Source of the DNA: Verrucomicrobiota bacterium
GTDB taxonomy: Bacteria > Verrucomicrobiota > Verrucomicrobiia > Chthoniobacterales > Terrimicrobiaceae
Direction of reading: 5' to 3'
DNA length: 64,000 bases
Assembly: GCA_017305195.1 (NCBI GenBank)
Contig: JAFKMU010000035.1
Coordinates: 124,001 to 188,000, forward strand
Shown here: positions 1 to 64,000 of the stretch, one piece after another
How positions within the stretch are numbered: position 1 is the first letter of the stretch
Layout: every line of letters starts with the position of its first letter
Notes under the pieces: model-generated
What the model was told of the DNA's origin: nothing
Databases searched by the model: none
What the model saw: only the letters and a program-made list of their open reading frames with translations
Position numbers and translations under genes: made by a program

Positions 1-1
1 G

Positions 2-760
2 TGTTTTGATCTGATTGGGCGGGATTTGTCTGGCGCACAACTGCCATACAACCGAGCGGCCACGAATTCGCTGCAGTTCCTCGTCAACCCCGCGGATCTC
101 GATACTGCCTATGCTAACCCGCATTCCATCTTTTGGCAGGCACCCCTGGCAGGTTCCTCCGAGAATGGCAACCTGGCCATGGCGGGGTATTTTGTCCAAA
201 GAGAGTTGGTGACGGCGGACCCAAAGCAAAACCGCTTCCAGCTTCGTCGCCTGTACGTGGAGCAATCGGACACGAACCGCTTTGGTCTCCTTTCCACCAA
301 TGGCGGAACTCCCTGGTACAAGGCTTTGGCCCCGGAGTTTGCTCCGACGAGCGAGTCTCCGCAGACTGCTCAGAATTTCAAGGGATGGGTGGCCGACGGC
401 GTGCTCGGGCTCTGGGTGCGATGTCTGGATGCAACCGGCAACCCGATCAAGCTCTCGGCCGCGGGGACGGATCTTCAAGCCTCCTTTGATTCACGCAAGG
501 CTTTCCAGACCGATCGCAATCGCTACCCCTCCACGGATTTCTCTGCGCTGCCCGCCTTTGTCGAGGTCGGGATGGTTACGTGTTCCTCCAGTGACGCTCG
601 GAAGATCACGAGACTTCCCTCGTCGGGTACGAGCCGCAATCCGGATACCTTCTATGAGGACCTAAATGCCTTCGCTAGCGCGTTGCAGACCGATAATCCC
701 GGGGCGAAATCGATTACGGTTTCCGTCCGCATCATTCCCATCCTGACAGCCGATCCTTGA
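2..760 (+). CDS. Verru_Chthon cassette protein C-like (5' truncated)
   Basis: The reading frame is open from the window edge to a stop at 758-760, so only the C-terminal part of about 250 residues is seen; the start lies outside. The visible text begins CFDLIGRDLSGAQLP and contains NSLQFLVNP, which resembles the globular part of pseudopilin-like (PulJ/minor pilin type) proteins of the Verru_Chthon cassette, family C. The stop TGA is directly followed by the ATG of the next gene, cassette protein A, which supports co-translation. Proteins B and D of the cassette would be expected to the left, outside the window. Family assignment rests on the neighbour and on weak sequence resemblance; biochemical function of these cassettes is unknown, and export or assembly of an envelope structure is an inference from the pilin-like design. 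Confidence 0.6.
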   Translation, partial: CFDLIGRDLSGAQLPYNRAATNSLQFLVNPADLDTAYANPHSIFWQAPLAGSSENGNLAMAGYFVQRELVTADPKQNRFQLRRLYVEQSDTNRFGLLSTNGGTPWYKALAPEFAPTSESPQTAQNFKGWVADGVLGLWVRCLDATGNPIKLSAAGTDLQASFDSRKAFQTDRNRYPSTDFSALPAFVEVGMVTCSSSDARKITRLPSSGTSRNPDTFYEDLNAFASALQTDNPGAKSITVSVRIIPILTADP

Positions 761-3700
761 ATGAAGTTCCAACGATCAGATCGCGCTTCTGCGCTCATTA
801 TTATCCTAGCCGCCGTCGTGATGGTGACCATCCTGTGTGTGGCTTTCCTGCATTTCGCAGGTACGGAAAGGCGTTCATCGCGGCTGGCTCTGAATGCCAC
901 CGTTGCCCGCGCCCTCGCCAACGTGGGGGCGGACGCGGCATTGGCCAAGCTCAAGTATGCGACGGAGGCGGGCATGCAGACAGGTCGGCTATGGTCGTCG
1001 GAGCCGGGCAGGATCCGTATCTTTCCGGCAGGCAACCTTTCCTCGTATGAGGATGTCGATCTCTTCTCTGCCTTGCCGGGGCCGGATGTGCCGGGCGCGA
1101 CAGATGTCAACAGCGTCGACCTGAACAAGCCCTCTTACCAGGGGAAGCATCCCATCGCGGAACCGGCGTCTTCCGGCGGAGCAGCTCCTATGAAAGTCGG
1201 ATGGATTGATTTGCTTGCAGATCCCGGCAGCACAGCCTCGCGGGAGAATCCGATCATTGGCCGGGTGGCCTATTGGGTTGATGACGAGAGCTGCAAGATC
1301 AACATCAACATTGCGGACGGCAGCAAGAAGGACTCGAATCTGAGCTTTGGCTTTGGCACTCCATCAGAGGTGAGTCTGGAGGCGCTTAGGAAGCCTGACG
1401 GCTCCCGCATCAGCACTGCGCAGGCGGCAAAGATCAGCGAGTACGCCTGGAATCGTGGATTTAACTCCGCAGCCGAGGTCACCATGGCCGCGGAAAACGG
1501 CGAGGCTTCCGAGGAGTTTTTTGAAAGGAACAAGTTTGCTCTGACTCACTACAGCAAGGCTCCGGAGATCAGCTTTATGGGGGACCCGAGGATCTATCTT
1601 TTTCCCGCTGTGCGGCTTTCCTCGAACGGAGCCACCGCCAACGGGTTGGTGCGGTCGTGGTTGACCAATGCCTATGGCGTGGCGCTCGACTCGGGATTGA
1701 CGAATTATCTGGCGTACTCGGGCAGCACGGATGCCAAGCGCATCTCGATCACGGACCCGATCAACTTTGTCTATCCCACATCGCGGCAGATCGAATCCGC
1801 GCTGCCCGGCAAGGCGCCATTTTACCAGTATGGCCGGCATTATTATCTGGATAACGCACAGTTCCTCTCAAGTGCGCCGTCGGGGACGAATCCAGAGAAC
1901 TATATTTTTGCCAAGAGAATCGCCGAGGCGATAAAGGGAGAGGATTCTCTCCAGGGAGCCTTCACCTGGCCGGGTTTCAGCGGGAGTGCCGCCGGGGGAT
2001 TTGCTGATAAATATAACGATCGGCAGATCGACTCCCTCGCACTCCAGATCCTGGATATCGGAACGAGGGCGGCGATGGGAGATGAGGCGCGAGGGGGAAA
2101 TCTGCCATCACTGGTCACGACCGGGATGGTGAGTGGTAAAAATGCGATCGGCCTTGGGCGCACGCCGAAGTTTACGGAGTTCACAGTTTCCTTTGATGCC
2201 GTGCGTACGGCGACCAATCCGGCCGGAGCGGGGCCACCGCCCCGCGTCACAAACATCCCGGCTGTTCAGGTCGATCCGAAGCTGGAGTTTTGGTTTCCCA
2301 CGCAATACGAGGGAATGCCGTGGGATGAAAAGTTCGGAGGATACTGGCGCACGGGCCAGAATGGGAACAACTACGTCCTGAACCCAGTCGAGCAGGTCTT
2401 TGCCGACGGTTGCGTGCTGGGGGGAAGCTGGATGGATAACCTTTTTCAGATCACCGGGATCGACCTGGGAGGGCTGAGCTACAACTCGACCGATCCCGAT
2501 CCCCGGCATGCAGTCTATCATCCCTACCGTAATGGTCGCGGAGGTTCCAGCAACTCGCAGCCTTCCGGAAATCGACGGCCGCCATTTGCCTTTCCGAGCG
2601 TCAGCAGCACGGGCGCGGTATGGAAGCCGGGTGAATACCATGGAGTGCCGGCGACCGATCGGGGAAGCGTCACCTTATATGGCCCGAATGATCCGGCGAT
2701 GACCGCGTTTCCCGTCTCGGGCGGCATCGTGCTGTGGACTCAAGCCGGTGGCGCTGGAGCGATACTTGGAAACTGGGACGTCGCTCCCCTCGACAGCCTG
2801 CGCGGCGACTACCGGACAATTAGCGGCACCTCGAGCTATATCTATACTAACGAGGATCCACTAAGCATCCGGGCAGAGCTGAAGGAGGCGGTGATCCCGG
2901 TGCCGACGGGATTTAGCATTCCCGTCCCGGCGGTCGAGCACGTATGGCATGGTTACGTCAAGGATCCGCTGGTTAACAAATTCCCGGGAGACTGGATCGT
3001 TGCGGACTCCGATGCAGATGCAACCCTGCAGACGAGTGGTACGACGGCCTTTTCCTACCTGGATGGAGCCAATCATGGCTTTCTGGCCTCACAGGGGGGC
3101 GACCCCTTGTCGATCTGGATGCCCAGGCTGGATGTGAGTTTTCCAAAGCAGTCGCGCTTTCCCTCGATCGGCGCATTGAACTATGTACGTACGGGGGTTG
3201 CGCCGGATGACCTTGCCGTCCCACTTTCCCGGCAGAAGGGCACGCCATGGCGAAGCCTGAGTCTGACGCCGGCTTCCGGCTCTGGACAGGCGACGCAAAA
3301 GGGCCGTTATCCGGACTGGGCGATGCTGGATTTGTTCACGGTACCATTCCTGCCGCAGCTTCCGTTTCGGGTGGGTGAAGCGGCCACGCCGAAGCGGCAT
3401 CTGACATTCGGCGGGGCGACGGAGGGCAAGATCAACATCAACAACCCGGCGGTGCCGTTCCCATTTTCGCAGACGTTGAGCCAGACCGAGCGTGACCAGT
3501 TTCCCAAACGCACGGCTCCGGTGGAGGCGCTCTTTCACAATGTGCGGGTCAACCAGGGTTACAACGCAGCCGACGAGCCTCAGTATGCAACCCTGAGCGA
3601 CTCGCAAGTCAATGCGCTCGTCGCGGCGATTCAAAACCGGGTGGCGGCAGATGGTCCTTTTGTCCTGCCTGGCCAGGTGGCTGATTTGAGCGAGATCGAT

Positions 3701-4081
3701 GCCTATACCTACAAGGGAGTGGCGGCGGAGGCTCAATCGCGCAATGACCTGCTCAGGCAGGTGATTGGTGCGACCACCACGCAAAGCAATGTCTTTTCCA
3801 TCTGGGTCGTGGCGAGGTCGGTGAAGAAGAAGGCCGCCAATACCAGCTACGGAGAATTTGAACCGGGAGATATCGTCACCGCCGAGGTGCGTCGTCGGTA
3901 TGTCGTCGAGCGGTTCATCGATCTTGGAGCGGATGGTGTACCCGGAAACGCCAGCAACCCGGGGCCCGATGGAGTCATCGGTACGGAAGACGATCCGGTG
4001 GATGCCAAATATCACCCGGCGATGAAGCCGCCATTTCCCTACCTTTGGCGGATCGTCAGCATGGAGGAAATCCAGCGTTAG
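761..4081 (+). CDS. Verru_Chthon cassette protein A-like, large pseudopilin-related protein
   Basis: This is a 1106-residue protein with a short basic N-terminus and a hydrophobic segment at about residues 10-30 (SALIIILAAVVMVTILCVAF), followed by a helical stretch like that of PilX/GspK-type minor pilins. The segment ILLQ/GTERRSS-like arrangement after the membrane helix and the very long extracytoplasmic region fit the Verru_Chthon cassette protein A family, known from Verrucomicrobium and Chthoniobacter genomes. The C-terminal part contains a motif GATEGKININNPAVPFPFSQ and a late GDIVTAEVRRRYVVERF segment. The ATG follows the stop of the upstream cassette gene without a gap. Role is unproven; a surface or secretion-associated pseudopilus tip component is one possibility. 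Confidence 0.75.
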   Translation: MKFQRSDRASALIIILAAVVMVTILCVAFLHFAGTERRSSRLALNATVARALANVGADAALAKLKYATEAGMQTGRLWSSEPGRIRIFPAGNLSSYEDVDLFSALPGPDVPGATDVNSVDLNKPSYQGKHPIAEPASSGGAAPMKVGWIDLLADPGSTASRENPIIGRVAYWVDDESCKININIADGSKKDSNLSFGFGTPSEVSLEALRKPDGSRISTAQAAKISEYAWNRGFNSAAEVTMAAENGEASEEFFERNKFALTHYSKAPEISFMGDPRIYLFPAVRLSSNGATANGLVRSWLTNAYGVALDSGLTNYLAYSGSTDAKRISITDPINFVYPTSRQIESALPGKAPFYQYGRHYYLDNAQFLSSAPSGTNPENYIFAKRIAEAIKGEDSLQGAFTWPGFSGSAAGGFADKYNDRQIDSLALQILDIGTRAAMGDEARGGNLPSLVTTGMVSGKNAIGLGRTPKFTEFTVSFDAVRTATNPAGAGPPPRVTNIPAVQVDPKLEFWFPTQYEGMPWDEKFGGYWRTGQNGNNYVLNPVEQVFADGCVLGGSWMDNLFQITGIDLGGLSYNSTDPDPRHAVYHPYRNGRGGSSNSQPSGNRRPPFAFPSVSSTGAVWKPGEYHGVPATDRGSVTLYGPNDPAMTAFPVSGGIVLWTQAGGAGAILGNWDVAPLDSLRGDYRTISGTSSYIYTNEDPLSIRAELKEAVIPVPTGFSIPVPAVEHVWHGYVKDPLVNKFPGDWIVADSDADATLQTSGTTAFSYLDGANHGFLASQGGDPLSIWMPRLDVSFPKQSRFPSIGALNYVRTGVAPDDLAVPLSRQKGTPWRSLSLTPASGSGQATQKGRYPDWAMLDLFTVPFLPQLPFRVGEAATPKRHLTFGGATEGKININNPAVPFPFSQTLSQTERDQFPKRTAPVEALFHNVRVNQGYNAADEPQYATLSDSQVNALVAAIQNRVAADGPFVLPGQVADLSEIDAYTYKGVAAEAQSRNDLLRQVIGATTTQSNVFSIWVVARSVKKKAANTSYGEFEPGDIVTAEVRRRYVVERFIDLGADGVPGNASNPGPDGVIGTEDDPVDAKYHPAMKPPFPYLWRIVSMEEIQR

Positions 4082-4086
4082 TAATC

Positions 4087-4593
4087 ATGCAAACCTCGAC
4101 TCGAAAATTCATCGCCATCGCGCTGTCGGCATTGTTCGTCATGACGGCAAAATCCGCGGAAGAAAAGCAGGACCAGCCCAAGGTGGAGGTGGTCGCATCG
4201 GGATGGAGTGTCGATGGCCAGCTGGTACTGGGCGTAAAAATCACCGCTGCGAAATCCCGGCCTCTGGAGCTTGGAAAGGCGGCGAAGTCGTCCGACCAGA
4301 CGGTCTCTCTTTTCACCACCAAGGAAAGCTGGCTGAAAGATGTCCGTACGGGAGGCAGGATTCCCGCGAGTCGCCGCTTTCCCAACAAGCCAAACTATGG
4401 ATGGATCAAGAGTGCCGAGACGATCGCGCCGGGTGACAGTCGCGAGTTTACAGCGGCATTTCCCGCGCCACCGCTGCCGCCGGTGGTGAACGGCAAACGC
4501 CAGGATTACCAGCTCGAACTCCACCTGCCGGGCGAGCTGCCCCCGGTCACGTTTCGTGTTCCAGTGCCAGCGGAGCTGTCGAGATCTCCATGA
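4087..4593 (+). CDS. small secreted protein of unknown function
   Basis: The start ATG at 4087 lies 5 bases after the stop of the cassette A gene and gives MQTSTRKFIAIALSALFVM followed by TAKSAEEK, a typical Sec signal peptide with cleavage near residue 23-25. An upstream ATG at 4045 in the same frame would bury this signal peptide and overlap the cassette gene, so it was not chosen. The mature part of about 145 residues is rich in proline and charged residues and looks like a small beta-rich domain; I recognise no family. Its position suggests it is co-transcribed with the Verru_Chthon cassette and may be a periplasmic partner of it. Confidence 0.6.
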   Translation: MQTSTRKFIAIALSALFVMTAKSAEEKQDQPKVEVVASGWSVDGQLVLGVKITAAKSRPLELGKAAKSSDQTVSLFTTKESWLKDVRTGGRIPASRRFPNKPNYGWIKSAETIAPGDSREFTAAFPAPPLPPVVNGKRQDYQLELHLPGELPPVTFRVPVPAELSRSP

Positions 4594-4627
4594 ACCCAGG
4601 CAGGCCGCTGCCTGTGCCTGCCCGGGT
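4594..4627. terminator. hairpin between convergent genes, probable bidirectional terminator
   Basis: Directly after the stop codon at 4591-4593 an inverted repeat has arms ACCCAGGCAGGC and GCCTGCCCGGGT, pairing at 11 of 12 positions around a 10-nt loop. No long T run follows on either side. It lies between the convergent secreted-protein gene and the end of the FAH-family gene. Confidence 0.5.
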
Positions 4628-4646
4628 CTCTCATGGGAGATGAACG

Positions 4647-5453
4647 TCAGGCTTTTTCGGCGGTGACCGGATTGGTCAGTCGGCCGATATGATCGATCTC
4701 GATGGTGATCTCGTCGCCAGGCTTCAGCCAGCGCGGTGGCTTGGCGGCCATGCCGACGCCGTGGGGCGTGCCGGTAAGGATCACGGTGCCGGGCAGGAGC
4801 GTGGTGCTGCCGCTGAGGAATTCGATGAGAGTCGGCACGTCAAAGATCATGTCATTCGTGTTCCAATCCTGCACGGTTTCGCCATTGAGGATCGTCCGTA
4901 TCCCGAGCTGGTTGGGGTCGGGAATGTCGTCCGTCGTGACCAGCACGGGGCCGAGCGGGCAGAACGTGTCGAAGAATTTTCCGCGGCACCACTGGCCGCC
5001 GCCCATCTTGAGCTGCCAGTCTCGTGCGCTCACGTCGTTGGCACAGGTGTACCCGAGGACATAATCGAGGGCGTCCTCCTTGCGCACATTTTTGCAGGGA
5101 CGACCGATCACGACGGCGAGTTCGCACTCGTAGTCGACTTCCCGGCTCGCCATCTTTGTCGGGATCTCGATTGGATCCCCGGGGTGTTGCAGGGTGTTGA
5201 TTCCCTTCACGAAGAGGATCGGCATCTGAGGTGCCTTGGCTCCGCTTTCCGCGGCGTGGTGGCGATAGTTCAGCCCGATGCAAAGGATCGCCGTGGGCTC
5301 CAGCGGAGCGAGCAGTTTGACGATGGCCTCCTGGGTCCCGGTCGGGGTGAGACCGGAGTACAGATCGCCCGAGAGGCGCTCGGCCTGTCCGGATGCAAGG
5401 AGCCTGCCGAAGTGTATCTGGTGGTCGGAAGTTTGGTAGCGGATGATTTTCAT
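4647..5453 (-). CDS. fumarylacetoacetate hydrolase (FAH) family protein
   Basis: The 268-residue product has the FAH-family core: VDYECELAVVIGR, SARDWQ, and near the C-terminus LTGTPHGVG followed by LKPGDEITIEIDHIG. Family members are metal-dependent enzymes acting on 2-oxo acids or diketo acids, for example 2,4-diketo-3-deoxy-sugar acid hydrolases and 2-hydroxyhepta-2,4-diene-dioate isomerases. The start at 5453 overlaps the stop of nagA by four bases (ATGA), so it is the last gene of the minus-strand operon; a longer in-frame extension exists upstream but is out of keeping with the family. With SDR enzymes in the same operon and an enolase-superfamily dehydratase nearby, a role at the end of a non-phosphorylative sugar-acid route (2-keto-3-deoxy acid, dehydrogenase, then diketo hydrolase) is plausible but inferred. 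Confidence 0.85.
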   Translation of the reverse strand: MKIIRYQTSDHQIHFGRLLASGQAERLSGDLYSGLTPTGTQEAIVKLLAPLEPTAILCIGLNYRHHAAESGAKAPQMPILFVKGINTLQHPGDPIEIPTKMASREVDYECELAVVIGRPCKNVRKEDALDYVLGYTCANDVSARDWQLKMGGGQWCRGKFFDTFCPLGPVLVTTDDIPDPNQLGIRTILNGETVQDWNTNDMIFDVPTLIEFLSGSTTLLPGTVILTGTPHGVGMAAKPPRWLKPGDEITIEIDHIGRLTNPVTAEKA

Positions 5454-6361
5454 GGGATAAAAAGGGCGCGCTGGGGATTGTCGCGGCAAAGAGCCATCAC
5501 CTGGGTTTCCGAAAGACCCAGCTCGCCAGTGAGCTTCTGCGAGACATAGGGGAGGCTGGCGGCTGAGCCGACGAGATGGCTGCCACCAGGAGCGCGAGCG
5601 GCCAGGTCGGGTCCGACTTCGATATCCCACCGGCCGAGAGTGTAACGGCCAGGCCCGAGCCCTGCGGCTGCCATGGCGTCGGTGGTCACGATGGATCTCT
5701 CCAGCCCGGCGAGATCGAGGTAGTTCTTTAGGACAAATGTGGGGATGTGCACGCCATCGGCGATGAAGCAGAGAGTGAGCTGATCTCTGAGAAACAAAGC
5801 ACGCTGAATGATATTGTCATGCCGGGGGAGTTGCGCCGGGCAGGCGTTGCCGAGATGGGTGAAAAGATTCAGCCCGTGGCGGATGGCGCTCCGGAGCTCC
5901 TCCAGGGTGGCATCGGTGTGGCCTGCGGAGACGGCGACGCCCTGGTCGCGAAGGAATCGGATGGTTGATCCCGAGGGATCTTGCTCCGGTGCCAGCGTCA
6001 CGAGGCGCACATGACCGCGGCCTGCTTGCAGGAGTTCACGCATGAGGCCCGTGTCTGCCGGGAGAATGGCGTCTTCCGGATGAGCGCCGCGGAAGCCCGC
6101 CAGCGCAGAGATGAAGGGCCCCTCGATGTGGATGCCCGCGATGACCTCGTCGGTCAGGGAGTTCTCCGCCTTTAGCCGGGCGATGGTCTCGATCCTTCGC
6201 GTCATGGTGTCCGGCTTATCCGTGATGATCGTGGCGAGGATCTTACGGGTGCCATCGCGGCGGAGCCGCCCGCATGCATGCATGAGGTCGACCCGAGACA
6301 ATCCGTCCTGGTTGAAGTCAACCCCGGCGTACCCGTTGACCTGGATGTCGAAAAAATCCAT
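5450..6361 (-). CDS. nagA: N-acetylglucosamine-6-phosphate deacetylase, barrel-only form
   Basis: NagA removes acetate from GlcNAc-6-phosphate, giving glucosamine-6-phosphate for NagB. The 303-residue protein shows the amidohydrolase metal and substrate residues: GIHIEGPF (Glu80), SAGHTD (His148), FTHLGNA (His169), ADGVHIP (His205) and VTTDAM (Asp228). It begins at DIQVNGYAGVDF, the point where typical NagA proteins of about 380 residues enter the TIM barrel, and ends soon after the last barrel helix at NPQRALFIP. The N- and C-terminal strands of the usual beta-sandwich are therefore absent. The gene is closed on both sides by neighbours (3 bp after nagB, 4-bp overlap with the FAH gene), so the short form looks genuine, not a mis-called start. 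Confidence 0.88.
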   Translation of the reverse strand: MDFFDIQVNGYAGVDFNQDGLSRVDLMHACGRLRRDGTRKILATIITDKPDTMTRRIETIARLKAENSLTDEVIAGIHIEGPFISALAGFRGAHPEDAILPADTGLMRELLQAGRGHVRLVTLAPEQDPSGSTIRFLRDQGVAVSAGHTDATLEELRSAIRHGLNLFTHLGNACPAQLPRHDNIIQRALFLRDQLTLCFIADGVHIPTFVLKNYLDLAGLERSIVTTDAMAAAGLGPGRYTLGRWDIEVGPDLAARAPGGSHLVGSAASLPYVSQKLTGELGLSETQVMALCRDNPQRALFIP

Positions 6362-6364
6362 GCC

Positions 6365-7105
6365 TTACTTGAGCAGCGAGGCCGAGGGCGGGTCCAGATA
6401 CAGGGTGGTGCCGACGTGCGTCTGCAGGATGGAAGCCGGAACGTCGGGGCTGATCGGGCGTTCCAGCGTATTGCGGACGGCCTCGGCTTTGCGGAGGTCG
6501 GGTACGGTGAGAATGATGGATCGTGACTTGAGGATCTGGCGGATCGACATCGAGATGGCCTGCCGTGGGACGGCATCGAGAGAGGAAAACCAGCCCTCGC
6601 CGAGCTGTTGGCGACGACAGGCCTCGTCGAGATTCACCACCAGATAAGGGCGGCTGGTCTGGAAATCAGCCGGAGGATCGTTGAAGGCGAGATGGCCGTT
6701 TTCTCCGATGCCGGCAAAACAGACGTCGATGGGATGCCCGGTGATCAGGGCTGCCAGCCGGTCGCACTCTGCCTCGGGATCGCTCTCTCCATTGATATAA
6801 TGAAACTGGTTCGGAGGATTGGGCAGGAGCCGGTGAAAGCGTTCCCAGAGATACTGGCGGAAGGAGGCGGGATGCGTGATGGGGAGGCCGACGTATTCAT
6901 CAAGGTGAAAGACAGTAACCCTGTTCCAGGGAAGCTCCTCTCCGACGAGCGTCTGAAGCATCTCAAACTGCGATGCCCCGGTTGCAACAATGATATTGGC
7001 TCTTCCGCGCTCCGCGATGGCCTCACGGATCAGCACGGCTCCGTGGCGGGCTGCGGAAGCTCCGGAAATTTTCTTGTTGGAACTGATGACGGTTCGAATG
7101 GACAT
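6365..7105 (-). CDS. nagB: glucosamine-6-phosphate deaminase
   Basis: NagB converts glucosamine-6-phosphate to fructose-6-phosphate and ammonia in the cytoplasm. The 246-residue product has the phosphate-binding [11 protein letters not shown] segment (about 40-50), the catalytic FHLDEYVGL motif (Asp69) and [13 protein letters not shown] (132-144), all hallmarks of the family and at normal length. The ATG at 7105 was chosen because it starts MSIRTVISS just before the family core; the in-frame extension to 7201 would overlap the upstream SDR gene heavily. It sits 4 bp after the SDR gene and 3 bp before nagA in a tightly packed operon, matching a GlcNAc/ManNAc or sialic acid degradation route. 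Confidence 0.95.
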
Positions 7106-7109
7106 GACT

Positions 7110-7862
7110 TTAGTAAACTGCGCGTCCACCGCTGAGATCGAAGGTGAACCCTGTGGTGAAACTGTTGGCGGGAGAAACGATGAACGCGGCGGTGTCGGCA
7201 AACTCCTCCAGCGTGCCGCAGCGCTTCATGGGGATCTTGTCCGTCATGTAGGAGACCTGGGCCGAGGGCATGGCATCGACGAGGGCGGTCTGGATCACTG
7301 CTGGAGCGAGCGCGTTGACGGTGATCCCGGTCTCGGCGTACTCCTTGCCCATCGACTTGGTCATGCCGATGACGGCTGCCTTGGAGGTGGAGTAGGCGAC
7401 CATGCCGGCGTTGCCCTCCTTGCCGGCGATCGAGGAGATATTCAGGATGCGCCCGTAGCTGGCGGATAGCATCACGGGGAGCACGGCCTGACAGCAGAGA
7501 AATGTGCCGCGGGTGTTGAGACTCAAGACGCGGTCAAAGTCGTCGACGGGGACTTCGTGGGACTTCAGGCTGGTCTTCCCGGTGATGCCAGCGGAATTGA
7601 CCAGGATCTCGATGGAACCTCGTTTTTGACGCACTGCTTCCACCGCGGAGCGGATTTGTTCGCCCTGGGTCACATCTACGACGTGCCAGTCGGCGGATTC
7701 CCCGAGTTCGGCTGATGTTTCGCGGAGCCTGGTCTCGTTAAGATCGAACAAGGAGACGAATACTCCCTGCTGGACGAGCTTGCGGGCGAGCGCCTTGCCC
7801 AATCCATCGGCGCCCCCGGTGATGATGGCCGTCTGATTGCTTGATGAGTTGAAACGAGTCAT
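7110..7862 (-). CDS. SDR family oxidoreductase (FabG-like)
   Basis: This 250-residue short-chain dehydrogenase has the cofactor motif [10 protein letters not shown] (about 15-24), an NSAGITG motif, the catalytic Ser in ISSIAG and the YSTSK pair. The C-terminus ends DLSGGRAVY, typical for classical tetrameric SDRs. NAD(P) preference cannot be read safely. The ATG overlaps the stop of the creatininase-like gene by four bases. Substrate is unknown; operon context with NagA/NagB and an FAH-family hydrolase points to oxidation of a sugar or sugar-acid hydroxyl. Confidence 0.9.
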
Positions 7863-8641
7863 GATGAAAATTCCCGGCGCTTCCAGGTGGCGAATTCCTC
7901 AAGGAATCCGGCAACCGCCGATGCGAGGAGCGTGAAAAGCTGTCTTCCCTTGTCCTCCGTTGCCAGCTCTGGAGAGCCGAGCGCTCCTGTCTGGGAGAGC
8001 TGGTCAAAGGTTTGGGAGACCACGACGCGCGAAGGCGTGTAGCCGAGAGGATCGTAATATTGGGAGCCGATGCCCTCTGTCTCTCCGGTGGCGTTATTCC
8101 GCACCCAGTCGGCGCGGATCGCGAGCATGAGGGACGTCTCGTACTCGCAGGCATGAGAGAGGCGGGGGGTTGCCATGAATGTCTGGGCGGCAAGCTCCGG
8201 GGCGGCGAGATTCCAATAGCTGGCTGCCGCGATCCAGGGTTCGCTCGCGCCCTTGTGCTTGAGGTTGAGCCGATACAGAGCCTCCGCAAAGGGTGTTTGA
8301 TTGCCACCATGGCAGTTCAGAAAGAAAATTCGCCGAAACCCGGCGGCAATCAATGAGTCGGCCATATCGACCAGGACCCGCGTATAGGTTTCGCTGCTGA
8401 TGCTGACGGTGCCGGGGAAGCCCAGGTGATGATGCGATGAGCCGCACCAGAGCGTGGGCAGCAGGACGATCGTTTCCGGAAGGAGCGCTTCGATCCTGCG
8501 GCCGAGTTCGTCGGCGATGGCTGCGTCTGTGATGACGGGCAGATGGTTGCCATGTTGCTCCAGTGCAGCGATCGGGATGACGGCGATGTGCGTCTGCGCG
8601 ATCCGGCCAATCTCGGGCGACGTGAGGTCGGCGTACTTCAT
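7859..8641 (-). CDS. creatininase family amidohydrolase
   Basis: The 260-residue protein has the creatininase fold signatures: PIAALEQHGNHLPV near residues 23-36, LWCGSSHHHLGFPGT, NCHGGN and HACEYETSLM. Relatives are metal-dependent enzymes that open cyclic amides or cleave formamide bonds (creatininase, mycofactocin MftE, ArfB formamidases), with metal ligands from the E-Q-H-G-x-H and H-A-x-E-x-E-T-S type motifs seen here. Start and stop each overlap neighbouring genes by four bases. What a lactam or amide hydrolase does among amino-sugar genes is unclear; it could open a cyclic intermediate or remove an N-acyl group. The substrate is not predictable from sequence. Confidence 0.88.
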   Translation of the reverse strand: MKYADLTSPEIGRIAQTHIAVIPIAALEQHGNHLPVITDAAIADELGRRIEALLPETIVLLPTLWCGSSHHHLGFPGTVSISSETYTRVLVDMADSLIAAGFRRIFFLNCHGGNQTPFAEALYRLNLKHKGASEPWIAAASYWNLAAPELAAQTFMATPRLSHACEYETSLMLAIRADWVRNNATGETEGIGSQYYDPLGYTPSRVVVSQTFDQLSQTGALGSPELATEDKGRQLFTLLASAVAGFLEEFATWKRREFSS

Positions 8642-9036
8642 TGCGGTATGCGCACGATGCAGTCGATTTCCACATCGATCTCGAGCAACTGCGCGCCGAT
8701 GGTTGTCCGGGTTGGGCGATGTGTGCCAAAGAAGTCGGCATAGACTGCATTCATCGCGGCGAATGTCTGTTTATCCAGGGGCTGGAGGTAAACCCGGCAG
8801 CTGACGACATCGGAGATATCTGCTCCGCAATGCTCGATGACGCGTCGGACGCACTCGAGGGTGAGTTGCGTCTGCTCGGTGATCGAGCCTCGGACGAATC
8901 CACCGGTCCTCGGGCTGAACGGTCCCTGTCCCGAGACGTGGAGCAGACGCCCCTCCGAGATGATGCCGGCGGAGAATGGTCCGCGGGGTTTAGGCAGCCC
9001 AGGGATTTCGGAAAGGATTTCGAGAGACGAAGGCAC
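8638..9036 (-). CDS. RidA family protein (reactive imine/enamine deaminase type)
   Basis: This 132-residue protein has the RidA/YjgF layout: PFSAGIISEGRLLHVSGQ at the start, DVVSCRVYLQP in the middle, and TRTTIGAQLLEIDVEID at the end, where the usual Arg and Glu of the active cleft occur. RidA proteins hydrolyse imine or enamine intermediates made by PLP enzymes or oxidases. It overlaps the creatininase-like gene by four bases and lies 12 bp after the aldolase gene, so it is co-transcribed. In this operon it may handle a nitrogen-containing sugar intermediate; that is inference. Confidence 0.88.
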   Translation of the reverse strand: MPSSLEILSEIPGLPKPRGPFSAGIISEGRLLHVSGQGPFSPRTGGFVRGSITEQTQLTLECVRRVIEHCGADISDVVSCRVYLQPLDKQTFAAMNAVYADFFGTHRPTRTTIGAQLLEIDVEIDCIVRIPQ

Positions 9037-9048
9037 GGGCGTCGGAGG

Positions 9049-10020
9049 TTAGGGTTGTGAAAGCTCGGCGCGGGCTTGTTCCAGACGATCGAAGAACCCG
9101 AGATCGATCAGCTCCTTGTGGAGGACGGTGGCCGCGTTTTCGTTGATCGCCCGCAAGGGCAGCCGCATCGGTCCGCAGTCAAAACCGCAGAATCTCATGG
9201 TCGTTCGGATGGCGCTCAGCCCGCCGCAGCGGATCATGATCTCGATGGCGCTCGTGCAAAGGGCCTGCCATTCCTCAGCCTCGGCGGCGCGGCCGAGGGA
9301 ATGGAGCCGCGCGGTCTTGTGATAGAGAGGAGCGGCGAAGTTGTAGGTGCTGCCTACGGCGCTCTTGGCCCCCAGCGACAGACCGGTGAGCAGGAGTTCA
9401 TCGCGACCAAAGAAGATCTCGTAACGGCCCCCGGCCAGACGAAGGCACTCGGAGTAATCATCGAGATCCTCGTGGGTGAACTTGATGCCGGCGAAGGACG
9501 GAATGGCGCGGGCCATCTCGGGGAGAAGGCTGCCGGCCTTTGTCCGGATGCGGCTCATGGATGGCATGTGATAGTAATAAAACGGTGTCGCGGGAGCGGC
9601 CTCGGCTATTGCCTGGCAGCAGTCCACCCAGGCGGCGGGGGAGGAGGGCTCGAAGAAGACGGAGCCGATGGAGGCAATACCGTGCGCTCCGATCGACCGA
9701 GCATGATCCGCCAGCAGCCTGGCCTCTGCGAGGCTGGTATGGCCGACGTGCACGATGACACTGAGGCTCTGTCCGGCGGCAGCCAGCCATGTTTCGGCCA
9801 GTTGCATGCGTTCCTCCCGGGTAAGGGACATTCCCTCGCCCGATGTGCCTCCGATGAAGACTCCGGCCACTCCGGAAGCGGAGAGGCGCGCGGCGTATTC
9901 TCCGAGCGATTCGAAATGTACCGAACCATCCGGCAGGAGCGGCGTGAAGGGAGCCGCGATCAGCCGGGGGCGATCTATGCTTGGGGTCTTGGGGGCTGGA
10001 GGGCAGGAGGTGGCGGTCAT
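9049..10020 (-). CDS. N-acetylneuraminate lyase-like aldolase (DapA/NanA superfamily)
   Basis: The 323-residue class I aldolase has the pyruvate-carboxylate loop GGTSGEG (57-63), the PFYYYHMPSMSR segment with the catalytic Tyr (about 149-150), and the Schiff-base Lys180 in AGIKFTHEDL. The YYYHMPSM text is closer to N-acetylneuraminate lyases (animal and Bacteroidetes type, YYYHIPA/S) than to dihydrodipicolinate synthases. Neu5Ac lyase splits sialic acid into ManNAc and pyruvate; with the AGE epimerase at 28840 and NagA/NagB in this operon the route to fructose-6-phosphate would be nearly complete, lacking only a visible kinase. Other 2-keto-3-deoxy acids remain possible substrates. The ATG at 10020 overlaps the upstream Gfo/Idh stop by four bases and fixes the start. 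Confidence 0.85.
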   Translation of the reverse strand: MTATSCPPAPKTPSIDRPRLIAAPFTPLLPDGSVHFESLGEYAARLSASGVAGVFIGGTSGEGMSLTREERMQLAETWLAAAGQSLSVIVHVGHTSLAEARLLADHARSIGAHGIASIGSVFFEPSSPAAWVDCCQAIAEAAPATPFYYYHMPSMSRIRTKAGSLLPEMARAIPSFAGIKFTHEDLDDYSECLRLAGGRYEIFFGRDELLLTGLSLGAKSAVGSTYNFAAPLYHKTARLHSLGRAAEAEEWQALCTSAIEIMIRCGGLSAIRTTMRFCGFDCGPMRLPLRAINENAATVLHKELIDLGFFDRLEQARAELSQP

Positions 10021-11033
10021 GAACAGGTGAGTTGGATGGCGGGAATGATTGGAAATGGGGATGGCGAGGCGCCGCGAACAAGTTGCTCGATCAGTCGCGA
10101 CATGATCCGGTTGGTCTCGAGTGCCTGCTCCGCCGAGCAGATCGGGCTGGGAAGGCCGTCGCAGAAGTCTTGAAAAGCCTCCCACTGGGCGAGGTAGAGA
10201 GCATCCCGTTCAAATGCGAACGAGAGGTCCTCCATGGCGCCGTCGGTTATTCGGTGGCGGGTAAAGGAGCCACTGTTAAGCTCGAGACGGATGTTGAACC
10301 TGGTGGTGGCTAATTCCAGGCAGTGAATCTCCGGCTTGCCTGTGTAGCTGAGATGCAGCTCGGCCTGAAAAGCTGGATAGGAAAAGAGAGCGCTGAAAAC
10401 CAGGGGATTGGCTGAGTATCCTGAAATCGTTCCCGCTGTGCCTTGGGCGTGCATTTGCGCGGGAGAGGCACCGAGCAGATGATGAAGGAGATCGAGGCCA
10501 TGGCTGTAGTCCATCAGCAGAGCCCCGGGGAGATGCTCCTGGTAGCGGGAACGGGAGTTTTCCAGCGTTACCAGCGAGTCCACCCGATAGCGGACACTGA
10601 GGAGGGCTCCAGCTTCACCGCTTTGCAGCATGGCGCGGAGGCGCACCACGGAGGGATGAAAACGCAGGTGAAAACCGATGGCGAGCGGAGAGCTCGTTTC
10701 CCGTGCACAGGCTGTCATGCGAGAGGCTTCATCGAGACGATGACTCATGGGCTTTTCACAAAGCACCCGACAGCCGTTTTTCAGCGCGAGGCAGGTCATC
10801 TCCGCGTGCGCCTGATGGGGCGTCGCGATGAGGACATAGTCAGGATGGGAGTCAATCGCCGCGGAGTAGTCGCTCCACTGCGGGGCATCCGGGAGAAGGG
10901 TGCGCGCTTCGCGAAGCCCTTCCTCGCGGGAATCACAGACCTCCACTTGCAGGCCGGGAAGGGTGGAGTACAGCCGGGCGTGACGCAGGCCGATCGAGCC
11001 CATGCCGGCAATGATCAAACGCTTGGAGTTCAT
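10017..11033 (-). CDS. Gfo/Idh/MocA family oxidoreductase
   Basis: The 338-residue product opens with a Rossmann motif, LIIAGMGSIGLRHARL, followed by a PDYVLIATPHQAH segment and the family Lys in LCEKPMSHRL. These NAD(P)-dependent enzymes oxidise, reduce or epimerise sugars. Start at 11033 overlaps the stop of the SDR gene by four bases. Placed directly before the NanA-like gene, it is reminiscent of sialic-acid operons that carry a Gfo/Idh enzyme acting on 2,7-anhydro-Neu5Ac (NanX/YjhC type), but no substrate residues could be verified, so this parallel is only contextual. Confidence 0.9.
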   Translation of the reverse strand: MNSKRLIIAGMGSIGLRHARLYSTLPGLQVEVCDSREEGLREARTLLPDAPQWSDYSAAIDSHPDYVLIATPHQAHAEMTCLALKNGCRVLCEKPMSHRLDEASRMTACARETSSPLAIGFHLRFHPSVVRLRAMLQSGEAGALLSVRYRVDSLVTLENSRSRYQEHLPGALLMDYSHGLDLLHHLLGASPAQMHAQGTAGTISGYSANPLVFSALFSYPAFQAELHLSYTGKPEIHCLELATTRFNIRLELNSGSFTRHRITDGAMEDLSFAFERDALYLAQWEAFQDFCDGLPSPICSAEQALETNRIMSRLIEQLVRGASPSPFPIIPAIQLTCS

Positions 11034-11854
11034 CGGAAGGCAAGGAAGCCGCCATCGACCGCGAGTGTCTGGCCGGTAACGTAGCGGGAGGCGTCGGAGG
11101 CGAGGAAAACGATGGCGCCTTTCAGGTCTGCGGAAAAATCGCCCATGCGGCCGAGCATGGTATGGCTGGAGTAGCGACGCACAAACTCGGGCGGATGGGT
11201 GGGTCGCTGAAATCCGCCGGGCAGCAGGGCGTTGACACGGATCTGGTGGCTGCCCACCTGGGCGGCGAGATCGACGGTCAGCCCGATCACTCCGGCCTTG
11301 GCGGCGGTGTAGTCCACGGTGTTGGGCACGAGGTCGGGAGAGTCGGCGTAAACGGAGCGATCCCGGCCGATCAGCGAAGAGATCGAGCTCATGTTGATGA
11401 TGGAGCCGGAGTGCTGCTGCTTCATGAGCGGCAGAGCAGCGCGACAGCAGAGAAAGGTGCTCGTGAGATTCTGCCGGATCGTGCAGTCCCAATGAGCGAG
11501 CGGCTGTTCCTCCGGATGGTGGTAGGCATAGGCGGACTCCGCCAGTGTCGTGCCACGGCCGCTGGCGTTGTTGATGAGGATGTCGAGTCGTCCGTGACGT
11601 TCTGACAGCGACCGGAAGGTGGCGGAGACGGAGTCCTCGCTGGCCACATCGAGGGCGACTCCCTCGACAGCCTGCCCGGTTGCGGCGGAGAGAGTGGCGG
11701 CGGCCTTTTCCGCGCGAGCCTTGTCGCGGGACGTGATGATGACGGTCGCTCCCGCTTCGGAAAGGGCCTCGGCCGAGTAGTAGCCCAGGTGCTCCGTGGC
11801 TCCAGTGATCAGCGCCACACGGCCCCGGAGGGAGAAGAGGTTGGTGACATGCAT
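11030..11854 (-). CDS. SDR family oxidoreductase, first gene of the nan/nag-like operon
   Basis: This short-chain dehydrogenase has TGATEHLGYY as cofactor motif, NNASGRG, the SSISSLIG serine region and a YTAAK catalytic pair, ending VDGGFLAFR. From the ATG at 11854 the protein starts MHVTNLFSL, the usual distance before the Rossmann motif; an in-frame ATG at 11881 would add nine residues and cannot be excluded. Between YTAAK and the serine it has a slightly long insert (RDRSVYADSPDLVPNT). It heads an operon of nine genes whose neighbours overlap or nearly touch, and a palindrome at 11902-11924 sits just upstream. Substrate unknown. Confidence 0.88.
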   Translation of the reverse strand: MHVTNLFSLRGRVALITGATEHLGYYSAEALSEAGATVIITSRDKARAEKAAATLSAATGQAVEGVALDVASEDSVSATFRSLSERHGRLDILINNASGRGTTLAESAYAYHHPEEQPLAHWDCTIRQNLTSTFLCCRAALPLMKQQHSGSIINMSSISSLIGRDRSVYADSPDLVPNTVDYTAAKAGVIGLTVDLAAQVGSHQIRVNALLPGGFQRPTHPPEFVRRYSSHTMLGRMGDFSADLKGAIVFLASDASRYVTGQTLAVDGGFLAFR

Positions 11855-11901
11855 GCTGCCGCCATTTCGGATGAGAAGCATGGCCGGAGCGATCTGAAAG
11901 C

Positions 11902-11924
11902 ACTTGTTAGTAGTGTTTACAAGT
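11902..11924. promoter_or_regulatory. palindromic operator candidate, site 1
   Basis: ACTTGT-N11-ACAAGT lies in the intergenic region between the divergent SDR operon and the DppA-like gene. The inner 17-nt core (11905-11921) reads TGTTAG-N5-TTTACA, the same arrangement as at 20158-20174 and 28743-28759. A plausible binder is the AraR-like GntR/LacI regulator encoded at 18131. Confidence 0.6.
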
Positions 11925-11996
11925 CGTGGGCTGTCGGGTTTTCTTACTTCGGGAATGACATGGTCTCCTTGGAAAACCGGGACCTAAAGTTGCGGG

Positions 11997-12827
11997 ATGA
12001 AGGTTTTTCTCATGACCGACATCGAGGGTGTCGCGGGAGTCTCATCGCACGCCCTGCACTCCTACCCGGAGGGAAAGTATCATGAAGAGGCCAAACGTCG
12101 CCTGACCGGAGAGGTCAACGCCGCCGTGGAGGGATTGCTGGAGGGCGGAGCGTCGGAAGTTCTCGTGGCCGATGGGCATGGGCCGGGAGGGATCTGTTTT
12201 GATCATCTGCACGAGAAAGCCCTCCTCCTGCATGGGCGCCCGATTACGCGAGAGCAGTTGCTGGGGCCGGTGTGGGACTGTGACGTGGTTGCGATCGTAG
12301 GCCAGCATGCGCGGAGCGGCGTGGCGCACGGTAATCAGAACCACACCTTCGACAGCCGGGCCATCGATCGCATGACGCTGAATGGCCGGGAAATCGGCGA
12401 AACCTATTACCTCGCCGCCTGGGCGGGATTGAAGGGTATCCCGGTTGTCTTCCTGAGCGGAGATGCGGCGGCCTGTGAGGAAGCCGAGGCCGACATCCCC
12501 GGGATCGTGACAGCAACCGTCAAATGGGGACAGGGAGCAAACAGCGAGATCTGCCTGTCGGGACGGGCTTCACAGAGCCTCATTCGCAGCAGGATCCGGG
12601 AAGCCATGGAAATCCATCGCCTCAGCCCGGTCGCGCCGGTCGGGATGGAGGGGCCATATGAACTGTGCATCCGCTGGTTTTCCACTCAGGCCGCCGATGA
12701 GGCGGAGTCGGTGTCGGGTTGTGATCGTCTCGATGGCAAGACCACCTGCTATCGGTCTGCCCGCCTCCTGGACGCCCTCAAGCGCCTGCATCGCCCCGAG
12801 ACCCTCGGGGATACTCTCAAAACCTAG
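11997..12827 (+). CDS. M55 family metallopeptidase, DppA-like D-aminopeptidase
   Basis: The 276-residue protein matches DppA-type zinc D-aminopeptidases: MTDIEGVAGV at the N-terminus (metal ligands Asp and Glu), VADGHGPGG, and VGQHARSG with a further His. Such enzymes release D-amino acids from short peptides, typically D-Ala from D-Ala-D-Ala-like substrates, in the cytoplasm. Alanine dehydrogenase follows after 7 bp, so the pair could turn D- or L-alanine from peptides into pyruvate, provided a racemase exists elsewhere. The gene is divergent from the sialic-acid-like operon and shares its palindromic operator. Confidence 0.9.
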   Translation: MKVFLMTDIEGVAGVSSHALHSYPEGKYHEEAKRRLTGEVNAAVEGLLEGGASEVLVADGHGPGGICFDHLHEKALLLHGRPITREQLLGPVWDCDVVAIVGQHARSGVAHGNQNHTFDSRAIDRMTLNGREIGETYYLAAWAGLKGIPVVFLSGDAAACEEAEADIPGIVTATVKWGQGANSEICLSGRASQSLIRSRIREAMEIHRLSPVAPVGMEGPYELCIRWFSTQAADEAESVSGCDRLDGKTTCYRSARLLDALKRLHRPETLGDTLKT

Positions 12828-12834
12828 CAAAATT

Positions 12835-13953
12835 ATGATCATTGGAGTCCCTAAAGAAATCAAGGAACAGGAGCATCGCGTCGGGCTTTTGCCTGCAGGG
12901 GTGCAGAAGCTAAGCCGCAGCGGGCATCAGGTGCTGGTCGAGACCGGCGCGGGTGCGGGCTGCGGATATTCCGACGCGGAGTATGCTGCGGCGGGTGCTG
13001 AGATCGTCGACAGCCATGAGGCGGTCTTTGCGCGCGCCGACCTGGTCGTCAAGGTCAAGGAGCCTCTCCCTGCCGAGTATGGGCTGCTCCGACAGGGGCA
13101 AATCCTTTTCACCTATCTGCATCTCGCTGCCAGTCGCGGACTTACCGAGGCGCTGCGGCGATCAGGTTGCACTGCGGTCGCCTATGAAACGATCGAGGTA
13201 AACCGGCGTCTTCCGCTGCTGGAGCCGATGAGTGAGATCGCGGGACGGATGTCCGTTATCGTTGGCGGTTATTATCTGGCGAAGCACAACGGAGGGAAGG
13301 GTGTCCTGCTGGGCGGAGTCCCCGGGGTGTTGCCGGGCAAGGTGGTGGTCCTGGGCGGTGGAACGTCGGGAATCAATGCCGCCCGGATGGCCGCGGGACT
13401 CGGCGCGGATGTGACGATCCTCGAAGTCGATCTCGAGAGGATGCGGTTCCTCGATATTACGATGCAGACCACGAACACGCTATACTCCACCGAAGCCAAT
13501 CTGCTGGAGCTGCTTCCCGAGACGGACCTGCTGATCGGGGCCGTGCTCGTGCCCGGAGCGCGCGCACCGAAGTTGATCAGCCGGGAGATGCTTTCGCTGA
13601 TGAAGCCAGGCAGCGTGCTGGTGGATATCGCGATCGACCAGGGAGGCTGCGCGGAAACCTCCCGCCCGACGACGCACAACGAGCCCGTCTATGAGGTGGA
13701 GGGGGTGATCCACTATTGCGTGGCTAATATGCCGGGAGCCTATGCCCGGACTGCCGCGCAGGCTTTGAACAATGCCACCTTCCGCTATCTGGAACTGATC
13801 GCGAACAACGGTCTGGAAAATGCCTGCCGGATCAATCCCGCCTTGCATGGCGGGATCAATGTCATGAATGGTCATGTCACCGTGGCGGCGGTTGCCGAGG
13901 CGCATGATATGCCGTTTTCCCTGCCTGCCCTCGGCGAGTTGGTTGCGGCGTAG
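12835..13953 (+). CDS. ald: alanine dehydrogenase
   Basis: NAD-dependent L-alanine dehydrogenase interconverts alanine and pyruvate plus ammonia. The 372 residues match the family length. Visible signatures are the N-terminal MIIGVPKEIKEQEHRVGL with the pyruvate-binding Arg, VKVKEPLP with the catalytic-site Lys, the dinucleotide motif VVVLGGGTSGINAA, and DIAIDQGGCAET. The start at 12835 gives the classical N-terminus; in-frame upstream ATGs lie inside the DppA-like gene and were rejected. It is the second gene of a two-gene operon with the D-aminopeptidase. Confidence 0.95.
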   Translation: MIIGVPKEIKEQEHRVGLLPAGVQKLSRSGHQVLVETGAGAGCGYSDAEYAAAGAEIVDSHEAVFARADLVVKVKEPLPAEYGLLRQGQILFTYLHLAASRGLTEALRRSGCTAVAYETIEVNRRLPLLEPMSEIAGRMSVIVGGYYLAKHNGGKGVLLGGVPGVLPGKVVVLGGGTSGINAARMAAGLGADVTILEVDLERMRFLDITMQTTNTLYSTEANLLELLPETDLLIGAVLVPGARAPKLISREMLSLMKPGSVLVDIAIDQGGCAETSRPTTHNEPVYEVEGVIHYCVANMPGAYARTAAQALNNATFRYLELIANNGLENACRINPALHGGINVMNGHVTVAAVAEAHDMPFSLPALGELVAA

Positions 13954-13968
13954 TTCCTTTTGCCATAA

Positions 13969-14006
13969 GGCGGCGGCGATCCGGGAGAGTCCCGGGCGCC
14001 GCTGCC
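13969..14006. terminator. GC-rich hairpin between convergent genes
   Basis: After ald, the segment contains CCGGGA-GAG-TCCCGG as a perfect inner stem, with further complementarity between GGCGGCG on the left and CGCCGCTGCC on the right. No T run follows. It lies between the convergent ald and esterase genes and could stop transcription from both sides. Confidence 0.45.
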
Positions 14007-14045
14007 GGGCGATGTGATTGGTCGCGCCTGCTTGGCCGGGCTGCT

Positions 14046-14921
14046 CTATGCGCCTGCGGGACTGGCCGGCTGCGGCTGCTGGAGCTTTTCGTTGATGAAC
14101 TTGATGACCTCGGGCCAGGACTCCTTGCAGGCCCGGGTGTGGTTGGCGCCTTTTAGCACGGTCTGCCGGATGTCGGTGTGGCCGACCAGTTTCATCATGG
14201 AGACGAAATACAGATTTTCCTCGGCGCGCATAAGGGTGTCGGTTTCCCAGTCGCCCGTGGCGCAAAGGGTGGGCGGCGTATCCTTGCGGATGTGATAGAG
14301 CGGGGCAAAGCGGTCGATCGTGGGGCGGAAATTACTGGGTTCGATTCCCTGCTCCTTTCGCACGGTCTGGTGGGTGATGACCTGGCCGGATACGAGAATC
14401 AAACCCGCCACCTGGTCGGCGTCGATCTCGTGGCGCGCGAGATAGCTTTTGTCGAGGATGGCCATGGCGGCGAGATAGGCCCCGGCGGAGATGCCCAGGA
14501 CAAAGACCTTTGACGGGTCGCCTCCATAGGATTTTGCATTCTTGATGGTCCACGCGATGGCGGCAGCGGCATCCTCGATATATGCCGGATGCTGCACGAT
14601 CGGGCTGAGGCGATAGCTGGCGGCGACGACGCCCCATCCCTTTTGGGTCAGCTCCTTTGGGATGGACCGGTTGCCGCCGGTCAATCCCCCGCCATGGAAA
14701 TAGACAATGATCGGAAAGTCCCTTGCCTCCGTGGGATGGTAGAAATCCAGCGAGCATCGCTCGCCTCCGGGAGTGTCCTTCAGCTCGGGAGCGTAGAAGA
14801 TCGAGGATTCCATCTTGTAGTTTGGGGCAATGGTGTCGGTGGCAGGGAAGGCTGTGCCGTGGGTCAGCCATGCCGCGGCGATGAGGCAGGCGATCCGATA
14901 ACCGGGAAGAAGAGGTTTCAC
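14046..14921 (-). CDS. secreted alpha/beta hydrolase, carboxylesterase-like
   Basis: The 291-residue protein has an N-terminal signal peptide (CLIAAAWLTHGTAFPA) and an esterase core: VYFHGGGLTGG oxyanion hole, LGISAGAY nucleophile motif with Ser, and a late GANHTRA with the catalytic His. Overall it resembles BD-FAE/HSL-type esterases that deacetylate carbohydrates or xylan side chains. It lies 24 bp downstream of the SGNH hydrolase and is probably co-transcribed with it. An extracytoplasmic deacylation of polysaccharide, complementing the intracellular SGNH enzyme, is a reasonable inference. Confidence 0.85.
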   Translation of the reverse strand: MKPLLPGYRIACLIAAAWLTHGTAFPATDTIAPNYKMESSIFYAPELKDTPGGERCSLDFYHPTEARDFPIIVYFHGGGLTGGNRSIPKELTQKGWGVVAASYRLSPIVQHPAYIEDAAAAIAWTIKNAKSYGGDPSKVFVLGISAGAYLAAMAILDKSYLARHEIDADQVAGLILVSGQVITHQTVRKEQGIEPSNFRPTIDRFAPLYHIRKDTPPTLCATGDWETDTLMRAEENLYFVSMMKLVGHTDIRQTVLKGANHTRACKESWPEVIKFINEKLQQPQPASPAGA

Positions 14922-14945
14922 AAAGCGGGTTAGCGTGGCAGAGGC

Positions 14946-15629
14946 CTAGACAAATTGGAAGAGGCGGCCTATCGGGCTGGTGGGGTTCCAGATTCCGAGC
15001 TGGCGGCACAGGCACTCCAGCATCATGCGGTGGCCATAGGTGTTGGGATGGATGGTATCGCTTTGCGAAAAAAGGACGACTCTCTCGTTGGCCGCCATGC
15101 GCTCGTTCCAAAACGCCTGATGGTCGACGAGGATGGCGCCGTGGGCCGAGGCCTGACGGCGGATGGCTTCGCAGAAAAGCGGCACGTTGAGGCGCTTCTG
15201 AGCCATGGGGCGCTGCGAGAGCGTATCGACGAGAGGCGGCGTGTGGAGGATGAGGGTTTCGCAGCCGGAGGAGCGGATTTCGCGGAGCAGGCCATCCAGC
15301 GCCTGCTCCCACTCGCTGATCTGGTCGGCCGGGACGTGAGCGGCGTCGTTCATCCCGATCGCCAGACTCGCGATCGTGGGCTTGAACCGGAAGATCACAT
15401 GCTCGCGGTGAGTGAGGATGTCGGCGAGGCGCCAGCCGCCGACGCCGGTGTTCACCACCACATCAAAGTGCCGGCGGAGTTCCGTGCGGATTCGCTCCTC
15501 GAACAGCTGCACATAATTGCGGAACTCAAGCAGATGGACGGAGCCGTGGGTGATGCTATCCCCGGCGAAGAGCCAGGTGATGGGCTCGGGAGATTGGAGC
15601 CTGTGGGAGAGTCGGGTTTCCGTTGTCAT
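14946..15629 (-). CDS. SGNH/GDSL hydrolase family esterase
   Basis: The 227-residue protein carries the four SGNH blocks: FAGDSITHGS (nucleophile Ser), GVGGWRLADI (Gly), IGMNDAA (Asn) and DTIHPNTYGH (Asp/His). No signal peptide is visible, so it acts in the cytoplasm, probably on imported acetylated sugars or oligosaccharides. The ATG overlaps the stop of the enolase-superfamily gene by four bases, placing it in the operon that starts with the Gfo/Idh gene at 18018. Confidence 0.88.
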   Translation of the reverse strand: MTTETRLSHRLQSPEPITWLFAGDSITHGSVHLLEFRNYVQLFEERIRTELRRHFDVVVNTGVGGWRLADILTHREHVIFRFKPTIASLAIGMNDAAHVPADQISEWEQALDGLLREIRSSGCETLILHTPPLVDTLSQRPMAQKRLNVPLFCEAIRRQASAHGAILVDHQAFWNERMAANERVVLFSQSDTIHPNTYGHRMMLECLCRQLGIWNPTSPIGRLFQFV

Positions 15630-16780
15630 GGCAGAGTGAAATCCATCTGGTCGACCCGGTAGGACTCCATGCGGCGGCGATCCAGGGTGACGCCGAGCCC
15701 GGGCCCGGTCGGAACGGGAATGGCGCTTTCCACCGGCTTGAGGTCCTCCTCGATCAGATCATCCTCGCGGAGCAGGTGGCCGATGGCGTCACCCGGGAGG
15801 CTGGCGGTCTGCGCTGCAGCAGAGGTGTGAAGCAGAAAGGCGTCGATGATCCCGAGGTCGAGGCCCGTTCCCTGCCAGTGGAGGAGGCGATGCCGGGCGG
15901 CGGTGGCGGCATCGGTGAGAATCTCGCGGGCGGAAAATGGGCTGATATTGACGTAATCGCAGGCGCCATCCTGCGCCACCCGGTGGGGATCAGCCCCGAC
16001 CCCGGCGGCGATGGCATGCAGGATCAAGGGCCTGCCGGTGGCCCGGCGAAACTCCTGCCACTCCGCCGGATGATAGGGGAATGGGTCCTCGTAAGCGATA
16101 TCGGTCTGGTCACGAAGGGAGAAGTCAATATCCAGAGCTTCGCGGAAACGATGAAACTTCCGATTGGGGTCGATCACGATCGGCATGGCAAATCCGGCGG
16201 CGGAGCGGACCGCCCGGACGATGCCCGCGATATCATCCTGCGGGAAAGCCTTCATCTTCAAGCTCCGAAACCCCATCTCCATGGCGATCTCAACCTGCCT
16301 CGCCGCGTCTGCCGGAGTCATGCGGCCGATCCAGAATCCCATGGGTACGCGGTCGCGCCAGGCTCCGCCAAAGATCTGGAAGAGTGGCAAGCGGGCGCGC
16401 CTGGCCATGAGGTCCCAGAGTGCGATCTCAAAACCAAAGAACGGAGTGCGATCGGCGATGTGGTATTCCCAGTCCGGCCCGCGATTCTCGCTGTCGACCG
16501 GAGAGAGGGCGTACCCGTCCCCGCCAGGCGGGATCATGATCTGGGAAAGATTGACTGATCCGAGATCGCGTCCGAGCAAATGGCGGGCGATTCGCTCGAC
16601 GGCCGCCCGCCCGATGCCTCTGGGAGTTTCTCCGAGGCCGGATAGGCCGTCGGAGGTGGTGATCTCAAGAATCCACTTGCTCAGCGTCTTCCAGGAACTG
16701 GTGCCGTATTGCGGGCTGTCGGTCCAGCCGGAGCGGAAGGGCACGTGCACTTCCGTCGCCAGGATGCGGGTGATCTTCAT
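15626..16780 (-). CDS. enolase superfamily (mandelate racemase/MLE subgroup) sugar-acid dehydratase-like
   Basis: The 384-residue protein shows the superfamily layout: N-terminal capping domain (MKITRILATEVHVPF), RSLKMKAF with a KxK-type pair, then metal ligands in VIDPNRK, AYEDPFPYH and further on ACDYVNISPF. Members dehydrate aldonic acids (fuconate, rhamnonate, galactarate and others) or catalyse epimerisations. The start at 16780 overlaps the Gfo/Idh stop by four bases; the longer open frame upstream was rejected. In context it may supply 2-keto-3-deoxy acids to the SDR and FAH-family enzymes of the other operon. Confidence 0.85.
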   Translation of the reverse strand: MKITRILATEVHVPFRSGWTDSPQYGTSSWKTLSKWILEITTSDGLSGLGETPRGIGRAAVERIARHLLGRDLGSVNLSQIMIPPGGDGYALSPVDSENRGPDWEYHIADRTPFFGFEIALWDLMARRARLPLFQIFGGAWRDRVPMGFWIGRMTPADAARQVEIAMEMGFRSLKMKAFPQDDIAGIVRAVRSAAGFAMPIVIDPNRKFHRFREALDIDFSLRDQTDIAYEDPFPYHPAEWQEFRRATGRPLILHAIAAGVGADPHRVAQDGACDYVNISPFSAREILTDAATAARHRLLHWQGTGLDLGIIDAFLLHTSAAAQTASLPGDAIGHLLREDDLIEEDLKPVESAIPVPTGPGLGVTLDRRRMESYRVDQMDFTLP

Positions 16781-18018
16781 GCGGGGACCTGGGCCATTTC
16801 GGCGGAAGGGGTCGAGTGCGCCCGCAGAGCCATCCTGAGATCTGCCGATGGATACTGGCCAGGGACGATTCGCCGGGGACGAATGCTCCAGGGAAGACCC
16901 TGCTCGGTGAACGTGGCGCCATCGAGGACTCGCCCGAGGGCGGACTCGATATCTGCGATATGAAAGATGGTATTGGGCTCCTCTGTCCACGTCGTCACGT
17001 GAGGAGCCGGGATGTTGTGAATGCCGCCGGAGGACGGCCACATCGCCCCGACGATGTCCAGGAAGGGAATGCAGTCTTCCATGGTGGTGAAGAAGCGCTC
17101 GCCAGATCGCACGCCCCGGGCAAAATTCCGGAGATTCACATCCAGCACCACGGGGTTTTCGGTGTCCGGGCCGACGAGGGTGGAGTGCACTGTTGTGCGG
17201 TCGACGGTAATGGCCGCGCTTCCCCTCGTGCCGATGAGACGGATCTCCACGTTGGTTCGGTGGCGGCAGGCATGGGTCAGGCCGATGCAGAACTCTACAT
17301 CGTTTTGAAATTCACCGCGGAGGCAGCATGTATCATAGGCTTCGATGGGCCGGGCGCGATAGAGTTCGGCTTCCAGCCAGCGCAGGTCGGCATGAGCGAT
17401 GGTCCCGGTATTTGCGAGGAAGCTGGGGAGATGCACGTAATGGCTCAAGGCATTGGTGGCCGGTCCGTCGAAGACCGGCTCGGAGTTCATGGAGAGCTTC
17501 CCCGCCCAGTTGCTCCGCTGGTAGTACCACGATGGCCGGGGCCAGCTGGCAGTCACCCGGATGCTCAGGAGTTCGCCCAAGGCCCCCTGCATGAGACGCT
17601 CCTTGGAGGCGCGCATGACCGGGTGTGAGACGCCGATGAAGCCGACGGCAGTACGCTGGTGGGCATCCAGGGCGATCAGGTCCTGGAGATCCGAGGACAG
17701 GATGACGGGAGGCTTTTCCAAATAGACGAAAAGCCCTCGCTGGAGCGCGTCGATCGCCATTCTTTTGTGCAGGGGAATCGGGGTGCAGATGATGATGGCC
17801 TCCAGTCCGGACTCCAGGTCGAGCATGTCCCGGTAGTCGTTGTAGCAGGAGACTCCCTGGTCGCGCAGCGGAGCCAGCATCTCCTCATGGCGGCTGTGCG
17901 CCGGATCTGCGACTGCGAGGAGCTCTACTGTCCGGTCTTGACGAAGTCGCTGCAAACTTCGGATGTGATTGGCGCCGAAGCCGCCAATCCCAACAAGACC
18001 TAGCCTGACTGGATTCAT
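16777..18018 (-). CDS. Gfo/Idh/MocA family oxidoreductase (second paralogue)
   Basis: The 413-residue product starts with VRLGLVGIGGFGANHIRSL, a Rossmann motif, then AIIICTPIPLHK and YLEKPPVILS with the family Lys. It is larger than the paralogue at 10017 because of a longer C-terminal region after IDVT-like sheet segments. It is the first gene of the minus operon Gfo/Idh, dehydratase, SGNH hydrolase, esterase, and is divergent from the GntR/LacI regulator across a 112-bp region. Substrate is unknown. Confidence 0.9.
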   Translation of the reverse strand: MNPVRLGLVGIGGFGANHIRSLQRLRQDRTVELLAVADPAHSRHEEMLAPLRDQGVSCYNDYRDMLDLESGLEAIIICTPIPLHKRMAIDALQRGLFVYLEKPPVILSSDLQDLIALDAHQRTAVGFIGVSHPVMRASKERLMQGALGELLSIRVTASWPRPSWYYQRSNWAGKLSMNSEPVFDGPATNALSHYVHLPSFLANTGTIAHADLRWLEAELYRARPIEAYDTCCLRGEFQNDVEFCIGLTHACRHRTNVEIRLIGTRGSAAITVDRTTVHSTLVGPDTENPVVLDVNLRNFARGVRSGERFFTTMEDCIPFLDIVGAMWPSSGGIHNIPAPHVTTWTEEPNTIFHIADIESALGRVLDGATFTEQGLPWSIRPRRIVPGQYPSADLRMALRAHSTPSAEMAQVPA

Positions 18019-18130
18019 GCAGTCATCTTCCGTGCCGGGCGCTTATTCAGAAGTCCTCTTCGCTTGTCAGTTCTCCAAACTTGTCGCTGGACATGGCGGA
18101 ATCGTTGAATTCTTATTCTTATATTCCCTC
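18019..18130. promoter_or_regulatory. divergent promoter region with a half operator
   Basis: This 112-bp spacer separates the Gfo/Idh operon from the regulator gene. It contains CTTGTCAG at 18063-18070, identical to the left half of the palindrome found at 20158, but the expected right half is only partly kept (CAAACT instead of CTGACA). A second CTTGTC occurs at 18080-18085 in the same direction. Autoregulation through a weak site is possible. Confidence 0.35.
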
Positions 18131-19207
18131 ATGGACCCGATTCCTCGCCGGTATTCTTTAGTGGCTCAAGTTGGCGATATCTTGCAGGAGGAAATCAGAA
18201 GCGGGTTGATGCGAGATGCGCTTCCGTCTGAACTGGACCTTGCTCGGCGTTTTCAGGTGAGCAGGCCGACGATACGCGATGCGCTGGAGATCTTGCGAAA
18301 GGCCGGGTTGATTGAATCCTCCCGCGGGCAGAACCATCGGATCGTTCCGCAAAAGGTGAGCGCCGAGGTGCAGAGCGAGACGAGGGGCGTGACCGTGCTG
18401 GGTTTTGCTCCCCTCGATGAGCTGTCCCCCTTTTCCCTCTCCCTGATGAGCCAGATCCAGCTCGCGGCGGGGTCCAAGTACGAGGTAAGGATCGTCTCCA
18501 ACTCCAACATCACCACCCCGGCCGCCCTGCGGGAGCTGACCTCTCGGGAAAAGCAGCGGTGCTGGGTGTTGATCGGGCCGCCGGCGGATGTCCTCCAGTG
18601 GTTTGAAGCCAGCCGCCTGCCCTGTCTGGCCCTGGCTCCGAGCATACGCTCCTCAGTCGTCCCCGTTCTCGCCATGGACATGCAGTCTGTGATGATGCAT
18701 TCCTTTTCGCTGGCCAAACAGCGAGGTTATTCGGGGCCGTATTTGCTGATCCCGGCGAACCGGCAGACCTCCGAGACGGCGCGTTTCTTTGGGGAGGTCC
18801 AGCAAAAGTATCCGCAAAGAGATTCTGCCATCTTTTCGCACGATACGACGATGAATGGCGTGCGCCGCGCGGTGGAAAAGATCATGCGGAGCAAGCGGGG
18901 AGACGAGCAGCCGCCCTTGATTCTCGTGGTACGGCCTAAGCACGCGCTCATGACGCTTTCGGTCCTGCGGGCGCAGGATCTCAAACCCGGTGCGCATTAT
19001 GGGCTGATCTCCATTGGCCGGGAAAACTACATCGACTACGTGATTCCCACGATGGCCTGCTACACGATCAAGAAGCAGCGGCTCTTCAAGAAATTCCTGA
19101 GAATGCTCTCCGAGATCCTGGACAGCGGGTACACCCGGCCGGGTTTGTTTTCCGTGATCGCGGACTTTTATGAAGGCGAGACCTTTCCCCGCCTCGGAGG
19201 TCAGTGA
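18131..19207 (+). CDS. GntR-type regulator with LacI/periplasmic-binding-like effector domain (AraR-like)
   Basis: The 358-residue protein has an N-terminal GntR winged helix (about 5-75): VGDILQEEIRSG, LPSELDLARRFQVSRPTIR and LRKAGLIESSRGQN. The rest resembles a LacI/GalR sugar-binding domain, as in AraR, with about the same total length. The ATG at 18131 follows a short AT-rich stretch and gives the classical N-terminus; the longer frame from 17969 overlaps the divergent gene. It sits centrally in the carbohydrate island, and AraR-like proteins bind short palindromes with TTGT/ACAA ends, so it is the best candidate to bind the shared palindromes at 11902, 20158 and 28740. Confidence 0.9.
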   Translation: MDPIPRRYSLVAQVGDILQEEIRSGLMRDALPSELDLARRFQVSRPTIRDALEILRKAGLIESSRGQNHRIVPQKVSAEVQSETRGVTVLGFAPLDELSPFSLSLMSQIQLAAGSKYEVRIVSNSNITTPAALRELTSREKQRCWVLIGPPADVLQWFEASRLPCLALAPSIRSSVVPVLAMDMQSVMMHSFSLAKQRGYSGPYLLIPANRQTSETARFFGEVQQKYPQRDSAIFSHDTTMNGVRRAVEKIMRSKRGDEQPPLILVVRPKHALMTLSVLRAQDLKPGAHYGLISIGRENYIDYVIPTMACYTIKKQRLFKKFLRMLSEILDSGYTRPGLFSVIADFYEGETFPRLGGQ

Positions 19208-20106
19208 TTCTCCGGCTGCGGCGATGCGCCGGTCCATCCCTTGAGACGCAGCCACGATTCAAAGGTGAGCTGCGGCTCCCAGCCCAGAAGCAGCCGCGCG
19301 CGGCGGATCGAGCAGACGGACGAGAACTGGGCTGCGGTCACCGGGAGTCCCTCCCGCTGGAGGATCGCGATGGCGCCCGGGTAGTAGCGTTCCACCACCA
19401 CCTCGGGGTTGAGCAGACCCTCGGCAATATCCGGCTGACGAAACGGGGACGACGGCGCCACGATGATCGCTTCGCCTTGGAAGCCCGATTTCTCCACCGC
19501 AAGGTAGGCGGCCCGGGCGGCATCGGAGGCCGAGATGGCGAGATTGAGGAGCTTCGGACCGAGCGCGGCATCGTCGAGATACCCAAAGGCTCCGAGCCTC
19601 AGAGAGACGACGGAGAGGCCGTAGACCCGGGCTATTTCCTCGCCGAGGATCTCCATGGTTCGCTTGCTGATGCTATAGGCGGTATCGCCGCGGGGAGGGA
19701 GCGACTCCTCCAGGATCATCGAGCCGGAAGCGCGTTGCGTGTAGCCGCAATGCACCTGCAACGTGGAGGAAAGGCAGACGCGATTCAGCCCGACGGAATG
19801 CGCGGCGGAGAGGAGCCTGCCGACCTGGGTCACATTGATATCCAAAAAGTCGCCCAGAGTATGGGTCTTCAGGTGGGAGCCATGCAGGCCGGAGGTGTGG
19901 ATGAAACCCTGGCATCCCTGCATGAGCTCGGTCATGGCGGGAATGTCCGCCGTATCGAGCTTAAGGGAGGTGACACCGGGAGGCAGGGGCTGGGCGTCGG
20001 GCCAGCCGCTACGGCTGACACCGATGATCTCGTGGCCTCGTTCGGCGGCGAGCCGGGCGATGGCGATGCCAAATCGGCCGTTGATTCCGGTGACAAGGAT
20101 CTTCAT
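19201..20106 (-). CDS. NAD-dependent epimerase/dehydratase family protein
   Basis: This 301-residue extended SDR starts MKILVTGINGRFGIAIARL (Rossmann motif TGINGRFG) and has the catalytic YSISKRT pair in the middle (TAYSISKRTMEIL). It resembles uronate dehydrogenase-like and nucleotide-sugar epimerase-like members; specificity cannot be read. The stop overlaps the 3' end of the regulator gene by seven bases in convergent orientation. It is divergent from the PL26-like gene, with the palindrome at 20158 between them, so both are likely co-regulated. Confidence 0.85.
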   Translation of the reverse strand: MKILVTGINGRFGIAIARLAAERGHEIIGVSRSGWPDAQPLPPGVTSLKLDTADIPAMTELMQGCQGFIHTSGLHGSHLKTHTLGDFLDINVTQVGRLLSAAHSVGLNRVCLSSTLQVHCGYTQRASGSMILEESLPPRGDTAYSISKRTMEILGEEIARVYGLSVVSLRLGAFGYLDDAALGPKLLNLAISASDAARAAYLAVEKSGFQGEAIIVAPSSPFRQPDIAEGLLNPEVVVERYYPGAIAILQREGLPVTAAQFSSVCSIRRARLLLGWEPQLTFESWLRLKGWTGASPQPENH

Positions 20107-20157
20107 TTGGTCGGGAGGATAGCGGGGATGTCGGGCTTTTCGGCAGGAGAATTGAGA

Positions 20158-20174
20158 TGTCAGAACGACTGACA
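20158..20174. promoter_or_regulatory. palindromic operator candidate, site 2
   Basis: TGTCAG-N5-CTGACA is a perfect 6+6 palindrome in the 85-bp region between the divergent epimerase and PL26-like genes. It lies 18 bp before the ATG at 20192, a position suited to repression of that gene. Confidence 0.65.
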
Positions 20175-20191
20175 GCAAGGATTGTTTCGCC

Positions 20192-23100
20192 ATGAACGCC
20201 GTCATCAAGCAAGCAGGAACGATGAGACGATTTCCCCTGGTGGTGCTAGGCGTGGTGGCGGGCGTGCTCGGGGCGCGGGCCGAGTTCCTCCAGCAGATCC
20301 GCCCGGCGCAGCTCACGCCAGCCGAGGAGGCGTCGCTCGCAGACCGCTCGGGGAAGCTCAGCCAGCTCCCGCTCAAGTTCACCCCCTACGACACGCAACG
20401 GGCGCAGATCCCGTTCCGAAGGGAGATCCTCGCGGACCGGCAGGTGTATTTTTCCGATGATCCCGTCGGCCAGGTGCTGATCTATTGCCTCACTCCGCTG
20501 CCGGGGAATCCCGTGGCTGGCGCGGTGCGGCTGGAGCTGAAGTCGGATGGCAAGATCGTTGACCGCCAGGAGGTGAAGGCCGAGCACAAGTTCTCCGCGC
20601 TCATTCACATCGATAAGCTGCCCGTCGGCACTTATGAAATGACCGGCGAGTTCGAGGCGGGTGGCGAGGTTTGGACTCTTCGCCCCGCGCAGTTTACCAG
20701 GAGCTCATCAAGGCGAAACACCATGCCCATCCCGGACGACGGGATTCCGCTCATCCTGCAACCAGCGCCCGAGACAGGGCGGCAGACCAGCCCGATCATC
20801 ACGGGCATTCCCATTCCGCGCCACCAGGCACAGAGCCCGGAGGAGTTTACGCTGCTCGAGAATGGCAGGCCGGTCGATGCGCAGTTCACCCAGCGTGCGA
20901 CATGGTATCCCGGCCAGCAGGTGAAATGGCTCGGGCTGAGTTTCCTCGCCCGCTACGACGGCGGTCGACCGGCGGAGTACCGGGTGGTGCGAAAGAAGGT
21001 GCCGCCCGCCACCTCGCCGCTCGCCGTCACAGAGACAGGCACGGAGATCGCGGTAAGCACGGGTGCGATCACTTTTGAAATCGGCAAGGCACCCTTCACG
21101 GGGATTCGGCTGGTCAAGCTTGCTGGCCAGGAAAAACCGCTCGTCCAGGGCGAGGGCGGCCCCTTCCTGGTCGACGAGCGGGAGGTGATTTTTCAATCCG
21201 CTCTCGACGAGACAGCGGAGGTGCGGGTCGAGGAGCAAGGGCCGGTGCGCGCGACGGTGCTGGCGACCGGGTGGTTGACGAATCCGCGAAACGAGCGGCT
21301 GTGCCGCTACGAGATCCGCTTTACCGCCTGGGCAGGCCAGCCCTGGATCGACGTTCATCAGCGCACGATCCTGACCTTCAACACGGATGAGAAGAAGCTC
21401 GCTCGCCTGGGATTCTCCGTGCCGGTGGTGGATGCGAAGAAATGGGCGGCCGGTCTGGATGGCTCAGCGCTCTCGGGCGAAATCCCCGCTTTGCCGCCGG
21501 TCGATCCCAAAAAGAGAAAACCGGCGATCAGCGTGCCGGTCACGACGAAATGGATCATCCAGCCACGCCCGGACCAGGTGGCGGTGGAGGACTCCTCCGG
21601 CCCCTCGACCGCGGCAAAGCGGGCCGATGGATGGGTGACCCTTTCCGGTGCGCCGGGCGCCACACAGGTCAGCGTACGAAATCTCTGGCAGTTGTTTCCC
21701 AAGGAAATCGCATGGAGCCCCGATGCCCTTGTCGTCTACCAGTGGCCCGAGCACGGGCGGGTCAGCTTTACGGAGGATGAGGAGCTCAGCGCGGATCACC
21801 TGCATCAAATCCGCTACGCCCATCAGGGCAAGTACCTCGATCTCAAGTTTCCGCAGAAGTACTTCGACGCGATGCGCCGGGTATACCCCCCGATTATCGA
21901 GAACCAGGATATCAATGCGCTTTCCGGCAACGGCATGGGCATGGCGATCACGACGGATTTCCGTCTGCAGTTTGCCCCCGCGATTCCGGACGCCACGGCG
22001 GCAGCAGCGAACCGGATGTACGCCGCCAACCTCCATGGGATATCGGACCCGGTCTGGAATGGCCTGAGCGAAGTCGAGGGCAGGTTTGCCGGAAAGCAAA
22101 AGGGAGTCACCGACTCCTGGGACGCCTTCTGGGCGCAGGCCTTCCATGGTTTCACCTCATCGGTGGATTATCTCGGAGACTACGGTATGTGGATCTGGCC
22201 CGACCTGCACAACAACTGGAGCCCTACGACGCTGCGGCCGCAGGCGCATCGCTGGTGGCTCAACAGCCATTATCAAAACCCCTGGGACTACAACTTCATG
22301 TACTTCCGCTCGGCGGATTTTCGGAACAAGGACTGGGCCAACAATGCGTCGCAGCACTTCATGGACGTGGGAACAGTCAATTACTCCGATGAAAATCGGA
22401 CGCTGCTTGGCAAGCTGCCGGGTGCAAACTATCACGTGAAGGGTTTCACACCATGGGGCTCGGCCCGGGAGGGCGAGGTGGTGGGAGACGACTATGTGGA
22501 GGTGGCCGCGCACTTCATCAACCCGGACTCCAATTTGTTTCGCTATCTGCTCTTTGGCGAGAGGAGCGGACTGAATCTCGCGAGAAAGTGGTTTGAGTCC
22601 CTCGGCCGGGTGACGTTGCCGACCGAGCGAAGCCGCGAGGTCTGTACGACGCTGGGCGAGGTGATCAGCTTTTACGAAAATACGTGGGAGCCTCAGGCCA
22701 TTGCTTATATTCACGAGCTCAGCGACGCCATGTTGAGCCGACCGTTCTCCGAGGTCCCTTCCTTTCCGGCGCATCCGTTTTTTCATGACCGCTGGGTCAT
22801 GAGATACTGGAACCTCACGGGCGACCCACGCATCCAGCAGCCTGTACTGGACGTTCTCAAGGTGGGAAACACGCTGAACTATACCCACTTTGAACTGGCC
22901 GCGCTTGCCTGGCGCTGGACGGGGGATGTGGCGTATCTGAAAATGTTTCTGCCCAAGGCCTCGCCAACGTTTGGAAAGATCTATCGCAACCCTGGCGACC
23001 CGCTGGATGGATTCGGCGAGCGCATCTTCAAACCGACACACAGCCAGACGCAGCTCGTTCCCTATTATTTGCAGACCTTGATCGATGCAGGTCTGAAATA

Positions 23101-23518
23101 TCCCGAGACCGAGCTCAAGCCGGCATCGATCGATAAGGCCACAGCGGTGCCCAGGCTGGACAGGATGATTAATCTCGGTTCCTCCACTGCGCTGCTCAAG
23201 GTCGACGGGGCTGGTCCGTTGAGCCTGAAGGTTGAGGCGACTTACAACGGCAGGACGTGGGAAAAGCGGGGTACCGTCGGCAATGTAGAGGTTTATGACG
23301 CTCGGAATCAACTTGCCGGCAGTGCCTCGGTGCTGGCCGGAGCTCGGAACGTCAGCGCGGTGATCGCACTCGATCCGGCAAAATCTCCGGCTCCATGGAC
23401 GCTCGTCGTGCGGGGCGAGGCGCGGATTGGATGGAGTGGCGACGCGAAATCCGTAACTCTGGAGCCTACCGCCGGGGGTGAGACAGAGCAGGAAACAGAC
23501 GACGCTGCTTCAGACTGA
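20192..23518 (+). CDS. secreted PL26/YetA-like RIFT-barrel protein, possible rhamnogalacturonan exolyase
   Basis: The 1108-residue protein has an N-terminal signal peptide; the ATG at 20222 (MRRFPLVVLGVVAGVLGARA) gives a cleaner signal than the ATG at 20192, and both have purine-rich upstream bases. The body resembles the PcRGLX/YetA group: an N-terminal barrel-like region (FTLLENGRPVDAQFTQR, GQQVKWLGLSFLA, STGAITFEIGKAPFTG), then a large central part with many aromatic residues (DYGMWIWPDLHNNW, RWWLNSHYQNPWDYNFMYFR) and a beta-rich C-terminus. PL26 members cleave rhamnogalacturonan I from the end. The family call is from memory of motifs and architecture, so moderate. Export, and the shared operator with catabolic operons, fit a polysaccharide-degrading role. 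Confidence 0.65.
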   Translation: MNAVIKQAGTMRRFPLVVLGVVAGVLGARAEFLQQIRPAQLTPAEEASLADRSGKLSQLPLKFTPYDTQRAQIPFRREILADRQVYFSDDPVGQVLIYCLTPLPGNPVAGAVRLELKSDGKIVDRQEVKAEHKFSALIHIDKLPVGTYEMTGEFEAGGEVWTLRPAQFTRSSSRRNTMPIPDDGIPLILQPAPETGRQTSPIITGIPIPRHQAQSPEEFTLLENGRPVDAQFTQRATWYPGQQVKWLGLSFLARYDGGRPAEYRVVRKKVPPATSPLAVTETGTEIAVSTGAITFEIGKAPFTGIRLVKLAGQEKPLVQGEGGPFLVDEREVIFQSALDETAEVRVEEQGPVRATVLATGWLTNPRNERLCRYEIRFTAWAGQPWIDVHQRTILTFNTDEKKLARLGFSVPVVDAKKWAAGLDGSALSGEIPALPPVDPKKRKPAISVPVTTKWIIQPRPDQVAVEDSSGPSTAAKRADGWVTLSGAPGATQVSVRNLWQLFPKEIAWSPDALVVYQWPEHGRVSFTEDEELSADHLHQIRYAHQGKYLDLKFPQKYFDAMRRVYPPIIENQDINALSGNGMGMAITTDFRLQFAPAIPDATAAAANRMYAANLHGISDPVWNGLSEVEGRFAGKQKGVTDSWDAFWAQAFHGFTSSVDYLGDYGMWIWPDLHNNWSPTTLRPQAHRWWLNSHYQNPWDYNFMYFRSADFRNKDWANNASQHFMDVGTVNYSDENRTLLGKLPGANYHVKGFTPWGSAREGEVVGDDYVEVAAHFINPDSNLFRYLLFGERSGLNLARKWFESLGRVTLPTERSREVCTTLGEVISFYENTWEPQAIAYIHELSDAMLSRPFSEVPSFPAHPFFHDRWVMRYWNLTGDPRIQQPVLDVLKVGNTLNYTHFELAALAWRWTGDVAYLKMFLPKASPTFGKIYRNPGDPLDGFGERIFKPTHSQTQLVPYYLQTLIDAGLKYPETELKPASIDKATAVPRLDRMINLGSSTALLKVDGAGPLSLKVEATYNGRTWEKRGTVGNVEVYDARNQLAGSASVLAGARNVSAVIALDPAKSPAPWTLVVRGEARIGWSGDAKSVTLEPTAGGETEQETDDAASD

Positions 23519-23521
23519 GCA

Positions 23522-23566
23522 GAGCGCCGGTCTCGTACCAGCGCTCCTGATCTCAGGACGGAGATC
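23522..23566. terminator. tandem hairpins between convergent genes
   Basis: Two inverted repeats follow the PL26-like gene: GAGCGC..GCGCTC (23522-23546, with an additional GGT/ACC inner match) and GATCTC-N6-GAGATC (23549-23566). They occupy the gap between two convergent genes and probably end transcription from both; no strong T run is present. Confidence 0.5.
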
Positions 23567-23588
23567 CTGCAGCTTTTCTGAAACCGTC

Positions 23589-25454
23589 CTAAAGCTCCAG
23601 GGCGACCGGCCCGGAAGGAAACTGAATCGTCAGCCTCCGGCCGGTGAGGTGTACGGTGGGCGATGGCTGACCTTGCGGAAGCGGGATCAGGATGGTGGCA
23701 AACTCGCTCAGCGCGCTTTCCGCGCGGACGCGCAAACGCGGGCGCCCAAACCCGTCCTCACCGAAGGTCTGGAAGGTTTCGTCGCGGAGGTTGAAAACGA
23801 AGACGTGGCAGTCGAGCGTCTTCGTATGAATGATCCCGCCCGTGGCGTGAATCGACCAGCGGTTGTCGGGATGGGTATGCCAGAGGATCTCGGTGACAAA
23901 TGTGCCGCCATCGCGCTCATTCGTGTCCAGGATGGTCACGACGGGTGCCGATTCCAGGCGATGAAGAGTCACCTTGCGCAGGGACTGGCGCACGCGATGA
24001 TCCTTGCCCGTGGCTGAGGAGGCGTCGCCGACGGAATACGACCGGGCATCGTCCTTGCCAAACTCCAGCATCTCGCCTTCGCCCCAGCCCGGCGCCTCGA
24101 TCACCCCGCGTTGGTTGAGGCCGTCGATCAGCACGCAATTATGCGCTTCGGTCAGCCCGAACCAGCGGTTCATTTTCTGGCTCATGTCCTTTTGTTCATC
24201 GCCGTAACCGGCATCCACCAACACCCGCTCGCCACCCATAGAGAGGGCGACGTGATTTTGATCACCCTGCCGATGACAGAGGACCTCCTGCCGACCGCAG
24301 AAATGGGACACCAGGATGTCGGAGGAATCCCAGCCGGTGCGATGCGAGACCACGCCGCGGATGGGGAACACCGCGGATACAGGCCATTGCAGTTCTCCCG
24401 GCGACCGGGAGGGAATCGACTCATCCCACCAGAGCAGGAAGTTGACGTAGTCGCGAATGGCTGCGGTGTGCGCCAACTCGCCCTCGCTGATGCGCTCGGG
24501 GGCGAGGTCGAGCTGACGGGCGAGCCAGCCGATGATTTCGCCGCCGGGGAGGGCCATCCGGTGCAGGCAGCCGCTGACGCTGCCGCATTGGGCGTGGGAG
24601 TCATTGAGATTGTTGACCGTGGCCTGCCCCGGCACCAGTTCATAGGCGAGGTAGCGCGGGTGGCGCTCCAGCGAGCGATGGAGCAGCAGGTCGGGCTGCC
24701 CGGCGCGGCGGAGGATTTCGGCCACGAGAGTGAGGCTCCCCAACGTGTTCCCGGCGTAGGCTGGCCCCTCGTAGGGAGCGCCCTGCGCGTCGAAGACAAA
24801 GTACAGGTGCTTTTCCAGGCTGATCCACGCCCGGCTCACGATGGCGTCGCGGTTCGCGGCGGGAGCGAAGGCATCGAGCATCAGGGCCCAGAGGGCGGAG
24901 GCCGCCAGGCCGCGCACGCCGCGGTTGTTGGTCACGTTGGCATTGTCCTGCAGGGTAAGCGAGAGGCTGATTTGCAGAGAGTCCTCGAGGAATTTACGGA
25001 CCTTGTCCTGGTCGTCTGCGGCGAACGAATCACCGGCAAACTCAAGGACGCTCCATACGCCAAGGGCGAGAAGAAATTTGTCGTGTCCCTCGCCGTGTCG
25101 CCAGCCGGAGGTGGTCACGCCCCAGGCGAGGGATGCACTGTCGGCGAGGCCGTGGTCGATGATGGCGAGCAGCACATCGCGAGCAGCCTCGCTGAATGCT
25201 TTCTCCTGCGTGATCGCTCCGGCAAGCGAGAGGATCTGCATTGCGGGCGGAACCACAAAGATGCCTGCGCGCGACCGCCAGAAGGGCTTCTCCAGCCTCT
25301 GGTGATCAAGAAAGTGTGGCGAAGAAGGATCGAGCAGAGAGCGCGCTTGTGCGAGGTAAAGTCCGGTCAGGCGCTGAAGGGTTGGCTGGGTGATGCGGGC
25401 GCGAATCGCCTCGGCGGAAAGGTCAAGCAGGTTGACCGATGGAAAGGACGTCAT
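23589..25454 (-). CDS. heparinase II/III-like polysaccharide lyase family protein, cytoplasmic
   Basis: The 621-residue protein has an alpha-helical N-terminal half resembling the toroid of heparinase II/III and oligo-alginate lyases, and a beta-rich C-terminal half beginning around SDILVSHFCG. Family hallmarks are HRQGDQNHVALS followed by GERVLVDAGYG, and LTEAHNCVLIDG with a His. No signal peptide is seen, so it would act on imported oligosaccharides. Starting at 25454 gives MTSFPSVN and a four-base overlap with the upstream GH gene; an ATG at 25475 would add seven residues. Uronic-acid-containing oligosaccharide is the expected substrate class, the exact one unknown. Confidence 0.8.
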   Translation of the reverse strand: MTSFPSVNLLDLSAEAIRARITQPTLQRLTGLYLAQARSLLDPSSPHFLDHQRLEKPFWRSRAGIFVVPPAMQILSLAGAITQEKAFSEAARDVLLAIIDHGLADSASLAWGVTTSGWRHGEGHDKFLLALGVWSVLEFAGDSFAADDQDKVRKFLEDSLQISLSLTLQDNANVTNNRGVRGLAASALWALMLDAFAPAANRDAIVSRAWISLEKHLYFVFDAQGAPYEGPAYAGNTLGSLTLVAEILRRAGQPDLLLHRSLERHPRYLAYELVPGQATVNNLNDSHAQCGSVSGCLHRMALPGGEIIGWLARQLDLAPERISEGELAHTAAIRDYVNFLLWWDESIPSRSPGELQWPVSAVFPIRGVVSHRTGWDSSDILVSHFCGRQEVLCHRQGDQNHVALSMGGERVLVDAGYGDEQKDMSQKMNRWFGLTEAHNCVLIDGLNQRGVIEAPGWGEGEMLEFGKDDARSYSVGDASSATGKDHRVRQSLRKVTLHRLESAPVVTILDTNERDGGTFVTEILWHTHPDNRWSIHATGGIIHTKTLDCHVFVFNLRDETFQTFGEDGFGRPRLRVRAESALSEFATILIPLPQGQPSPTVHLTGRRLTIQFPSGPVALEL

Positions 25455-26911
25455 GAGTGGATGGGCTCCTGCCACGGGGGAGCGAGCCGGCGCACCCGGA
25501 GGTTTCGGAATGCGGCGGTTCCTTCGATCTGAAACAGCCCGACGCGGCTGCCTTTCAATGCATAGCTGGCGTGGGAGAGGAGGATCTGATGGTCGAGGCT
25601 GAACTCGATGTACTCGCCGCAGACGACGAGCCGGAACCTGGCTGGCCGATCGAGCCGGGGCGGATAGCCCGAGCTTTGTTGCAGGGTGGGGCCTTTGAAC
25701 TTGAGGCGTGGAACACTAGGGCGGGCGATCTGATAGTGATGCAGCTCGGCGCGCTGGTTCGGCGGGTCGAGTTCCACGGCCTGGTATTGCTCGCCGACCT
25801 CATCGGCGCGGAAGAGAATGCCCAGCCGGGCGCAGGCGGAGCCGTCCAGCTCGCCCTCGAGGATGAAGTGGTCGCAGGCGCCGGGATGAAAGATCGCGGC
25901 TCTGCCATTGCCGCTCAGGGTTTCCGGACCGGACCAGGTCTGCCAGTCTTCCGTGGCGAGAGTTTCCCATGCTTCCCAGGAACGTAGCGAGGGCTCTCCA
26001 GAAGCAGTCCATACCAATTCCCGGGCGGGGCTTTGCAGGGTGAAGGCCGTGCCGTGCGGGACATAACGGACCGGCCAGTTGGCCGTGGCGCGGAGGGAAT
26101 TCCACAGGAGCGTGCGGCCCCGCCATTCGGCGAATCTCCAGACGAAATGATTGGCCGGGAGGAGCTGGCTGTGGCTGGGGCGACGCCATGGGCCTGCAAG
26201 ATCGCTGGCAACGCGGCAGTGCGTGGTGGCGCGGGTGAAGTCGTTGAAAAACAGCGCCCAGCCCTCCGGACCCCGGATGATGCAGGGCACCTCCATGTCC
26301 TCCCATTCCCCCGGGGCAAAGAGCGGCGGCTCCAGCTTCCACTCAAACCCATCGACAGATGTCGCATGGCCGACGCAGCCGGAAAGGAAGCGATCACCCT
26401 CCGCCGTGCGCGCGGTGAAGACCATGTGCCACCCACCCTCGTCATCGTGAAATACATAGGGATCGCGAAATGAGACGAATCCCACCCGGTCAAGGCTGGC
26501 ATTGTAGTGCGGTGCGGCGGCCTCAAGGATGGGCTTCTCGGAGTGGCGCTCCCAGTGAATCAGGTCCGGGCTGGTCGCGAGGCCGATGCGCTGGATCTGA
26601 CCATGCTCCTTGCGGGAGCACCCGGTGTAGTACATCAGGAAGAGATCCTTCTCCGGGTGGCGGATGACTTGCATCGTCCAGAGCATGTCATCATCGAAGC
26701 TGCCATTGCGGCCCGTGAAAAGAGCTGCCTCCTCGGCCTGCCAGTGAAAACCATCGTGCGAGGTCGCATGTGCGATAAAGCTGTGATTGGGCAGGACCAG
26801 ATGAAATAGATGAAAACGGCCCTCCCACGAGAAGACCTGGGAGTCTCCCAGGGTGCCGCAAAGAGCCCCGGGAGGAGTATAGAGAATGTGCTGGCAGTCG
26901 AGCGGGTGCAT
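25451..26911 (-). CDS. glycoside hydrolase-like five-bladed propeller protein (GH43/GH32-like)
   Basis: The 486-residue product has a propeller-like N-terminal domain (about 1-300): TLGDSQVFSWEGRFHLFHL, HATSHDGFHW, DDDMLWTMQVI, FRDPYVFHDDEGGWHMVFTA and WEDMEVPC. These match the repeated blade text and the Asp, RDP and Glu acidic positions of GH32/GH43/GH68 clans. The C-terminal part (about 330-480) looks like a beta-sandwich, as in GH32 enzymes (GILFRADEVGEQYQAVEL, FSLDHQILLSH). It lacks a signal peptide, implying a cytoplasmic target. It sits 13 bp after the SUMF1-fold gene and overlaps the heparinase-like gene by four bases. Substrate cannot be predicted. Confidence 0.75.
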   Translation of the reverse strand: MHPLDCQHILYTPPGALCGTLGDSQVFSWEGRFHLFHLVLPNHSFIAHATSHDGFHWQAEEAALFTGRNGSFDDDMLWTMQVIRHPEKDLFLMYYTGCSRKEHGQIQRIGLATSPDLIHWERHSEKPILEAAAPHYNASLDRVGFVSFRDPYVFHDDEGGWHMVFTARTAEGDRFLSGCVGHATSVDGFEWKLEPPLFAPGEWEDMEVPCIIRGPEGWALFFNDFTRATTHCRVASDLAGPWRRPSHSQLLPANHFVWRFAEWRGRTLLWNSLRATANWPVRYVPHGTAFTLQSPARELVWTASGEPSLRSWEAWETLATEDWQTWSGPETLSGNGRAAIFHPGACDHFILEGELDGSACARLGILFRADEVGEQYQAVELDPPNQRAELHHYQIARPSVPRLKFKGPTLQQSSGYPPRLDRPARFRLVVCGEYIEFSLDHQILLSHASYALKGSRVGLFQIEGTAAFRNLRVRRLAPPWQEPIHS

Positions 26912-26924
26912 CCTGGAAGGAATC

Positions 26925-27743
26925 CTAACGGGCGGGAGATGGGGAGGCGAGGGTCTGGCGAAAGGCGTCGGTCACGTCAAAGGCGAGGCGCAGTCCCAGA
27001 TCTGGCCGGGGGCGACCGGCTTGCGAAAAGGCGCGGTTGCCGATGTCGCTGGCCTCGTCCCCGAAGAGGGCGGACCCGCCGCGGATCACGACGTAGCGGT
27101 AGAGGGATTTCTGCGGCCCGGCAGGATCGCGCTCCGGAGCGCGCAGGTAATATTCGGGATCGTAAAAATCCGAACACCATTCCCACACGTTGCCCTGCAT
27201 GTCGTAGAGGCCGAAGGCATTCGGGCTCTTCTTTCCGACAGCCTGCACGGTATTGTTGCTGTTGCTCGCAGTCCAGGCCATGGCGTTGAGGTCTGCGGCC
27301 TGCCCTGTGGCGCTACCGGCTCGCGCCGCATACTCCCACTCGGCCTCGGTGGGGAGGCGCGCTCCGGGGATCTCATTTTGCAGGGCCTTGAGCATCGGCA
27401 CGATCTGTACCTGGGTGACACAGTTGATCGGGTGGTCGTCCCCGGGGAAGTAGGTCGAGTGAATCTTGCCCGTGGCGCGTCTCCACTGGCTCTGTGTCAT
27501 CTCCGTGGTTGCGAGATAAAAGGGTTTGGAAATCGTGACTGGGTGCGCGGGCGCGTCGGATGCACCTTGTCCACCCATGGTGAAGGTGCCGGGAGGGATC
27601 AGGGCAAACACCATGCCGTCGGGTGCGGTCCACTTCTCCGGCAGGCCGGAGCTTTGAGCATAGGCAGAGGCTGGACCATCCGCCCGGGCGCTTGAGATTC
27701 CGAGCCCGGACAGCAGGATGATGCTGAGAAGGAAAGTTTTCAT
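26925..27743 (-). CDS. secreted SUMF1/FGE-fold protein, without FGE cysteines
   Basis: The 272-residue protein has a signal peptide (TFLLSIILLSGLGISSARA) and the formylglycine-generating-enzyme/C-type-lectin-like fold: FALIPPGTFTMGG, ARLPTEAEWEYAARAG, GNVWEWCSDFYD, VIRGGSALFGD and GLRLAFD. Aerobic FGEs need a Cys pair in the segment after RGGS; here that segment has no Cys, so sulfatase activation is unlikely and a binding or other oxidoreductase role (as in many SUMF1-domain proteins) is more probable. The gene overlaps the LamG gene by four bases. No sulfatase gene lies in the window. Confidence 0.85.
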   Translation of the reverse strand: MKTFLLSIILLSGLGISSARADGPASAYAQSSGLPEKWTAPDGMVFALIPPGTFTMGGQGASDAPAHPVTISKPFYLATTEMTQSQWRRATGKIHSTYFPGDDHPINCVTQVQIVPMLKALQNEIPGARLPTEAEWEYAARAGSATGQAADLNAMAWTASNSNNTVQAVGKKSPNAFGLYDMQGNVWEWCSDFYDPEYYLRAPERDPAGPQKSLYRYVVIRGGSALFGDEASDIGNRAFSQAGRPRPDLGLRLAFDVTDAFRQTLASPSPAR

Positions 27744-28693
27744 TTGGCGGGGCTGGCAAGGGCGGCAATCTCCGCTGCATCAAGAGCACGGCTGTACACG
27801 CGGAGATCGTCCATGAGCCCCTTGTAGTTGTAGGACAACCCTCCACCGATGCGGACGGATGTCAGCTGCGGCGAATTCTGAGCCGGCCCCGTCAGGACAC
27901 TCGTGGCCACATCGGTCTCCACTCCATTGACGTAGAGCCGGACGTCGGAACCATTGGTGACGACCGCGATGTGCGTCCATTCCCCGGTCGGGCGGGTGAA
28001 ATTTTTAAAGGTCACCCGGTCCGTCTTGGTATCGGAGCTCTGAAATGATCCGGCGTAAAGAAAGGCCAGAGTATTTTCGTAAAACGAAATGCCGCATCCG
28101 TTGTCCATCTTGAGAAGCAGCTCGATGGGAGATCTGCGTTTGTCAGGGCGAATCCATGCCGAAATGGTCAGGCCTGCCGAAAAGTCGATAGGCTCGCTGA
28201 TCTGCACGTCGACCCAATCATTGATCCCGTCGAACCCCAGCGCATCGCCCTGCATGCCCGGTTCGTGGACCAGGGGAGCGTTTTCATAATAGTAGGTATA
28301 GCGCAGCCTGGAGTTGGGCGGAATGCCGGAACGGAGCAGCCGGATGCTGCCGCCAACCACTTCGAAGTCCGTTCCTGCGGTCAGAGGGATCTCTTCTCCG
28401 CCACGGGACAGGAGCGTCACCTCCAGCGGACGGTTGGGGAGATATCCCTGGGTGAGAAGGCGGTAGCGCCCCTCCGGCGTCACCGCGACGGTCTGGGTCG
28501 AGGGAGTGCCGTCGGCATCCTTGCTTTCATTGGTCTGGCCGTTGCGGTGCTTTCCGCTCGTATCCTGGATCTGAGGCGTGCCCGTTGATTCGTCAAAGGC
28601 CAGATGAAGCTCGAGCTTCTCGTCTTGAGGATTGGCCATCAAGGTGGAGCTCGCCATGAGAGCGACCATGGGAAGGCGGAGGTAACGAACCAT
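27740..28693 (-). CDS. secreted LamG-domain (concanavalin-like) protein
   Basis: The 317-residue protein has a signal peptide (LRLPMVALMASSTLMA). The C-terminal half, from about residue 145 (GDALGFDGINDWVDV, GLTISAWIRPDKR, EWTHIAVVTNGSDVRLYVNG, GLMDDLRVYSRALDAAEI), is a typical LamG/Laminin_G_3 carbohydrate-binding sandwich. The N-terminal part also shows LELHLAFDESTG..DTSGKHRNG, the start of a LamG-like sandwich, with an inserted beta-rich segment between. It is the first gene of the operon LamG, SUMF1, GH, heparinase-like, preceded by the palindrome at 28740. Binding of extracellular polysaccharide is the likely role. Confidence 0.85.
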   Translation of the reverse strand: MVRYLRLPMVALMASSTLMANPQDEKLELHLAFDESTGTPQIQDTSGKHRNGQTNESKDADGTPSTQTVAVTPEGRYRLLTQGYLPNRPLEVTLLSRGGEEIPLTAGTDFEVVGGSIRLLRSGIPPNSRLRYTYYYENAPLVHEPGMQGDALGFDGINDWVDVQISEPIDFSAGLTISAWIRPDKRRSPIELLLKMDNGCGISFYENTLAFLYAGSFQSSDTKTDRVTFKNFTRPTGEWTHIAVVTNGSDVRLYVNGVETDVATSVLTGPAQNSPQLTSVRIGGGLSYNYKGLMDDLRVYSRALDAAEIAALASPAK

Positions 28694-28739
28694 GGGAGAG
28701 GATTTATATGATCAAACCCCTGCAAAGGAAAGGATCATG

Positions 28740-28762
28740 GCTTGTCGGTTTGGCTGACAAGC
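28740..28762. promoter_or_regulatory. palindromic operator candidate, site 3
   Basis: GCTTGTC-N9-GACAAGC lies between the divergent LamG operon and the AGE/ABC-importer operon. Its 17-nt core at 28743-28759 is TGTCGG-N5-CTGACA, differing from the perfect palindrome at 20158 by one base in the left arm. CTTGT and ACAAG have the same 16-nt offset as at 11902. Confidence 0.7.
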
Positions 28763-28839
28763 TGGCTGTTGTAAGGAAAGATGACATGTCCTTTGCGTGT
28801 TGTTCCTCCAGGGGATTTATTTAGCGTGGCGGAGCTTTG

Positions 28840-30000
28840 TTGAGTTTCTACCGCCAATTTCTTTTTGAGGGAGTCGTCCCGTTCTGGCTGAAACACGGAA
28901 TCGACCGGGTTCATGGCGGTCTGCTGACCTGCATGGATGAAACGGGAAACCCGGTCAGCTCGGAGAAATTTGCGTGGTCGCAGGGGCGGGGGATATGGGC
29001 CTTTGCGGCGATTCACCGCCGCCTTTCACCGGACCCGGAGCTCCTGGAGATCGCGGAGCGGACGGCGGAGTTCTGTCTGGCGCATGCCATCCTGGCCGAT
29101 GGGCGGGTATGTTTCCGCATGTCGCGCAGCGGCGAGGTGCTGGAGGGGCACACGAGCGTCTATGCCGATCTGTTCCTGGCCTATGGTCTGAATGAACTGT
29201 ATCTCGCCACCGGCACGCGGCGCTATCGGGATGAGGCTCTGCGTTTGTTCCGGCAAAGCGCCGCCGAGATCCGGCAGCCCTATTTTAATACGATAGCTCC
29301 CTATGCCCTTCCGCCCGGAACCGCCTGGGTGCATGGACCTCCGATGATCGCGCTGGAGACGGCCAATGAACTGCTGGAGGGCGGTGAGGAAAGCGATGTG
29401 GCCGATTTTATCGACTGGGCGCTGGAGCGCATCATGGTCCGCCACCGGCGACCGGAGTGGGAAACCCTGATCGAGCACCTCGGGCCGTCGGATGAGTTTG
29501 TGGACACGCCTCCGGGCCGTGCGGTCGTGCCGGGGCATGCCATCGAGTCGATGTGGTTTGTCATTCACGCGGCGTCCCGCCGGGGCCGGCCTGATCTTGA
29601 GGGGCAGGCCATCGAGGTGATCCGCTGGATGCTCGAGGCGGGCTGGGACGCGGAGTACGGCGGTATCTTTCTCGGGTTGGACAGCCATGGCCGGCAGCCG
29701 ACGTGGTATGCTAATGCGGACAAAAAACTCTGGTGGGTGCATTGCGAGGCGCTCTACGCATTGGCGCTGTGCCGACGCCTTCGCCCGGAGCCATGGGTCG
29801 AGGAATGGTCTGGCCGGGTGCTGGACTGGTCGCTCGCGCATCACGGCGACGGCCGGGGCGAGTGGATCCAGCGGCTCGATCGGGAGGGAAAGCCGATCAA
29901 GGAACTTATTGCCCTGCCGGTGAAGGACCCGTTTCATCTGCCGCGCGCTCTCACCCTCAGCATTCAGCTTCTTTCCCATACGCATCCTTATGTCCGTTAG
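28840..30000 (+). CDS. AGE family epimerase/isomerase
   Basis: The roughly 386-residue protein has the (alpha/alpha)6 barrel signatures of N-acylglucosamine 2-epimerase-type enzymes: HGIDRVHGGLLTCMDETGNP, FAWSQGRGIWAF, GRAVVPGHAIESMWF and KLWWVHCEALYAL. Relatives epimerise GlcNAc/ManNAc, cellobiose or mannose. No ATG is available: a TTG at 28837 or 28840 is the start, the latter about 5 nt after GGAG. Alongside the NanA-like lyase and NagA/NagB it could convert ManNAc to GlcNAc. It heads the importer operon and its stop overlaps the next start by 11 bp. Confidence 0.88.
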   Translation: MSFYRQFLFEGVVPFWLKHGIDRVHGGLLTCMDETGNPVSSEKFAWSQGRGIWAFAAIHRRLSPDPELLEIAERTAEFCLAHAILADGRVCFRMSRSGEVLEGHTSVYADLFLAYGLNELYLATGTRRYRDEALRLFRQSAAEIRQPYFNTIAPYALPPGTAWVHGPPMIALETANELLEGGEESDVADFIDWALERIMVRHRRPEWETLIEHLGPSDEFVDTPPGRAVVPGHAIESMWFVIHAASRRGRPDLEGQAIEVIRWMLEAGWDAEYGGIFLGLDSHGRQPTWYANADKKLWWVHCEALYALALCRRLRPEPWVEEWSGRVLDWSLAHHGDGRGEWIQRLDREGKPIKELIALPVKDPFHLPRALTLSIQLLSHTHPYVR

Positions 30001-32695
30001 CCGTTTTTTTGCTCTTGTTTTGCTCCTGACTGGCTGGGCGGGTATGGCTCGGGCTGGAGGCAAGGTCGAGGTGGTGGACGGGAGGCCGCTCATCAATGTG
30101 GTCGTTCCGAACCTGCCGGTTCCGAGCGACAACTCTGCCGCTGCCCGCGCCCAGATCGCAGTGGTGCGGCAGTTTGAGGCGGATTTTCCCCGTATCTTTC
30201 GCGAGAAGTACCTTCCTCGCTATCTGGCCGATCCGAAGAAATATGGGGCTTACGACTGGGAAAATGTCGCGATAAGGCTGGTTCCCTTTTCCGGGCTGAA
30301 GGTCGAGGGGGTCGAAAGCGATCTCATGGCCATCGCGGGCGGCTCTCCACCGGATGTGCTGTATGTGAATTTCCGCAAATCCGACACCTATATTCGGAAC
30401 GGTTTCCTCTATCCCCTCGACAAGCTGGAGGACCCGTACTTCAACTCCTTCAGCGAGGCCCAGAAACGGGCGCGCGTGCACCCCAAGATCTGGCCCGTCA
30501 TCGAGCGCAAGGGGCCGGATGGCCAGAAACATGTCTGGGCCATGCCCACGGGCGGATTCATGGGGCGGGTGCTCGCCTACCGCAAGGATCTCTTTGACGA
30601 AGCGGGGCTGGCCCATCCCACGGTCGACTGGACGTGGGACGACATGCTGCACGCGGCAAAAGTGTTGACTGATCCCTCCCGCAGTCGCAGCGGCCTGCTG
30701 CTGCGCGGCGATCCGGGGTGGAACTTCTCCACCTTCCTGTGGTCCGCCGGAGGCGAGGTGATGGAGTACGACGAGGCTGCCGATGAGTGGCGGTGTGTCT
30801 TTGGCAGTCAGGAGGCGGCGAAGGCCCTGGACTACTATCTGCAACTGACCCAGGAGCTCTGGCAGACCAGGGACGGGCAATGGATGCGTGGTTATGCTTT
30901 CAACGACCAGCGCCTCGGCGACTACAAATGGCAGCGCGGCGAGGTCGGGATGAACCTCGTTTACATGGACGAGCAGTTCATCTCCGGGCTGAACCCGGAC
31001 GTGGTCGGCATCGTGCCGGTGCCGAAAGGGCCGACCGGGCAGCGTGCAGGCGAGCTGAACAGCCGCATGCTCGGCATCTACTCGCAGATCGCCTCGCCCG
31101 TGGTGAGGGATGCGGCCTGGGAGTATATCGCCTACCAGGACAGCGACGCCGCGGGAGCGGTGCGCACGCGCGTTTTGGTGGAGGCCGGGCTGGGGCGTTT
31201 TGTCAGCCCGCGCGATCTGAACCGATTTGGATATTCCGAGGTCGCCCGCCTCGCGCCCAAGGGCTGGGCGGAGGTGTTTCGCATCGCCTCGGAGACCGGC
31301 CGCCCGGAGCCTTACGGAAAAAACAGCAACCTGGCCTACCGCATGCTGGGCATCCCCGTACGCGAGGCGGCGGAGGCGGCCATGCGCAACGGCGTGCCGA
31401 AGGAGCCCGGCGAACGCATCAACTATCTCGCGCAGCTGCTTCAGCGCGGTGAGCAGCGGGCCAACGCCGTGATGATCGGCAAGGTGACGCCGGAGGAACG
31501 GAGGACGCGCTCCATCGTGGCCGCGATATTCCTTGCCTGCGTGGCTGCGGCATTTGGATTTGTTTTCTTCCGGGTGTTCCAGACTTTCGGATCGCAATCT
31601 TCCTCGGTGCCTGGACGGATGGGATTCCGGCGGGGGCTGGCGATCAGCCTCATGCTGGCGCCTGCGCTGCTTTCGATCCTGGTCTGGAAATACTATCCGC
31701 TGATGGCGGGTTCCGTGATGGGGTTTCAGGACTACCGTATCCTGGAGGGGTCGACCTGGGTGGGGTTGAAGCACTTTGGCGACATGCTGTGGGATGGGCT
31801 GTGGTGGCAGTCGCTGTGGAACTCACTGCGGTTCTCCTTTATCTCGCTCGTGTTCGGATTTCTGCCGCCGATCATCCTGGCGATCCTGCTGCAGGAGGTG
31901 CCGAGGGGTAAGGTGTTTTACCGTCTGATGTTCTATCTGCCCGCGGTGCTGGCGGGACTCGTGACCCTTCTGCTCTGGAAGCAGTTCTACGATCCGACAC
32001 CGCGTGCGCCGCTCAATGCCTTTGTCCTGAAACTGCCTGCCATCGTATTTGTCGGCGTGGGGCTCGCAGTGTTGTCGCTGACGCTGGTGCTGGCGAACCG
32101 GTTCCGGTTTCACGGCCAGATGGTTCCCGCCGCGATCTCGGCCCTTATCGGCGGCGTTTTCCTTTTCAGCATGGTGAGCATTCCCTGGGGAGTACTGGAG
32201 GATTATGGGCTGGCCGGCCTTTTTCGTACGCTGCCCGAGCCGATTCAATGGCTGAAAGACCCCCGGTACGCGATGCTGTCGATCGTGCTGCCGGGAATAT
32301 GGGCCGGCGCCGGGCCCGGGTGCCTGATCTACCTGGCCGCCCTCAAAGGCATCCCCGACGATTTCTACGACGCGGCCGAGATCGACGGAGCGGGTTTCCT
32401 GGACAAGCTCATCACCATCGTCATTCCCATGATGCGCCCGCTGATCATGATCAGCTTCGTCGGCGCATTCATCGGATCGTGGCTGGGGTCCGCGGACCAT
32501 GTGCTGGCCATGACGGGAGGAGAGGCCAATACCGAGGTTGCTCCGTTGAACATCTTTTACAAGGCCTTTGTGTACCTGGAGTTTGGTCCGGCGACGGCGA
32601 TGGCGTGGATGCTGGGATTCCTGCTTATCGGCTTCACGGTCTATCAACTGCGCATGCTCGCCAAGGTCGAGTTTCGCACCACGGGAGGAAGATAA
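29990..32695 (+). CDS. ABC sugar importer subunit: solute-binding protein fused to a MalF-type permease
   Basis: The 901-residue protein has a signal peptide (FFALVLLLTGWAGMARA), then an extracellular solute-binding domain to about residue 490, with LMAIAGGSPPDVLYVN, VGIVPVPKGPTG and SQIASPVVRDAAWEYI typical of family 1 sugar-binding proteins. A transmembrane helix (about 505-525, IVAAIFLACVAAAFGFVFF) links it to a membrane-permease domain whose EAA loop is at about residue 795 (YDAAEIDGAGFLDK) followed by IVIPMMRPLIMISFVGAF. Binding protein and MalF-like subunit are usually separate. The gene overlaps the AGE gene and is followed 4 bp later by the MalG-like partner. No ATPase gene accompanies it. 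Confidence 0.88.
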   Translation: MSVSRFFALVLLLTGWAGMARAGGKVEVVDGRPLINVVVPNLPVPSDNSAAARAQIAVVRQFEADFPRIFREKYLPRYLADPKKYGAYDWENVAIRLVPFSGLKVEGVESDLMAIAGGSPPDVLYVNFRKSDTYIRNGFLYPLDKLEDPYFNSFSEAQKRARVHPKIWPVIERKGPDGQKHVWAMPTGGFMGRVLAYRKDLFDEAGLAHPTVDWTWDDMLHAAKVLTDPSRSRSGLLLRGDPGWNFSTFLWSAGGEVMEYDEAADEWRCVFGSQEAAKALDYYLQLTQELWQTRDGQWMRGYAFNDQRLGDYKWQRGEVGMNLVYMDEQFISGLNPDVVGIVPVPKGPTGQRAGELNSRMLGIYSQIASPVVRDAAWEYIAYQDSDAAGAVRTRVLVEAGLGRFVSPRDLNRFGYSEVARLAPKGWAEVFRIASETGRPEPYGKNSNLAYRMLGIPVREAAEAAMRNGVPKEPGERINYLAQLLQRGEQRANAVMIGKVTPEERRTRSIVAAIFLACVAAAFGFVFFRVFQTFGSQSSSVPGRMGFRRGLAISLMLAPALLSILVWKYYPLMAGSVMGFQDYRILEGSTWVGLKHFGDMLWDGLWWQSLWNSLRFSFISLVFGFLPPIILAILLQEVPRGKVFYRLMFYLPAVLAGLVTLLLWKQFYDPTPRAPLNAFVLKLPAIVFVGVGLAVLSLTLVLANRFRFHGQMVPAAISALIGGVFLFSMVSIPWGVLEDYGLAGLFRTLPEPIQWLKDPRYAMLSIVLPGIWAGAGPGCLIYLAALKGIPDDFYDAAEIDGAGFLDKLITIVIPMMRPLIMISFVGAFIGSWLGSADHVLAMTGGEANTEVAPLNIFYKAFVYLEFGPATAMAWMLGFLLIGFTVYQLRMLAKVEFRTTGGR

Positions 32696-32699
32696 ACCC

Positions 32700-34607
32700 A
32701 TGCCAATGATCTCTCTCATCGGGCGTCGACAATGGAAGTCGCGTCTCCTGATCTGGTCCATCTACATCCTGCTCTCAGCGGGTGTGGTGACGATGGTGTA
32801 TCCCTTTTTGCTCATGCTGAGCGGCAGCACCAAGACGTCGCTGGATGCCGCCGAGGTGACCGTGGTGCCGCGCTATCTCGTCAATGAAACCGCTCTGTAC
32901 CAAAAATACCTCGAGGGGTTCTTCAACGAGCGAAGCGTGGCGATGCAGAACGCCTACGGGCTGTGGGACGCGACCTTCCTGCAGGTGAATCCCCCGGAAA
33001 AATCGTCGCCTCTGGATGCGGACTGGCGGTTGTTTGTCGCCAGCCGGGAAAAGAGCGAGAACGTGGCGTGGTTCGTCCTCGCCTATTTGCAATGCCCTGT
33101 CAGCAAGAACGCAGTGCCGTTCAACCTCGCAAAGCTGCGATCCGAACTGCTGAAGGAAAACGGCAGCATTGAGGCGATCAATCTCAAGTACCAGACCTCC
33201 TTTCCCAATGTATCGGCCTTCTATGTCGTGCCGGCGAACTTTCTCAATCGGTTCGTCACCGATGCGGCGACTCCATTTTCCCAGAGGGTCGAGGAGTTCT
33301 CTCTCTCCCAGCCGGTCACGTGGAGAGCGTACCTGGATCTGTCGAACTTCTTCCGCAGCTACCTGCGCGGAGAGCATGGGGGGGCTATTGAGGACCTGAA
33401 CCGCGCTCTCGGGACGCGATTTTCCTCCTGGGGCGATGTCCCGCTCGAACCCTCGGCGGCCGAGATGCCGCCGGGACTGCGCAAGGACTACGAGGTTTTT
33501 GTGCGGAATGTCGTGAACCCCGCATTTTTGCAGGTTGACCCCGGGGCCGCCCCGGCTTTCCAAGCCTATCTTCGCGCCAAGTATCGCAGCGATATCGTGG
33601 CCTTCAATCAGCGCCGTGGTACGTCACTCGCGAGCTTTGACGAGGTCTCCTTTCCCACCACCCGCCCTGCGGACGGCCTTGGCAAGACGGATTGGGACGG
33701 ATTTCTCGAGGGCTGGACCGACGAAGCCGCTGGCATCCGACACGTGCTTCCGATCGAAGCCGTGAAGCTTGCGGGACCGGATTTTGCCTTCCGGGAGTAT
33801 CTCCGCCAGCGCTACGGCAACCTGGCTGCGATGAATGACAGACTGGGAACTGCGCACTCCTCCTGGGGTGTGGTGCCGATGCCGCAACAGTCGGTCCAGT
33901 TTGCGGATTTCCAGGGGATGCAGGGCTGGCTGAAGTGGTACTTTACCACGCGCAACTATGTCGACGTGTGGAACTACCTCGTCGTCAACGGACGGGGCCT
34001 TTTCAATACGCTGGTCTTCTGCGCCCTGTCCATCCTGGCCGCTCTCACCGTGGACCCGATCGCCGCCTACGCCCTGAGCCGGTTTCGGCCCCGGTCCACC
34101 TACAAGGTGCTCCTCTTTCTCATGATGACCATGGCGTTTCCCGCCATGGTGACCCAGATCCCCATGTTCCTTCTCCTGCGGGAACTCGGCATGCTCAATA
34201 CCTTTTGGGCGCTGATCCTTCCCGGGCTGGCCAATGGCTATCACATCTTTCTCCTCAAGGGCTTTTTCGATTCCCTCCCGCGCGAGCTTTACGAGAGTGC
34301 CGCCATCGACGGAGCGAGCGAGCCCACGATCTTTTTCAATATCACGATGTCTTTGTCCAAGCCGATCCTGGCCGTGATCGCGCTGGGGGCGTTCACCCAT
34401 GCCTATGCGGCGTTTATGTTCGCCTTGCTGATCTGCCAGGATCCGAAGATGTGGACCCTCATGGTCTGGCTCTTCCAGTTGCAGCAGACCAGCGGCCAGG
34501 GCATCGTTTACGCAGCCCTTATCGTTGCGGCCATTCCCACTTTGCTGGTGTTCATTTTCTGCCAGAACATCATCATGCGTGGCATCGTCGTGCCGGTGGA
34601 GAAGTAG
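32700..34607 (+). CDS. ABC sugar importer MalG-type permease with a five-repeat periplasmic insertion
   Basis: The 635-residue protein starts at an ATG with a good ribosome site (GGGAGGAAG). TM1 is at about 16-40 (LLIWSIYILLSAGVVTMVYP). The permease core resumes near residue 425 (NYLVVNGRGLFNTLVF) and has an EAA loop (YESAAIDGASEPTIFF, about 540). MalG-type permeases are about 280 residues. The extra 375 or so residues between TM1 and TM2 hold five degenerate repeats, starting near residues 68, 148, 219, 288 and 365. Their shared text is roughly YLRxxYGxIxAxNxxxGTxFxSWxxVPxP followed by an acidic-aromatic DWxxF stretch, for example AYLRAKYRSDIVAFNQRRGT and EYLRQRYGNLAAMNDRLGT. It is the last gene of the operon. 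Confidence 0.9.
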   Translation: MPMISLIGRRQWKSRLLIWSIYILLSAGVVTMVYPFLLMLSGSTKTSLDAAEVTVVPRYLVNETALYQKYLEGFFNERSVAMQNAYGLWDATFLQVNPPEKSSPLDADWRLFVASREKSENVAWFVLAYLQCPVSKNAVPFNLAKLRSELLKENGSIEAINLKYQTSFPNVSAFYVVPANFLNRFVTDAATPFSQRVEEFSLSQPVTWRAYLDLSNFFRSYLRGEHGGAIEDLNRALGTRFSSWGDVPLEPSAAEMPPGLRKDYEVFVRNVVNPAFLQVDPGAAPAFQAYLRAKYRSDIVAFNQRRGTSLASFDEVSFPTTRPADGLGKTDWDGFLEGWTDEAAGIRHVLPIEAVKLAGPDFAFREYLRQRYGNLAAMNDRLGTAHSSWGVVPMPQQSVQFADFQGMQGWLKWYFTTRNYVDVWNYLVVNGRGLFNTLVFCALSILAALTVDPIAAYALSRFRPRSTYKVLLFLMMTMAFPAMVTQIPMFLLLRELGMLNTFWALILPGLANGYHIFLLKGFFDSLPRELYESAAIDGASEPTIFFNITMSLSKPILAVIALGAFTHAYAAFMFALLICQDPKMWTLMVWLFQLQQTSGQGIVYAALIVAAIPTLLVFIFCQNIIMRGIVVPVEK

Positions 34608-35319
34608 GTTTCCTCCTCTCCCCATGCGGCCAGACGTACTTGGGCCGATGCGGCGAATGGAAACTGGTCGGGCGGTTCTGTGCCGGGATCGGGCGGGTTG
34701 ATCCTGCTCGGCGCCAATGAGGCAAGCCCCCAGACGATTGATTCAGCGGCGACTCTGGATGCGACGGAGTCGTCTTCCAACGAGAGCCTGCGTGGTGGCA
34801 CTAGGCTCTCCCTCGGGGCGTTGAATGGGATGTCTGCGATTTCCCTGGGCGGTGTTGGGGAATGTCGGAATCAACGGCGAGCTCGCGGGAACAGCCGTTC
34901 TCTTTGATTCCTCAAGCAGCGGCAAGTTTTACACCAGCATCGCCAACCAGACGGCGGGCTACCTGAACACGGCGACTTTTTTCAAGTCCGGCTCGTGTAC
35001 GGTGAAGGATATCTCGGCCCTGGCCTTCACCACGGAACCGGGCAGTGGAGCCTCCAGTGGAAACTTTGTCGCCACAGCGGGCAGCTCAATCTCAGTGGCC
35101 ATCACCTTGAACAACTCCCTCATCCGGTCGACGGCGGAGTTTCTTTTCGATAGCGGAAATCAGACGATTACCGGGTTGGGAACGGGAGCTTGTCTTGCGG
35201 AGGCTTTTGCTGCGGGTGCGATCATCGCAAAGTTTGGCATACTGCCCAAGCGACCGACGCTTCAGGGCGGCTCGCGCCGCCGCCGGGCAGCAGCTACAGA
35301 TTCTTTTAGTCCGCCCTAA
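34608..35319 (+). pseudogene. remnant of an autotransporter/PEP-type beta-repeat gene with a frameshift
   Basis: From the permease stop, an open frame reads TWADAANGNWSGGSVPG then GGLILLGANEASPQ and LSLGALNGMSAISLGGVG, text typical of the repeated W-x-G-N-W-x-G surface or autotransporter-associated passenger domains. No start codon or signal peptide precedes it. At a GGGG run (34857-34860) the frame breaks; removing one G continues the sensible text NVGINGELAGTAVLFDSSSSG from the other frame up to 35319. The C-terminal end (KRPTLQGGSRRRRAAATD) does not look like an anchor. A single-base sequencing error would restore the join, but the missing 5' end suggests decay. No other gene is seen in 34608-35531. 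Confidence 0.5.
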
Positions 35320-35484
35320 TCCGTTGATGGATGGGCGGCTTTGGCAAGGTGTTTTGTTTCAAGAACTTGCTTGATCTGCTTGCCTCGCGTTCTGGCTGAT
35401 GCATAATACGCTGAGCTTGCCAGAGACCCGCAGCTCTTCGCGTTTTGCCGCGTGACTTTGGGGATCGCGGTTACAATGTCTTCC

Positions 35485-35515
35485 TTGAAAGGGTGAGCGA
35501 TTGTAGCACTATACT
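35485..35515 (+). promoter_or_regulatory. possible sigma-70 promoter of the tRNA gene
   Basis: TTGAAA (35485-35490) and TATACT (35510-35515) with a 19-nt spacer lie 16 nt before the tRNA. The spacer is one or two bases longer than optimum, so the call is tentative. Confidence 0.4.
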
Positions 35516-35531
35516 GGCTTGCATCGGTTAA

Positions 35532-35606
35532 GGGCAGTTAGCTCAGCGGTAGAGCGGTAGTCTTACACACTATTGGTCGGGGGTTCGATCCCCTCACTGC
35601 CCACCA
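35532..35606 (+). tRNA. tRNA-Val (anticodon UAC)
   Basis: A full cloverleaf can be folded: acceptor GGGCAGT/ACTGCCC, D-arm GCTC-loop-GAGC, anticodon arm GTAGT-CTTACAC-ACTAT with TAC at 35564-35566, T-arm GGGGG-TTCGATC-CCCTC, discriminator A and an encoded CCA end at 35604-35606. The 3' 13 bases overlap the antisense stop end of the downstream minus-strand gene. Confidence 0.95.
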
Positions 35607-37498
35607 TTTACCAGCTCCAGCACGCGGCTGGAGACTTCCTCCGGGGTCACGGCGGCCATGCAGCGGAAATCCACCGGGCAATCGCGCAGGAAGCACGGGC
35701 TGCACTCGACCCGATGCCGGATCACCACGCTCTTGTCGTTGCGAGGGCCGGTGAGGTCGGGTTCCGTGGAGCCGAAGACCGAGACGAGCGGCACGCCGAG
35801 GAAATCCGCGAGGTGCATCGTGCCGGTGTCGTTGGTCACGAGGGCGGTGAGGGTTTCCAGCGTCTCCACGAGGCCGTCGAGGGACGTCTTGCCGGTCAGG
35901 TCCTCCGCCTCGCCGGGGAATCCCGCGAGGATCTCGGTGGCGATGGGTTGATCGGCGGCGACGCCCAGGATCACCCACTTGCAGTCGAGCTTGGCCGAGA
36001 CCAGGTCCATCGTCTTGCGGAAACTCTCTGCTGGCCAGCGCTTGGCCGGGCCGTACTCCGCGCCGGGGCAGATGCCGATGACGGGCTTGCCGGGAGCCGG
36101 ACGGCTGCGGCGGGGAAGGGGCGGGGGTTCAACGCCGCCGCACTTCTCGGCCAGCGTGAAGTACCGGTCCGCATGGTGCTCGGGCTTCGGAGCCGCCTTT
36201 TTTTTCTTCTTCTTTTTCTCGGACGGAATCTGGTTGAGGAAATACTCCCGGTTGTGCCCGCGATAGCCGAATCGGCGCGGTATGCCTGCCAGCCACGCCT
36301 CGAGGGCGCTGCGGAGCGAATTCGGAAACAGCACGGCCACGTCGAAGCGGCCCCGGATTTTCTTCGCCACGGAGAAAATCGACTCTTTGGGCTCAAAGGG
36401 AATGATCTCGTCCACCTCGGGCACGAGTTTCCAGAGCCCGGCCAGCTTGGCGGGGGTAAGGATGGCGAGTTGGGAATCCGGGCGGCCCAGTTTGAAGGCG
36501 CGGGCGGCGCGGAAGCTCATCACGGCGTCGCCCAGCCAGTTCGGCGAGCGCACGACGATGCGAAAGGGCTTCAGCTTCTCCTTCTCGCCCTCCGGGAGGT
36601 ACACGCCGCGCTTCTGCGTGACGGTAAGGAAGTGCGGGAGCGGGGTTTTCCAGCGGTTGTGAACCCAGAACCAGTCGGCGGGCGACTCGCGGATCTGGCG
36701 CTCGAGCGCCTTGTTGATATCGAGGGTGAGCTGCTCGGGCTGGGCCGGATCGTAGGTCACCTCCTCGCTGATCTCGACGCGCCATTTGGCGAAGCCCTCG
36801 GTGAAGATCGCGATCGGCACCACGGCGGCCTCCGTGCGGATGGCCAGAGTGGCCGCGAGCGGCGAGGTGGAGCTCAGGCGGTTGAAAAACGGCATGAAAA
36901 TACCGCCGTCCCCGGCATTCTGGTCGACCAGCACGCCGACCACGCCGGGCTGGCGCAGGAGGGCGATGGCTTCGTTGAAGCCCCGCTTGCGGTCAAAGGT
37001 GGCCACGCCGAGGCGGCGGCGGTCCTGGTTGATCAGGTCGTCGAGCGGCTTGTTGCGCAACGCCTGGTAGACCGTGCCAAACTTGATCTCCGGCATCATG
37101 AACACCATCTGGGCGTAAAGCTCCCAGTTGCCGATGTGGTTGATGGCGATGACGGCGGGGCGTCCGGCGGCGAGGTGCTTTTGCAGACGTTCGGGGTGGG
37201 AGATCCAGGCAGCCTTGGCGATCACCTTCTGCGGAGCCCCCGCAATGTTCAGGGCGCAGACGCTGTTGGCCCCGAGGGTGGTGAAGTGCTTGAAGGTGAG
37301 GGCGCGGATTTCCGCCGGGGTTTTCTCCTCGCCAAAGACGCGGGTGAGATTTTCCCTTGCGAGCCGCCGATAGCTGGGCAGGATGGCCCACAGTAGCGCC
37401 CCGAGCGACTGGCCGAGAACAAAGGCCGCGCCGAGTGGCAGACATCGGATTACCGAGATGATGCCCAGCGCCAGAAAGTACGTAATACGGTCAACCAT
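35594..37498 (-). CDS. fusion of lipid A-type acyltransferase and heptosyltransferase II-like domains
   Basis: The 634-residue protein has an N-terminal LpxL/HtrB-like acyltransferase (about 1-290) with the H-x4-E type motif AINHIGNWELYA, LVDQNAGDGGIFMPFF and WFWVHNRWKTP. It is followed by a GT9 glycosyltransferase domain like WaaF (about 305-634): VVRSPNWLGDAVMSFRA, GICPGAEYGPAKRWP, VTNDTGTMHLADFLGVP and FGSTEPDLTGP. Both steps belong to LPS core/lipid A assembly at the inner membrane. A Lys-rich stretch (KKKKKKKAAPKP) sits inside the GT domain. It starts at 37498, sharing CATG with the divergent purK start, and its last codons lie inside tRNA-Val on the opposite strand. Confidence 0.85.
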   Translation of the reverse strand: MVDRITYFLALGIISVIRCLPLGAAFVLGQSLGALLWAILPSYRRLARENLTRVFGEEKTPAEIRALTFKHFTTLGANSVCALNIAGAPQKVIAKAAWISHPERLQKHLAAGRPAVIAINHIGNWELYAQMVFMMPEIKFGTVYQALRNKPLDDLINQDRRRLGVATFDRKRGFNEAIALLRQPGVVGVLVDQNAGDGGIFMPFFNRLSSTSPLAATLAIRTEAAVVPIAIFTEGFAKWRVEISEEVTYDPAQPEQLTLDINKALERQIRESPADWFWVHNRWKTPLPHFLTVTQKRGVYLPEGEKEKLKPFRIVVRSPNWLGDAVMSFRAARAFKLGRPDSQLAILTPAKLAGLWKLVPEVDEIIPFEPKESIFSVAKKIRGRFDVAVLFPNSLRSALEAWLAGIPRRFGYRGHNREYFLNQIPSEKKKKKKKAAPKPEHHADRYFTLAEKCGGVEPPPLPRRSRPAPGKPVIGICPGAEYGPAKRWPAESFRKTMDLVSAKLDCKWVILGVAADQPIATEILAGFPGEAEDLTGKTSLDGLVETLETLTALVTNDTGTMHLADFLGVPLVSVFGSTEPDLTGPRNDKSVVIRHRVECSPCFLRDCPVDFRCMAAVTPEEVSSRVLELVNGGQ

Positions 37499-38681
37499 GC
37501 AGAACGAGAACGAGCACCCTAGCCGAGCCGATGCTCCGGCGAAAAGGAATTCCATCAACCCCGGCAGCACCGTCGGCATCCTCGGCGGAGGCCAGCTCGG
37601 GCGCATGTTTGGCATCGCCGCCCGGCGGATGGGGTACAGGGTGCACGCTTTTGAGCCCAATCCGGACAGCCCGGCCGGCCAGATCAGCGATGTCGAGGTG
37701 ACGGCTTCGTTTACGGATACCGACGCGCTGGCCCGGTTTGCCTCCGGAGTGGACGCGATTTCCTTTGAGTTTGAGAACATCCCGCTCAGCGCGGTGCAGG
37801 CAGTCGAGTCGATCTGCCCGGTGCGTCCGCGCGGCGAGGTGCTGCACATCTGCCAGAACCGCGAGCGCGAAAAGACCTTCCTGCGCCAGCATGGCTTTCC
37901 TCATGCGGAGTTCCGCGTGGTCGACTCTGCGGAATCCCTCGCGGCGGCGATCAGCGAGATCGGCACGCCTTCCGTGTTGAAGACGGCCGATTTCGGGTAT
38001 GATGGCAAGGGGCAGGTAAAACTCAGCGGCCCGGTTGACGCGGCGCAGCTTTGGGAGAATTTCGGTGCGCCGCGCGGCGTGCTGGAAGCCTGGGTGCCTT
38101 TTGAACTGGAACTGTCCGTGGTCGTGGCTCGCGGGGTCGACGGTGTGGCGGTGTCCTTCCCGCCCTCGGAGAACATCCACACCCACCACATTCTCGATCT
38201 TTCGATCGTCCCCGGTCGCTTTTCGCCCGAGGTCGCCGAGGCGGCGGAAAAGCTCGCCCGGGAAATCGCCGTCGCGCTCGACGTCGTCGGCCTGCTGGCG
38301 GTCGAGTTTTTCCTGACCCGTGATGGCAGGCTCGTTGTCAACGAACTCGCCCCGCGTCCGCACAATTCCGGCCACTACACCTTCGACGCCTGCGCCACGA
38401 GCCAGTTCGAGCAGCAGCTTCGCGCAGTTTGCGGCCTGCCGCTCGGCTCGCCCGAGCTGCTTACGCCCGTCGTGATGTGGAACATCCTCGGCCATCTCTG
38501 GAAGGACGGCGATCCTCGTTGGGATATCGTCCTCTCCGAGCCCAAGGCCAAGCTCCACCTCTACGGCAAAGCCGAGGCCCGGCCCGGTCGCAAGATGGGC
38601 CATGTCTGCGTGCTCGGCCCGGTCGATGAAGCTCTTGCCACGATCTCACGACTCAAGGCTGCGCTCGGTGACGAACGCTAA
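37497..38681 (+). CDS. purK: 5-(carboxyamino)imidazole ribonucleotide synthase
   Basis: PurK carries out the ATP- and bicarbonate-dependent carboxylation of AIR in purine synthesis. The 394-residue product shows STVGILGGGQLGRMFGIAA near residue 22, LKTADFGYDGKGQ (ATP-grasp loop), EAWVPFELELSVVVARG and VNELAPRPHNSGHYTFDAC, all standard. The ATG at 37497 is the closest start before the conserved core, giving a 20-residue extension; an upstream in-frame ATG at 37383 would lie inside the divergent gene. purE is not in the window. Confidence 0.93.
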   Translation: MQNENEHPSRADAPAKRNSINPGSTVGILGGGQLGRMFGIAARRMGYRVHAFEPNPDSPAGQISDVEVTASFTDTDALARFASGVDAISFEFENIPLSAVQAVESICPVRPRGEVLHICQNREREKTFLRQHGFPHAEFRVVDSAESLAAAISEIGTPSVLKTADFGYDGKGQVKLSGPVDAAQLWENFGAPRGVLEAWVPFELELSVVVARGVDGVAVSFPPSENIHTHHILDLSIVPGRFSPEVAEAAEKLAREIAVALDVVGLLAVEFFLTRDGRLVVNELAPRPHNSGHYTFDACATSQFEQQLRAVCGLPLGSPELLTPVVMWNILGHLWKDGDPRWDIVLSEPKAKLHLYGKAEARPGRKMGHVCVLGPVDEALATISRLKAALGDER

Positions 38682-38709
38682 ATGTCGCACGAGATATTTG
38701 TGATGTTTA

Positions 38710-38772
38710 ACTAAGGTAAAGCGACCTGTTGCGTTGTTTTTATCTTAGTCTGTAAAGGGAAATTGCCTTTAC
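38710..38772 (+). promoter_or_regulatory. two successive hairpins in the purK to TPR-gene spacer
   Basis: The first hairpin pairs ACTAAGGTAAA (38710-38720) with TTTATCTTAGT (38739-38749), one mismatch. The second pairs GTAAAGG with CCTTTAC (38752-38772) around GAAATTG. They lie in an AT-rich 136-bp spacer. The first, following purK, could be a terminator although its T run is inside the stem; a leader function for the next gene is also possible. Confidence 0.4.
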
Positions 38773-38817
38773 GGTGCAGGTGGGTGCGGACAGAGTGTTG
38801 CCACTAAGCGTGCTCCA

Positions 38818-41319
38818 GTGAAAGTCTCACCTGTAACGGCCTGTGTCGCGATTTCGGGGGTCTTCGGACTCGTGGTTACCTTGGGATATTATTACTACGT
38901 CGAGCAAAGCGCCTCGACGGTTGTGATGAGCACTGGTGTTCCGGCGGTTCGTGATGAGGCCCGGTTGATGCGTACAGAAGAAGGCTGGACCGTGCGGTCG
39001 ATCGCTCAATATCTGGCGGACTTTGGAGCGCTGGCGAAAAGGGAAAAGATCGAGGATGTGGTGTTGGCCTATCCCTCGGCAGGGCTTTACGAGGTTGCGG
39101 CGCATGGAGTGAATACGTCCCTGGCTGTCGGGAAGACTGGAGTGTGGAATCCCGAGACCTACCGCGAATGGGCTCGCCTCATGCTCCCTGCGCCGGATAA
39201 TGCTTTGTCCAATCAGACGGCGGAGGGTTTGCTGACTAGACTGCTTTCGCCGGATATCGTGGTTTTCTCGGAGGAAAATCGCCGGATCTCCGAGTTCCTG
39301 CAGGCTCATCCCGGCTCGGGTGAGGGCTACTTGCAGGCGGCTATTCTATGTGGGGTGCTGGCTTTCAATGATCACTCGGGGATGTTTCGTGACATTCGGC
39401 CAACTCTTAATCGCATGACCGCCTTTTTGGCTGCGGCAGATGTACTGGGAGTTTCGAAGGAATCTCCTGGCATGAAGATTGCCGAAGCCTTACGCCTGAC
39501 TTTGTGCGGACAGCAAAGGGATGCGCTGGCCATGAATCTACCCTCGCAGGGAAAGCTGGCTGATTGGAAGGAGGTCATCCGCCTTCGCAATTCCATGGAT
39601 TGGCGATCGGGTCGCTCGGCTGCAGCCATGGGAAGCCCCGCGTTGCAGCATGAGTATTTCCGGGCGCTCACGATGGCGGTCGACGAATACACAGGTATCG
39701 ATTTCCTGAAGGAGATCAAACTCGAAGAAATCGATCTGGGCTACTGCCGTATCGCAAACGAACGGAATCTCTCAGTCAGTGGAGGGCATCTCTTTTCCAA
39801 GCCTGTTCTGGTTCCCGAGTTGCAGGAGATTGCTTATGTCGCTAAAGGCGAGGGCTACGACCCGTCTGATAAAACGTCGTCATGGCTGAAGGAGTATCTC
39901 GATACTCCAGAGGGTTCGCCGGTTACTTCTGCCAAGGATGGGGGGCTGAAGATGCAAGTCGCGGGCCGTAATTTGGTGGCAGGCATGCAGCAACGTAGCC
40001 TGATGCAGGGGCTCGATTCACTCTATGGCTTTCTCAATGATATGTGGGGAGTCAAAGATGGAGCCTCCGAGGTGAAGGTATTTATCGTGAGTCAGCTTCC
40101 CTCGCTAAGATATAAGCCGTTTCTGGAACGCTCCATCGAGCGCGATGCCAGCCGGTATGAGATGATGAATGATCCATTGCGGAAGATCATTCAGGAACAG
40201 CCCGAGATGGTGACGCCGAGCCTCTGGGCCTCCTTGCGTCTCAATAAGAATGGAGATGACGTCCCAGCCCAGGTGCCGGACTGGCACAGGTGGTTTCACC
40301 CGGAAATTCCATCCGGCACTGCGTTTGAGGAGGAGACCAGACTGTATGATATCGGTGTAGGAGACGAGACGGACAAAGTGTGGATGACCGAGCTGCTTGA
40401 TCGCGCGCCTTACTCCTCTCGGCTGGCGTACAATCTCGCCTACATCGAAAACGGCTCAAGCCATGACCATATCAAACCGGCGATGTTCGAAAAATACATG
40501 GCGGACATGCTGGGGTTTCGTCTTGTGGCCATGCGCACACTGGCCAATGCCTACTACGACCAGCCTGCGGAATATGAAAAGTACTCCTCCAAGGTCGCCG
40601 AGATCAATCCTGATGAATATCTCGATCTGGGTTTCTATTTCCGCGAGCGGGACGATACGGAAAAAGCTGCCAAGTATTACCAGCTCGGCTTTGAGAAGGC
40701 TCGTGACCGGGTCAGGACTGCCAACAATGCTTTATGGCTGGTGAAATACCTCCATGCCAAAGGTGACGACGAGATGGCTGAAAAAGTGGGAGCCGATGCT
40801 GCGGAGGCGTTTTCCTACACTGGTCTGCAATCCTACATCTGGCTGCAGGAGGCTACCGGTCGGTGGAGCGGGGCCCTGGATACCGCTCGGAAGTGTGACG
40901 AGCGATATAGCAAGGGCAAGCCATTGGAAGAGTTGGCGCACCTGATTCGCGCCATGAAGGTTGTTCCGCAGTACGTTGATCGGGACCGGTATGAGCGGCT
41001 CATGGTCGGCATCTTCCCTAGCGGCATCCAGGAGGTCACCATGGGATCCTTCTCTGCTCCTCCCCCCAAGGGCGTCTTTATTCGCGAGACCAACGCATTC
41101 CTGGAGCGCAACGGACTCAGGCGCGGAATGATTATCGTCGCTCTCGATGGATATCGGACGGATACTTTCGATCAATATCTGATGGTGCGAGCCATGACGA
41201 CAGATCCTCGTATGAGGCTGGTCGTTTGGGATGGCCAGAAATACTCCGAAGTGACGCCCTCCATCGACGACCGCCGCTTCGGCGTGGACATGGGCGATTA
41301 TGTCGCGCGGGCGGAATAG
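38818..41319 (+). CDS. large TPR/PDZ-like membrane-anchored protein of unknown function
   Basis: The 833-residue protein begins with GTG and has one N-terminal membrane segment or signal anchor (AISGVFGLVVTLGYYYY). The middle is helical with no recognised domain. Between about 560 and 700 the text is TPR-like (LDLGFYFRERDDTEKAAKYYQLGFEKA, here abbreviated: DTEKAAKYYQLGFEKA). The last 90 residues resemble a PDZ fold: FLERNGLRRGMIIVALDGYR then MRLVVWDGQKYSE. I do not recognise a family. It stands alone between purK and the convergent thiS. Confidence 0.75.
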   Translation: MKVSPVTACVAISGVFGLVVTLGYYYYVEQSASTVVMSTGVPAVRDEARLMRTEEGWTVRSIAQYLADFGALAKREKIEDVVLAYPSAGLYEVAAHGVNTSLAVGKTGVWNPETYREWARLMLPAPDNALSNQTAEGLLTRLLSPDIVVFSEENRRISEFLQAHPGSGEGYLQAAILCGVLAFNDHSGMFRDIRPTLNRMTAFLAAADVLGVSKESPGMKIAEALRLTLCGQQRDALAMNLPSQGKLADWKEVIRLRNSMDWRSGRSAAAMGSPALQHEYFRALTMAVDEYTGIDFLKEIKLEEIDLGYCRIANERNLSVSGGHLFSKPVLVPELQEIAYVAKGEGYDPSDKTSSWLKEYLDTPEGSPVTSAKDGGLKMQVAGRNLVAGMQQRSLMQGLDSLYGFLNDMWGVKDGASEVKVFIVSQLPSLRYKPFLERSIERDASRYEMMNDPLRKIIQEQPEMVTPSLWASLRLNKNGDDVPAQVPDWHRWFHPEIPSGTAFEEETRLYDIGVGDETDKVWMTELLDRAPYSSRLAYNLAYIENGSSHDHIKPAMFEKYMADMLGFRLVAMRTLANAYYDQPAEYEKYSSKVAEINPDEYLDLGFYFRERDDTEKAAKYYQLGFEKARDRVRTANNALWLVKYLHAKGDDEMAEKVGADAAEAFSYTGLQSYIWLQEATGRWSGALDTARKCDERYSKGKPLEELAHLIRAMKVVPQYVDRDRYERLMVGIFPSGIQEVTMGSFSAPPPKGVFIRETNAFLERNGLRRGMIIVALDGYRTDTFDQYLMVRAMTTDPRMRLVVWDGQKYSEVTPSIDDRRFGVDMGDYVARAE

Positions 41320-41336
41320 TTACTGACGGTAGGCGT

Positions 41337-41537
41337 CTAGCCTCCCGCGCTGACGCGCAGGATTTCGATCTGATCGCCGTTTGAAACGGCCTCCGTGGGC
41401 CACTCGGAACGATGGAGCGCCTTGCCGTTCAACTCCACCAGCACGGTGGGGGCGGGGAGGTCGAGTTCGTCGACCAGTTCCGCCGCTGTCGAGGCCGCGA
41501 CTTCGCGCGGCTGTCCATTGACCGTTACCGTCTTCAC
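41337..41537 (-). CDS. thiS: sulfur carrier protein ThiS
   Basis: This 66-residue beta-grasp protein starts with GTG (VKTVTVNGQPREV), contains VLVELNGKALHRSEW and ends SAGG, the Gly-Gly tail that is adenylated and thiocarboxylated to donate sulfur for the thiazole of thiamine. The GTG overlaps the thiH stop by four bases (GTGA), which fixes the start and explains why no ATG is used. thiG is expected elsewhere. Confidence 0.93.
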   Translation of the reverse strand: MKTVTVNGQPREVAASTAAELVDELDLPAPTVLVELNGKALHRSEWPTEAVSNGDQIEILRVSAGG

Positions 41538-42649
41538 GCGGCGTTGAGGATGGCGGGGTCCCAGTCCTTCCAGACGGGCTCGAGGCCGAGCTGGCGGAGG
41601 CGGTCCGCGACCTCGGCGGTGGGACGGGCATCCGAGATGGCAAACTGCTCCTCGGCTCTTTCGCCGCCGGTCGGCTCCTGAGCCTTGCCGCGCACGGTCT
41701 GGTGCAGCTTGTCCTTGCCCTGGCCGGTGTAGCCGCCGGGTTCGGTGTGGCTGCCTGCGCTCATCATGGTCACGCCGAGAGGCGCAATCGCATCGCGCAG
41801 CTCGGGCATTTCCCGGGTGCTCAGGACGATGCCGACATGCGGGAAACAGATGCGCAGGGCGCACATCACCTGGATGAATTCCCGGTCGGGCAGGATGTAG
41901 CGGGGCTGGAATTCCCCCGCCGCCGGGCGCAGGCGAGGCATGCTGACCGTGAGCTGCGATTTCCAGCAGTTCTTTTGCAGGTGCTCAAGATGGGCGGCAA
42001 GCGCAATGGCTTCCTCCTGCCACTTCCAGAGCCCGAAAAGCGCTCCGATGCCGATGCGGCGGAAGCCTGCGGCATACGCGCGCTCCGGGCAATCCAGCCG
42101 CCAGGCGTAATCTTTCTTCGGCCCGGTGAGGTGCATCTCGCGGTAGGTCTCGGCGTGATAGGTCTCCTGATAGACCACCAGGCCGTCCGCCCCGGCCTTC
42201 ACGAGGGGGGCGTATTCCTCGGTTTCCATCGGGGCGACCTCCAGGGAAAGGCTGGGCACCATGGGGCGCAGGCGCTCCATCGTGCGCAGGAGGTAGTCGC
42301 CGGAGACGAATTTCGGGTGCTCACCCGCGACGAGGAGGATGTTGCGGTAGCCCTCTTTGACGAGATGATCGGCCTCGCGGGCGGTTTCGTCGATCTCGAG
42401 CGTGACGCGCAGGATGGCGTTTTCCCGCGAAAATCCGCAGTACGAGCAGGAGTTGATGCACTCGTTGGAGAGGTAGATCGGTGCGAACAAACGCATCGTC
42501 TTTCCAAAGTGACGGCGGGTGAGGGCGGAGGACTCGCGGGCCATTCTCTGGATGGTGGCATCGCTGCAGGGCTCGATGAGCCGCGCAAAACGCTGCACCA
42601 GCGGGGACTTCAAGCACTCACCCGCGGCGTATGTTTCTGAGAACGTCAT
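41534..42649 (-). CDS. thiH: 2-iminoacetate synthase (tyrosine lyase)
   Basis: ThiH is a radical SAM enzyme that splits tyrosine to dehydroglycine (2-iminoacetate) for the thiamine thiazole. The 371-residue protein has the cluster motif NECINSCSYCGF (Cys64, Cys68, Cys71) followed by SAM and barrel motifs such as ILLVAGEHPKFV, VYQETYHAETYREMH and SAGSHTEPGGY. Length is normal. It is the first gene of thiH-thiS and diverges from the aminotransferase. No TPP riboswitch motif is seen in the 89-bp upstream region. Confidence 0.93.
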   Translation of the reverse strand: MTFSETYAAGECLKSPLVQRFARLIEPCSDATIQRMARESSALTRRHFGKTMRLFAPIYLSNECINSCSYCGFSRENAILRVTLEIDETAREADHLVKEGYRNILLVAGEHPKFVSGDYLLRTMERLRPMVPSLSLEVAPMETEEYAPLVKAGADGLVVYQETYHAETYREMHLTGPKKDYAWRLDCPERAYAAGFRRIGIGALFGLWKWQEEAIALAAHLEHLQKNCWKSQLTVSMPRLRPAAGEFQPRYILPDREFIQVMCALRICFPHVGIVLSTREMPELRDAIAPLGVTMMSAGSHTEPGGYTGQGKDKLHQTVRGKAQEPTGGERAEEQFAISDARPTAEVADRLRQLGLEPVWKDWDPAILNAA

Positions 42650-42738
42650 GGAGCATCAAACTTACGGCAAATCCCCTCCCTGCTAAAACGGAAACTTTTC
42701 TGTTTCGTCCCAACCTCCTCGCTGTCAGCATCCACCGG

Positions 42739-44001
42739 GTGTTGGAAAAATCGGAATTCGGCCGCGCGCTAGCCTCCGGCAGCGGTATTGAAGAACTGAT
42801 GGACGACCTCGGGCATGCCCTCGCGGACGCCCGGGGCGCGATGCGGATGCTCGGCGGAGGCAATCCCGCGCACATTCCCGCCGTGCAGGAGGTCTGGAGA
42901 CATCGCATGTCCGACCTCCTCGCCGATGGCGGCGCCTACGACCGGATGCTGGCAAATTACGACCCTCCGGCTGGCAATACCGCCTTTCGCGACGCCGTGG
43001 CGGGCCTGCTCGCCCGCGAGTACGGCTGGCCGGTGACCCGGGAAAACGTCGTTGTCACCGCTGGCGGCCAGACGGCGTTTTTCTATCTGTTCAACCTCCT
43101 CGCGGGCCAGTTCGCGGAGGAGAAGCGGACGGTCCTTCTCCCGCTCGCGCCGGAGTACATCGGGTATGCCAACCAGGGAATCGCGCCGGGATTATTCGAA
43201 TCAGCCGAGCCGGATATTGAGTTCCTGCCGGGCCATCGGTTCAAGTATCACATCGACTTTGGCCGCCTGCCGCTTTCTGAGCGCACAGCGGCGATCTGCC
43301 TTTCCCGACCGACAAATCCCTCGGGCAATGTCCTCACCGACGGCGAGATCCTGCGCCTGGACAGCATTGCGCATGAGGCGGGCATCCCGCTCATCATCGA
43401 CAATGCCTATGGCGCGCCCTTCCCCGGCATCATCTTTCACGAGGTGCGCCCGATCTGGAACGACAACATCATTCTGACCCTGAGCCTGTCAAAGCTCGGC
43501 CTGCCCGGCACCCGTACGGCGGTGATCGTGGCGCGGCCTGAGATCATTCGGGCGGTAAGCTCGCTCAATGCGGTCGTCGGCCTCGCCAATGGCAACGTCG
43601 GCCAGGTTCTCGTGCGCCCGATCTTGGAAAATGGCGACATCCTCCGCCTGAGTCGGGAGGTGATTCGTCCGTATTACGAGGCGAAATCGCAGCAGGCGCT
43701 CGGCTGGATTGATGAATTTTTCGACGACTCGCTCGACTATCATGTCCATGTCAGCGAGGGGGCGTTATTTCTCTGGCTCTGGTTCCGCGGGCTGCCGATC
43801 TCGGCGGAGGAGCTCTACGTGCGGCTGAAGGATCGGGGGGTGTTGATCGTTCCCGGTCATTACTTTGCGGTGGGAATGCCGGCCGACTGGCAGCACGCTC
43901 ACGAGTGCATCCGCCTCAGCTTTGCCATGGAGGATCAGGTCGTGCGCGAGGGCATCGAGATCCTAGCCCGCACTGTCGCGGAGGCCTATCGAGGCGAGTA
44001 G
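42739..44001 (+). CDS. avtA: valine-pyruvate aminotransferase-like PLP enzyme
   Basis: The product resembles AvtA, a class I/II PLP aminotransferase moving amino groups between valine and pyruvate. Visible are GIEELMDDLGHAL, MLGGGNPAHIPAV, NYDPPAGNTAFRDAV, SRPTNPSGNV, IDNAYGAPFPG (PLP-binding Asp and Tyr) and LSLSKLGLPGTRTA with the Schiff-base Lys. The open frame extends up to an ATG at 42631, but E. coli AvtA is about 417 residues, which matches a GTG start at 42739 (VLEKSEFG, 420 aa) or TTG at 42742. The start is therefore uncertain. Confidence 0.85.
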   Translation: MLEKSEFGRALASGSGIEELMDDLGHALADARGAMRMLGGGNPAHIPAVQEVWRHRMSDLLADGGAYDRMLANYDPPAGNTAFRDAVAGLLAREYGWPVTRENVVVTAGGQTAFFYLFNLLAGQFAEEKRTVLLPLAPEYIGYANQGIAPGLFESAEPDIEFLPGHRFKYHIDFGRLPLSERTAAICLSRPTNPSGNVLTDGEILRLDSIAHEAGIPLIIDNAYGAPFPGIIFHEVRPIWNDNIILTLSLSKLGLPGTRTAVIVARPEIIRAVSSLNAVVGLANGNVGQVLVRPILENGDILRLSREVIRPYYEAKSQQALGWIDEFFDDSLDYHVHVSEGALFLWLWFRGLPISAEELYVRLKDRGVLIVPGHYFAVGMPADWQHAHECIRLSFAMEDQVVREGIEILARTVAEAYRGE

Positions 44002-44050
44002 GGTATGGCAGTGTTTGATCTCCAGGGCGCAACATGCTTGCATCGCTTGC

Positions 44051-44971
44051 ATGGCTGACTACTCCGAAAGCGTCACCGACGGTGTGACTCTGGACATCCT
44101 GACAGGCGACCGGTTCAAGATCGCGGTTAATCGCAAGGGTGCGGAGCTCATCAGCCTTGCCGCCAAGGCTCCCTCGGGCGACTGGAAAGGTTTTCTCTAC
44201 CGGGACGGCGAGACGGCCAAACCCGCGAGCGGATGGGCGAATCACGCCACCGTGATGGGCTACTACCTGCATCGTCTCTGGCAGGAGCACTCGGACTACC
44301 GCGGTCATCCCATCCAGGGAGGCAACCATGGCTTTCTCCGCGCTTTCGCCTTCGACGCGCCAGAGGTCGGGGAAAATTCGCTCACCTACCGTGTCCCGGC
44401 CGACCGCGTGCCGCGCGATTTCTACCCGCTTCGCGTCTCGCTGGCTTTGACATATTCGCTTTCCGAGCGCGGCGTGACTCTGGAGTTCGCCTTTCTCAAC
44501 GAAGAACCTGCGCTCGACGCTCATGTGAGCTTCGGACTGCATCCGGGTTTTGCGGTCAGTTCGCCGCTTACGGCGAAACTTCTCCTGCCGCCCGGGGTTT
44601 ACGCCCGGCACATGGCGCCGGGAAATTTTCTCAACGGGGAGATCCAGGAGATCCGGCACGACGGAGGCGAGTCGCCGTTTCCTGCCGCCGACCTGGAGGG
44701 GTCCTACATCCTGGGTCTCGCGGGTGTGCCGGAACGCACGCTGGTTATCGACGACCCGGTCGGCGGTCGCCGGGTATCTCTCGATTTTTCCGAGGCTCCC
44801 TACGTGACCCTCTGGAGCGACATGCACCCCTTCCTCTGCGTCGAGCCCTGCTGGGGGCTTCCGGATTCCAACCCGCCCACGACGTTTGAAAACAAACCCG
44901 GCATCCAGGTCATCGCCCCCGGAGCGACCTTGCGCCGATCCTTCACCATTTTACCCACCATCCTGCCATGA
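44051..44971 (+). CDS. aldose 1-epimerase family protein
   Basis: The 306-residue product has galactose-mutarotase-like features: FKIAVNRKGAELISLAAK, GGNHGFLRAFAFDA (His), VSFGLHPGFAVS (His) and LCVEPCWGLPDSN (Glu). It resembles the LacX-type group of aldose or hexose-6-phosphate epimerases acting in the cytoplasm. ATG at 44051 was chosen as the nearest start to the beta-sandwich. It overlaps the next small gene by four bases. Confidence 0.85.
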   Translation: MADYSESVTDGVTLDILTGDRFKIAVNRKGAELISLAAKAPSGDWKGFLYRDGETAKPASGWANHATVMGYYLHRLWQEHSDYRGHPIQGGNHGFLRAFAFDAPEVGENSLTYRVPADRVPRDFYPLRVSLALTYSLSERGVTLEFAFLNEEPALDAHVSFGLHPGFAVSSPLTAKLLLPPGVYARHMAPGNFLNGEIQEIRHDGGESPFPAADLEGSYILGLAGVPERTLVIDDPVGGRRVSLDFSEAPYVTLWSDMHPFLCVEPCWGLPDSNPPTTFENKPGIQVIAPGATLRRSFTILPTILP

Positions 44972-45168
44972 TGTCCCTTCTCGCCCTGCTGCTCCGCGTC
45001 GCCTTGCTGGCGGTTTTCACCTTTGGTTTCGTCGTGCTTTACGAGCACGGAACAGCCGATTTTGCCCAAGGGGCCGCATCAGAGTGGAAATCGCTGACGG
45101 AGTTTGTTAATAGTCAAGGAAGTGCGAAGGCTCCGGCTGCGCCGACCTCGCAGGCTCCTACCCCGTAA
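44968..45168 (+). CDS. small single-pass membrane protein
   Basis: This 66-residue ORF overlaps the epimerase stop by four bases (ATGA) and precedes the TPR gene by 26 bp. It has one membrane helix (LLALLLRVALLAVFTFGFVV) and a Pro/Ala-rich tail (KAPAAPTSQAPTP). No family recognised. The tight coupling suggests it is real. Confidence 0.6.
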   Translation: MMSLLALLLRVALLAVFTFGFVVLYEHGTADFAQGAASEWKSLTEFVNSQGSAKAPAAPTSQAPTP

Positions 45169-45194
45169 CTGCACCTGTTCGTTCACCCCGACCT

Positions 45195-46595
45195 ATGCCC
45201 GTCATTACTGAAAAAGAACTTCCCGAAGCTCAACGCGCCCCCTGGCTCAAGGCCATGAGCGCCATGGAATTGCGAAACTACGGGTACGCGATTCAATTAC
45301 TTCAGGGAGTGCTCAAAGCCTGTCCGAATTTCCTCGTTGGCCGCCAGCTCGTCCGCAAGGCTGCAGTGGCCAAAAACTCCGGAAAAAAGAGCCTGCTTGG
45401 GGGACTTTCCGGAGCGTCGTTCAACTCGATCAAGGTCCAGAGCCTGATCAAGAAGGATCCGGTGGCCGCGCTAGATACCATCGAAAAGACGTTGGAAAAC
45501 GAGCCGCACAATCCGGCGGCCAACCAACTCCTCAAGGACGCTGCACTGGCCGCCGACATGCCGGAGGTCGCGGAGTTTGCCCTGGAGACCATCATTTCGG
45601 GCAATCCTAAGGATACCAAGACGATGCACGAGCTGGCCAAGCTCTTCATGACCACTGGCCAGCCCCACAAGGCTGTCGATGTTTACAACAAGATCATCCT
45701 GGTGACGCCCAATGATCTCGCCGCCGTCAAGGGTGGCAAGGACGCCGCCGCCGCCGCCTCCATGCAGCGGGGTGGGTGGGAAAAAGAGGAAACGACCTAC
45801 CGCGATCTCATTCGCAACAAGGACGAGGCGGTCGCCCTCGAGCAGCAGAATCGCGTCGTGCGCAGTGATGAGATGATCGACAACCTCCTCGCCGACCTCC
45901 ATGCCCGCGTCGAGCAGGACCCGTCGAATGTCGACGTCTCCCGCCGCATCGCCGAGATGTATGAGCAGAGGGAGGACCTCGAGTCTGCGGTGAACTGGTA
46001 CAACTACGCCGTCCAGTTGACCTCCGGTTCCGATACCTCGCTCGTCCGCAAGCTCAGTGATTTGCGCATCAAGCAGTACGATGTGTCCATCGCGGGATAC
46101 GAGGAGTACCTCGCCGCCAACAGCGGCACCCCTGAGGCCGCCGAGTACGCCACCCAGCTGGAAGACATCAAACGCCAGCGTGCCGCACTCCTCCTCGAGG
46201 AAGCCCAAAAGCGTGTGGAGCGCAACCCAACCGATCTCATGCTCCGTTTCGAGCTTGGCGAGATCCTGGTTGCCACCGGCAACTACAAGGACGCCATCCA
46301 GGAACTCCAGCGCGCCCAGCAGAACCCCAGTGTGCGCCTCCGCGCCATGAGCCTCCTCGGCGAATGCTATATGGGCCGAGGCATGTACGACCTCGCCTCG
46401 AAGATCCTGGAGAAAGCCAAGAGCGAGCTCTACCAGATGGACGCTACGAAGAAGGAGATCACTTACAAGCTGGGCATCGTCTATGAGAAGATGGGTCAAG
46501 CCGACAAGTGCATCGAGTGCATGAAGGAAATCTACGAGGTCGACTACAGCTTCCGCGACGTGGCCGAGCGCGTGGAGGGGTCCTACGGCTCCTAG
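45195..46595 (+). CDS. tetratricopeptide-repeat protein
   Basis: The 466-residue protein is almost entirely helical repeats, for example AMELRNYGYAIQLLQGVLKA, TMHELAKLFMTTGQPHKAVD, DVSRRIAEMYEQREDLESAV, LMLRFELGEILVATGNYKDA and LGIVYEKMGQADKCIECMKE. There is no signal peptide or membrane helix, so it is a cytoplasmic scaffold. A basic linker between the first two repeats (NSGKKSLLGGLSGASF) is notable. Function unknown; context with a small membrane protein and a lipoprotein phosphatase gives no firm clue. Confidence 0.85.
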   Translation: MPVITEKELPEAQRAPWLKAMSAMELRNYGYAIQLLQGVLKACPNFLVGRQLVRKAAVAKNSGKKSLLGGLSGASFNSIKVQSLIKKDPVAALDTIEKTLENEPHNPAANQLLKDAALAADMPEVAEFALETIISGNPKDTKTMHELAKLFMTTGQPHKAVDVYNKIILVTPNDLAAVKGGKDAAAAASMQRGGWEKEETTYRDLIRNKDEAVALEQQNRVVRSDEMIDNLLADLHARVEQDPSNVDVSRRIAEMYEQREDLESAVNWYNYAVQLTSGSDTSLVRKLSDLRIKQYDVSIAGYEEYLAANSGTPEAAEYATQLEDIKRQRAALLLEEAQKRVERNPTDLMLRFELGEILVATGNYKDAIQELQRAQQNPSVRLRAMSLLGECYMGRGMYDLASKILEKAKSELYQMDATKKEITYKLGIVYEKMGQADKCIECMKEIYEVDYSFRDVAERVEGSYGS

Positions 46596-46611
46596 TTCTG
46601 CGGCGATTCCC

Positions 46612-47265
46612 ATGAGACGCCTGCTGGCTGCAGTCGGTCTGGTCGCGGTTTTCGCGGGGTGCGCTCCGTGCGAGCCGCGCCCCAACCTCGGCCTATACAA
46701 GCAGCAGCTTGTCGGATGGCACGACTCGGGGGACTATGAAAAATGCTTTGCACAGGCTGCGCGGCATGGCGCGGTCGCTCTGGACCGGGCGATTGCCAGC
46801 AAGCAGCCCCGTCAGCAAATGGCGGTTGTCTTCGACATCGACGAGACGCTGCTGAGCAACTGGGCGTATCTCACGACCAAGGGCTTCGATGTGAAGCTCG
46901 ACACCTTCTTTGCCTGGGTAAAGACGCATGACGATCCCGCCCTGGCTCCGACCAAGGCCATCTATGACAAGGCCCGAGCGGCGGGGATTCCCATCTACCT
47001 CATCACCGGTCGTGTGGAGTCTGTTCGCGCGGATACCGTGCGTCAGCTCAAAGCCGCAGGCTTCACCGGCTGGAGCGGGTTGTTTCTCAAGCCCGACAAT
47101 TACAGCCTGCCTTCCATCGTTCCCTTCAAGTCCGGCGTCCGTCGCAAGCTGACCGAGGCCGGGCACGTCATCGTCCTGAACATGGGAGACCAATTCAGCG
47201 ATCTGGAGGGTGGATACGCCCGTACGGCGGTCAAGTTACCCAACCCGTACTATTACATTCGCTAA
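46612..47265 (+). CDS. HAD-superfamily acid phosphatase, lipoprotein e(P4)-like
   Basis: The 217-residue protein starts with a lipoprotein-type signal ([14 protein letters not shown]), so it should be anchored to a membrane facing the periplasm. The HAD motifs are [12 protein letters not shown] (motif I with nucleophile and acid Asp), YLITGR (motif II) and [13 protein letters not shown] (motif IV). Class B/plant VSP-type acid phosphatases of this group hydrolyse nucleotides and other phosphomonoesters. It lies 16 bp after the TPR gene. Confidence 0.88.
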
Positions 47266-47318
47266 TATTTGGCGGGGTTTCTTGCGTCCTTGCGGAGCAC
47301 CGGGTATCGTCATGGCCC

Positions 47319-48734
47319 GTGAGCACAAACGTACCTCTCTCTCCGAGTGAGACCCACCGTGTCGAGACCGACACCATGGGCCAAATCTCCGTACCGCACG
47401 ATCGCTACTGGGGCGCGCAGACCGCCCGTTCCCTCATCCATTTCAATATCGGCAACGACGTCAAACCGCCGGAATTGATCCGCGCGCTCGGCATCCTGAA
47501 AAAAGCCTGCGCCCTGGCGAACAACGAGCTCGGCAAGCTGTCCGACGAGAAAACCAAGCTCATCGTGCAGGCCGCCGATGAAGTCATCGCGGGCAAGCTG
47601 GACGACCACTTCCCGCTGCGCATCTGGCAGACCGGCAGCGGCACCCAGAGCAACATGAACGCCAACGAGGTCATCTCGAACCGCGCGATTGAAATCGCCG
47701 GCGGCGTCCTTGGTTCCAAGAAGCCGGTGCACCCGAATGACGACGTGAACATGTCGCAGTCGTCGAACGACACCTTCCCGACCGCGATGAGCATCGCCTC
47801 CGCCGTGCAGGTGCATGAGAAACTCCTGCCTGCCGCCCGCCGTCTGCGCGATACGCTCGACAAGAAGGCCAAGGAATTCGACAGCATCGTCAAGATCGGT
47901 CGTACGCACCTCCAGGACGCCACGCCGCTCACGCTCGGCCAGGAATTCTCCGGCTACGTCACCCTGCTCGATGACGATATCAAGCGCGTCGAGGACGCCC
48001 AGGCCGGCCTCTACAAGCTCGCCATCGGCGGCACCGCTGTCGGCACCGGCCTGAACAGCCACCCCCGCTTCGGCGAGGTGGCGGCCAAATACATCGCCCA
48101 ACTGACCGGCCTGCCGTTCGTCTCCGCCGCGAACAAGTTTGCCGCGCTCTCGTCGCACAACGAATTCGTCTTCGCCAGCGGCGCGGTCAAATCGCTCGCG
48201 TGTTCCGCCATGAAGATCGCCAACGACGTTCGCTGGCTGGCCTCCGGCCCGCGTTGCGGCCTCGGTGAGCTCACCATCCCGGAGAACGAGCCGGGTTCCT
48301 CGATCATGCCGGGCAAGGTGAACCCGACCCAGTGCGAAGCGATCACCATGATCGCCGTGCAGGTCATCGGCAACGACACCGCCATCGGCGTCGCCAGCTC
48401 GCAGGGCAACTTTGAGCTGAACGTCTTCAAGCCCGTCATCGTCTTCAACTTCCTCAACTCTGTCCGCCTCCTCAGCGACGGCTTCATCTCCTTCGATGAG
48501 CATTGCGCCGTCGGGATCGAGCCGAACCGCGAGCGCATCGCCGAGTACGTGAAGAACTCGCTCATGCTCGTGACCGCGCTCAACCCGCACATCGGTTATG
48601 ACAAGTCCGCCCAGATCGCCAAGAAGGCGCACAAGGACGGCTCCAGCCTCAAGGAGGCCGCCATGGCTCTCGGTTACGTCACTTCCGAGCAATTCGCCGA
48701 ATGGGTGAAGGCCGAGGAAATGACTCATCCGTAA
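47319..48734 (+). CDS. fumC: class II fumarate hydratase
   Basis: FumC converts fumarate to malate in the TCA cycle. The 471-residue protein starts with GTG and reaches the conserved [19 protein letters not shown] near residue 20. Other signatures are [30 protein letters not shown], and the catalytic loop [16 protein letters not shown]. Length and motif order are typical. A clear hairpin terminator follows. Confidence 0.96.
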
Positions 48735-48756
48735 GCGGATCCAGACTCCCGAAAAT

Positions 48757-48789
48757 CAAAAAGGCCGGTGGAGACACCGGCCTTTTTTG
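48757..48789. terminator. rho-independent bidirectional terminator after fumC
   Basis: AAAAAGGCCGGTG-GAGA-CACCGGCCTTTTTT is a perfect stem with a tetraloop, with an A run on the left and T run on the right, so it can work for fumC and the convergent gene at 48808. Confidence 0.92.
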
Positions 48790-48807
48790 TTGGGGAAAAT
48801 CAAGCGA

Positions 48808-49224
48808 CTACACCCGCTCGACGACCTCGAGCTTCAGCGGGTGATCGAGGGACTCGACCAGTTCGTGCTCGAAGAGATCGCGCGTGATGTGGCGGCGGAT
48901 GTCCGCCAGCGAGCGATGCTTCCGGCGCAGGATGCGGGCCAGCCCGACATCCTCGCCATGAGCCTCCAGGCGCAAGCTGCCAGCGAGGAGATTCCGCAGG
49001 CGGTAGAAGGGGAGATAGTGCTGGGTTTCCAGCGCCAGCCGACATTTCAGGAACAGGTCAAACGTGGTGTTCCAGTTCCGGCCATGCAGGAGTTCCTGCC
49101 GGAGGTCGATCAGCATGTCCCAATGCTCCGGCGAGGTGGTGCGGAAAAGTTCCTCCACGATCCCGGCGGCGTCATGGCGCCACGTCTTGGTGGGATACCC
49201 GGCGAGTTGGAAGCTGGAACACAT
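48808..49224 (-). CDS. conserved-looking small protein, unknown function
   Basis: The 138-residue protein is charged and mainly helical, with HWDMLIDLRQELLHGRNW and HYLPFYRLRNLLAGSLRL. No signal peptide, membrane segment or recognised motif is visible. It ends at a shared terminator and starts 94 bp from the divergent YkgJ-like gene. It is supported by good length, codon use and absence of a better frame on the other strand. Confidence 0.6.
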   Translation of the reverse strand: MCSSFQLAGYPTKTWRHDAAGIVEELFRTTSPEHWDMLIDLRQELLHGRNWNTTFDLFLKCRLALETQHYLPFYRLRNLLAGSLRLEAHGEDVGLARILRRKHRSLADIRRHITRDLFEHELVESLDHPLKLEVVERV

Positions 49225-49317
49225 GGTCGTGCTCTTATTTTATGCAGTTGAGACCTATTCGCAAGAGGAGATGCGCGCTGGCCAGAAAAGAAAAAGAATT
49301 TATGGTGTGCGGCGACG

Positions 49318-49680
49318 ATGTCCGAAACGCCCGATTCCTCAGCTCCCAATGTGTATTACGCCTGTCAACGGTGCACAAACTGCTGTCGCTGGCCGGGTTT
49401 TGTGAAATTGGGCGAGGCGGACATCCGGGACATCGCCGCTTACCTCGGGCTGAGCGAGTATGAGTTTGTCCAGCAGTACACGCGGTTGCGGCCTGCCCGG
49501 GACGGTCTGGCCCTGATCGACAAGCCGACTGGCGAGTGTGTTTTCCTCGAAGGCCGCGACTGCCGCATCCAGGCGGCCAAGCCGTATCAGTGCAAGGGCT
49601 TTCCCAATGTATGGAATTTCCCGGGTTGGCGGGATGTCTGCGAAGCGATAGAGGTACCTGCGCCCGTATGTTCGAACTGA
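49318..49680 (+). CDS. YkgJ family cysteine cluster protein
   Basis: The 120-residue protein has CQRCTNCCRWPGF near the start and CVFLEGRDCRIQAAKPYQC with C further on, the Cys pattern of YkgJ/zinc- or iron-binding cysteine-cluster proteins. Function of the family is not known; a metal-chelating role is assumed. It overlaps the cls start by 13 bp. Confidence 0.85.
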   Translation: MSETPDSSAPNVYYACQRCTNCCRWPGFVKLGEADIRDIAAYLGLSEYEFVQQYTRLRPARDGLALIDKPTGECVFLEGRDCRIQAAKPYQCKGFPNVWNFPGWRDVCEAIEVPAPVCSN

Positions 49681-51101
49681 TCGCCATCATTGTTTCCATC
49701 GTGACGTTTGCCTTTCAGGCGGCGGGCATCTATTTCGCCATTCAGGCGGTGATGATCTCCCGCACGCCGCAGGCATCGATTGCCTGGGGGCTGTCGTTGC
49801 TGGTCCTGCCGTATATCGCCGTGCCGATGTTCCTCGTCTTTGGCGAATCCCGCTTCTCCGGCTACGTGCGAGCAGGAACGGGAAAGTGCAAGGAACTGGA
49901 TGATTTCATGGCTGCGACACGCGAGGCGATGATTCCCTTCCGGGCGCACTTTTCCGCGAAATACCGCGATGCCGAGCGGCTGGGGGAGGATTTGCGCCGT
50001 TTCCCGGTCACACATGGCAATCGCACGAAGCTCCTCGTCGACGGTAAGGAGACATTCAACGCGATTTATGCGGCGATTGAAGGCGCGAAGGATTACGTCA
50101 TCGTCCAGTTTTACATCGTGCACGACGACGGGGTGGGGCGCGGCTTGAAGGAGCGCCTCCTCGCGGCCTCGGCCCGTGGTGCGGAGTGCTGGCTGCTCTA
50201 TGATTCCGTGGGAGCCAAGGGACTGCCTGAGTCGTTCGTTGAGGAACTGGAAGCCGGCGGCGTGAGGGTGAAATCCTTTGTCACCAACCGCCAGATGGGC
50301 CGCCGGTTTCAGGTGAATTTCCGCAACCATCGCAAGCTCGTTGTCGTCGATGGTCACACCGCTTTCCTCGGCGGGCTGAATGCAGGCGACGAATACATGG
50401 GGCTTGGCCCGCTCGGAGCCTGGCGCGACACGCACATGAGGATCGAGGGGCCGGCGGTGCAATCCCTCCAGGTGTCCTTTGCCGAGGACTGGCGCTATGC
50501 CTCGGGTGGCGAGGTGCCGAAAATCCCGATCCGCCCCCGTGTGGTGGGTGAGGAGCGTGTATTGCCTTTTGCCTCGGGACCGGCCGAGGTCTGGAATGTC
50601 TCGTCCGCCGTCATTTGTGAGATCATTCATGACGTGCGCGAGCGGCTCTGGATTGCGAGTCCGTACTTCGTGCCCGATCCCGCGCTGCGCTCCGCGATGG
50701 CCCACGCCGCGCTGCGCGGGGTGGACGTACGCATCATTCTGCCCCAGGGGATCGACCACACTCTGCCCTGGCTCTCGTCCTTTACCTTCTATCCCATGAT
50801 GCACGAAGCCGGGGTGCGCATCTGGCGGTATCAGCCGGGCTTCATGCACCAGAAGGTGATACTCGCGGATAGCGAGGTGGCGATCGTGGGTTCGGTGAAT
50901 TGCGACTATCGCTCGTTCATGCTGAACTTCGAACTGGCCGCCGCCGTTGAGGATCTGCGGTTTGCCAAGGATGTCGAAAAGATGTTCGAGGCCGATTTTG
51001 CCCGCAGCATCGAGGAAGACCTCAAGGCCAAATTTGAGGGCAACAGCTTCTTCTTCCGCCTGCGCTGTCGGCTTGCGGCTCTGATGAGCCCGGAGCAGTA
51101 G
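49668..51101 (+). CDS. cls: cardiolipin synthase
   Basis: This 477-residue phospholipase D-family enzyme has two N-terminal membrane helices (MFELIAIIVSIVTFAF and GLSLLVLPYIAVPMFLVF) and two HxK motifs: NHRKLVVVDGHTAFLGG and MHQKVILADSEVAIVGS. It condenses phosphatidylglycerol (or PE and PG) to cardiolipin at the inner membrane. The start at 49668 gives the intact first helix; the longer frame lies within the YkgJ-like gene. Confidence 0.93.
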   Translation: MFELIAIIVSIVTFAFQAAGIYFAIQAVMISRTPQASIAWGLSLLVLPYIAVPMFLVFGESRFSGYVRAGTGKCKELDDFMAATREAMIPFRAHFSAKYRDAERLGEDLRRFPVTHGNRTKLLVDGKETFNAIYAAIEGAKDYVIVQFYIVHDDGVGRGLKERLLAASARGAECWLLYDSVGAKGLPESFVEELEAGGVRVKSFVTNRQMGRRFQVNFRNHRKLVVVDGHTAFLGGLNAGDEYMGLGPLGAWRDTHMRIEGPAVQSLQVSFAEDWRYASGGEVPKIPIRPRVVGEERVLPFASGPAEVWNVSSAVICEIIHDVRERLWIASPYFVPDPALRSAMAHAALRGVDVRIILPQGIDHTLPWLSSFTFYPMMHEAGVRIWRYQPGFMHQKVILADSEVAIVGSVNCDYRSFMLNFELAAAVEDLRFAKDVEKMFEADFARSIEEDLKAKFEGNSFFFRLRCRLAALMSPEQ

Positions 51102-51107
51102 CTGGCT

Positions 51108-53060
51108 TCAGCGCTGGACCATCTGCTGGTACGTGGCGAGGGCGAGCAGCGGGAAGTGCTGCCGGTACATCTCGTACTTGAGGTAAAAGACGCACGGGAA
51201 ACCGGTGCCTGTCGTGTAGTCCTCCGTCCAGGAGCCATCCGGCTCCTGAGTTCGCGTGAGGTACGCCACGCCGCGCTCGATGGATTCACGGGAGGCGTCG
51301 CCGCAGGCGCACAGGCCCATGAGTGCCCATGCGGTCTGGCTGGCGGTGCTCGGTCCGCGCCCCTTGAGAGCCGGGAAATTGTACGATTCGCAGGTTTCGC
51401 CCCAGCCGCCGTCTTCGTTCTGGCAGCTTTCCAGCCAGTCACGGCCGCGGCGAATCCACTCCTGGTCCATGTTTTCCCCGATGGCGGCGAGGCCGCGCAG
51501 CACCTGCCAGGTGCCGTAGAGATAGTTCACGCCCCAGCGTCCGTACCAGGAACCGTCAGTCTCCTGAGTGCGGCGCAGCATGGCGACGGCACGCTTCACC
51601 ACCGTGCTCGATCGATCATAGCCGATGTACCCGAGCAGCTCGAGGACGCGGGCGGTGAGGTCGCTGCAGGTGGGATCGAGAATGGCGTTGTGATCGGCAA
51701 AGGGCACATGCTCCAGCCAGCGGGCCGTCACGTCCTTGTCAAAGGCCGCCCAGCCGCCGTCCTCGCACTGGAAGGCGAGGAGCCATTTCAGCGCGCGCTG
51801 GAACTGCGCGTCGCGTTTTACCTTGTCCCTGGCCGGGACATGCCGCAGCGCCATGAGCACCATCATGGTGTCGTCGGTGTCGGGGTAATACTTGTTGTCG
51901 TGCTCGAAGGCCCAGCCGCTCGGCTCGATGCCGGAAACGCGCTGCGCCCAGTCGCCGACGAAACGCACCTCGCGATCCTCCAGCCACTGCGCGGCATGCT
52001 GCATTGCCTCGTTGGTGCCGGGGAGGCCGGACTCTGCCAGGGCGATCGTGGTGATGGCCGTATCCCACACGGGGGACAGGCAGGGCTGGATGCGGAAATC
52101 CTCCGGGTCATCGACGAAGAGCCCGGCGAAATCGCGGTCGGCCTTCTGCACGAGCGGATGGTCGTCTTGGTACCCGAGCACCTTCAGCGCCATCATCGAG
52201 TTGAGCATCGACGGGAAGATGGCGGCGAGTCCCTCGCTGCCTTCGCCCATGCGCTCGGTCATCCACTTTTCCGCCACCTTCAGCGCATGCTGGCGGAGGG
52301 GATGGAAGGGCAGGTTGTTGTAGATCTTCAGGAGCTGATCGCAGCGGAGGAAGAAATTGCGCCAGGCCCAGAAACGCGGCTCCTTCTTGAGCGACAGGTC
52401 GGTATTCTCCAGACCTGCCGGGTATAGCTCATGGAGCTGAAACTCCGCCGGGAGCGTGCGCGTCGGTTTGAAGTGATTCAGGATGGTGAGCGGCGCGAGG
52501 ATCGGGCGCGTCCACGACGACATCTCCGAGAGATTGAAGAAAAACCACTGCGGGAAGAGGAAAATCTCCGGCGGGATCGTCGGCACGTATTTCCAGGGGA
52601 ACTGGCCGAGGAGGGCGAGATAAAGTTTCGCGTACGTGTTGGTGGCGGGAATGCCGCCGAGGCGCAGGATGTTGGCGCGGGCCTCGCGCATCCACGGCGC
52701 GTTGGGCGAGTGTCCGGCGAGCTTGAGGGCAAAGTACGCCTTGACCGAGGCGTTGATCTCGCTCGGGCCGTTGATGAAGATATTCCACCCGCCATCGCTC
52801 AACTGACGGCGGCGAATGTGGGCGATGCACTTGCGCTGGAGATCTTCGTCGACCCGGTCGGACCAGTGCATGTAGAGCACGTAGTCCGAGCAGAGCGTAC
52901 TGTCGACGAGGAGTTCGGCCTCCCAGTGTCCGTCGGCCCGCTGCTGGCGCAGCAGGTTCCCTTGAGCCTTCGCGATGGACTCCTCGACCGACTTGGGCTC
53001 GGCGAGCAGCGTGAGTTCGGGAGATTCGAAGGGGAACACGGGGCGGGCGAGTGGGGTCAT
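51108..53060 (-). CDS. shc: squalene-hopene cyclase
   Basis: SHC cyclises squalene to hopene and diplopterol. The 650-residue protein has the protonating acid motif PDTDDTMMV (DxDD) at about residue 390 and several QW repeats, such as QRADGHWEAELLVDS, QEDGG-like CEDGGWAAFDKD, QETDGSWYGRWG, QNEDGGWGETCES and QEPDGSWTEDY. The ATG overlaps the hpnH stop by four bases, so both form a hopanoid operon. The protein is a monotopic inner membrane enzyme. Confidence 0.96.
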   Translation of the reverse strand: MTPLARPVFPFESPELTLLAEPKSVEESIAKAQGNLLRQQRADGHWEAELLVDSTLCSDYVLYMHWSDRVDEDLQRKCIAHIRRRQLSDGGWNIFINGPSEINASVKAYFALKLAGHSPNAPWMREARANILRLGGIPATNTYAKLYLALLGQFPWKYVPTIPPEIFLFPQWFFFNLSEMSSWTRPILAPLTILNHFKPTRTLPAEFQLHELYPAGLENTDLSLKKEPRFWAWRNFFLRCDQLLKIYNNLPFHPLRQHALKVAEKWMTERMGEGSEGLAAIFPSMLNSMMALKVLGYQDDHPLVQKADRDFAGLFVDDPEDFRIQPCLSPVWDTAITTIALAESGLPGTNEAMQHAAQWLEDREVRFVGDWAQRVSGIEPSGWAFEHDNKYYPDTDDTMMVLMALRHVPARDKVKRDAQFQRALKWLLAFQCEDGGWAAFDKDVTARWLEHVPFADHNAILDPTCSDLTARVLELLGYIGYDRSSTVVKRAVAMLRRTQETDGSWYGRWGVNYLYGTWQVLRGLAAIGENMDQEWIRRGRDWLESCQNEDGGWGETCESYNFPALKGRGPSTASQTAWALMGLCACGDASRESIERGVAYLTRTQEPDGSWTEDYTTGTGFPCVFYLKYEMYRQHFPLLALATYQQMVQR

Positions 53061-54346
53061 GCTGCGGTCTGGGCTTCTTTCTGTGGTCGGCCGGTCTTGT
53101 GTCCGTTGCCAGCACTCACGCCGGTGAAGGCCTGGACGGTCGCGCCTTCCAGGCGGCGGGGCGGCTTGGTGCCGAAGTTAAACTTGATGTTCTTCCACGT
53201 GTCGCCGGGCTGGGCGCACCTGCCGAGCGTGGCGCTGGGCTCATAGCCGCAATGCACCATGCAGTTCTCACACCGCTTGTCGCGGGCCACGCCGTCGACC
53301 ACGCCGTATTTCTCCCAGTCGGTCTTGGTGAGCAGCTCCTTGTAGCTGGAGTAATGCCCGTCGGTCATCAGGTAGCAGGGGGCCTTCCAGCCGCGGATGT
53401 TGCGGGTGGGGATTGCCCAGGCCGAGCAGGTGAGGTCCCGCGTGCCAGCGAGGAAGTCGAAATAGATCGGCGTGCCGAAGAGCGTGTACTTTTCCCCCCA
53501 GGAGCGGATGTCCTTGAACTTCTCCTTCGTCGCCGCGCGGGTGAGGAAGAAATTTTCGGGTTCGAGATTGAGGCGCTTGCGCATGTCCTCCTTGGCCGCG
53601 TCGTAGTCGTAGCCGGGCGAGATGGTGTGCCCGTCGACGTCGAGCCAGGAGAGGTAATCGTACATCTGCTCGATCTCGGCCATGTCGGTTTCCTTGTAGA
53701 TCGTCGTATTCGTCGCGACCTGATAACCGAGGATCTTGGCCATGCGAATGGCGGCAATGCATTCCTTGAAGACGCCCTCGCGCTCCACGATGAGGTCATG
53801 CGTACGCTCCAGGCCGTCGAGGTGAACGTTCCAGTACATCCAGCCGCTTGGGCGGATGACGTGGCTGCTCGGCGGGTTCTTCGGATTGCGCACCTCCTCG
53901 GCATGGGCCGGGGTGATGAGGTCCTCGCTCGTGAGCTTCTGGAGGAAAACCTCCACGGCGTCCTTGTTCTGCGTGTACTCGTAAGCGAGCCACTCGCGCA
54001 TTTTTTTGCGCATGAAGATGCCGTTTGTACAAACGTAGACAATCCGCCCCTGTTCAAGGAGTCCCTCCACGAGTTTCTCGATGTGGGGATAGATGAGCGG
54101 TTCCCCGCCGCAGATGGAGATCATCGGCGCCCCGCACTCCTCGGCGGCGCCGAGGCAGTCTTCCAGGCTCATGACGTCCTTGAGCGACGTCGAATATTCG
54201 CGAATGCGACCGCAGCCGGTACACGTCAGGTTGCACGTATGGAGGGGTTCCAACTGTAAAACAGTTGCGAACTTGTCCACTCCCCGCAGCTTTTTCCCGA
54301 TGATATACCCTGCAATCTTCGCCGTCAGTGGCAGCGGAAACCTCAT
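53057..54346 (-). CDS. hpnH: adenosyl-hopene transferase (radical SAM)
   Basis: HpnH adds a 5'-deoxyadenosyl group to diploptene, the first step of hopanoid side-chain elongation. The 429-residue protein starts MRFPLPLTAKIAGYIIGKKL and carries the cluster motif LHTCNLTCTGCGR (Cys38, Cys42, Cys45) and ICGGEPLIYPHI. Cys residues later (CENCMVHCGYEPS) suggest the SPASM-like tail of the family. The C-terminal end (GTKPPRRLEGATVQAF onward) is longer than most HpnH proteins I know. It heads the hpnH-shc operon. Confidence 0.93.
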   Translation of the reverse strand: MRFPLPLTAKIAGYIIGKKLRGVDKFATVLQLEPLHTCNLTCTGCGRIREYSTSLKDVMSLEDCLGAAEECGAPMISICGGEPLIYPHIEKLVEGLLEQGRIVYVCTNGIFMRKKMREWLAYEYTQNKDAVEVFLQKLTSEDLITPAHAEEVRNPKNPPSSHVIRPSGWMYWNVHLDGLERTHDLIVEREGVFKECIAAIRMAKILGYQVATNTTIYKETDMAEIEQMYDYLSWLDVDGHTISPGYDYDAAKEDMRKRLNLEPENFFLTRAATKEKFKDIRSWGEKYTLFGTPIYFDFLAGTRDLTCSAWAIPTRNIRGWKAPCYLMTDGHYSSYKELLTKTDWEKYGVVDGVARDKRCENCMVHCGYEPSATLGRCAQPGDTWKNIKFNFGTKPPRRLEGATVQAFTGVSAGNGHKTGRPQKEAQTAA

Positions 54347-54380
54347 AGGGTTGGCATTACAAGCAACCCTCGTGCCGCTG

Positions 54381-55523
54381 TCAATGGATTGCAGCGGAAC
54401 TCGAGGGACCCTTGATGCCGAGTTTCTCGAGAATCCGGGGGACGTCTACGTACTCGCTGACGAGATTCTGGATGCGGGAAATCTTCTCCGTGTCGCCGGG
54501 AAGTGTCTTCACCGTCATGGAATGAATGCGGCTGGCGATGCTGTAACTGTTTCGCTTCGAGCCGATTACCGGGAGCGGCGCGTCCTTCATGATCTCCATG
54601 AGGCGGTCGCTGGGCTTCAGGTTGTCGGAAAGTACGATGCCGCAGAAGGGGCCGCCATCGCTCTCCAATGAACGCGAAACCGCCGCCAGGACGACATCCT
54701 CACGATCGCCGGGGACGACGAGAAGAGTGCCGGGGATGACGTTGCGGAACAGATTGGCAGAGCTCATTGCCCCGATCATGGTGTAGGTGACGCGGTTGCG
54801 GGCGTACTCCCGTCCGTGATAAGTCTCGCCGCCGATGTGCTCGCAGACTTGCTGGAGCGAGGGTTGCATGAGGATCTCCTCCTCGGGCAGGACGCCGAGA
54901 AGCTCCAGGCCGAGGCGGCCAAACCCGCGCCGGGCGATCTCCTCGATGGACTCCAGTCGGTCCGGCAGCACCTTGTTCATCACGACGCCAATGACCTCGA
55001 CGCCTTCCTTCTCGAAGAGCGCGGCATTCAGCGCTCCCTCGTCGATGGGGCGGCCGATGCCTCCCGGCGTGATGAGGAGCACCTTGCTATTGAGGATGCG
55101 GGCGACGCGGGCATTGGATAGGTCAAAGACGCTGCCCACACCGGCATGGCCGGTGCCCTCAATGATGGCGAAATCTTTTTCCCACGCCGCCCGGTCAAAG
55201 GAATGCTGGATGCGGCGGGTGATGGCCTCGTTGTTGGCGTGATTGATGTATCGCCGGGTGAACATCGGCTCGACCGCGATCGGGCTCATGTCCTCAATCG
55301 GCACCTGCGTGCCGAAGGTATCGCGGATGAGCACGCTGTCCTCGTCGATCTGCTTGCCCTCGACATCGACAAAACGCTGGCCCACCGGCTTTATGAAACC
55401 GATGCGCTCAAAGGTCTTGCGCAGCTCGGCGTAGAGGCCGACGGCGGTCGTGGTCTTGCCGGTATTCTGCTCCGTCGCCGCGATGAACAGCCGGGGTGTG
55501 ACGGCGTTGATCACCTGCGACAT
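54381..55523 (-). CDS. BioD-like P-loop plus DRTGG domain protein, phosphotransacetylase-associated
   Basis: The 380-residue protein has a dethiobiotin synthetase-like P-loop domain (RLFIAATEQNTGKTTTAVGL, IIEGTGHAGVGSVFDLSNA, GGIGRPIDE, VVMNKV) and a DRTGG domain after about residue 220. This is the N-terminal regulatory half of long-form Pta enzymes such as those of E. coli. Here it is a separate gene placed after, not before, the catalytic Pta gene, whose stop abuts this ATG. A regulatory partner of Pta is likely, though not shown. Confidence 0.85.
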   Translation of the reverse strand: MSQVINAVTPRLFIAATEQNTGKTTTAVGLYAELRKTFERIGFIKPVGQRFVDVEGKQIDEDSVLIRDTFGTQVPIEDMSPIAVEPMFTRRYINHANNEAITRRIQHSFDRAAWEKDFAIIEGTGHAGVGSVFDLSNARVARILNSKVLLITPGGIGRPIDEGALNAALFEKEGVEVIGVVMNKVLPDRLESIEEIARRGFGRLGLELLGVLPEEEILMQPSLQQVCEHIGGETYHGREYARNRVTYTMIGAMSSANLFRNVIPGTLLVVPGDREDVVLAAVSRSLESDGGPFCGIVLSDNLKPSDRLMEIMKDAPLPVIGSKRNSYSIASRIHSMTVKTLPGDTEKISRIQNLVSEYVDVPRILEKLGIKGPSSSAAIH

Positions 55524-56564
55524 TTACGCGGCAGGTTCTTCCGCCGGATACAGCTTGCGGTATTCGATGGCCTGGAGGCCGACTACTGCGGCGACCGAGA
55601 CGATCTCCTCCACAGTGGCGCCGCGGGAAAGGTCCGCCGCCGGGCGGGAAAGACCGAGCAGGATCTGTCCATACACCCGGGCTCCGCCGAGGTGCTGGAT
55701 GAGCTTGGCGGCGATGTTGCCGCTGTTCAGGTCGGGGAAGATGAGCACGTTGGCCTGTCCGCCGACGAGGCTGGATTCCATCTTCTTTGCGGCGACGTCA
55801 GGAATGAGCGCGGCGTCGGCCTGCATTTCGCCATCGACGGCGATTTCCACGCCGAGTTCATCGGCGAGCTTGCGGGCGATGACGACGGCCCCCGATACCT
55901 TTTCAGTCGACTGGGTGCGGGCGCTGCCCTTGGTCGAGAAGCTCAGCAGGGCCACGCGCGGGCGCTGGCCAAAGACCTGACGGGCGACGAGGCCGGTTTG
56001 CACGGCGATGGAGGCGAGCTGCTCCATGTTGGGATCGGGCACCACGCCGCAGTCGGCGAGGAAAAGGACGCCGCCGTCGCCGAAGCGTTCGTCCACCTCG
56101 GCAATCATACAGCCCGAGATGAGCGGGGCATGGGGAAGGGGCTTCACCAGCTGAATGAGCGGCCGCAGGAGCGAGCCGGAGTAGCTGTGCACGCCGCCGA
56201 CGAGGGCATCGGCCTGGCCGTGCTGGAGCATCATCGCGGCGAAGTAGTTGGGATTGGAAAGCAGGGCGCGCGCGTCGTTGATCCCCATCTTCTTGTAACG
56301 CTCGAGCTTCTCGAGGCGCTCGCAGAAGACCGGCATCTCGCTGGCCGTCTCGGGATTAATGATGGCTACGTGGTCGAGGCTCACCTTTTCCGTGAGGGCG
56401 ATGCGCTCGATGACATCGCGCTTGCCGATCAGGATCGGAATACCGGCGTCTTTTTCGTAAAAAGCATGGCAGGCACGCACGACCCGGGGATCGTCGCCAT
56501 CCGGGAAAACGATGCGTTTCGGGTGCCTCTTCAGTTTGGCGAAAACCGAATCAATAAAACTCAT
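55524..56564 (-). CDS. pta: phosphate acetyltransferase (catalytic domain form)
   Basis: Pta converts acetyl-CoA and phosphate to acetyl phosphate. The 346-residue protein matches the short, catalytic-only form: KRIVFPDGDDPRVVRA, NPNYFAAMMLQHGQADALVGG, LLSFSTKGSA, VDGEMQADAALIP, ANVLIFPDLNSGNIA and GPILLGL-like QILLGLSRPAADLSRGA. Start at 56564 (MSFIDSVFAKL) was preferred to the ATG at 56603 because the latter overlaps the region before folP and adds unrelated residues. Acetate kinase is not in the window. Confidence 0.92.
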   Translation of the reverse strand: MSFIDSVFAKLKRHPKRIVFPDGDDPRVVRACHAFYEKDAGIPILIGKRDVIERIALTEKVSLDHVAIINPETASEMPVFCERLEKLERYKKMGINDARALLSNPNYFAAMMLQHGQADALVGGVHSYSGSLLRPLIQLVKPLPHAPLISGCMIAEVDERFGDGGVLFLADCGVVPDPNMEQLASIAVQTGLVARQVFGQRPRVALLSFSTKGSARTQSTEKVSGAVVIARKLADELGVEIAVDGEMQADAALIPDVAAKKMESSLVGGQANVLIFPDLNSGNIAAKLIQHLGGARVYGQILLGLSRPAADLSRGATVEEIVSVAAVVGLQAIEYRKLYPAEEPAA

Positions 56565-56608
56565 GGCTGTTGCCAGTACACCCCACGCTGGGAGAGAATG
56601 CAAACAAG

Positions 56609-57481
56609 ATGGAACTGACAGCCCGCGATCGCCGCATCCGTTTTCCCCGGCGGCCCCTCATTATGGGCATCCTCAATATCAACCACGACTCGTTTTCCGG
56701 AGACGGGCGGGTCGATCAGGACTGGGCGGTGGAAAAAGCCCGCGAGCTGGTGCGACTGGGGGCGGACATCATCGACGTGGGCGGCGAAAGCGCCCGGACG
56801 AATCGCGAGGCCATCACGCCCGAGGAGGAGCTGGAGCGTATCTCCCCCTTTATCAAGAGGTTCAGTGAAGTTTCCCGCGATGTGACGCCCCGGGATGAGG
56901 AACAGGTGTTTCCTCCGTTGCTCTCTCTGAATACCTGGCGTCCCGAGGTGGCTGGCCCGGCGCTGGAACTTGGCGGGGACATCCTGAACGACATGAGCGG
57001 CCTGCCGGACGACCGGAATGCCGTCCTCTGCGCCCGATCCGGCGCGGCCCTTCTCATCATGCACACCATGGGGGAGCCCAAGGTGTCGCATAAACACATC
57101 CAGTACCGGGACGTGATCGCGGAGATGGGCGATTTTTTTGAAGAGCGTATCGCCCGGGCGCTAGGGGCCGGGGTGTCGCGCGACGCCATCCTGCTCGACC
57201 CGGGAATCGATTTTGCCAAGCAGGTGCAGGACAACCTGCGGGTGTATCGCGAGGCGGCATCTTTGGAGCGCTTCGGGCGGCCGGTTTTGCTGCCGGTCTC
57301 GCGAAAAAGCGTGATCGGCAAGGTGCTGGGCATCTCGAATCCGCCCGACCGCGACGTGGGCACGGCGGCTTGCATCGTGGCCGGAATGCGACGCGGGGCC
57401 GGGCTTTTCCGCGTGCATAATGTCGACATGGCCTATCGCGTCATCACGACGGTGCACCGGATCTGCGGGGGAGTGTCGTGA
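56609..57481 (+). CDS. folP: dihydropteroate synthase family protein, divergent active site
   Basis: The 290-residue TIM-barrel protein has the DHPS order of motifs, but altered: LIMGILNINHDSFSGDG (usual NVTPDSFSDGG), DVGGESARTN (usual GGESTRPG), LLSLNTWRPEVA with Asn108 where an Asp is usual, ILNDMSGL, LIMHTMGEPK, LLDPGIDFAKQ, LLPVSRKSVIGKVLG and a final RVHNVDMAYR. Core pterin residues (Asn in ILND, Lys in SRKS, Arg and His in RVHNV) remain. It may be a functional but diverged FolP, or a paralogue with another pterin-like substrate. It overlaps the next gene by four bases. Confidence 0.8.
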   Translation: MELTARDRRIRFPRRPLIMGILNINHDSFSGDGRVDQDWAVEKARELVRLGADIIDVGGESARTNREAITPEEELERISPFIKRFSEVSRDVTPRDEEQVFPPLLSLNTWRPEVAGPALELGGDILNDMSGLPDDRNAVLCARSGAALLIMHTMGEPKVSHKHIQYRDVIAEMGDFFEERIARALGAGVSRDAILLDPGIDFAKQVQDNLRVYREAASLERFGRPVLLPVSRKSVIGKVLGISNPPDRDVGTAACIVAGMRRGAGLFRVHNVDMAYRVITTVHRICGGVS

Positions 57482-57951
57482 AGTATTCCGCGAATATCCT
57501 GCTCGTCATCCTCCGCATCGCCATCGGGAGCGTGTTTCTCTACGCGGGCGGGATCAAGGCAATGGCTACCGAGTCCTTTGCCCTCACGCTCATGCCGTTT
57601 ACCTTCATCCCGCCGGAGGCTTACGACTGGATCGCGCTGCTCCTGCCCTACACGGAGCTTCTGGCCGGGCTGTTTATCATCTTTGGGCTGCCGCGCATCG
57701 GGGCGGTCCTGATTCTCGGGCTGAGCCTGATGTTCTGCTACGTCATCGGCTGGGCCATTTCGAATCAGATCATTGTCTCGTGCGGATGCTTCGGCACGGA
57801 GGACGCTGCTCCCTCGGCGGAGAAAATGGCCCTGGCGATGTGGCGCGACGTGCTGCTTGCAGCGGGCAGCGTGGTGGTGCTGATCTTCCGCGGAAGCTGG
57901 CGCGCTATTCTGCGGCCGCTGGTTGAGTCTCCGGCTTCGCCGAGCCGTTGA
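57478..57951 (+). CDS. MauE/DoxX family membrane protein
   Basis: The 157-residue protein begins with GTG overlapping the folP stop (GTGA) and has four predicted helices (ILLVILRIAIGSVFLYAGG, IALLLPYTELLAGLFIIFG, VLILGLSLMFCYVIGWAI, VLLAAGSVVVLIF). After the third helix it carries a SCGCFG motif, common in MauE-like proteins that pair with thiol-disulfide or methylamine systems. Function of this copy is not known. Its 3' end overlaps the convergent Fur gene by 47 bp. Confidence 0.85.
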   Translation: MKYSANILLVILRIAIGSVFLYAGGIKAMATESFALTLMPFTFIPPEAYDWIALLLPYTELLAGLFIIFGLPRIGAVLILGLSLMFCYVIGWAISNQIIVSCGCFGTEDAAPSAEKMALAMWRDVLLAAGSVVVLIFRGSWRAILRPLVESPASPSR

Positions 57952-58390
57952 GGCACTCCGGGCACTTGCCAAAAAACTCGAGGGAGTGGGTCAGGTTCTG
58001 GAACCCGTACCGCTCGGCGATGAAGTGCTCCGCCTCGGCCAGAGGGCAGGGGAGATCGAGGAGGACGACCTTGCCGCACTCGGTGCAGACGATGTGATCG
58101 TAGTGCTTGGCGGGGTCGTGCAGTTCGTAGTAGCTGCAGGAACGCTGGAGGTTCACCTTGTGGACGACGTGCAGGCGTTCCAGCAGCGTGATCATGCGAA
58201 AGACCGTGGCGTAGTCCGGCCCCTCGCCGCGCGCGGCGGCCTCGTCCTGGATTTCCTGGAGCGAGAGCGGACGCCCAGCCTCGAAGAGCACCTCAAGGAT
58301 GCCCCGGCGACTGCCCGTCACGCGCATTCCTTCCCCGCGCAGGCGGTCGAGGATCGAGTCGACGGTGAAGGTGTGTGCGCAATCGCTCAT
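57905..58390 (-). CDS. Fur family metalloregulator
   Basis: The 161-residue protein has the Fur winged helix (MRVTGSRRGILEVLFEAG, LSLQEIQDEA, DYATVFRMITLLERLHVVHKV) and metal sites: HYDHIVCTECGKV with a Cys pair, and KCPECLNG with a second Cys pair, the structural zinc site. Whether it senses Fe, Zn, Mn or peroxide cannot be said; the paired Cys motifs and LDLPCP-like turn resemble Fur/Zur. It ends under the MauE-like gene. Confidence 0.9.
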   Translation of the reverse strand: MSDCAHTFTVDSILDRLRGEGMRVTGSRRGILEVLFEAGRPLSLQEIQDEAAARGEGPDYATVFRMITLLERLHVVHKVNLQRSCSYYELHDPAKHYDHIVCTECGKVVLLDLPCPLAEAEHFIAERYGFQNLTHSLEFFGKCPECLNGSAKPETQPAAAE

Positions 58391-58429
58391 CGGTTACCTG
58401 TACTCCACCCCGGCGGATTTCTCAAACCT

Positions 58430-59188
58430 TCAAAGACGCACCGGTACGCCATGAGCGGCGAGGTGTTCCTTGGCCTGGTGAATCGTGTACTTGCCGAAGT
58501 GAAAGATGCTGGCGGCGAGCACGGCGTCGGCCCGGCCCTTGTCGAGCACCTCGGTGAGGTGGTCGAGCGTGCCCGCTCCTCCGCTGGCGATGACCGGGAT
58601 GCTCACGCGCTCGCTCACGGCGCGGTTCAGCCCGATGTCGTAGCCATCGCAGGTGCCGTCGGCATCCATGCTGGTGAGGAGGATTTCTCCCGCTCCGAGG
58701 CGCGCCACTTCGGCGGCCCATTCGACGGCGTCGAGTTCGGTGGGTCGGCGTCCGCCGTGGGTGTAAACCCGCCATTTGCCGGGGCCGTCCTGTTTCGCGT
58801 CGATGGCGACGACGATGGCCTGGGAGCCAAAATAAGTGGCCGCATCTGCGACGAGCTGCGGATTGTGAATGGCGGCGGTGTTCATGCTGACCTTGTCCGC
58901 GCCCGCCATGAGCATGGTGCGCACGTCCTCGACGGTGCGGATGCCGCCGCCCACGGTGAGGGGCATGAAGCACTGCTCCGCCGTGCGCGAGACGACGTCG
59001 ACCATCGTCGCCCGGCCATCGCTGGAGGCCGTGATGTCGAGAAAGACCAGCTCGTCTGCACCCTGCGAATCGTAGGCGCGGGCGCACTCCACCGGATCGC
59101 CGGCGTCCCGCAGCTCCAGAAATTTCGTGCCCTTCACCACGCGTCCATCGGTGACGTCGAGGCAGGGGATGATTCGTTTGGCCAGCAT
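58430..59188 (-). CDS. hisF: imidazole glycerol phosphate synthase subunit HisF
   Basis: HisF is the cyclase half of the HisHF complex in histidine synthesis. The 252-residue barrel starts [20 protein letters not shown] (catalytic Asp in CLDV) and has [56 protein letters not shown] (second catalytic Asp) and [12 protein letters not shown] at 59188 gives the classical N-terminus. No other his gene lies nearby. Confidence 0.96.
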
Positions 59189-59299
59189 GACTTTACCCAT
59201 CGCCCGGGACGAGGTCCGACGCGAGACTAAATTGTTGCTTTGCGCGGCGAGTCCTTTACGTTGCGCACGTTCCCGGGAGCGGAACACGGGTGATGTAAA

Positions 59300-59965
59300 A
59301 TGGATTCCACACGCAACCGACTCACAACCATCAGGACCTGGTTATGCCTCACAGTCGGATTGTCGCTTCTGCTCCTCTTCGGCGGCTGCGCCGGTCCCGC
59401 CTACATAACGGGGGCGGGAAATTTTCACACGGTCATCGTCGACGCAGGGCATGGCGGCCATGATCGCGGGGCGAAGTCGGTTTCCGGTCAGCCGGAGAAA
59501 GTCCTCGCGCTCGACACCGCGCGTCGGCTGGCGATCGAGTTGCGCAAGCAGGGCTTTAACGTCATCGAGACGCGGAATGCGGATTACTTCGTGCCGCTCG
59601 GGGGACGCACGGCGATCTCCAATCGCAAAAGCGACGCCATCTTTGTGAGCATCCACTACAACTGGGCTCCGAAGCGCAAACCGCAGGGCGTGGAGGTCTA
59701 TTACTACTCCTCGCGGTCTGGTCGGCTCGCAGCGAATATCCTCCAGGAAATCAAGACGGTCTATCCCACGAAAAATCGCGGGGTGAAACGCAACAACTAC
59801 TACGTGCTGCGCAATAATCGCCGTCCCGCTGTGCTTTGCGAACTCGGGTTCCTTTCCAATCCCTCCGACAATCGCTACGTGCAGACCGCCGCCGTACGGC
59901 AGAAGCTCGCCGAGGAGATCGCCTGGGGCATTACGAAGGAGCGCCAGGGGCGCATCATCTGGTAA
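59300..59965 (+). CDS. N-acetylmuramoyl-L-alanine amidase, lipoprotein-like
   Basis: The 221-residue protein has a lipoprotein-type signal ([14 protein letters not shown]) and an Amidase_3 zinc domain: [14 protein letters not shown] (His), [20 protein letters not shown] (His) and [16 protein letters not shown] (catalytic Glu). It cleaves the amide between muramic acid and the stem peptide, for cell separation or turnover. Its stop region overlaps the convergent pseudouridine synthase by 11 bp. Confidence 0.92.
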
Positions 59966-60689
59966 GCGCGGCGAGGTCGTTGGGCAGCGGGGCGTCCCAC
60001 ACGTTGTCCCTGAAAACCATCTGTGTGCAGTGCAGGGCGTGTCGAGGCAGCCAGAGATCGGCGGCCAGCGCATCCGTCCAACCCTCGTCGATGAAGCGCA
60101 GGTATTTGTCGCGACCTCTTGCGTAGAGCTTGTCTCCGATGACGGGGAAACCCAGCGAGGCGGCGTGAACGCGGATCTGGTGGGTGCGACCAGTTAGCGG
60201 CTCGGCTTCCACCAGGGCGAAAGGCTCGCCCTTGCGGGAATGACGCTCCAGGACCCGGAAGCGGGTGACTGCGGGCTGTCCCGAGGGATGCACCATCCGT
60301 TCCAGCCAGACGATGGACTCCTCCACCTCGCCCCGGCGGCAGATCGGGTGGTTGACGGTCGTTTCCTCCCAGTCCGGCCAGCCAAAGACGAGGGCGAGGT
60401 AGCGTTTTTTCATCTCGCGGCGCTGCATGGCGATCCCGGCGGCGCGGGCGGCCTCGGCGCTCTTGGCCACGATCACGACGCCGCTGGTCTCGCGGTCGAG
60501 CCGGTTGATGATGGAAATCTGCCCGCCCGTGGCGAGTTCGTAGCCCAGGAGGTCGCGCAGGCCATCCCAAAGGGTGTGCGGGCCGCCGGGCTTCGAGGGG
60601 TGAACCAGCAGGCCGGCGGGCTTGTCGACCGCCAGATAGTCGGCGGTTTCACCCAGGATGTGGAAGTCGGCTTGATTCTGCATGGCCAC
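59955..60689 (-). CDS. RluA family RNA pseudouridine synthase
   Basis: The 244-residue protein has the RluA catalytic motif IINRLDRETSGVVIVAKS (catalytic Asp) after YLAVDKPAGLLVHPSKPGG, and the later RTHQIRVHAASLGFPVIGD. No S4 domain is visible at the N-terminus, as in RluA/TruC-type enzymes. It modifies uridines in rRNA or tRNA; the target site is not predictable. Confidence 0.92.
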   Translation of the reverse strand: MAMQNQADFHILGETADYLAVDKPAGLLVHPSKPGGPHTLWDGLRDLLGYELATGGQISIINRLDRETSGVVIVAKSAEAARAAGIAMQRREMKKRYLALVFGWPDWEETTVNHPICRRGEVEESIVWLERMVHPSGQPAVTRFRVLERHSRKGEPFALVEAEPLTGRTHQIRVHAASLGFPVIGDKLYARGRDKYLRFIDEGWTDALAADLWLPRHALHCTQMVFRDNVWDAPLPNDLAALTR

Positions 60690-60711
60690 GCGGCAAGGTA
60701 GTCACCCTACC

Positions 60712-61374
60712 ATGATCCGACTCCAGGACGTCACCCGAATCTATTCCCGCGAAGGAGCCGCCGTGAAGGCGCTGGATGCCGTGAACCTGGAGGTGTCTGC
60801 AGGGGAGTTTGCCTCGGTGACCGGGCCGAGCGGCTGCGGGAAGAGCACGCTGCTCAATATCCTGGGCGGCCTGGATAAACCGGACTCTGGCGAACTCTGG
60901 GTCGGCGATCTGCCGCTGCACACCGCGACGGATGCCCAATTGACCGCCTATCGGCGCAATGATCTCGGTATCGTGTTCCAGTTCTTTAACTTACTCCCAT
61001 CGATGACGGTGGAGGAAAACGTCGAGCTGCCGCTGTTGTTGCGGGGCGAACCTGCCAAAAAAGCCCGTTCGCGCGCCGAGGAGATGCTCGATCTGGTCGG
61101 CCTTGGCAAACGGCTGGGGCATTTTCCCCATCAACTGAGCGGCGGGGAAATGCAGCGCGTGGCCATCGCCCGGGCTCTCGCGGGGCGGCCGAGGCTCCTC
61201 CTCGCCGATGAACCCACCGGCAATCTCGACAGCGAGAACGCCGCCCGCGTGACGGACACCCTCCTAAAGATTGCTTCCCAAAAAATCGTTACGATGATTA
61301 TTGTCACCCACAGCAGTGAGCTGGCCGCTCTGGCTCCGCTCCACATCCGGATGCTTGATGGAAAAATCCTCTGA
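60712..61374 (+). CDS. ABC transporter ATP-binding protein, LolD/MacB-type
   Basis: The 220-residue ATPase has Walker [11 protein letters not shown]-loop [13 protein letters not shown], signature [15 protein letters not shown] and Walker [14 protein letters not shown] followed by the switch His in IIVTHSSEL. This subfamily energises LolCE or MacB-like permeases. No permease gene is adjacent: a cyclic-nucleotide-binding protein overlaps its end instead. It is not related to the sugar importer (those ATPases are of the larger MalK type). Confidence 0.92.
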
Positions 61375-61843
61375 CAGTCATTGCCCGAGTTGCGACGACG
61401 CGCTTTGGGCGAAGCTTACGCTTTTCGCGGAACTCAACCGCGACGAGCTCCAGACGCTTTTGCACCAGAGTTCCCGTGAGCAGTTCGCCACCGGGGCCAA
61501 GATCGTCAGCTTCGGCGACGAGGGGTATTGCATGTATGTCATCCTGCGCGGCTCGGCTCGCGTGACTGTGCCGTCCCCCGAGGGCGAGGTGGAGCTTGCG
61601 GTCCTGCAGGCAGGCGATTTCTTCGGGGAGGTCGCCCTCGTCGATGACGGTCCGCGCACGGCTGATGTCACAGCCCTTGAGGATTGTGAACTGCTTTGCA
61701 TCACGCGCATGACCCTTGGCGTGCTGGCCGGTCTCCAGCCCGGAGCCGCCATTCACCTCCTGGCCTCGATCGGCCGGGCTCTCGTGTCCCGCCTCCGGGT
61801 CGGCCACCGGAAGTACATGGACCTGCTCAGCCACCCGGCCTGA
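61358..61843 (+). CDS. cyclic nucleotide-binding domain protein
   Basis: The 161-residue protein has a CNB fold: [34 protein letters not shown], and the phosphate-binding cassette [19 protein letters not shown]. No HTH follows, so it is probably not a CRP-type regulator. A CxxC occurs at the start (HCPSCDD). The ATG at 61358 lies 17 bases before the end of the ABC ATPase gene, suggesting coupling; a ligand-sensing partner for the ATPase is conceivable. Confidence 0.82.
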
Positions 61844-61866
61844 GCCACCCCGCTTTTTTAGTTATC

Positions 61867-63168
61867 GTGGATAAACAACGTACGCTCGCATCGTCTGCCA
61901 GTCTGAAGGGCACGGCCCTGCACACCGGCGAGAACGTCACCCTCACAGTCCGTCCCGCCCCGGCAGGCCATGGCTTCAAGTTCAAGCGCATCGACCTGCC
62001 TGACGAACCGGTGGTGGATGCCAAGGTGGAAAGCGTCAAGACGGTCGAGCGTGCCACCACCCTCGTCGATGGCAGCGTCAAGATTCACACGGTCGAGCAC
62101 GTGATTTCCGCTCTGGCGGGTCTCGGCGTCGACAACGCCCTCATCGAGATGGACTCCAACGAGCCTCCGATCGTCGACGGCAGCGCCGCCGCGTATGTCG
62201 CCCTCATCAAGGAAGCGGGCATCGTCGAGCAGGACGCGCCGCGCAGCTACTTCACCCCGCGCGAACCGATCTCGGTGCAGGTGGGAGATTCCATCCTCAC
62301 CATCCTGCCGGATACGAAATTCCGCATCTCCTGCACGCAGGTCGGCCCCGAGGGGCGTTTCACCCAGTATCTCAGTGCCGAGATCACTCCCGATTTCTAC
62401 GAAAAGGAGATCGCGCCGGCCCGCACATTTGTTTTCTACGAGGACGTGAAGCCGCTCATGGACAAGGGCCTGATCCGTGGCGGGAGCCTGGAGAACGCCA
62501 TCGTCGCCCGTGGAGACAGCGTACTCAGCAAGGAGCCGCTGCGCTTCCCGGATGAATTTGTCCGTCACAAGATACTCGACATCGTCGGCGACCTCGCGCT
62601 CTCCGGGCGCAGGCTTCGCGGTCACATCGTCGCGGTGAAGCCAGGCCACGGCCCGAATACCGAGCTGGCCCGCGCACTGGTGAAGCGCCATTTCGATTAC
62701 GTCGCGATGGCTCCGACGCCGATCGCCGCCGAGGGCGGCGTGCTCGACGTCAACGAGATCATGCGCACCCTGCCGCATCGTTATCCTTTCCTCATGGTCG
62801 ACCGCATCATCGAGCTGGTCGAGGACACGCGAGCTGTGGGCGTGAAGGCGGTGACGATCAACGAGCCGTATTTCCAAGGCCACTTCCCCGGGCACCCGGT
62901 CATGCCGGGCGTGCTCCAGGTCGAGGCCATGGCCCAGGTTGCCAGCATCGTGATGATGCGCCGGACCGAGAATGTCGGAAAGATCGGCTATTTCATGAGT
63001 GCGGACTCGGTGAAGTTCCGCAAGCCGGTCTTCCCTGGCGATACGCTGTTCATTCACTGCGAGATGCTGAGCGCGAAGAAGCGCCTCGGCAAGGCGGCCT
63101 GCCGCTGCGAGGTCAATGGCGAGGTGGTCTCCGAGGGCGAACTGCTCTTCGGCCTGATCGACAAATAA
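61867..63168 (+). CDS. lpxC-fabZ: bifunctional LpxC deacetylase / FabZ dehydratase
   Basis: The first about 285 residues are LpxC (UDP-3-O-acyl-GlcNAc deacetylase, first committed step to lipid A): TLASSASLKGTALHTGENV, KIHTVEHVISALAG (zinc His), RHKILDIVGDLAL (zinc His and Asp) and KPGHGPNTELAR (catalytic His). The last 140 are FabZ (3-hydroxyacyl-ACP dehydratase): LPHRYPFLMVDRI (catalytic His) and GHFPGHPVMPGVLQVEAMAQ (catalytic Glu). Such fusions are known in Bacteroidetes and some relatives. GTG at 61867 gives the usual N-terminus; no ATG is near. lpxA follows after 7 bp. Confidence 0.95.
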   Translation: MDKQRTLASSASLKGTALHTGENVTLTVRPAPAGHGFKFKRIDLPDEPVVDAKVESVKTVERATTLVDGSVKIHTVEHVISALAGLGVDNALIEMDSNEPPIVDGSAAAYVALIKEAGIVEQDAPRSYFTPREPISVQVGDSILTILPDTKFRISCTQVGPEGRFTQYLSAEITPDFYEKEIAPARTFVFYEDVKPLMDKGLIRGGSLENAIVARGDSVLSKEPLRFPDEFVRHKILDIVGDLALSGRRLRGHIVAVKPGHGPNTELARALVKRHFDYVAMAPTPIAAEGGVLDVNEIMRTLPHRYPFLMVDRIIELVEDTRAVGVKAVTINEPYFQGHFPGHPVMPGVLQVEAMAQVASIVMMRRTENVGKIGYFMSADSVKFRKPVFPGDTLFIHCEMLSAKKRLGKAACRCEVNGEVVSEGELLFGLIDK

Positions 63169-63175
63169 TCACGCG

Positions 63176-63949
63176 ATGGCCGGCATTCATCCGACCGCAA
63201 TCATCGACTCCTCGGCCCGTATCGGCGCCGGGGTGGAGATCGGGCCGTATTGTGTCATCGGCGCAGACGTGACGCTCGGTGATGAGTGCGTGCTGGCCAA
63301 TCACGTGACCATCGCGGGGCCGACGACCATCGGGGCGCGCAATCGCTTTTATCCGTATACATCCATCGGCCAGCGCAGCCAGGACCTGAAGTACGCCGGG
63401 GAGCCGACCTATCTCGAGATCGGTGACGACAACGCGTTCCGCGAGTTTTGCACCGTCAACCGCGGCACCGCGCCCGGCAGCAAGACGGTCGTGGGCAGCC
63501 ATAATAACTTCCTCGCCTACGCGCACGTCGCGCACGACTGCACGGTGGGGAATCATGTGATTTTCTCAAACAACGGCACGCTTGCCGGTCACGTGATCGT
63601 GGAGGATCACGTGGTCATTGGCGGCCTGAGTGGAGTGCATCAGTTTTGCCGCATCGGGCGCCATGCCATCGTCGGCGGTTGCACGAAGATCGTGCAGGAC
63701 GTCGCCCCATACATGATCGCCGACGGCAACCCGGCGGAGCTTCGCGGGATCAACCAGGTCGGGATGGAGCGGCGTGAGTTCGCGGCGGAGGAAATCCGCA
63801 CCCTGCGCGAGGCCTTCCGTCTCCTTTGCCGGTCGAATCTCAACGTGAAGCAGGCCTGCGAATCCATTCGCGAGCAGCTCCCGACGAATTCCCATCTCGA
63901 GCATCTGCTGACCTTCATCGAAGCCAGCAAGCGCGGCATCGTTCGCTAG
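63176..63949 (+). CDS. lpxA: acyl-ACP--UDP-N-acetylglucosamine O-acyltransferase
   Basis: LpxA carries out the first step of lipid A synthesis in the cytoplasm. The 257-residue protein has the left-handed beta-helix of hexapeptide repeats (GVEIGPYCVIGADVTLGDEC), the catalytic-region text LAYAHVAHDCTVGNH with His, VIGGLSGVHQFCRIGRHA, and the C-terminal helical tail (EEIRTLREAFRLL). It forms an lpxC-fabZ-lpxA operon, the usual order. The stop is at 63947-63949; the last 51 bases hold no visible gene. Confidence 0.96.
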   Translation: MAGIHPTAIIDSSARIGAGVEIGPYCVIGADVTLGDECVLANHVTIAGPTTIGARNRFYPYTSIGQRSQDLKYAGEPTYLEIGDDNAFREFCTVNRGTAPGSKTVVGSHNNFLAYAHVAHDCTVGNHVIFSNNGTLAGHVIVEDHVVIGGLSGVHQFCRIGRHAIVGGCTKIVQDVAPYMIADGNPAELRGINQVGMERREFAAEEIRTLREAFRLLCRSNLNVKQACESIREQLPTNSHLEHLLTFIEASKRGIVR

Positions 63950-64000
63950 GCCCCGATAGCGGGCTCAGGCCATCCGGCATTCGCGAGGGAAGCGATTCTT

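Follow-up and report, generated by a model that had tools for sequence, protein, structure and literature searches.

Importers of the maltose type are the textbook example among ABC importers, and a fusion of MalF with MalE occurs in Bdellovibrio. We know of no repeat platform in the partner permease of this fusion or in those of GlnPQ and OpuA. In the latter two importers, which come from Lactococcus, the binding domain is covalently joined to the membrane domain, and the published descriptions report that such tethered domains work (PMC8025302, PMC11065425). The E. coli importer MalFGK2-MalE has a free MalE and a MalG with a short loop between its first two transmembrane helices (TM1 and TM2). 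Its large periplasmic domain belongs to MalF (P2, residues 91-271), as given in a molecular-dynamics study (PMC3150292). The same study describes MalG residues 70-72 as periplasmic and directly in touch with MalE, and it cites biochemical and genetic work that places the N-lobe of MalE near MalG.

The importer described here is encoded in a window of 64,000 nucleotides, the whole stretch of DNA that was analyzed, from a Verrucomicrobiota bacterium. It shares with the E. coli system the MalG membrane domain and the EAA-type motif, and a MalK-like ATPase is encoded in the genome. In contrast to E. coli, the substrate-binding protein (SBP) is fused to MalF, and the TM1-TM2 loop of MalG is a 379-residue stretch of tandem units. 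The system is a variant of the CUT1 importers, and what sets it apart is the repeat array in MalG. The genes and the parts of MalG that flank the array are the following:

28837-30000, + strand: gene of the N-acylglucosamine 2-epimerase (AGE) family (PF07221, E 6e-30), with a putative TTG start
29990-32695, + strand: N-terminal SBP in fusion with a MalF-type permease (P0002, 901 aa; PF01547 at residues 113-388, PF00528 at 709-843)
32700-34607, + strand: MalG-type permease with the array (P0001, 635 aa; PF00528 at residues 459-624, E 2.7e-13; PF02449 at 37.8 bits)
32733-32822, + strand: TM1 of P0001 (residues 12-41), a helix in the AlphaFold2 model, which is of low confidence there
33981-34604, + strand: MalG membrane domain from TM2 onward, with the EAA-type coupling motif (PF00528)

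Both permeases match PF00528 above its cut-off of 26.4 bits (50.5 bits and 30.7 bits), and the top PDB sequence match of P0001 is E. coli MalG (2r6g_G, E 4.4e-15), in an alignment that begins at residue 434. The letters ELYESAAIDGA in P0001 (near 34284-34373) and DFYDAAEIDGA in P0002 are what we take to be the EAA coupling motif; in P0001, the columns E532, D537, G538, and A539 are invariant among 17 aligned sequences. P0002 carries a sugar-type SBP (PF01547, 86.7 bits, cut-off 26) followed by MalF in one chain, which bears out the fused binding domain that the initial annotation had assigned to the partner. The 379-residue loop of P0001 compares with the short loop that is usual, though not defining, in ordinary-length MalG, for which the controls have complete frames of 278-427 aa. 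Four bases separate the end of P0002 from the start of P0001, and the AGE ORF overlaps P0002 by 11 bases and is likely part of the same operon. The MalF part of P0002 seems, from its alignment, to hold an extra insertion near residues 680-750, where a gap of about 60-75 residues appears against distant relatives (e.g., L010 and L012).

A gene for a MalK-like ATPase (L136, 1870-3072; PF00005 and TOBE_2) lies 31-34 kb upstream, outside the operon and just beyond the window edge. It probably drives the pump, because it is the sole gene with an OB_MalK match in this genome, which is 95% complete. The AGE epimerase, together with glycan-acting genes near two relatives (GH38 and YdjC in L010, GH52 in L049), points weakly to an oligosaccharide as the substrate; the remaining annotated neighbors of the relatives have no relation to sugar uptake. 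The genome also encodes a second sugar permease of 664 aa with fused MalF-type and MalG-type domains (L002, contig C69, 190-2184, + strand), and single MalF-MalG ORFs of 811-967 aa, with a long stretch separating both domains, are found in other genomes (L125, L126, and L127). Elsewhere in the window, a 751-aa ORF (35594-37849, - strand) joins a lipid A acyltransferase (PF03279) to a heptosyltransferase (PF01075).

The insert between TM1 and TM2 of P0001 contains five units of about 72 residues (69-77) at 32892-33980:

32892-33110, + strand: unit 1, residues 65-137, degenerate (family-profile alignment; helix-helix-helix-strand in the model)
33111-33332, + strand: unit 2, residues 138-211, degenerate (family-profile alignment; model)
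33333-33542, + strand: unit 3, residues 212-281 (self-alignment, profiles, model; PF02449 19.3 bits, below 21)
33543-33773, + strand: unit 4, residues 282-358 (self-alignment, profiles, model; PF02449 12.2 bits, below 21)
33774-33980, + strand: unit 5, residues 359-427, which runs into TM2 (self-alignment, profiles, model; PF02449 19.6 bits, below 21)

In the self-alignment of P0001, the internal repeat is significant for units 3/4 (z 5.5), 3/5 (z 13.8), and 4/5 (z 10.3), scores that are reached in 0 of 500 shuffles each. The pairs 1/4 (z 3.5, 5 of 500 shuffles) and 1/3 (z 2.6, 13 of 500) are weaker, as is unit 2 against units 3-5 (z 1.3-1.7), and the pairs 1/2 and 1/5 are undetectable by single-sequence alignment (z -1.0 and -0.4). 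When profiles of 41 family members are compared with hhalign, all 10 unit pairs align with E of at most 1.6e-6 and a probability of at least 90, while all 15 control pairs of a unit with a membrane-domain block give E of at least 0.03 and a probability of at most 1.7. A smaller profile set agrees (10 of 10 unit pairs with E of at most 1.9e-5, in both groupings). Judged by alignment, units 3-5 are thus significant from P0001 alone and units 1-2 mainly through the family profiles. The five repeats that had been proposed between TM1 and TM2 are recovered by self-alignment (units 3-5), the 41-member profiles, and the AlphaFold model; of the proposed unit starts near residues 68, 148, 219, 288, and 365, the array as such stands, and the boundaries are reset a few residues upstream.

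In an AlphaFold model of full-length P0001, built from 17 sequences, the insert comes out better than the membrane domain. The best 50 of 124 Foldseek matches to this model are ABC transporter chains, with 3rlf_G as the best, and the loop was therefore modeled and searched alone. The resulting model from 41 sequences is confident (pLDDT 92.4, pTM 0.90) and has the repeated modules that a fold prediction was expected to reveal: units 1-4 each form a helix-helix-helix-strand element, and unit 5 forms three helices that are followed by TM2. Against the PDB, the loop model yields 72 Foldseek matches with E of at most 10 and none with E of at most 0.001, so that the array as a whole finds no match; glycosidases are on top, with TM-scores (query) of 0.10-0.16 among the best 50 of the 72. 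Closure of the array into a complete barrel was considered, and the variable copy number and the missing whole-fold match in the PDB speak against such a model. The predicted repeat architecture may be new as a fold. Searches of an open-access library with few subscription journals, judged by titles and abstract starts, give no description of an array of this kind in a permease, and the initial annotation, which knew of no such repeats, agrees with this.

The kinship of the unit is indicated by its sequence relatives. PF02449, the profile of GH42 beta-galactosidases, matches the P0001 insert in three stretches with 37.8 bits for full-length P0001 (cut-off 21), which substantiates the beta-galactosidase-like segment noticed at the outset. 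Scanned singly, units 1 and 2 give no match and units 3, 4, and 5 all remain under the cut-off. Relatives reach 81.3 bits (a seven-unit member) and 57.4 bits (an eight-unit member), and PF02449 is not found in L037 (three units), L049, or L110. A unit profile built from 44 copies of units 3-5 (A3) finds GH42 enzymes among the PDB sequences (9ta3, E 3.7e-8; 1kwg, E 6.5e-8), and also a beta-1,2-glucosyltransferase, GH50 agarases, GH14 beta-amylases, and GH167; matches to fumarase (E 0.023) and cytochrome c oxidase (E 0.04-0.9) look like chance. One segment of the GH42, GH50, GH14, and GH167 enzymes corresponds to one permease unit. In the window's genome, the unit profile has 11 matches with E of at most 0.01, three in P0001 and eight elsewhere with one per ORF, and all seven of these eight ORFs that were scanned carry PF02449 above its cut-off. 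The unit is single-copy in the GH42 ORFs and tandem in P0001, and it therefore represents one segment of the enzyme barrel that is repeated here. The search for the repeat in other proteins has led to GH42 ORFs, PDB glycosidases, and related permeases, and sequence comparison shows homology of the array unit with a single segment of TIM-barrel glycosidases (GH42 among others).

In contrast to GH42-type enzymes, the permease has the segment in tandem and lacks a complete catalytic barrel: the best P0001 stretch covers positions 153-197 of the 376 in PF02449, the best stretches seen span about 136-253, and the model is a repeat array. The segment of 1kwg matched by the unit profile comprises residues 157-216 and excludes Glu141 and Glu312, which we take to be the catalytic residues. 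Two aligned GH42 enzymes have five extra residues in the middle of the segment (wsqr-like) that are missing from the permease units; this insertion presumably carries an active-site Trp. Neither the trimerization domain PF08532 nor any CBM family is among the Pfam matches of P0001 (E of at most 10; two families matched). Only one L and one N are kept in at least 90% of the 44 units. Among the loci collected, L043 holds a 1893-aa GH42-like ORF (3284-8962, + strand) with one unit-like segment at residues 796-844 and PF08532 at residues 1054-1204.

The array is widespread. A first scan returned 23 loci from records titled Lentisphaerae, Victivallales, Verrucomicrobia, Kiritimatiellae, Planctomycetota, Hydrogenedentota, Firestonebacteria, Armatimonadetes, and Chthonomonas, among others. 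Of 387 genomes sampled from the window's phylum, 115 match the insert (E of at most 1e-10), as do 82 of the 311 better ones. Its length falls into classes in 64 of 75 inserts, namely 246 (1 insert), 286-304 (13), 358-380 (41), 505-522 (8), and 579 residues (1), which implies steps of about 70 residues. The other 11 are of in-between length; several of these are divergent, and their length would imply more units than can be detected. An iterated unit HMM, trained on the same 75 loops that it counted, gives 3 units in 2 inserts, 4 in 15, 5 in 48, 6 in 1, 7 in 8, and 8 in 1; it splits one unit in both L038 (plus strand) and L041, which have the length of four-unit members. Applied to nine long inserts, an independent unit model built from other loci only detects 5-8 units in every one, with a complete count in two and weak units missed in seven; 2 of 900 shuffled inserts have any match of at least 5 bits to it.

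The copies differ in a position-specific manner. Four-unit members (e.g., L013, L015, and L017) are without unit 4 according to position-specific models, and a gap at unit 4 is seen in L013, L015-L018, L021, L022, and L025 of the Verrucomicrobia/Kiritimatiellae group. Members with seven units contain one or two additional copies that are mostly closest to unit 4, and the sixth is often weak. In a comparison with a same-genus relative, identity is 79% for the insert (dN/dS 0.109) and 98% for the membrane domain (0.021). The loop is under purifying selection, with a dN/dS per unit of 0.06-0.11, although dS has reached saturation in units 3 and 4.

The array goes with the SBP-MalF fusion. When a repeat permease has a complete MalF ORF in its locus, it stands beside an SBP-MalF fusion in 36 of 37 cases, and none of 21 ordinary-length MalG with a MalF in the locus has a fused partner (3 + 18, several of which share genomes; Fisher p 6.6e-15, a value that ignores relatedness and is not relied upon). 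The 20 ordinary control loci were hand-picked by frame length, and a MalF ORF is present in 18 of them and in neither L154 nor L155. The 36 complete fused MalF and the one that is complete without a binding domain (L075) come from a table of 84 permease-domain ORFs. Left out of the 36/37 count are 29 repeat permeases whose MalF is cut at the locus end (14 of them retain SBP sequence; the window's gene is entered here as L001), 14 without a MalF match in the locus, three ordinary-length MalG, and L019, which was scored as lacking repeats owing to a break that splits its permease frame, although units are seen in it. Upstream of the repeat permeases of L015, L016, L025, and L038 (plus strand), the locus extends for over 4 kb yet has no MalF match, and in L013, L017, L022, and L086 the fused MalF gene and the repeat permease gene are 1-4 kb apart. 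The exception L075 begins 26 bases into a locus that starts with the contig itself, and the SBP-MalF joint is matched on another contig of the same genome; the missing fusion is likely due to a contig break.

In the reverse search, an SBP-MalF fusion is present at 17 of the 20 loci that were chosen for a MalF-like ORF. In thirteen of the 17 (L111-L123, fusions of 815-990 aa), no MalG is found within a few kb of the fusion; it may lie elsewhere in the genome, and the pairing can therefore be tested in the remaining four alone. All four MalG have long frames (584-731 aa): L128 and L129 contain clear units, L110 lies on the opposite strand with weak unit matches (7.5 and 10.7 bits), and L124 contains another domain. 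These four were found via the fusion search and are kept out of the 36/37 count and of the 5/5 count given below. The association is strong, and its counts are not independent by descent; common descent alone could yield much of it.

In the MalG of L124 (3997-5748, + strand; 584 aa), no unit can be detected and the loop matches no Pfam domain. A search of 194 genomes with this loop retrieves five relatives besides L124 (L131-L135), and the six MalG have frames of 554-614 aa with a different domain of about 300 residues in the TM1-TM2 loop, for which the two members scanned (L124 and L133) give no Pfam match. All five relatives adjoin SBP-MalF fusions (5/5), as does L124, which was found via its fusion. 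The same loop thus accommodates two apparently unrelated domains, and in either case the partner is fused.

What is known of the short loop in E. coli bears on this association. MalG residues 70-72 belong to the TM1-TM2 loop because they precede MalG residue 85, which aligns with residue 434 of P0001; in the E. coli study this loop thus lies next to the binding protein (PMC3150292). From the contact of this loop with MalE and the association of loop domains with the fusion, we infer that the array may be a dock. It would be an enlarged form of the loop by which MalG contacts MalE in E. coli, and it would dock or position the tethered binding domain above the MalF/MalG opening, and copy number would tune the reach or shape of the dock. 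The reading as a whole, in which P0001 and P0002 form a CUT1/MalFGK-like sugar importer with the SBP tethered to MalF and the array is its extracytoplasmic docking platform, is plausible and has a slight edge over an even chance. The earlier suggestion that the repeats dock the fused binding domain gains indirect support from the association (36/37 versus 0/21, and 5/5 for the second domain), and the dock itself is a matter of interpretation.

Other roles for the array can be weighed against the same observations. It could substitute for a CBM and concentrate oligosaccharides near the transporter as a carbohydrate-binding platform inherited from glycosidases, given the common ancestry of the units and a segment of glycosidases, the avidity that repeated units could give, and the glycan-acting genes near L010 and L049. 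The conserved L and N look core-like, however, and the units lack the GH42 insertion of about five residues with its presumed Trp; this reading is unlikely, and the substrate platform that had been considered in the initial annotation is left unsupported by the missing insertion. A remnant glycosidase that is still active at the transporter mouth would agree with the GH42 homology, yet it conflicts with the partial coverage of PF02449, the position of the 1kwg match outside the presumed catalytic Glu141/Glu312, and the missing PF08532 match, and it is extremely improbable.

The stepwise copy number from 3 to 8 would suit a spacer that reaches to the peptidoglycan or an outer-membrane partner and whose reach is set by the number of units. 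No outer-membrane receptor is found among the few annotated neighbors (10 + 4, a weak test), and a spacer leaves both the tie to the fused binding domain and the alternative domain at the same site unexplained, which makes it distinctly unlikely. Variable copy number could also result from recombination that grows and shrinks a neutral insertion without a specific role, in keeping with the higher dN/dS of the loop than of the membrane domain. Such an insertion is very improbable in view of the position-specific unit identity that is kept in much of the family, the purifying selection on each unit (with the saturation of dS in units 3 and 4), and the spread of the array, which is found in 115 of the 387 sampled genomes and also outside the phylum.

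The docking reading can be extended to the origin of the system. Tandem duplication of a glycosidase segment would have given an array of 3-8 units without a whole-fold match in the PDB, which as a MalG dock of uncultured bacteria in several phyla would have co-evolved with the SBP-MalF fusion into a second architecture class of importers; tether and dock would then stand in for a pool of free binding protein. This fuller scenario is tentative, with a chance somewhat below even.

The array is a clear case of a fragment of an enzyme barrel that is reused as a repeat building block, and as it lifts PF02449 above the cut-off, it would account for a "beta-galactosidase" label on a permease. It defines a widespread version of the importer, found in uncultured Verrucomicrobia and Lentisphaerae as well as in other phyla, with a fused SBP and a large outer domain that is modular and countable. 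If the docking reading is true, the natural copy-number variants would form a series in which the positioning of a tethered SBP and the speed of sugar delivery can be tested.
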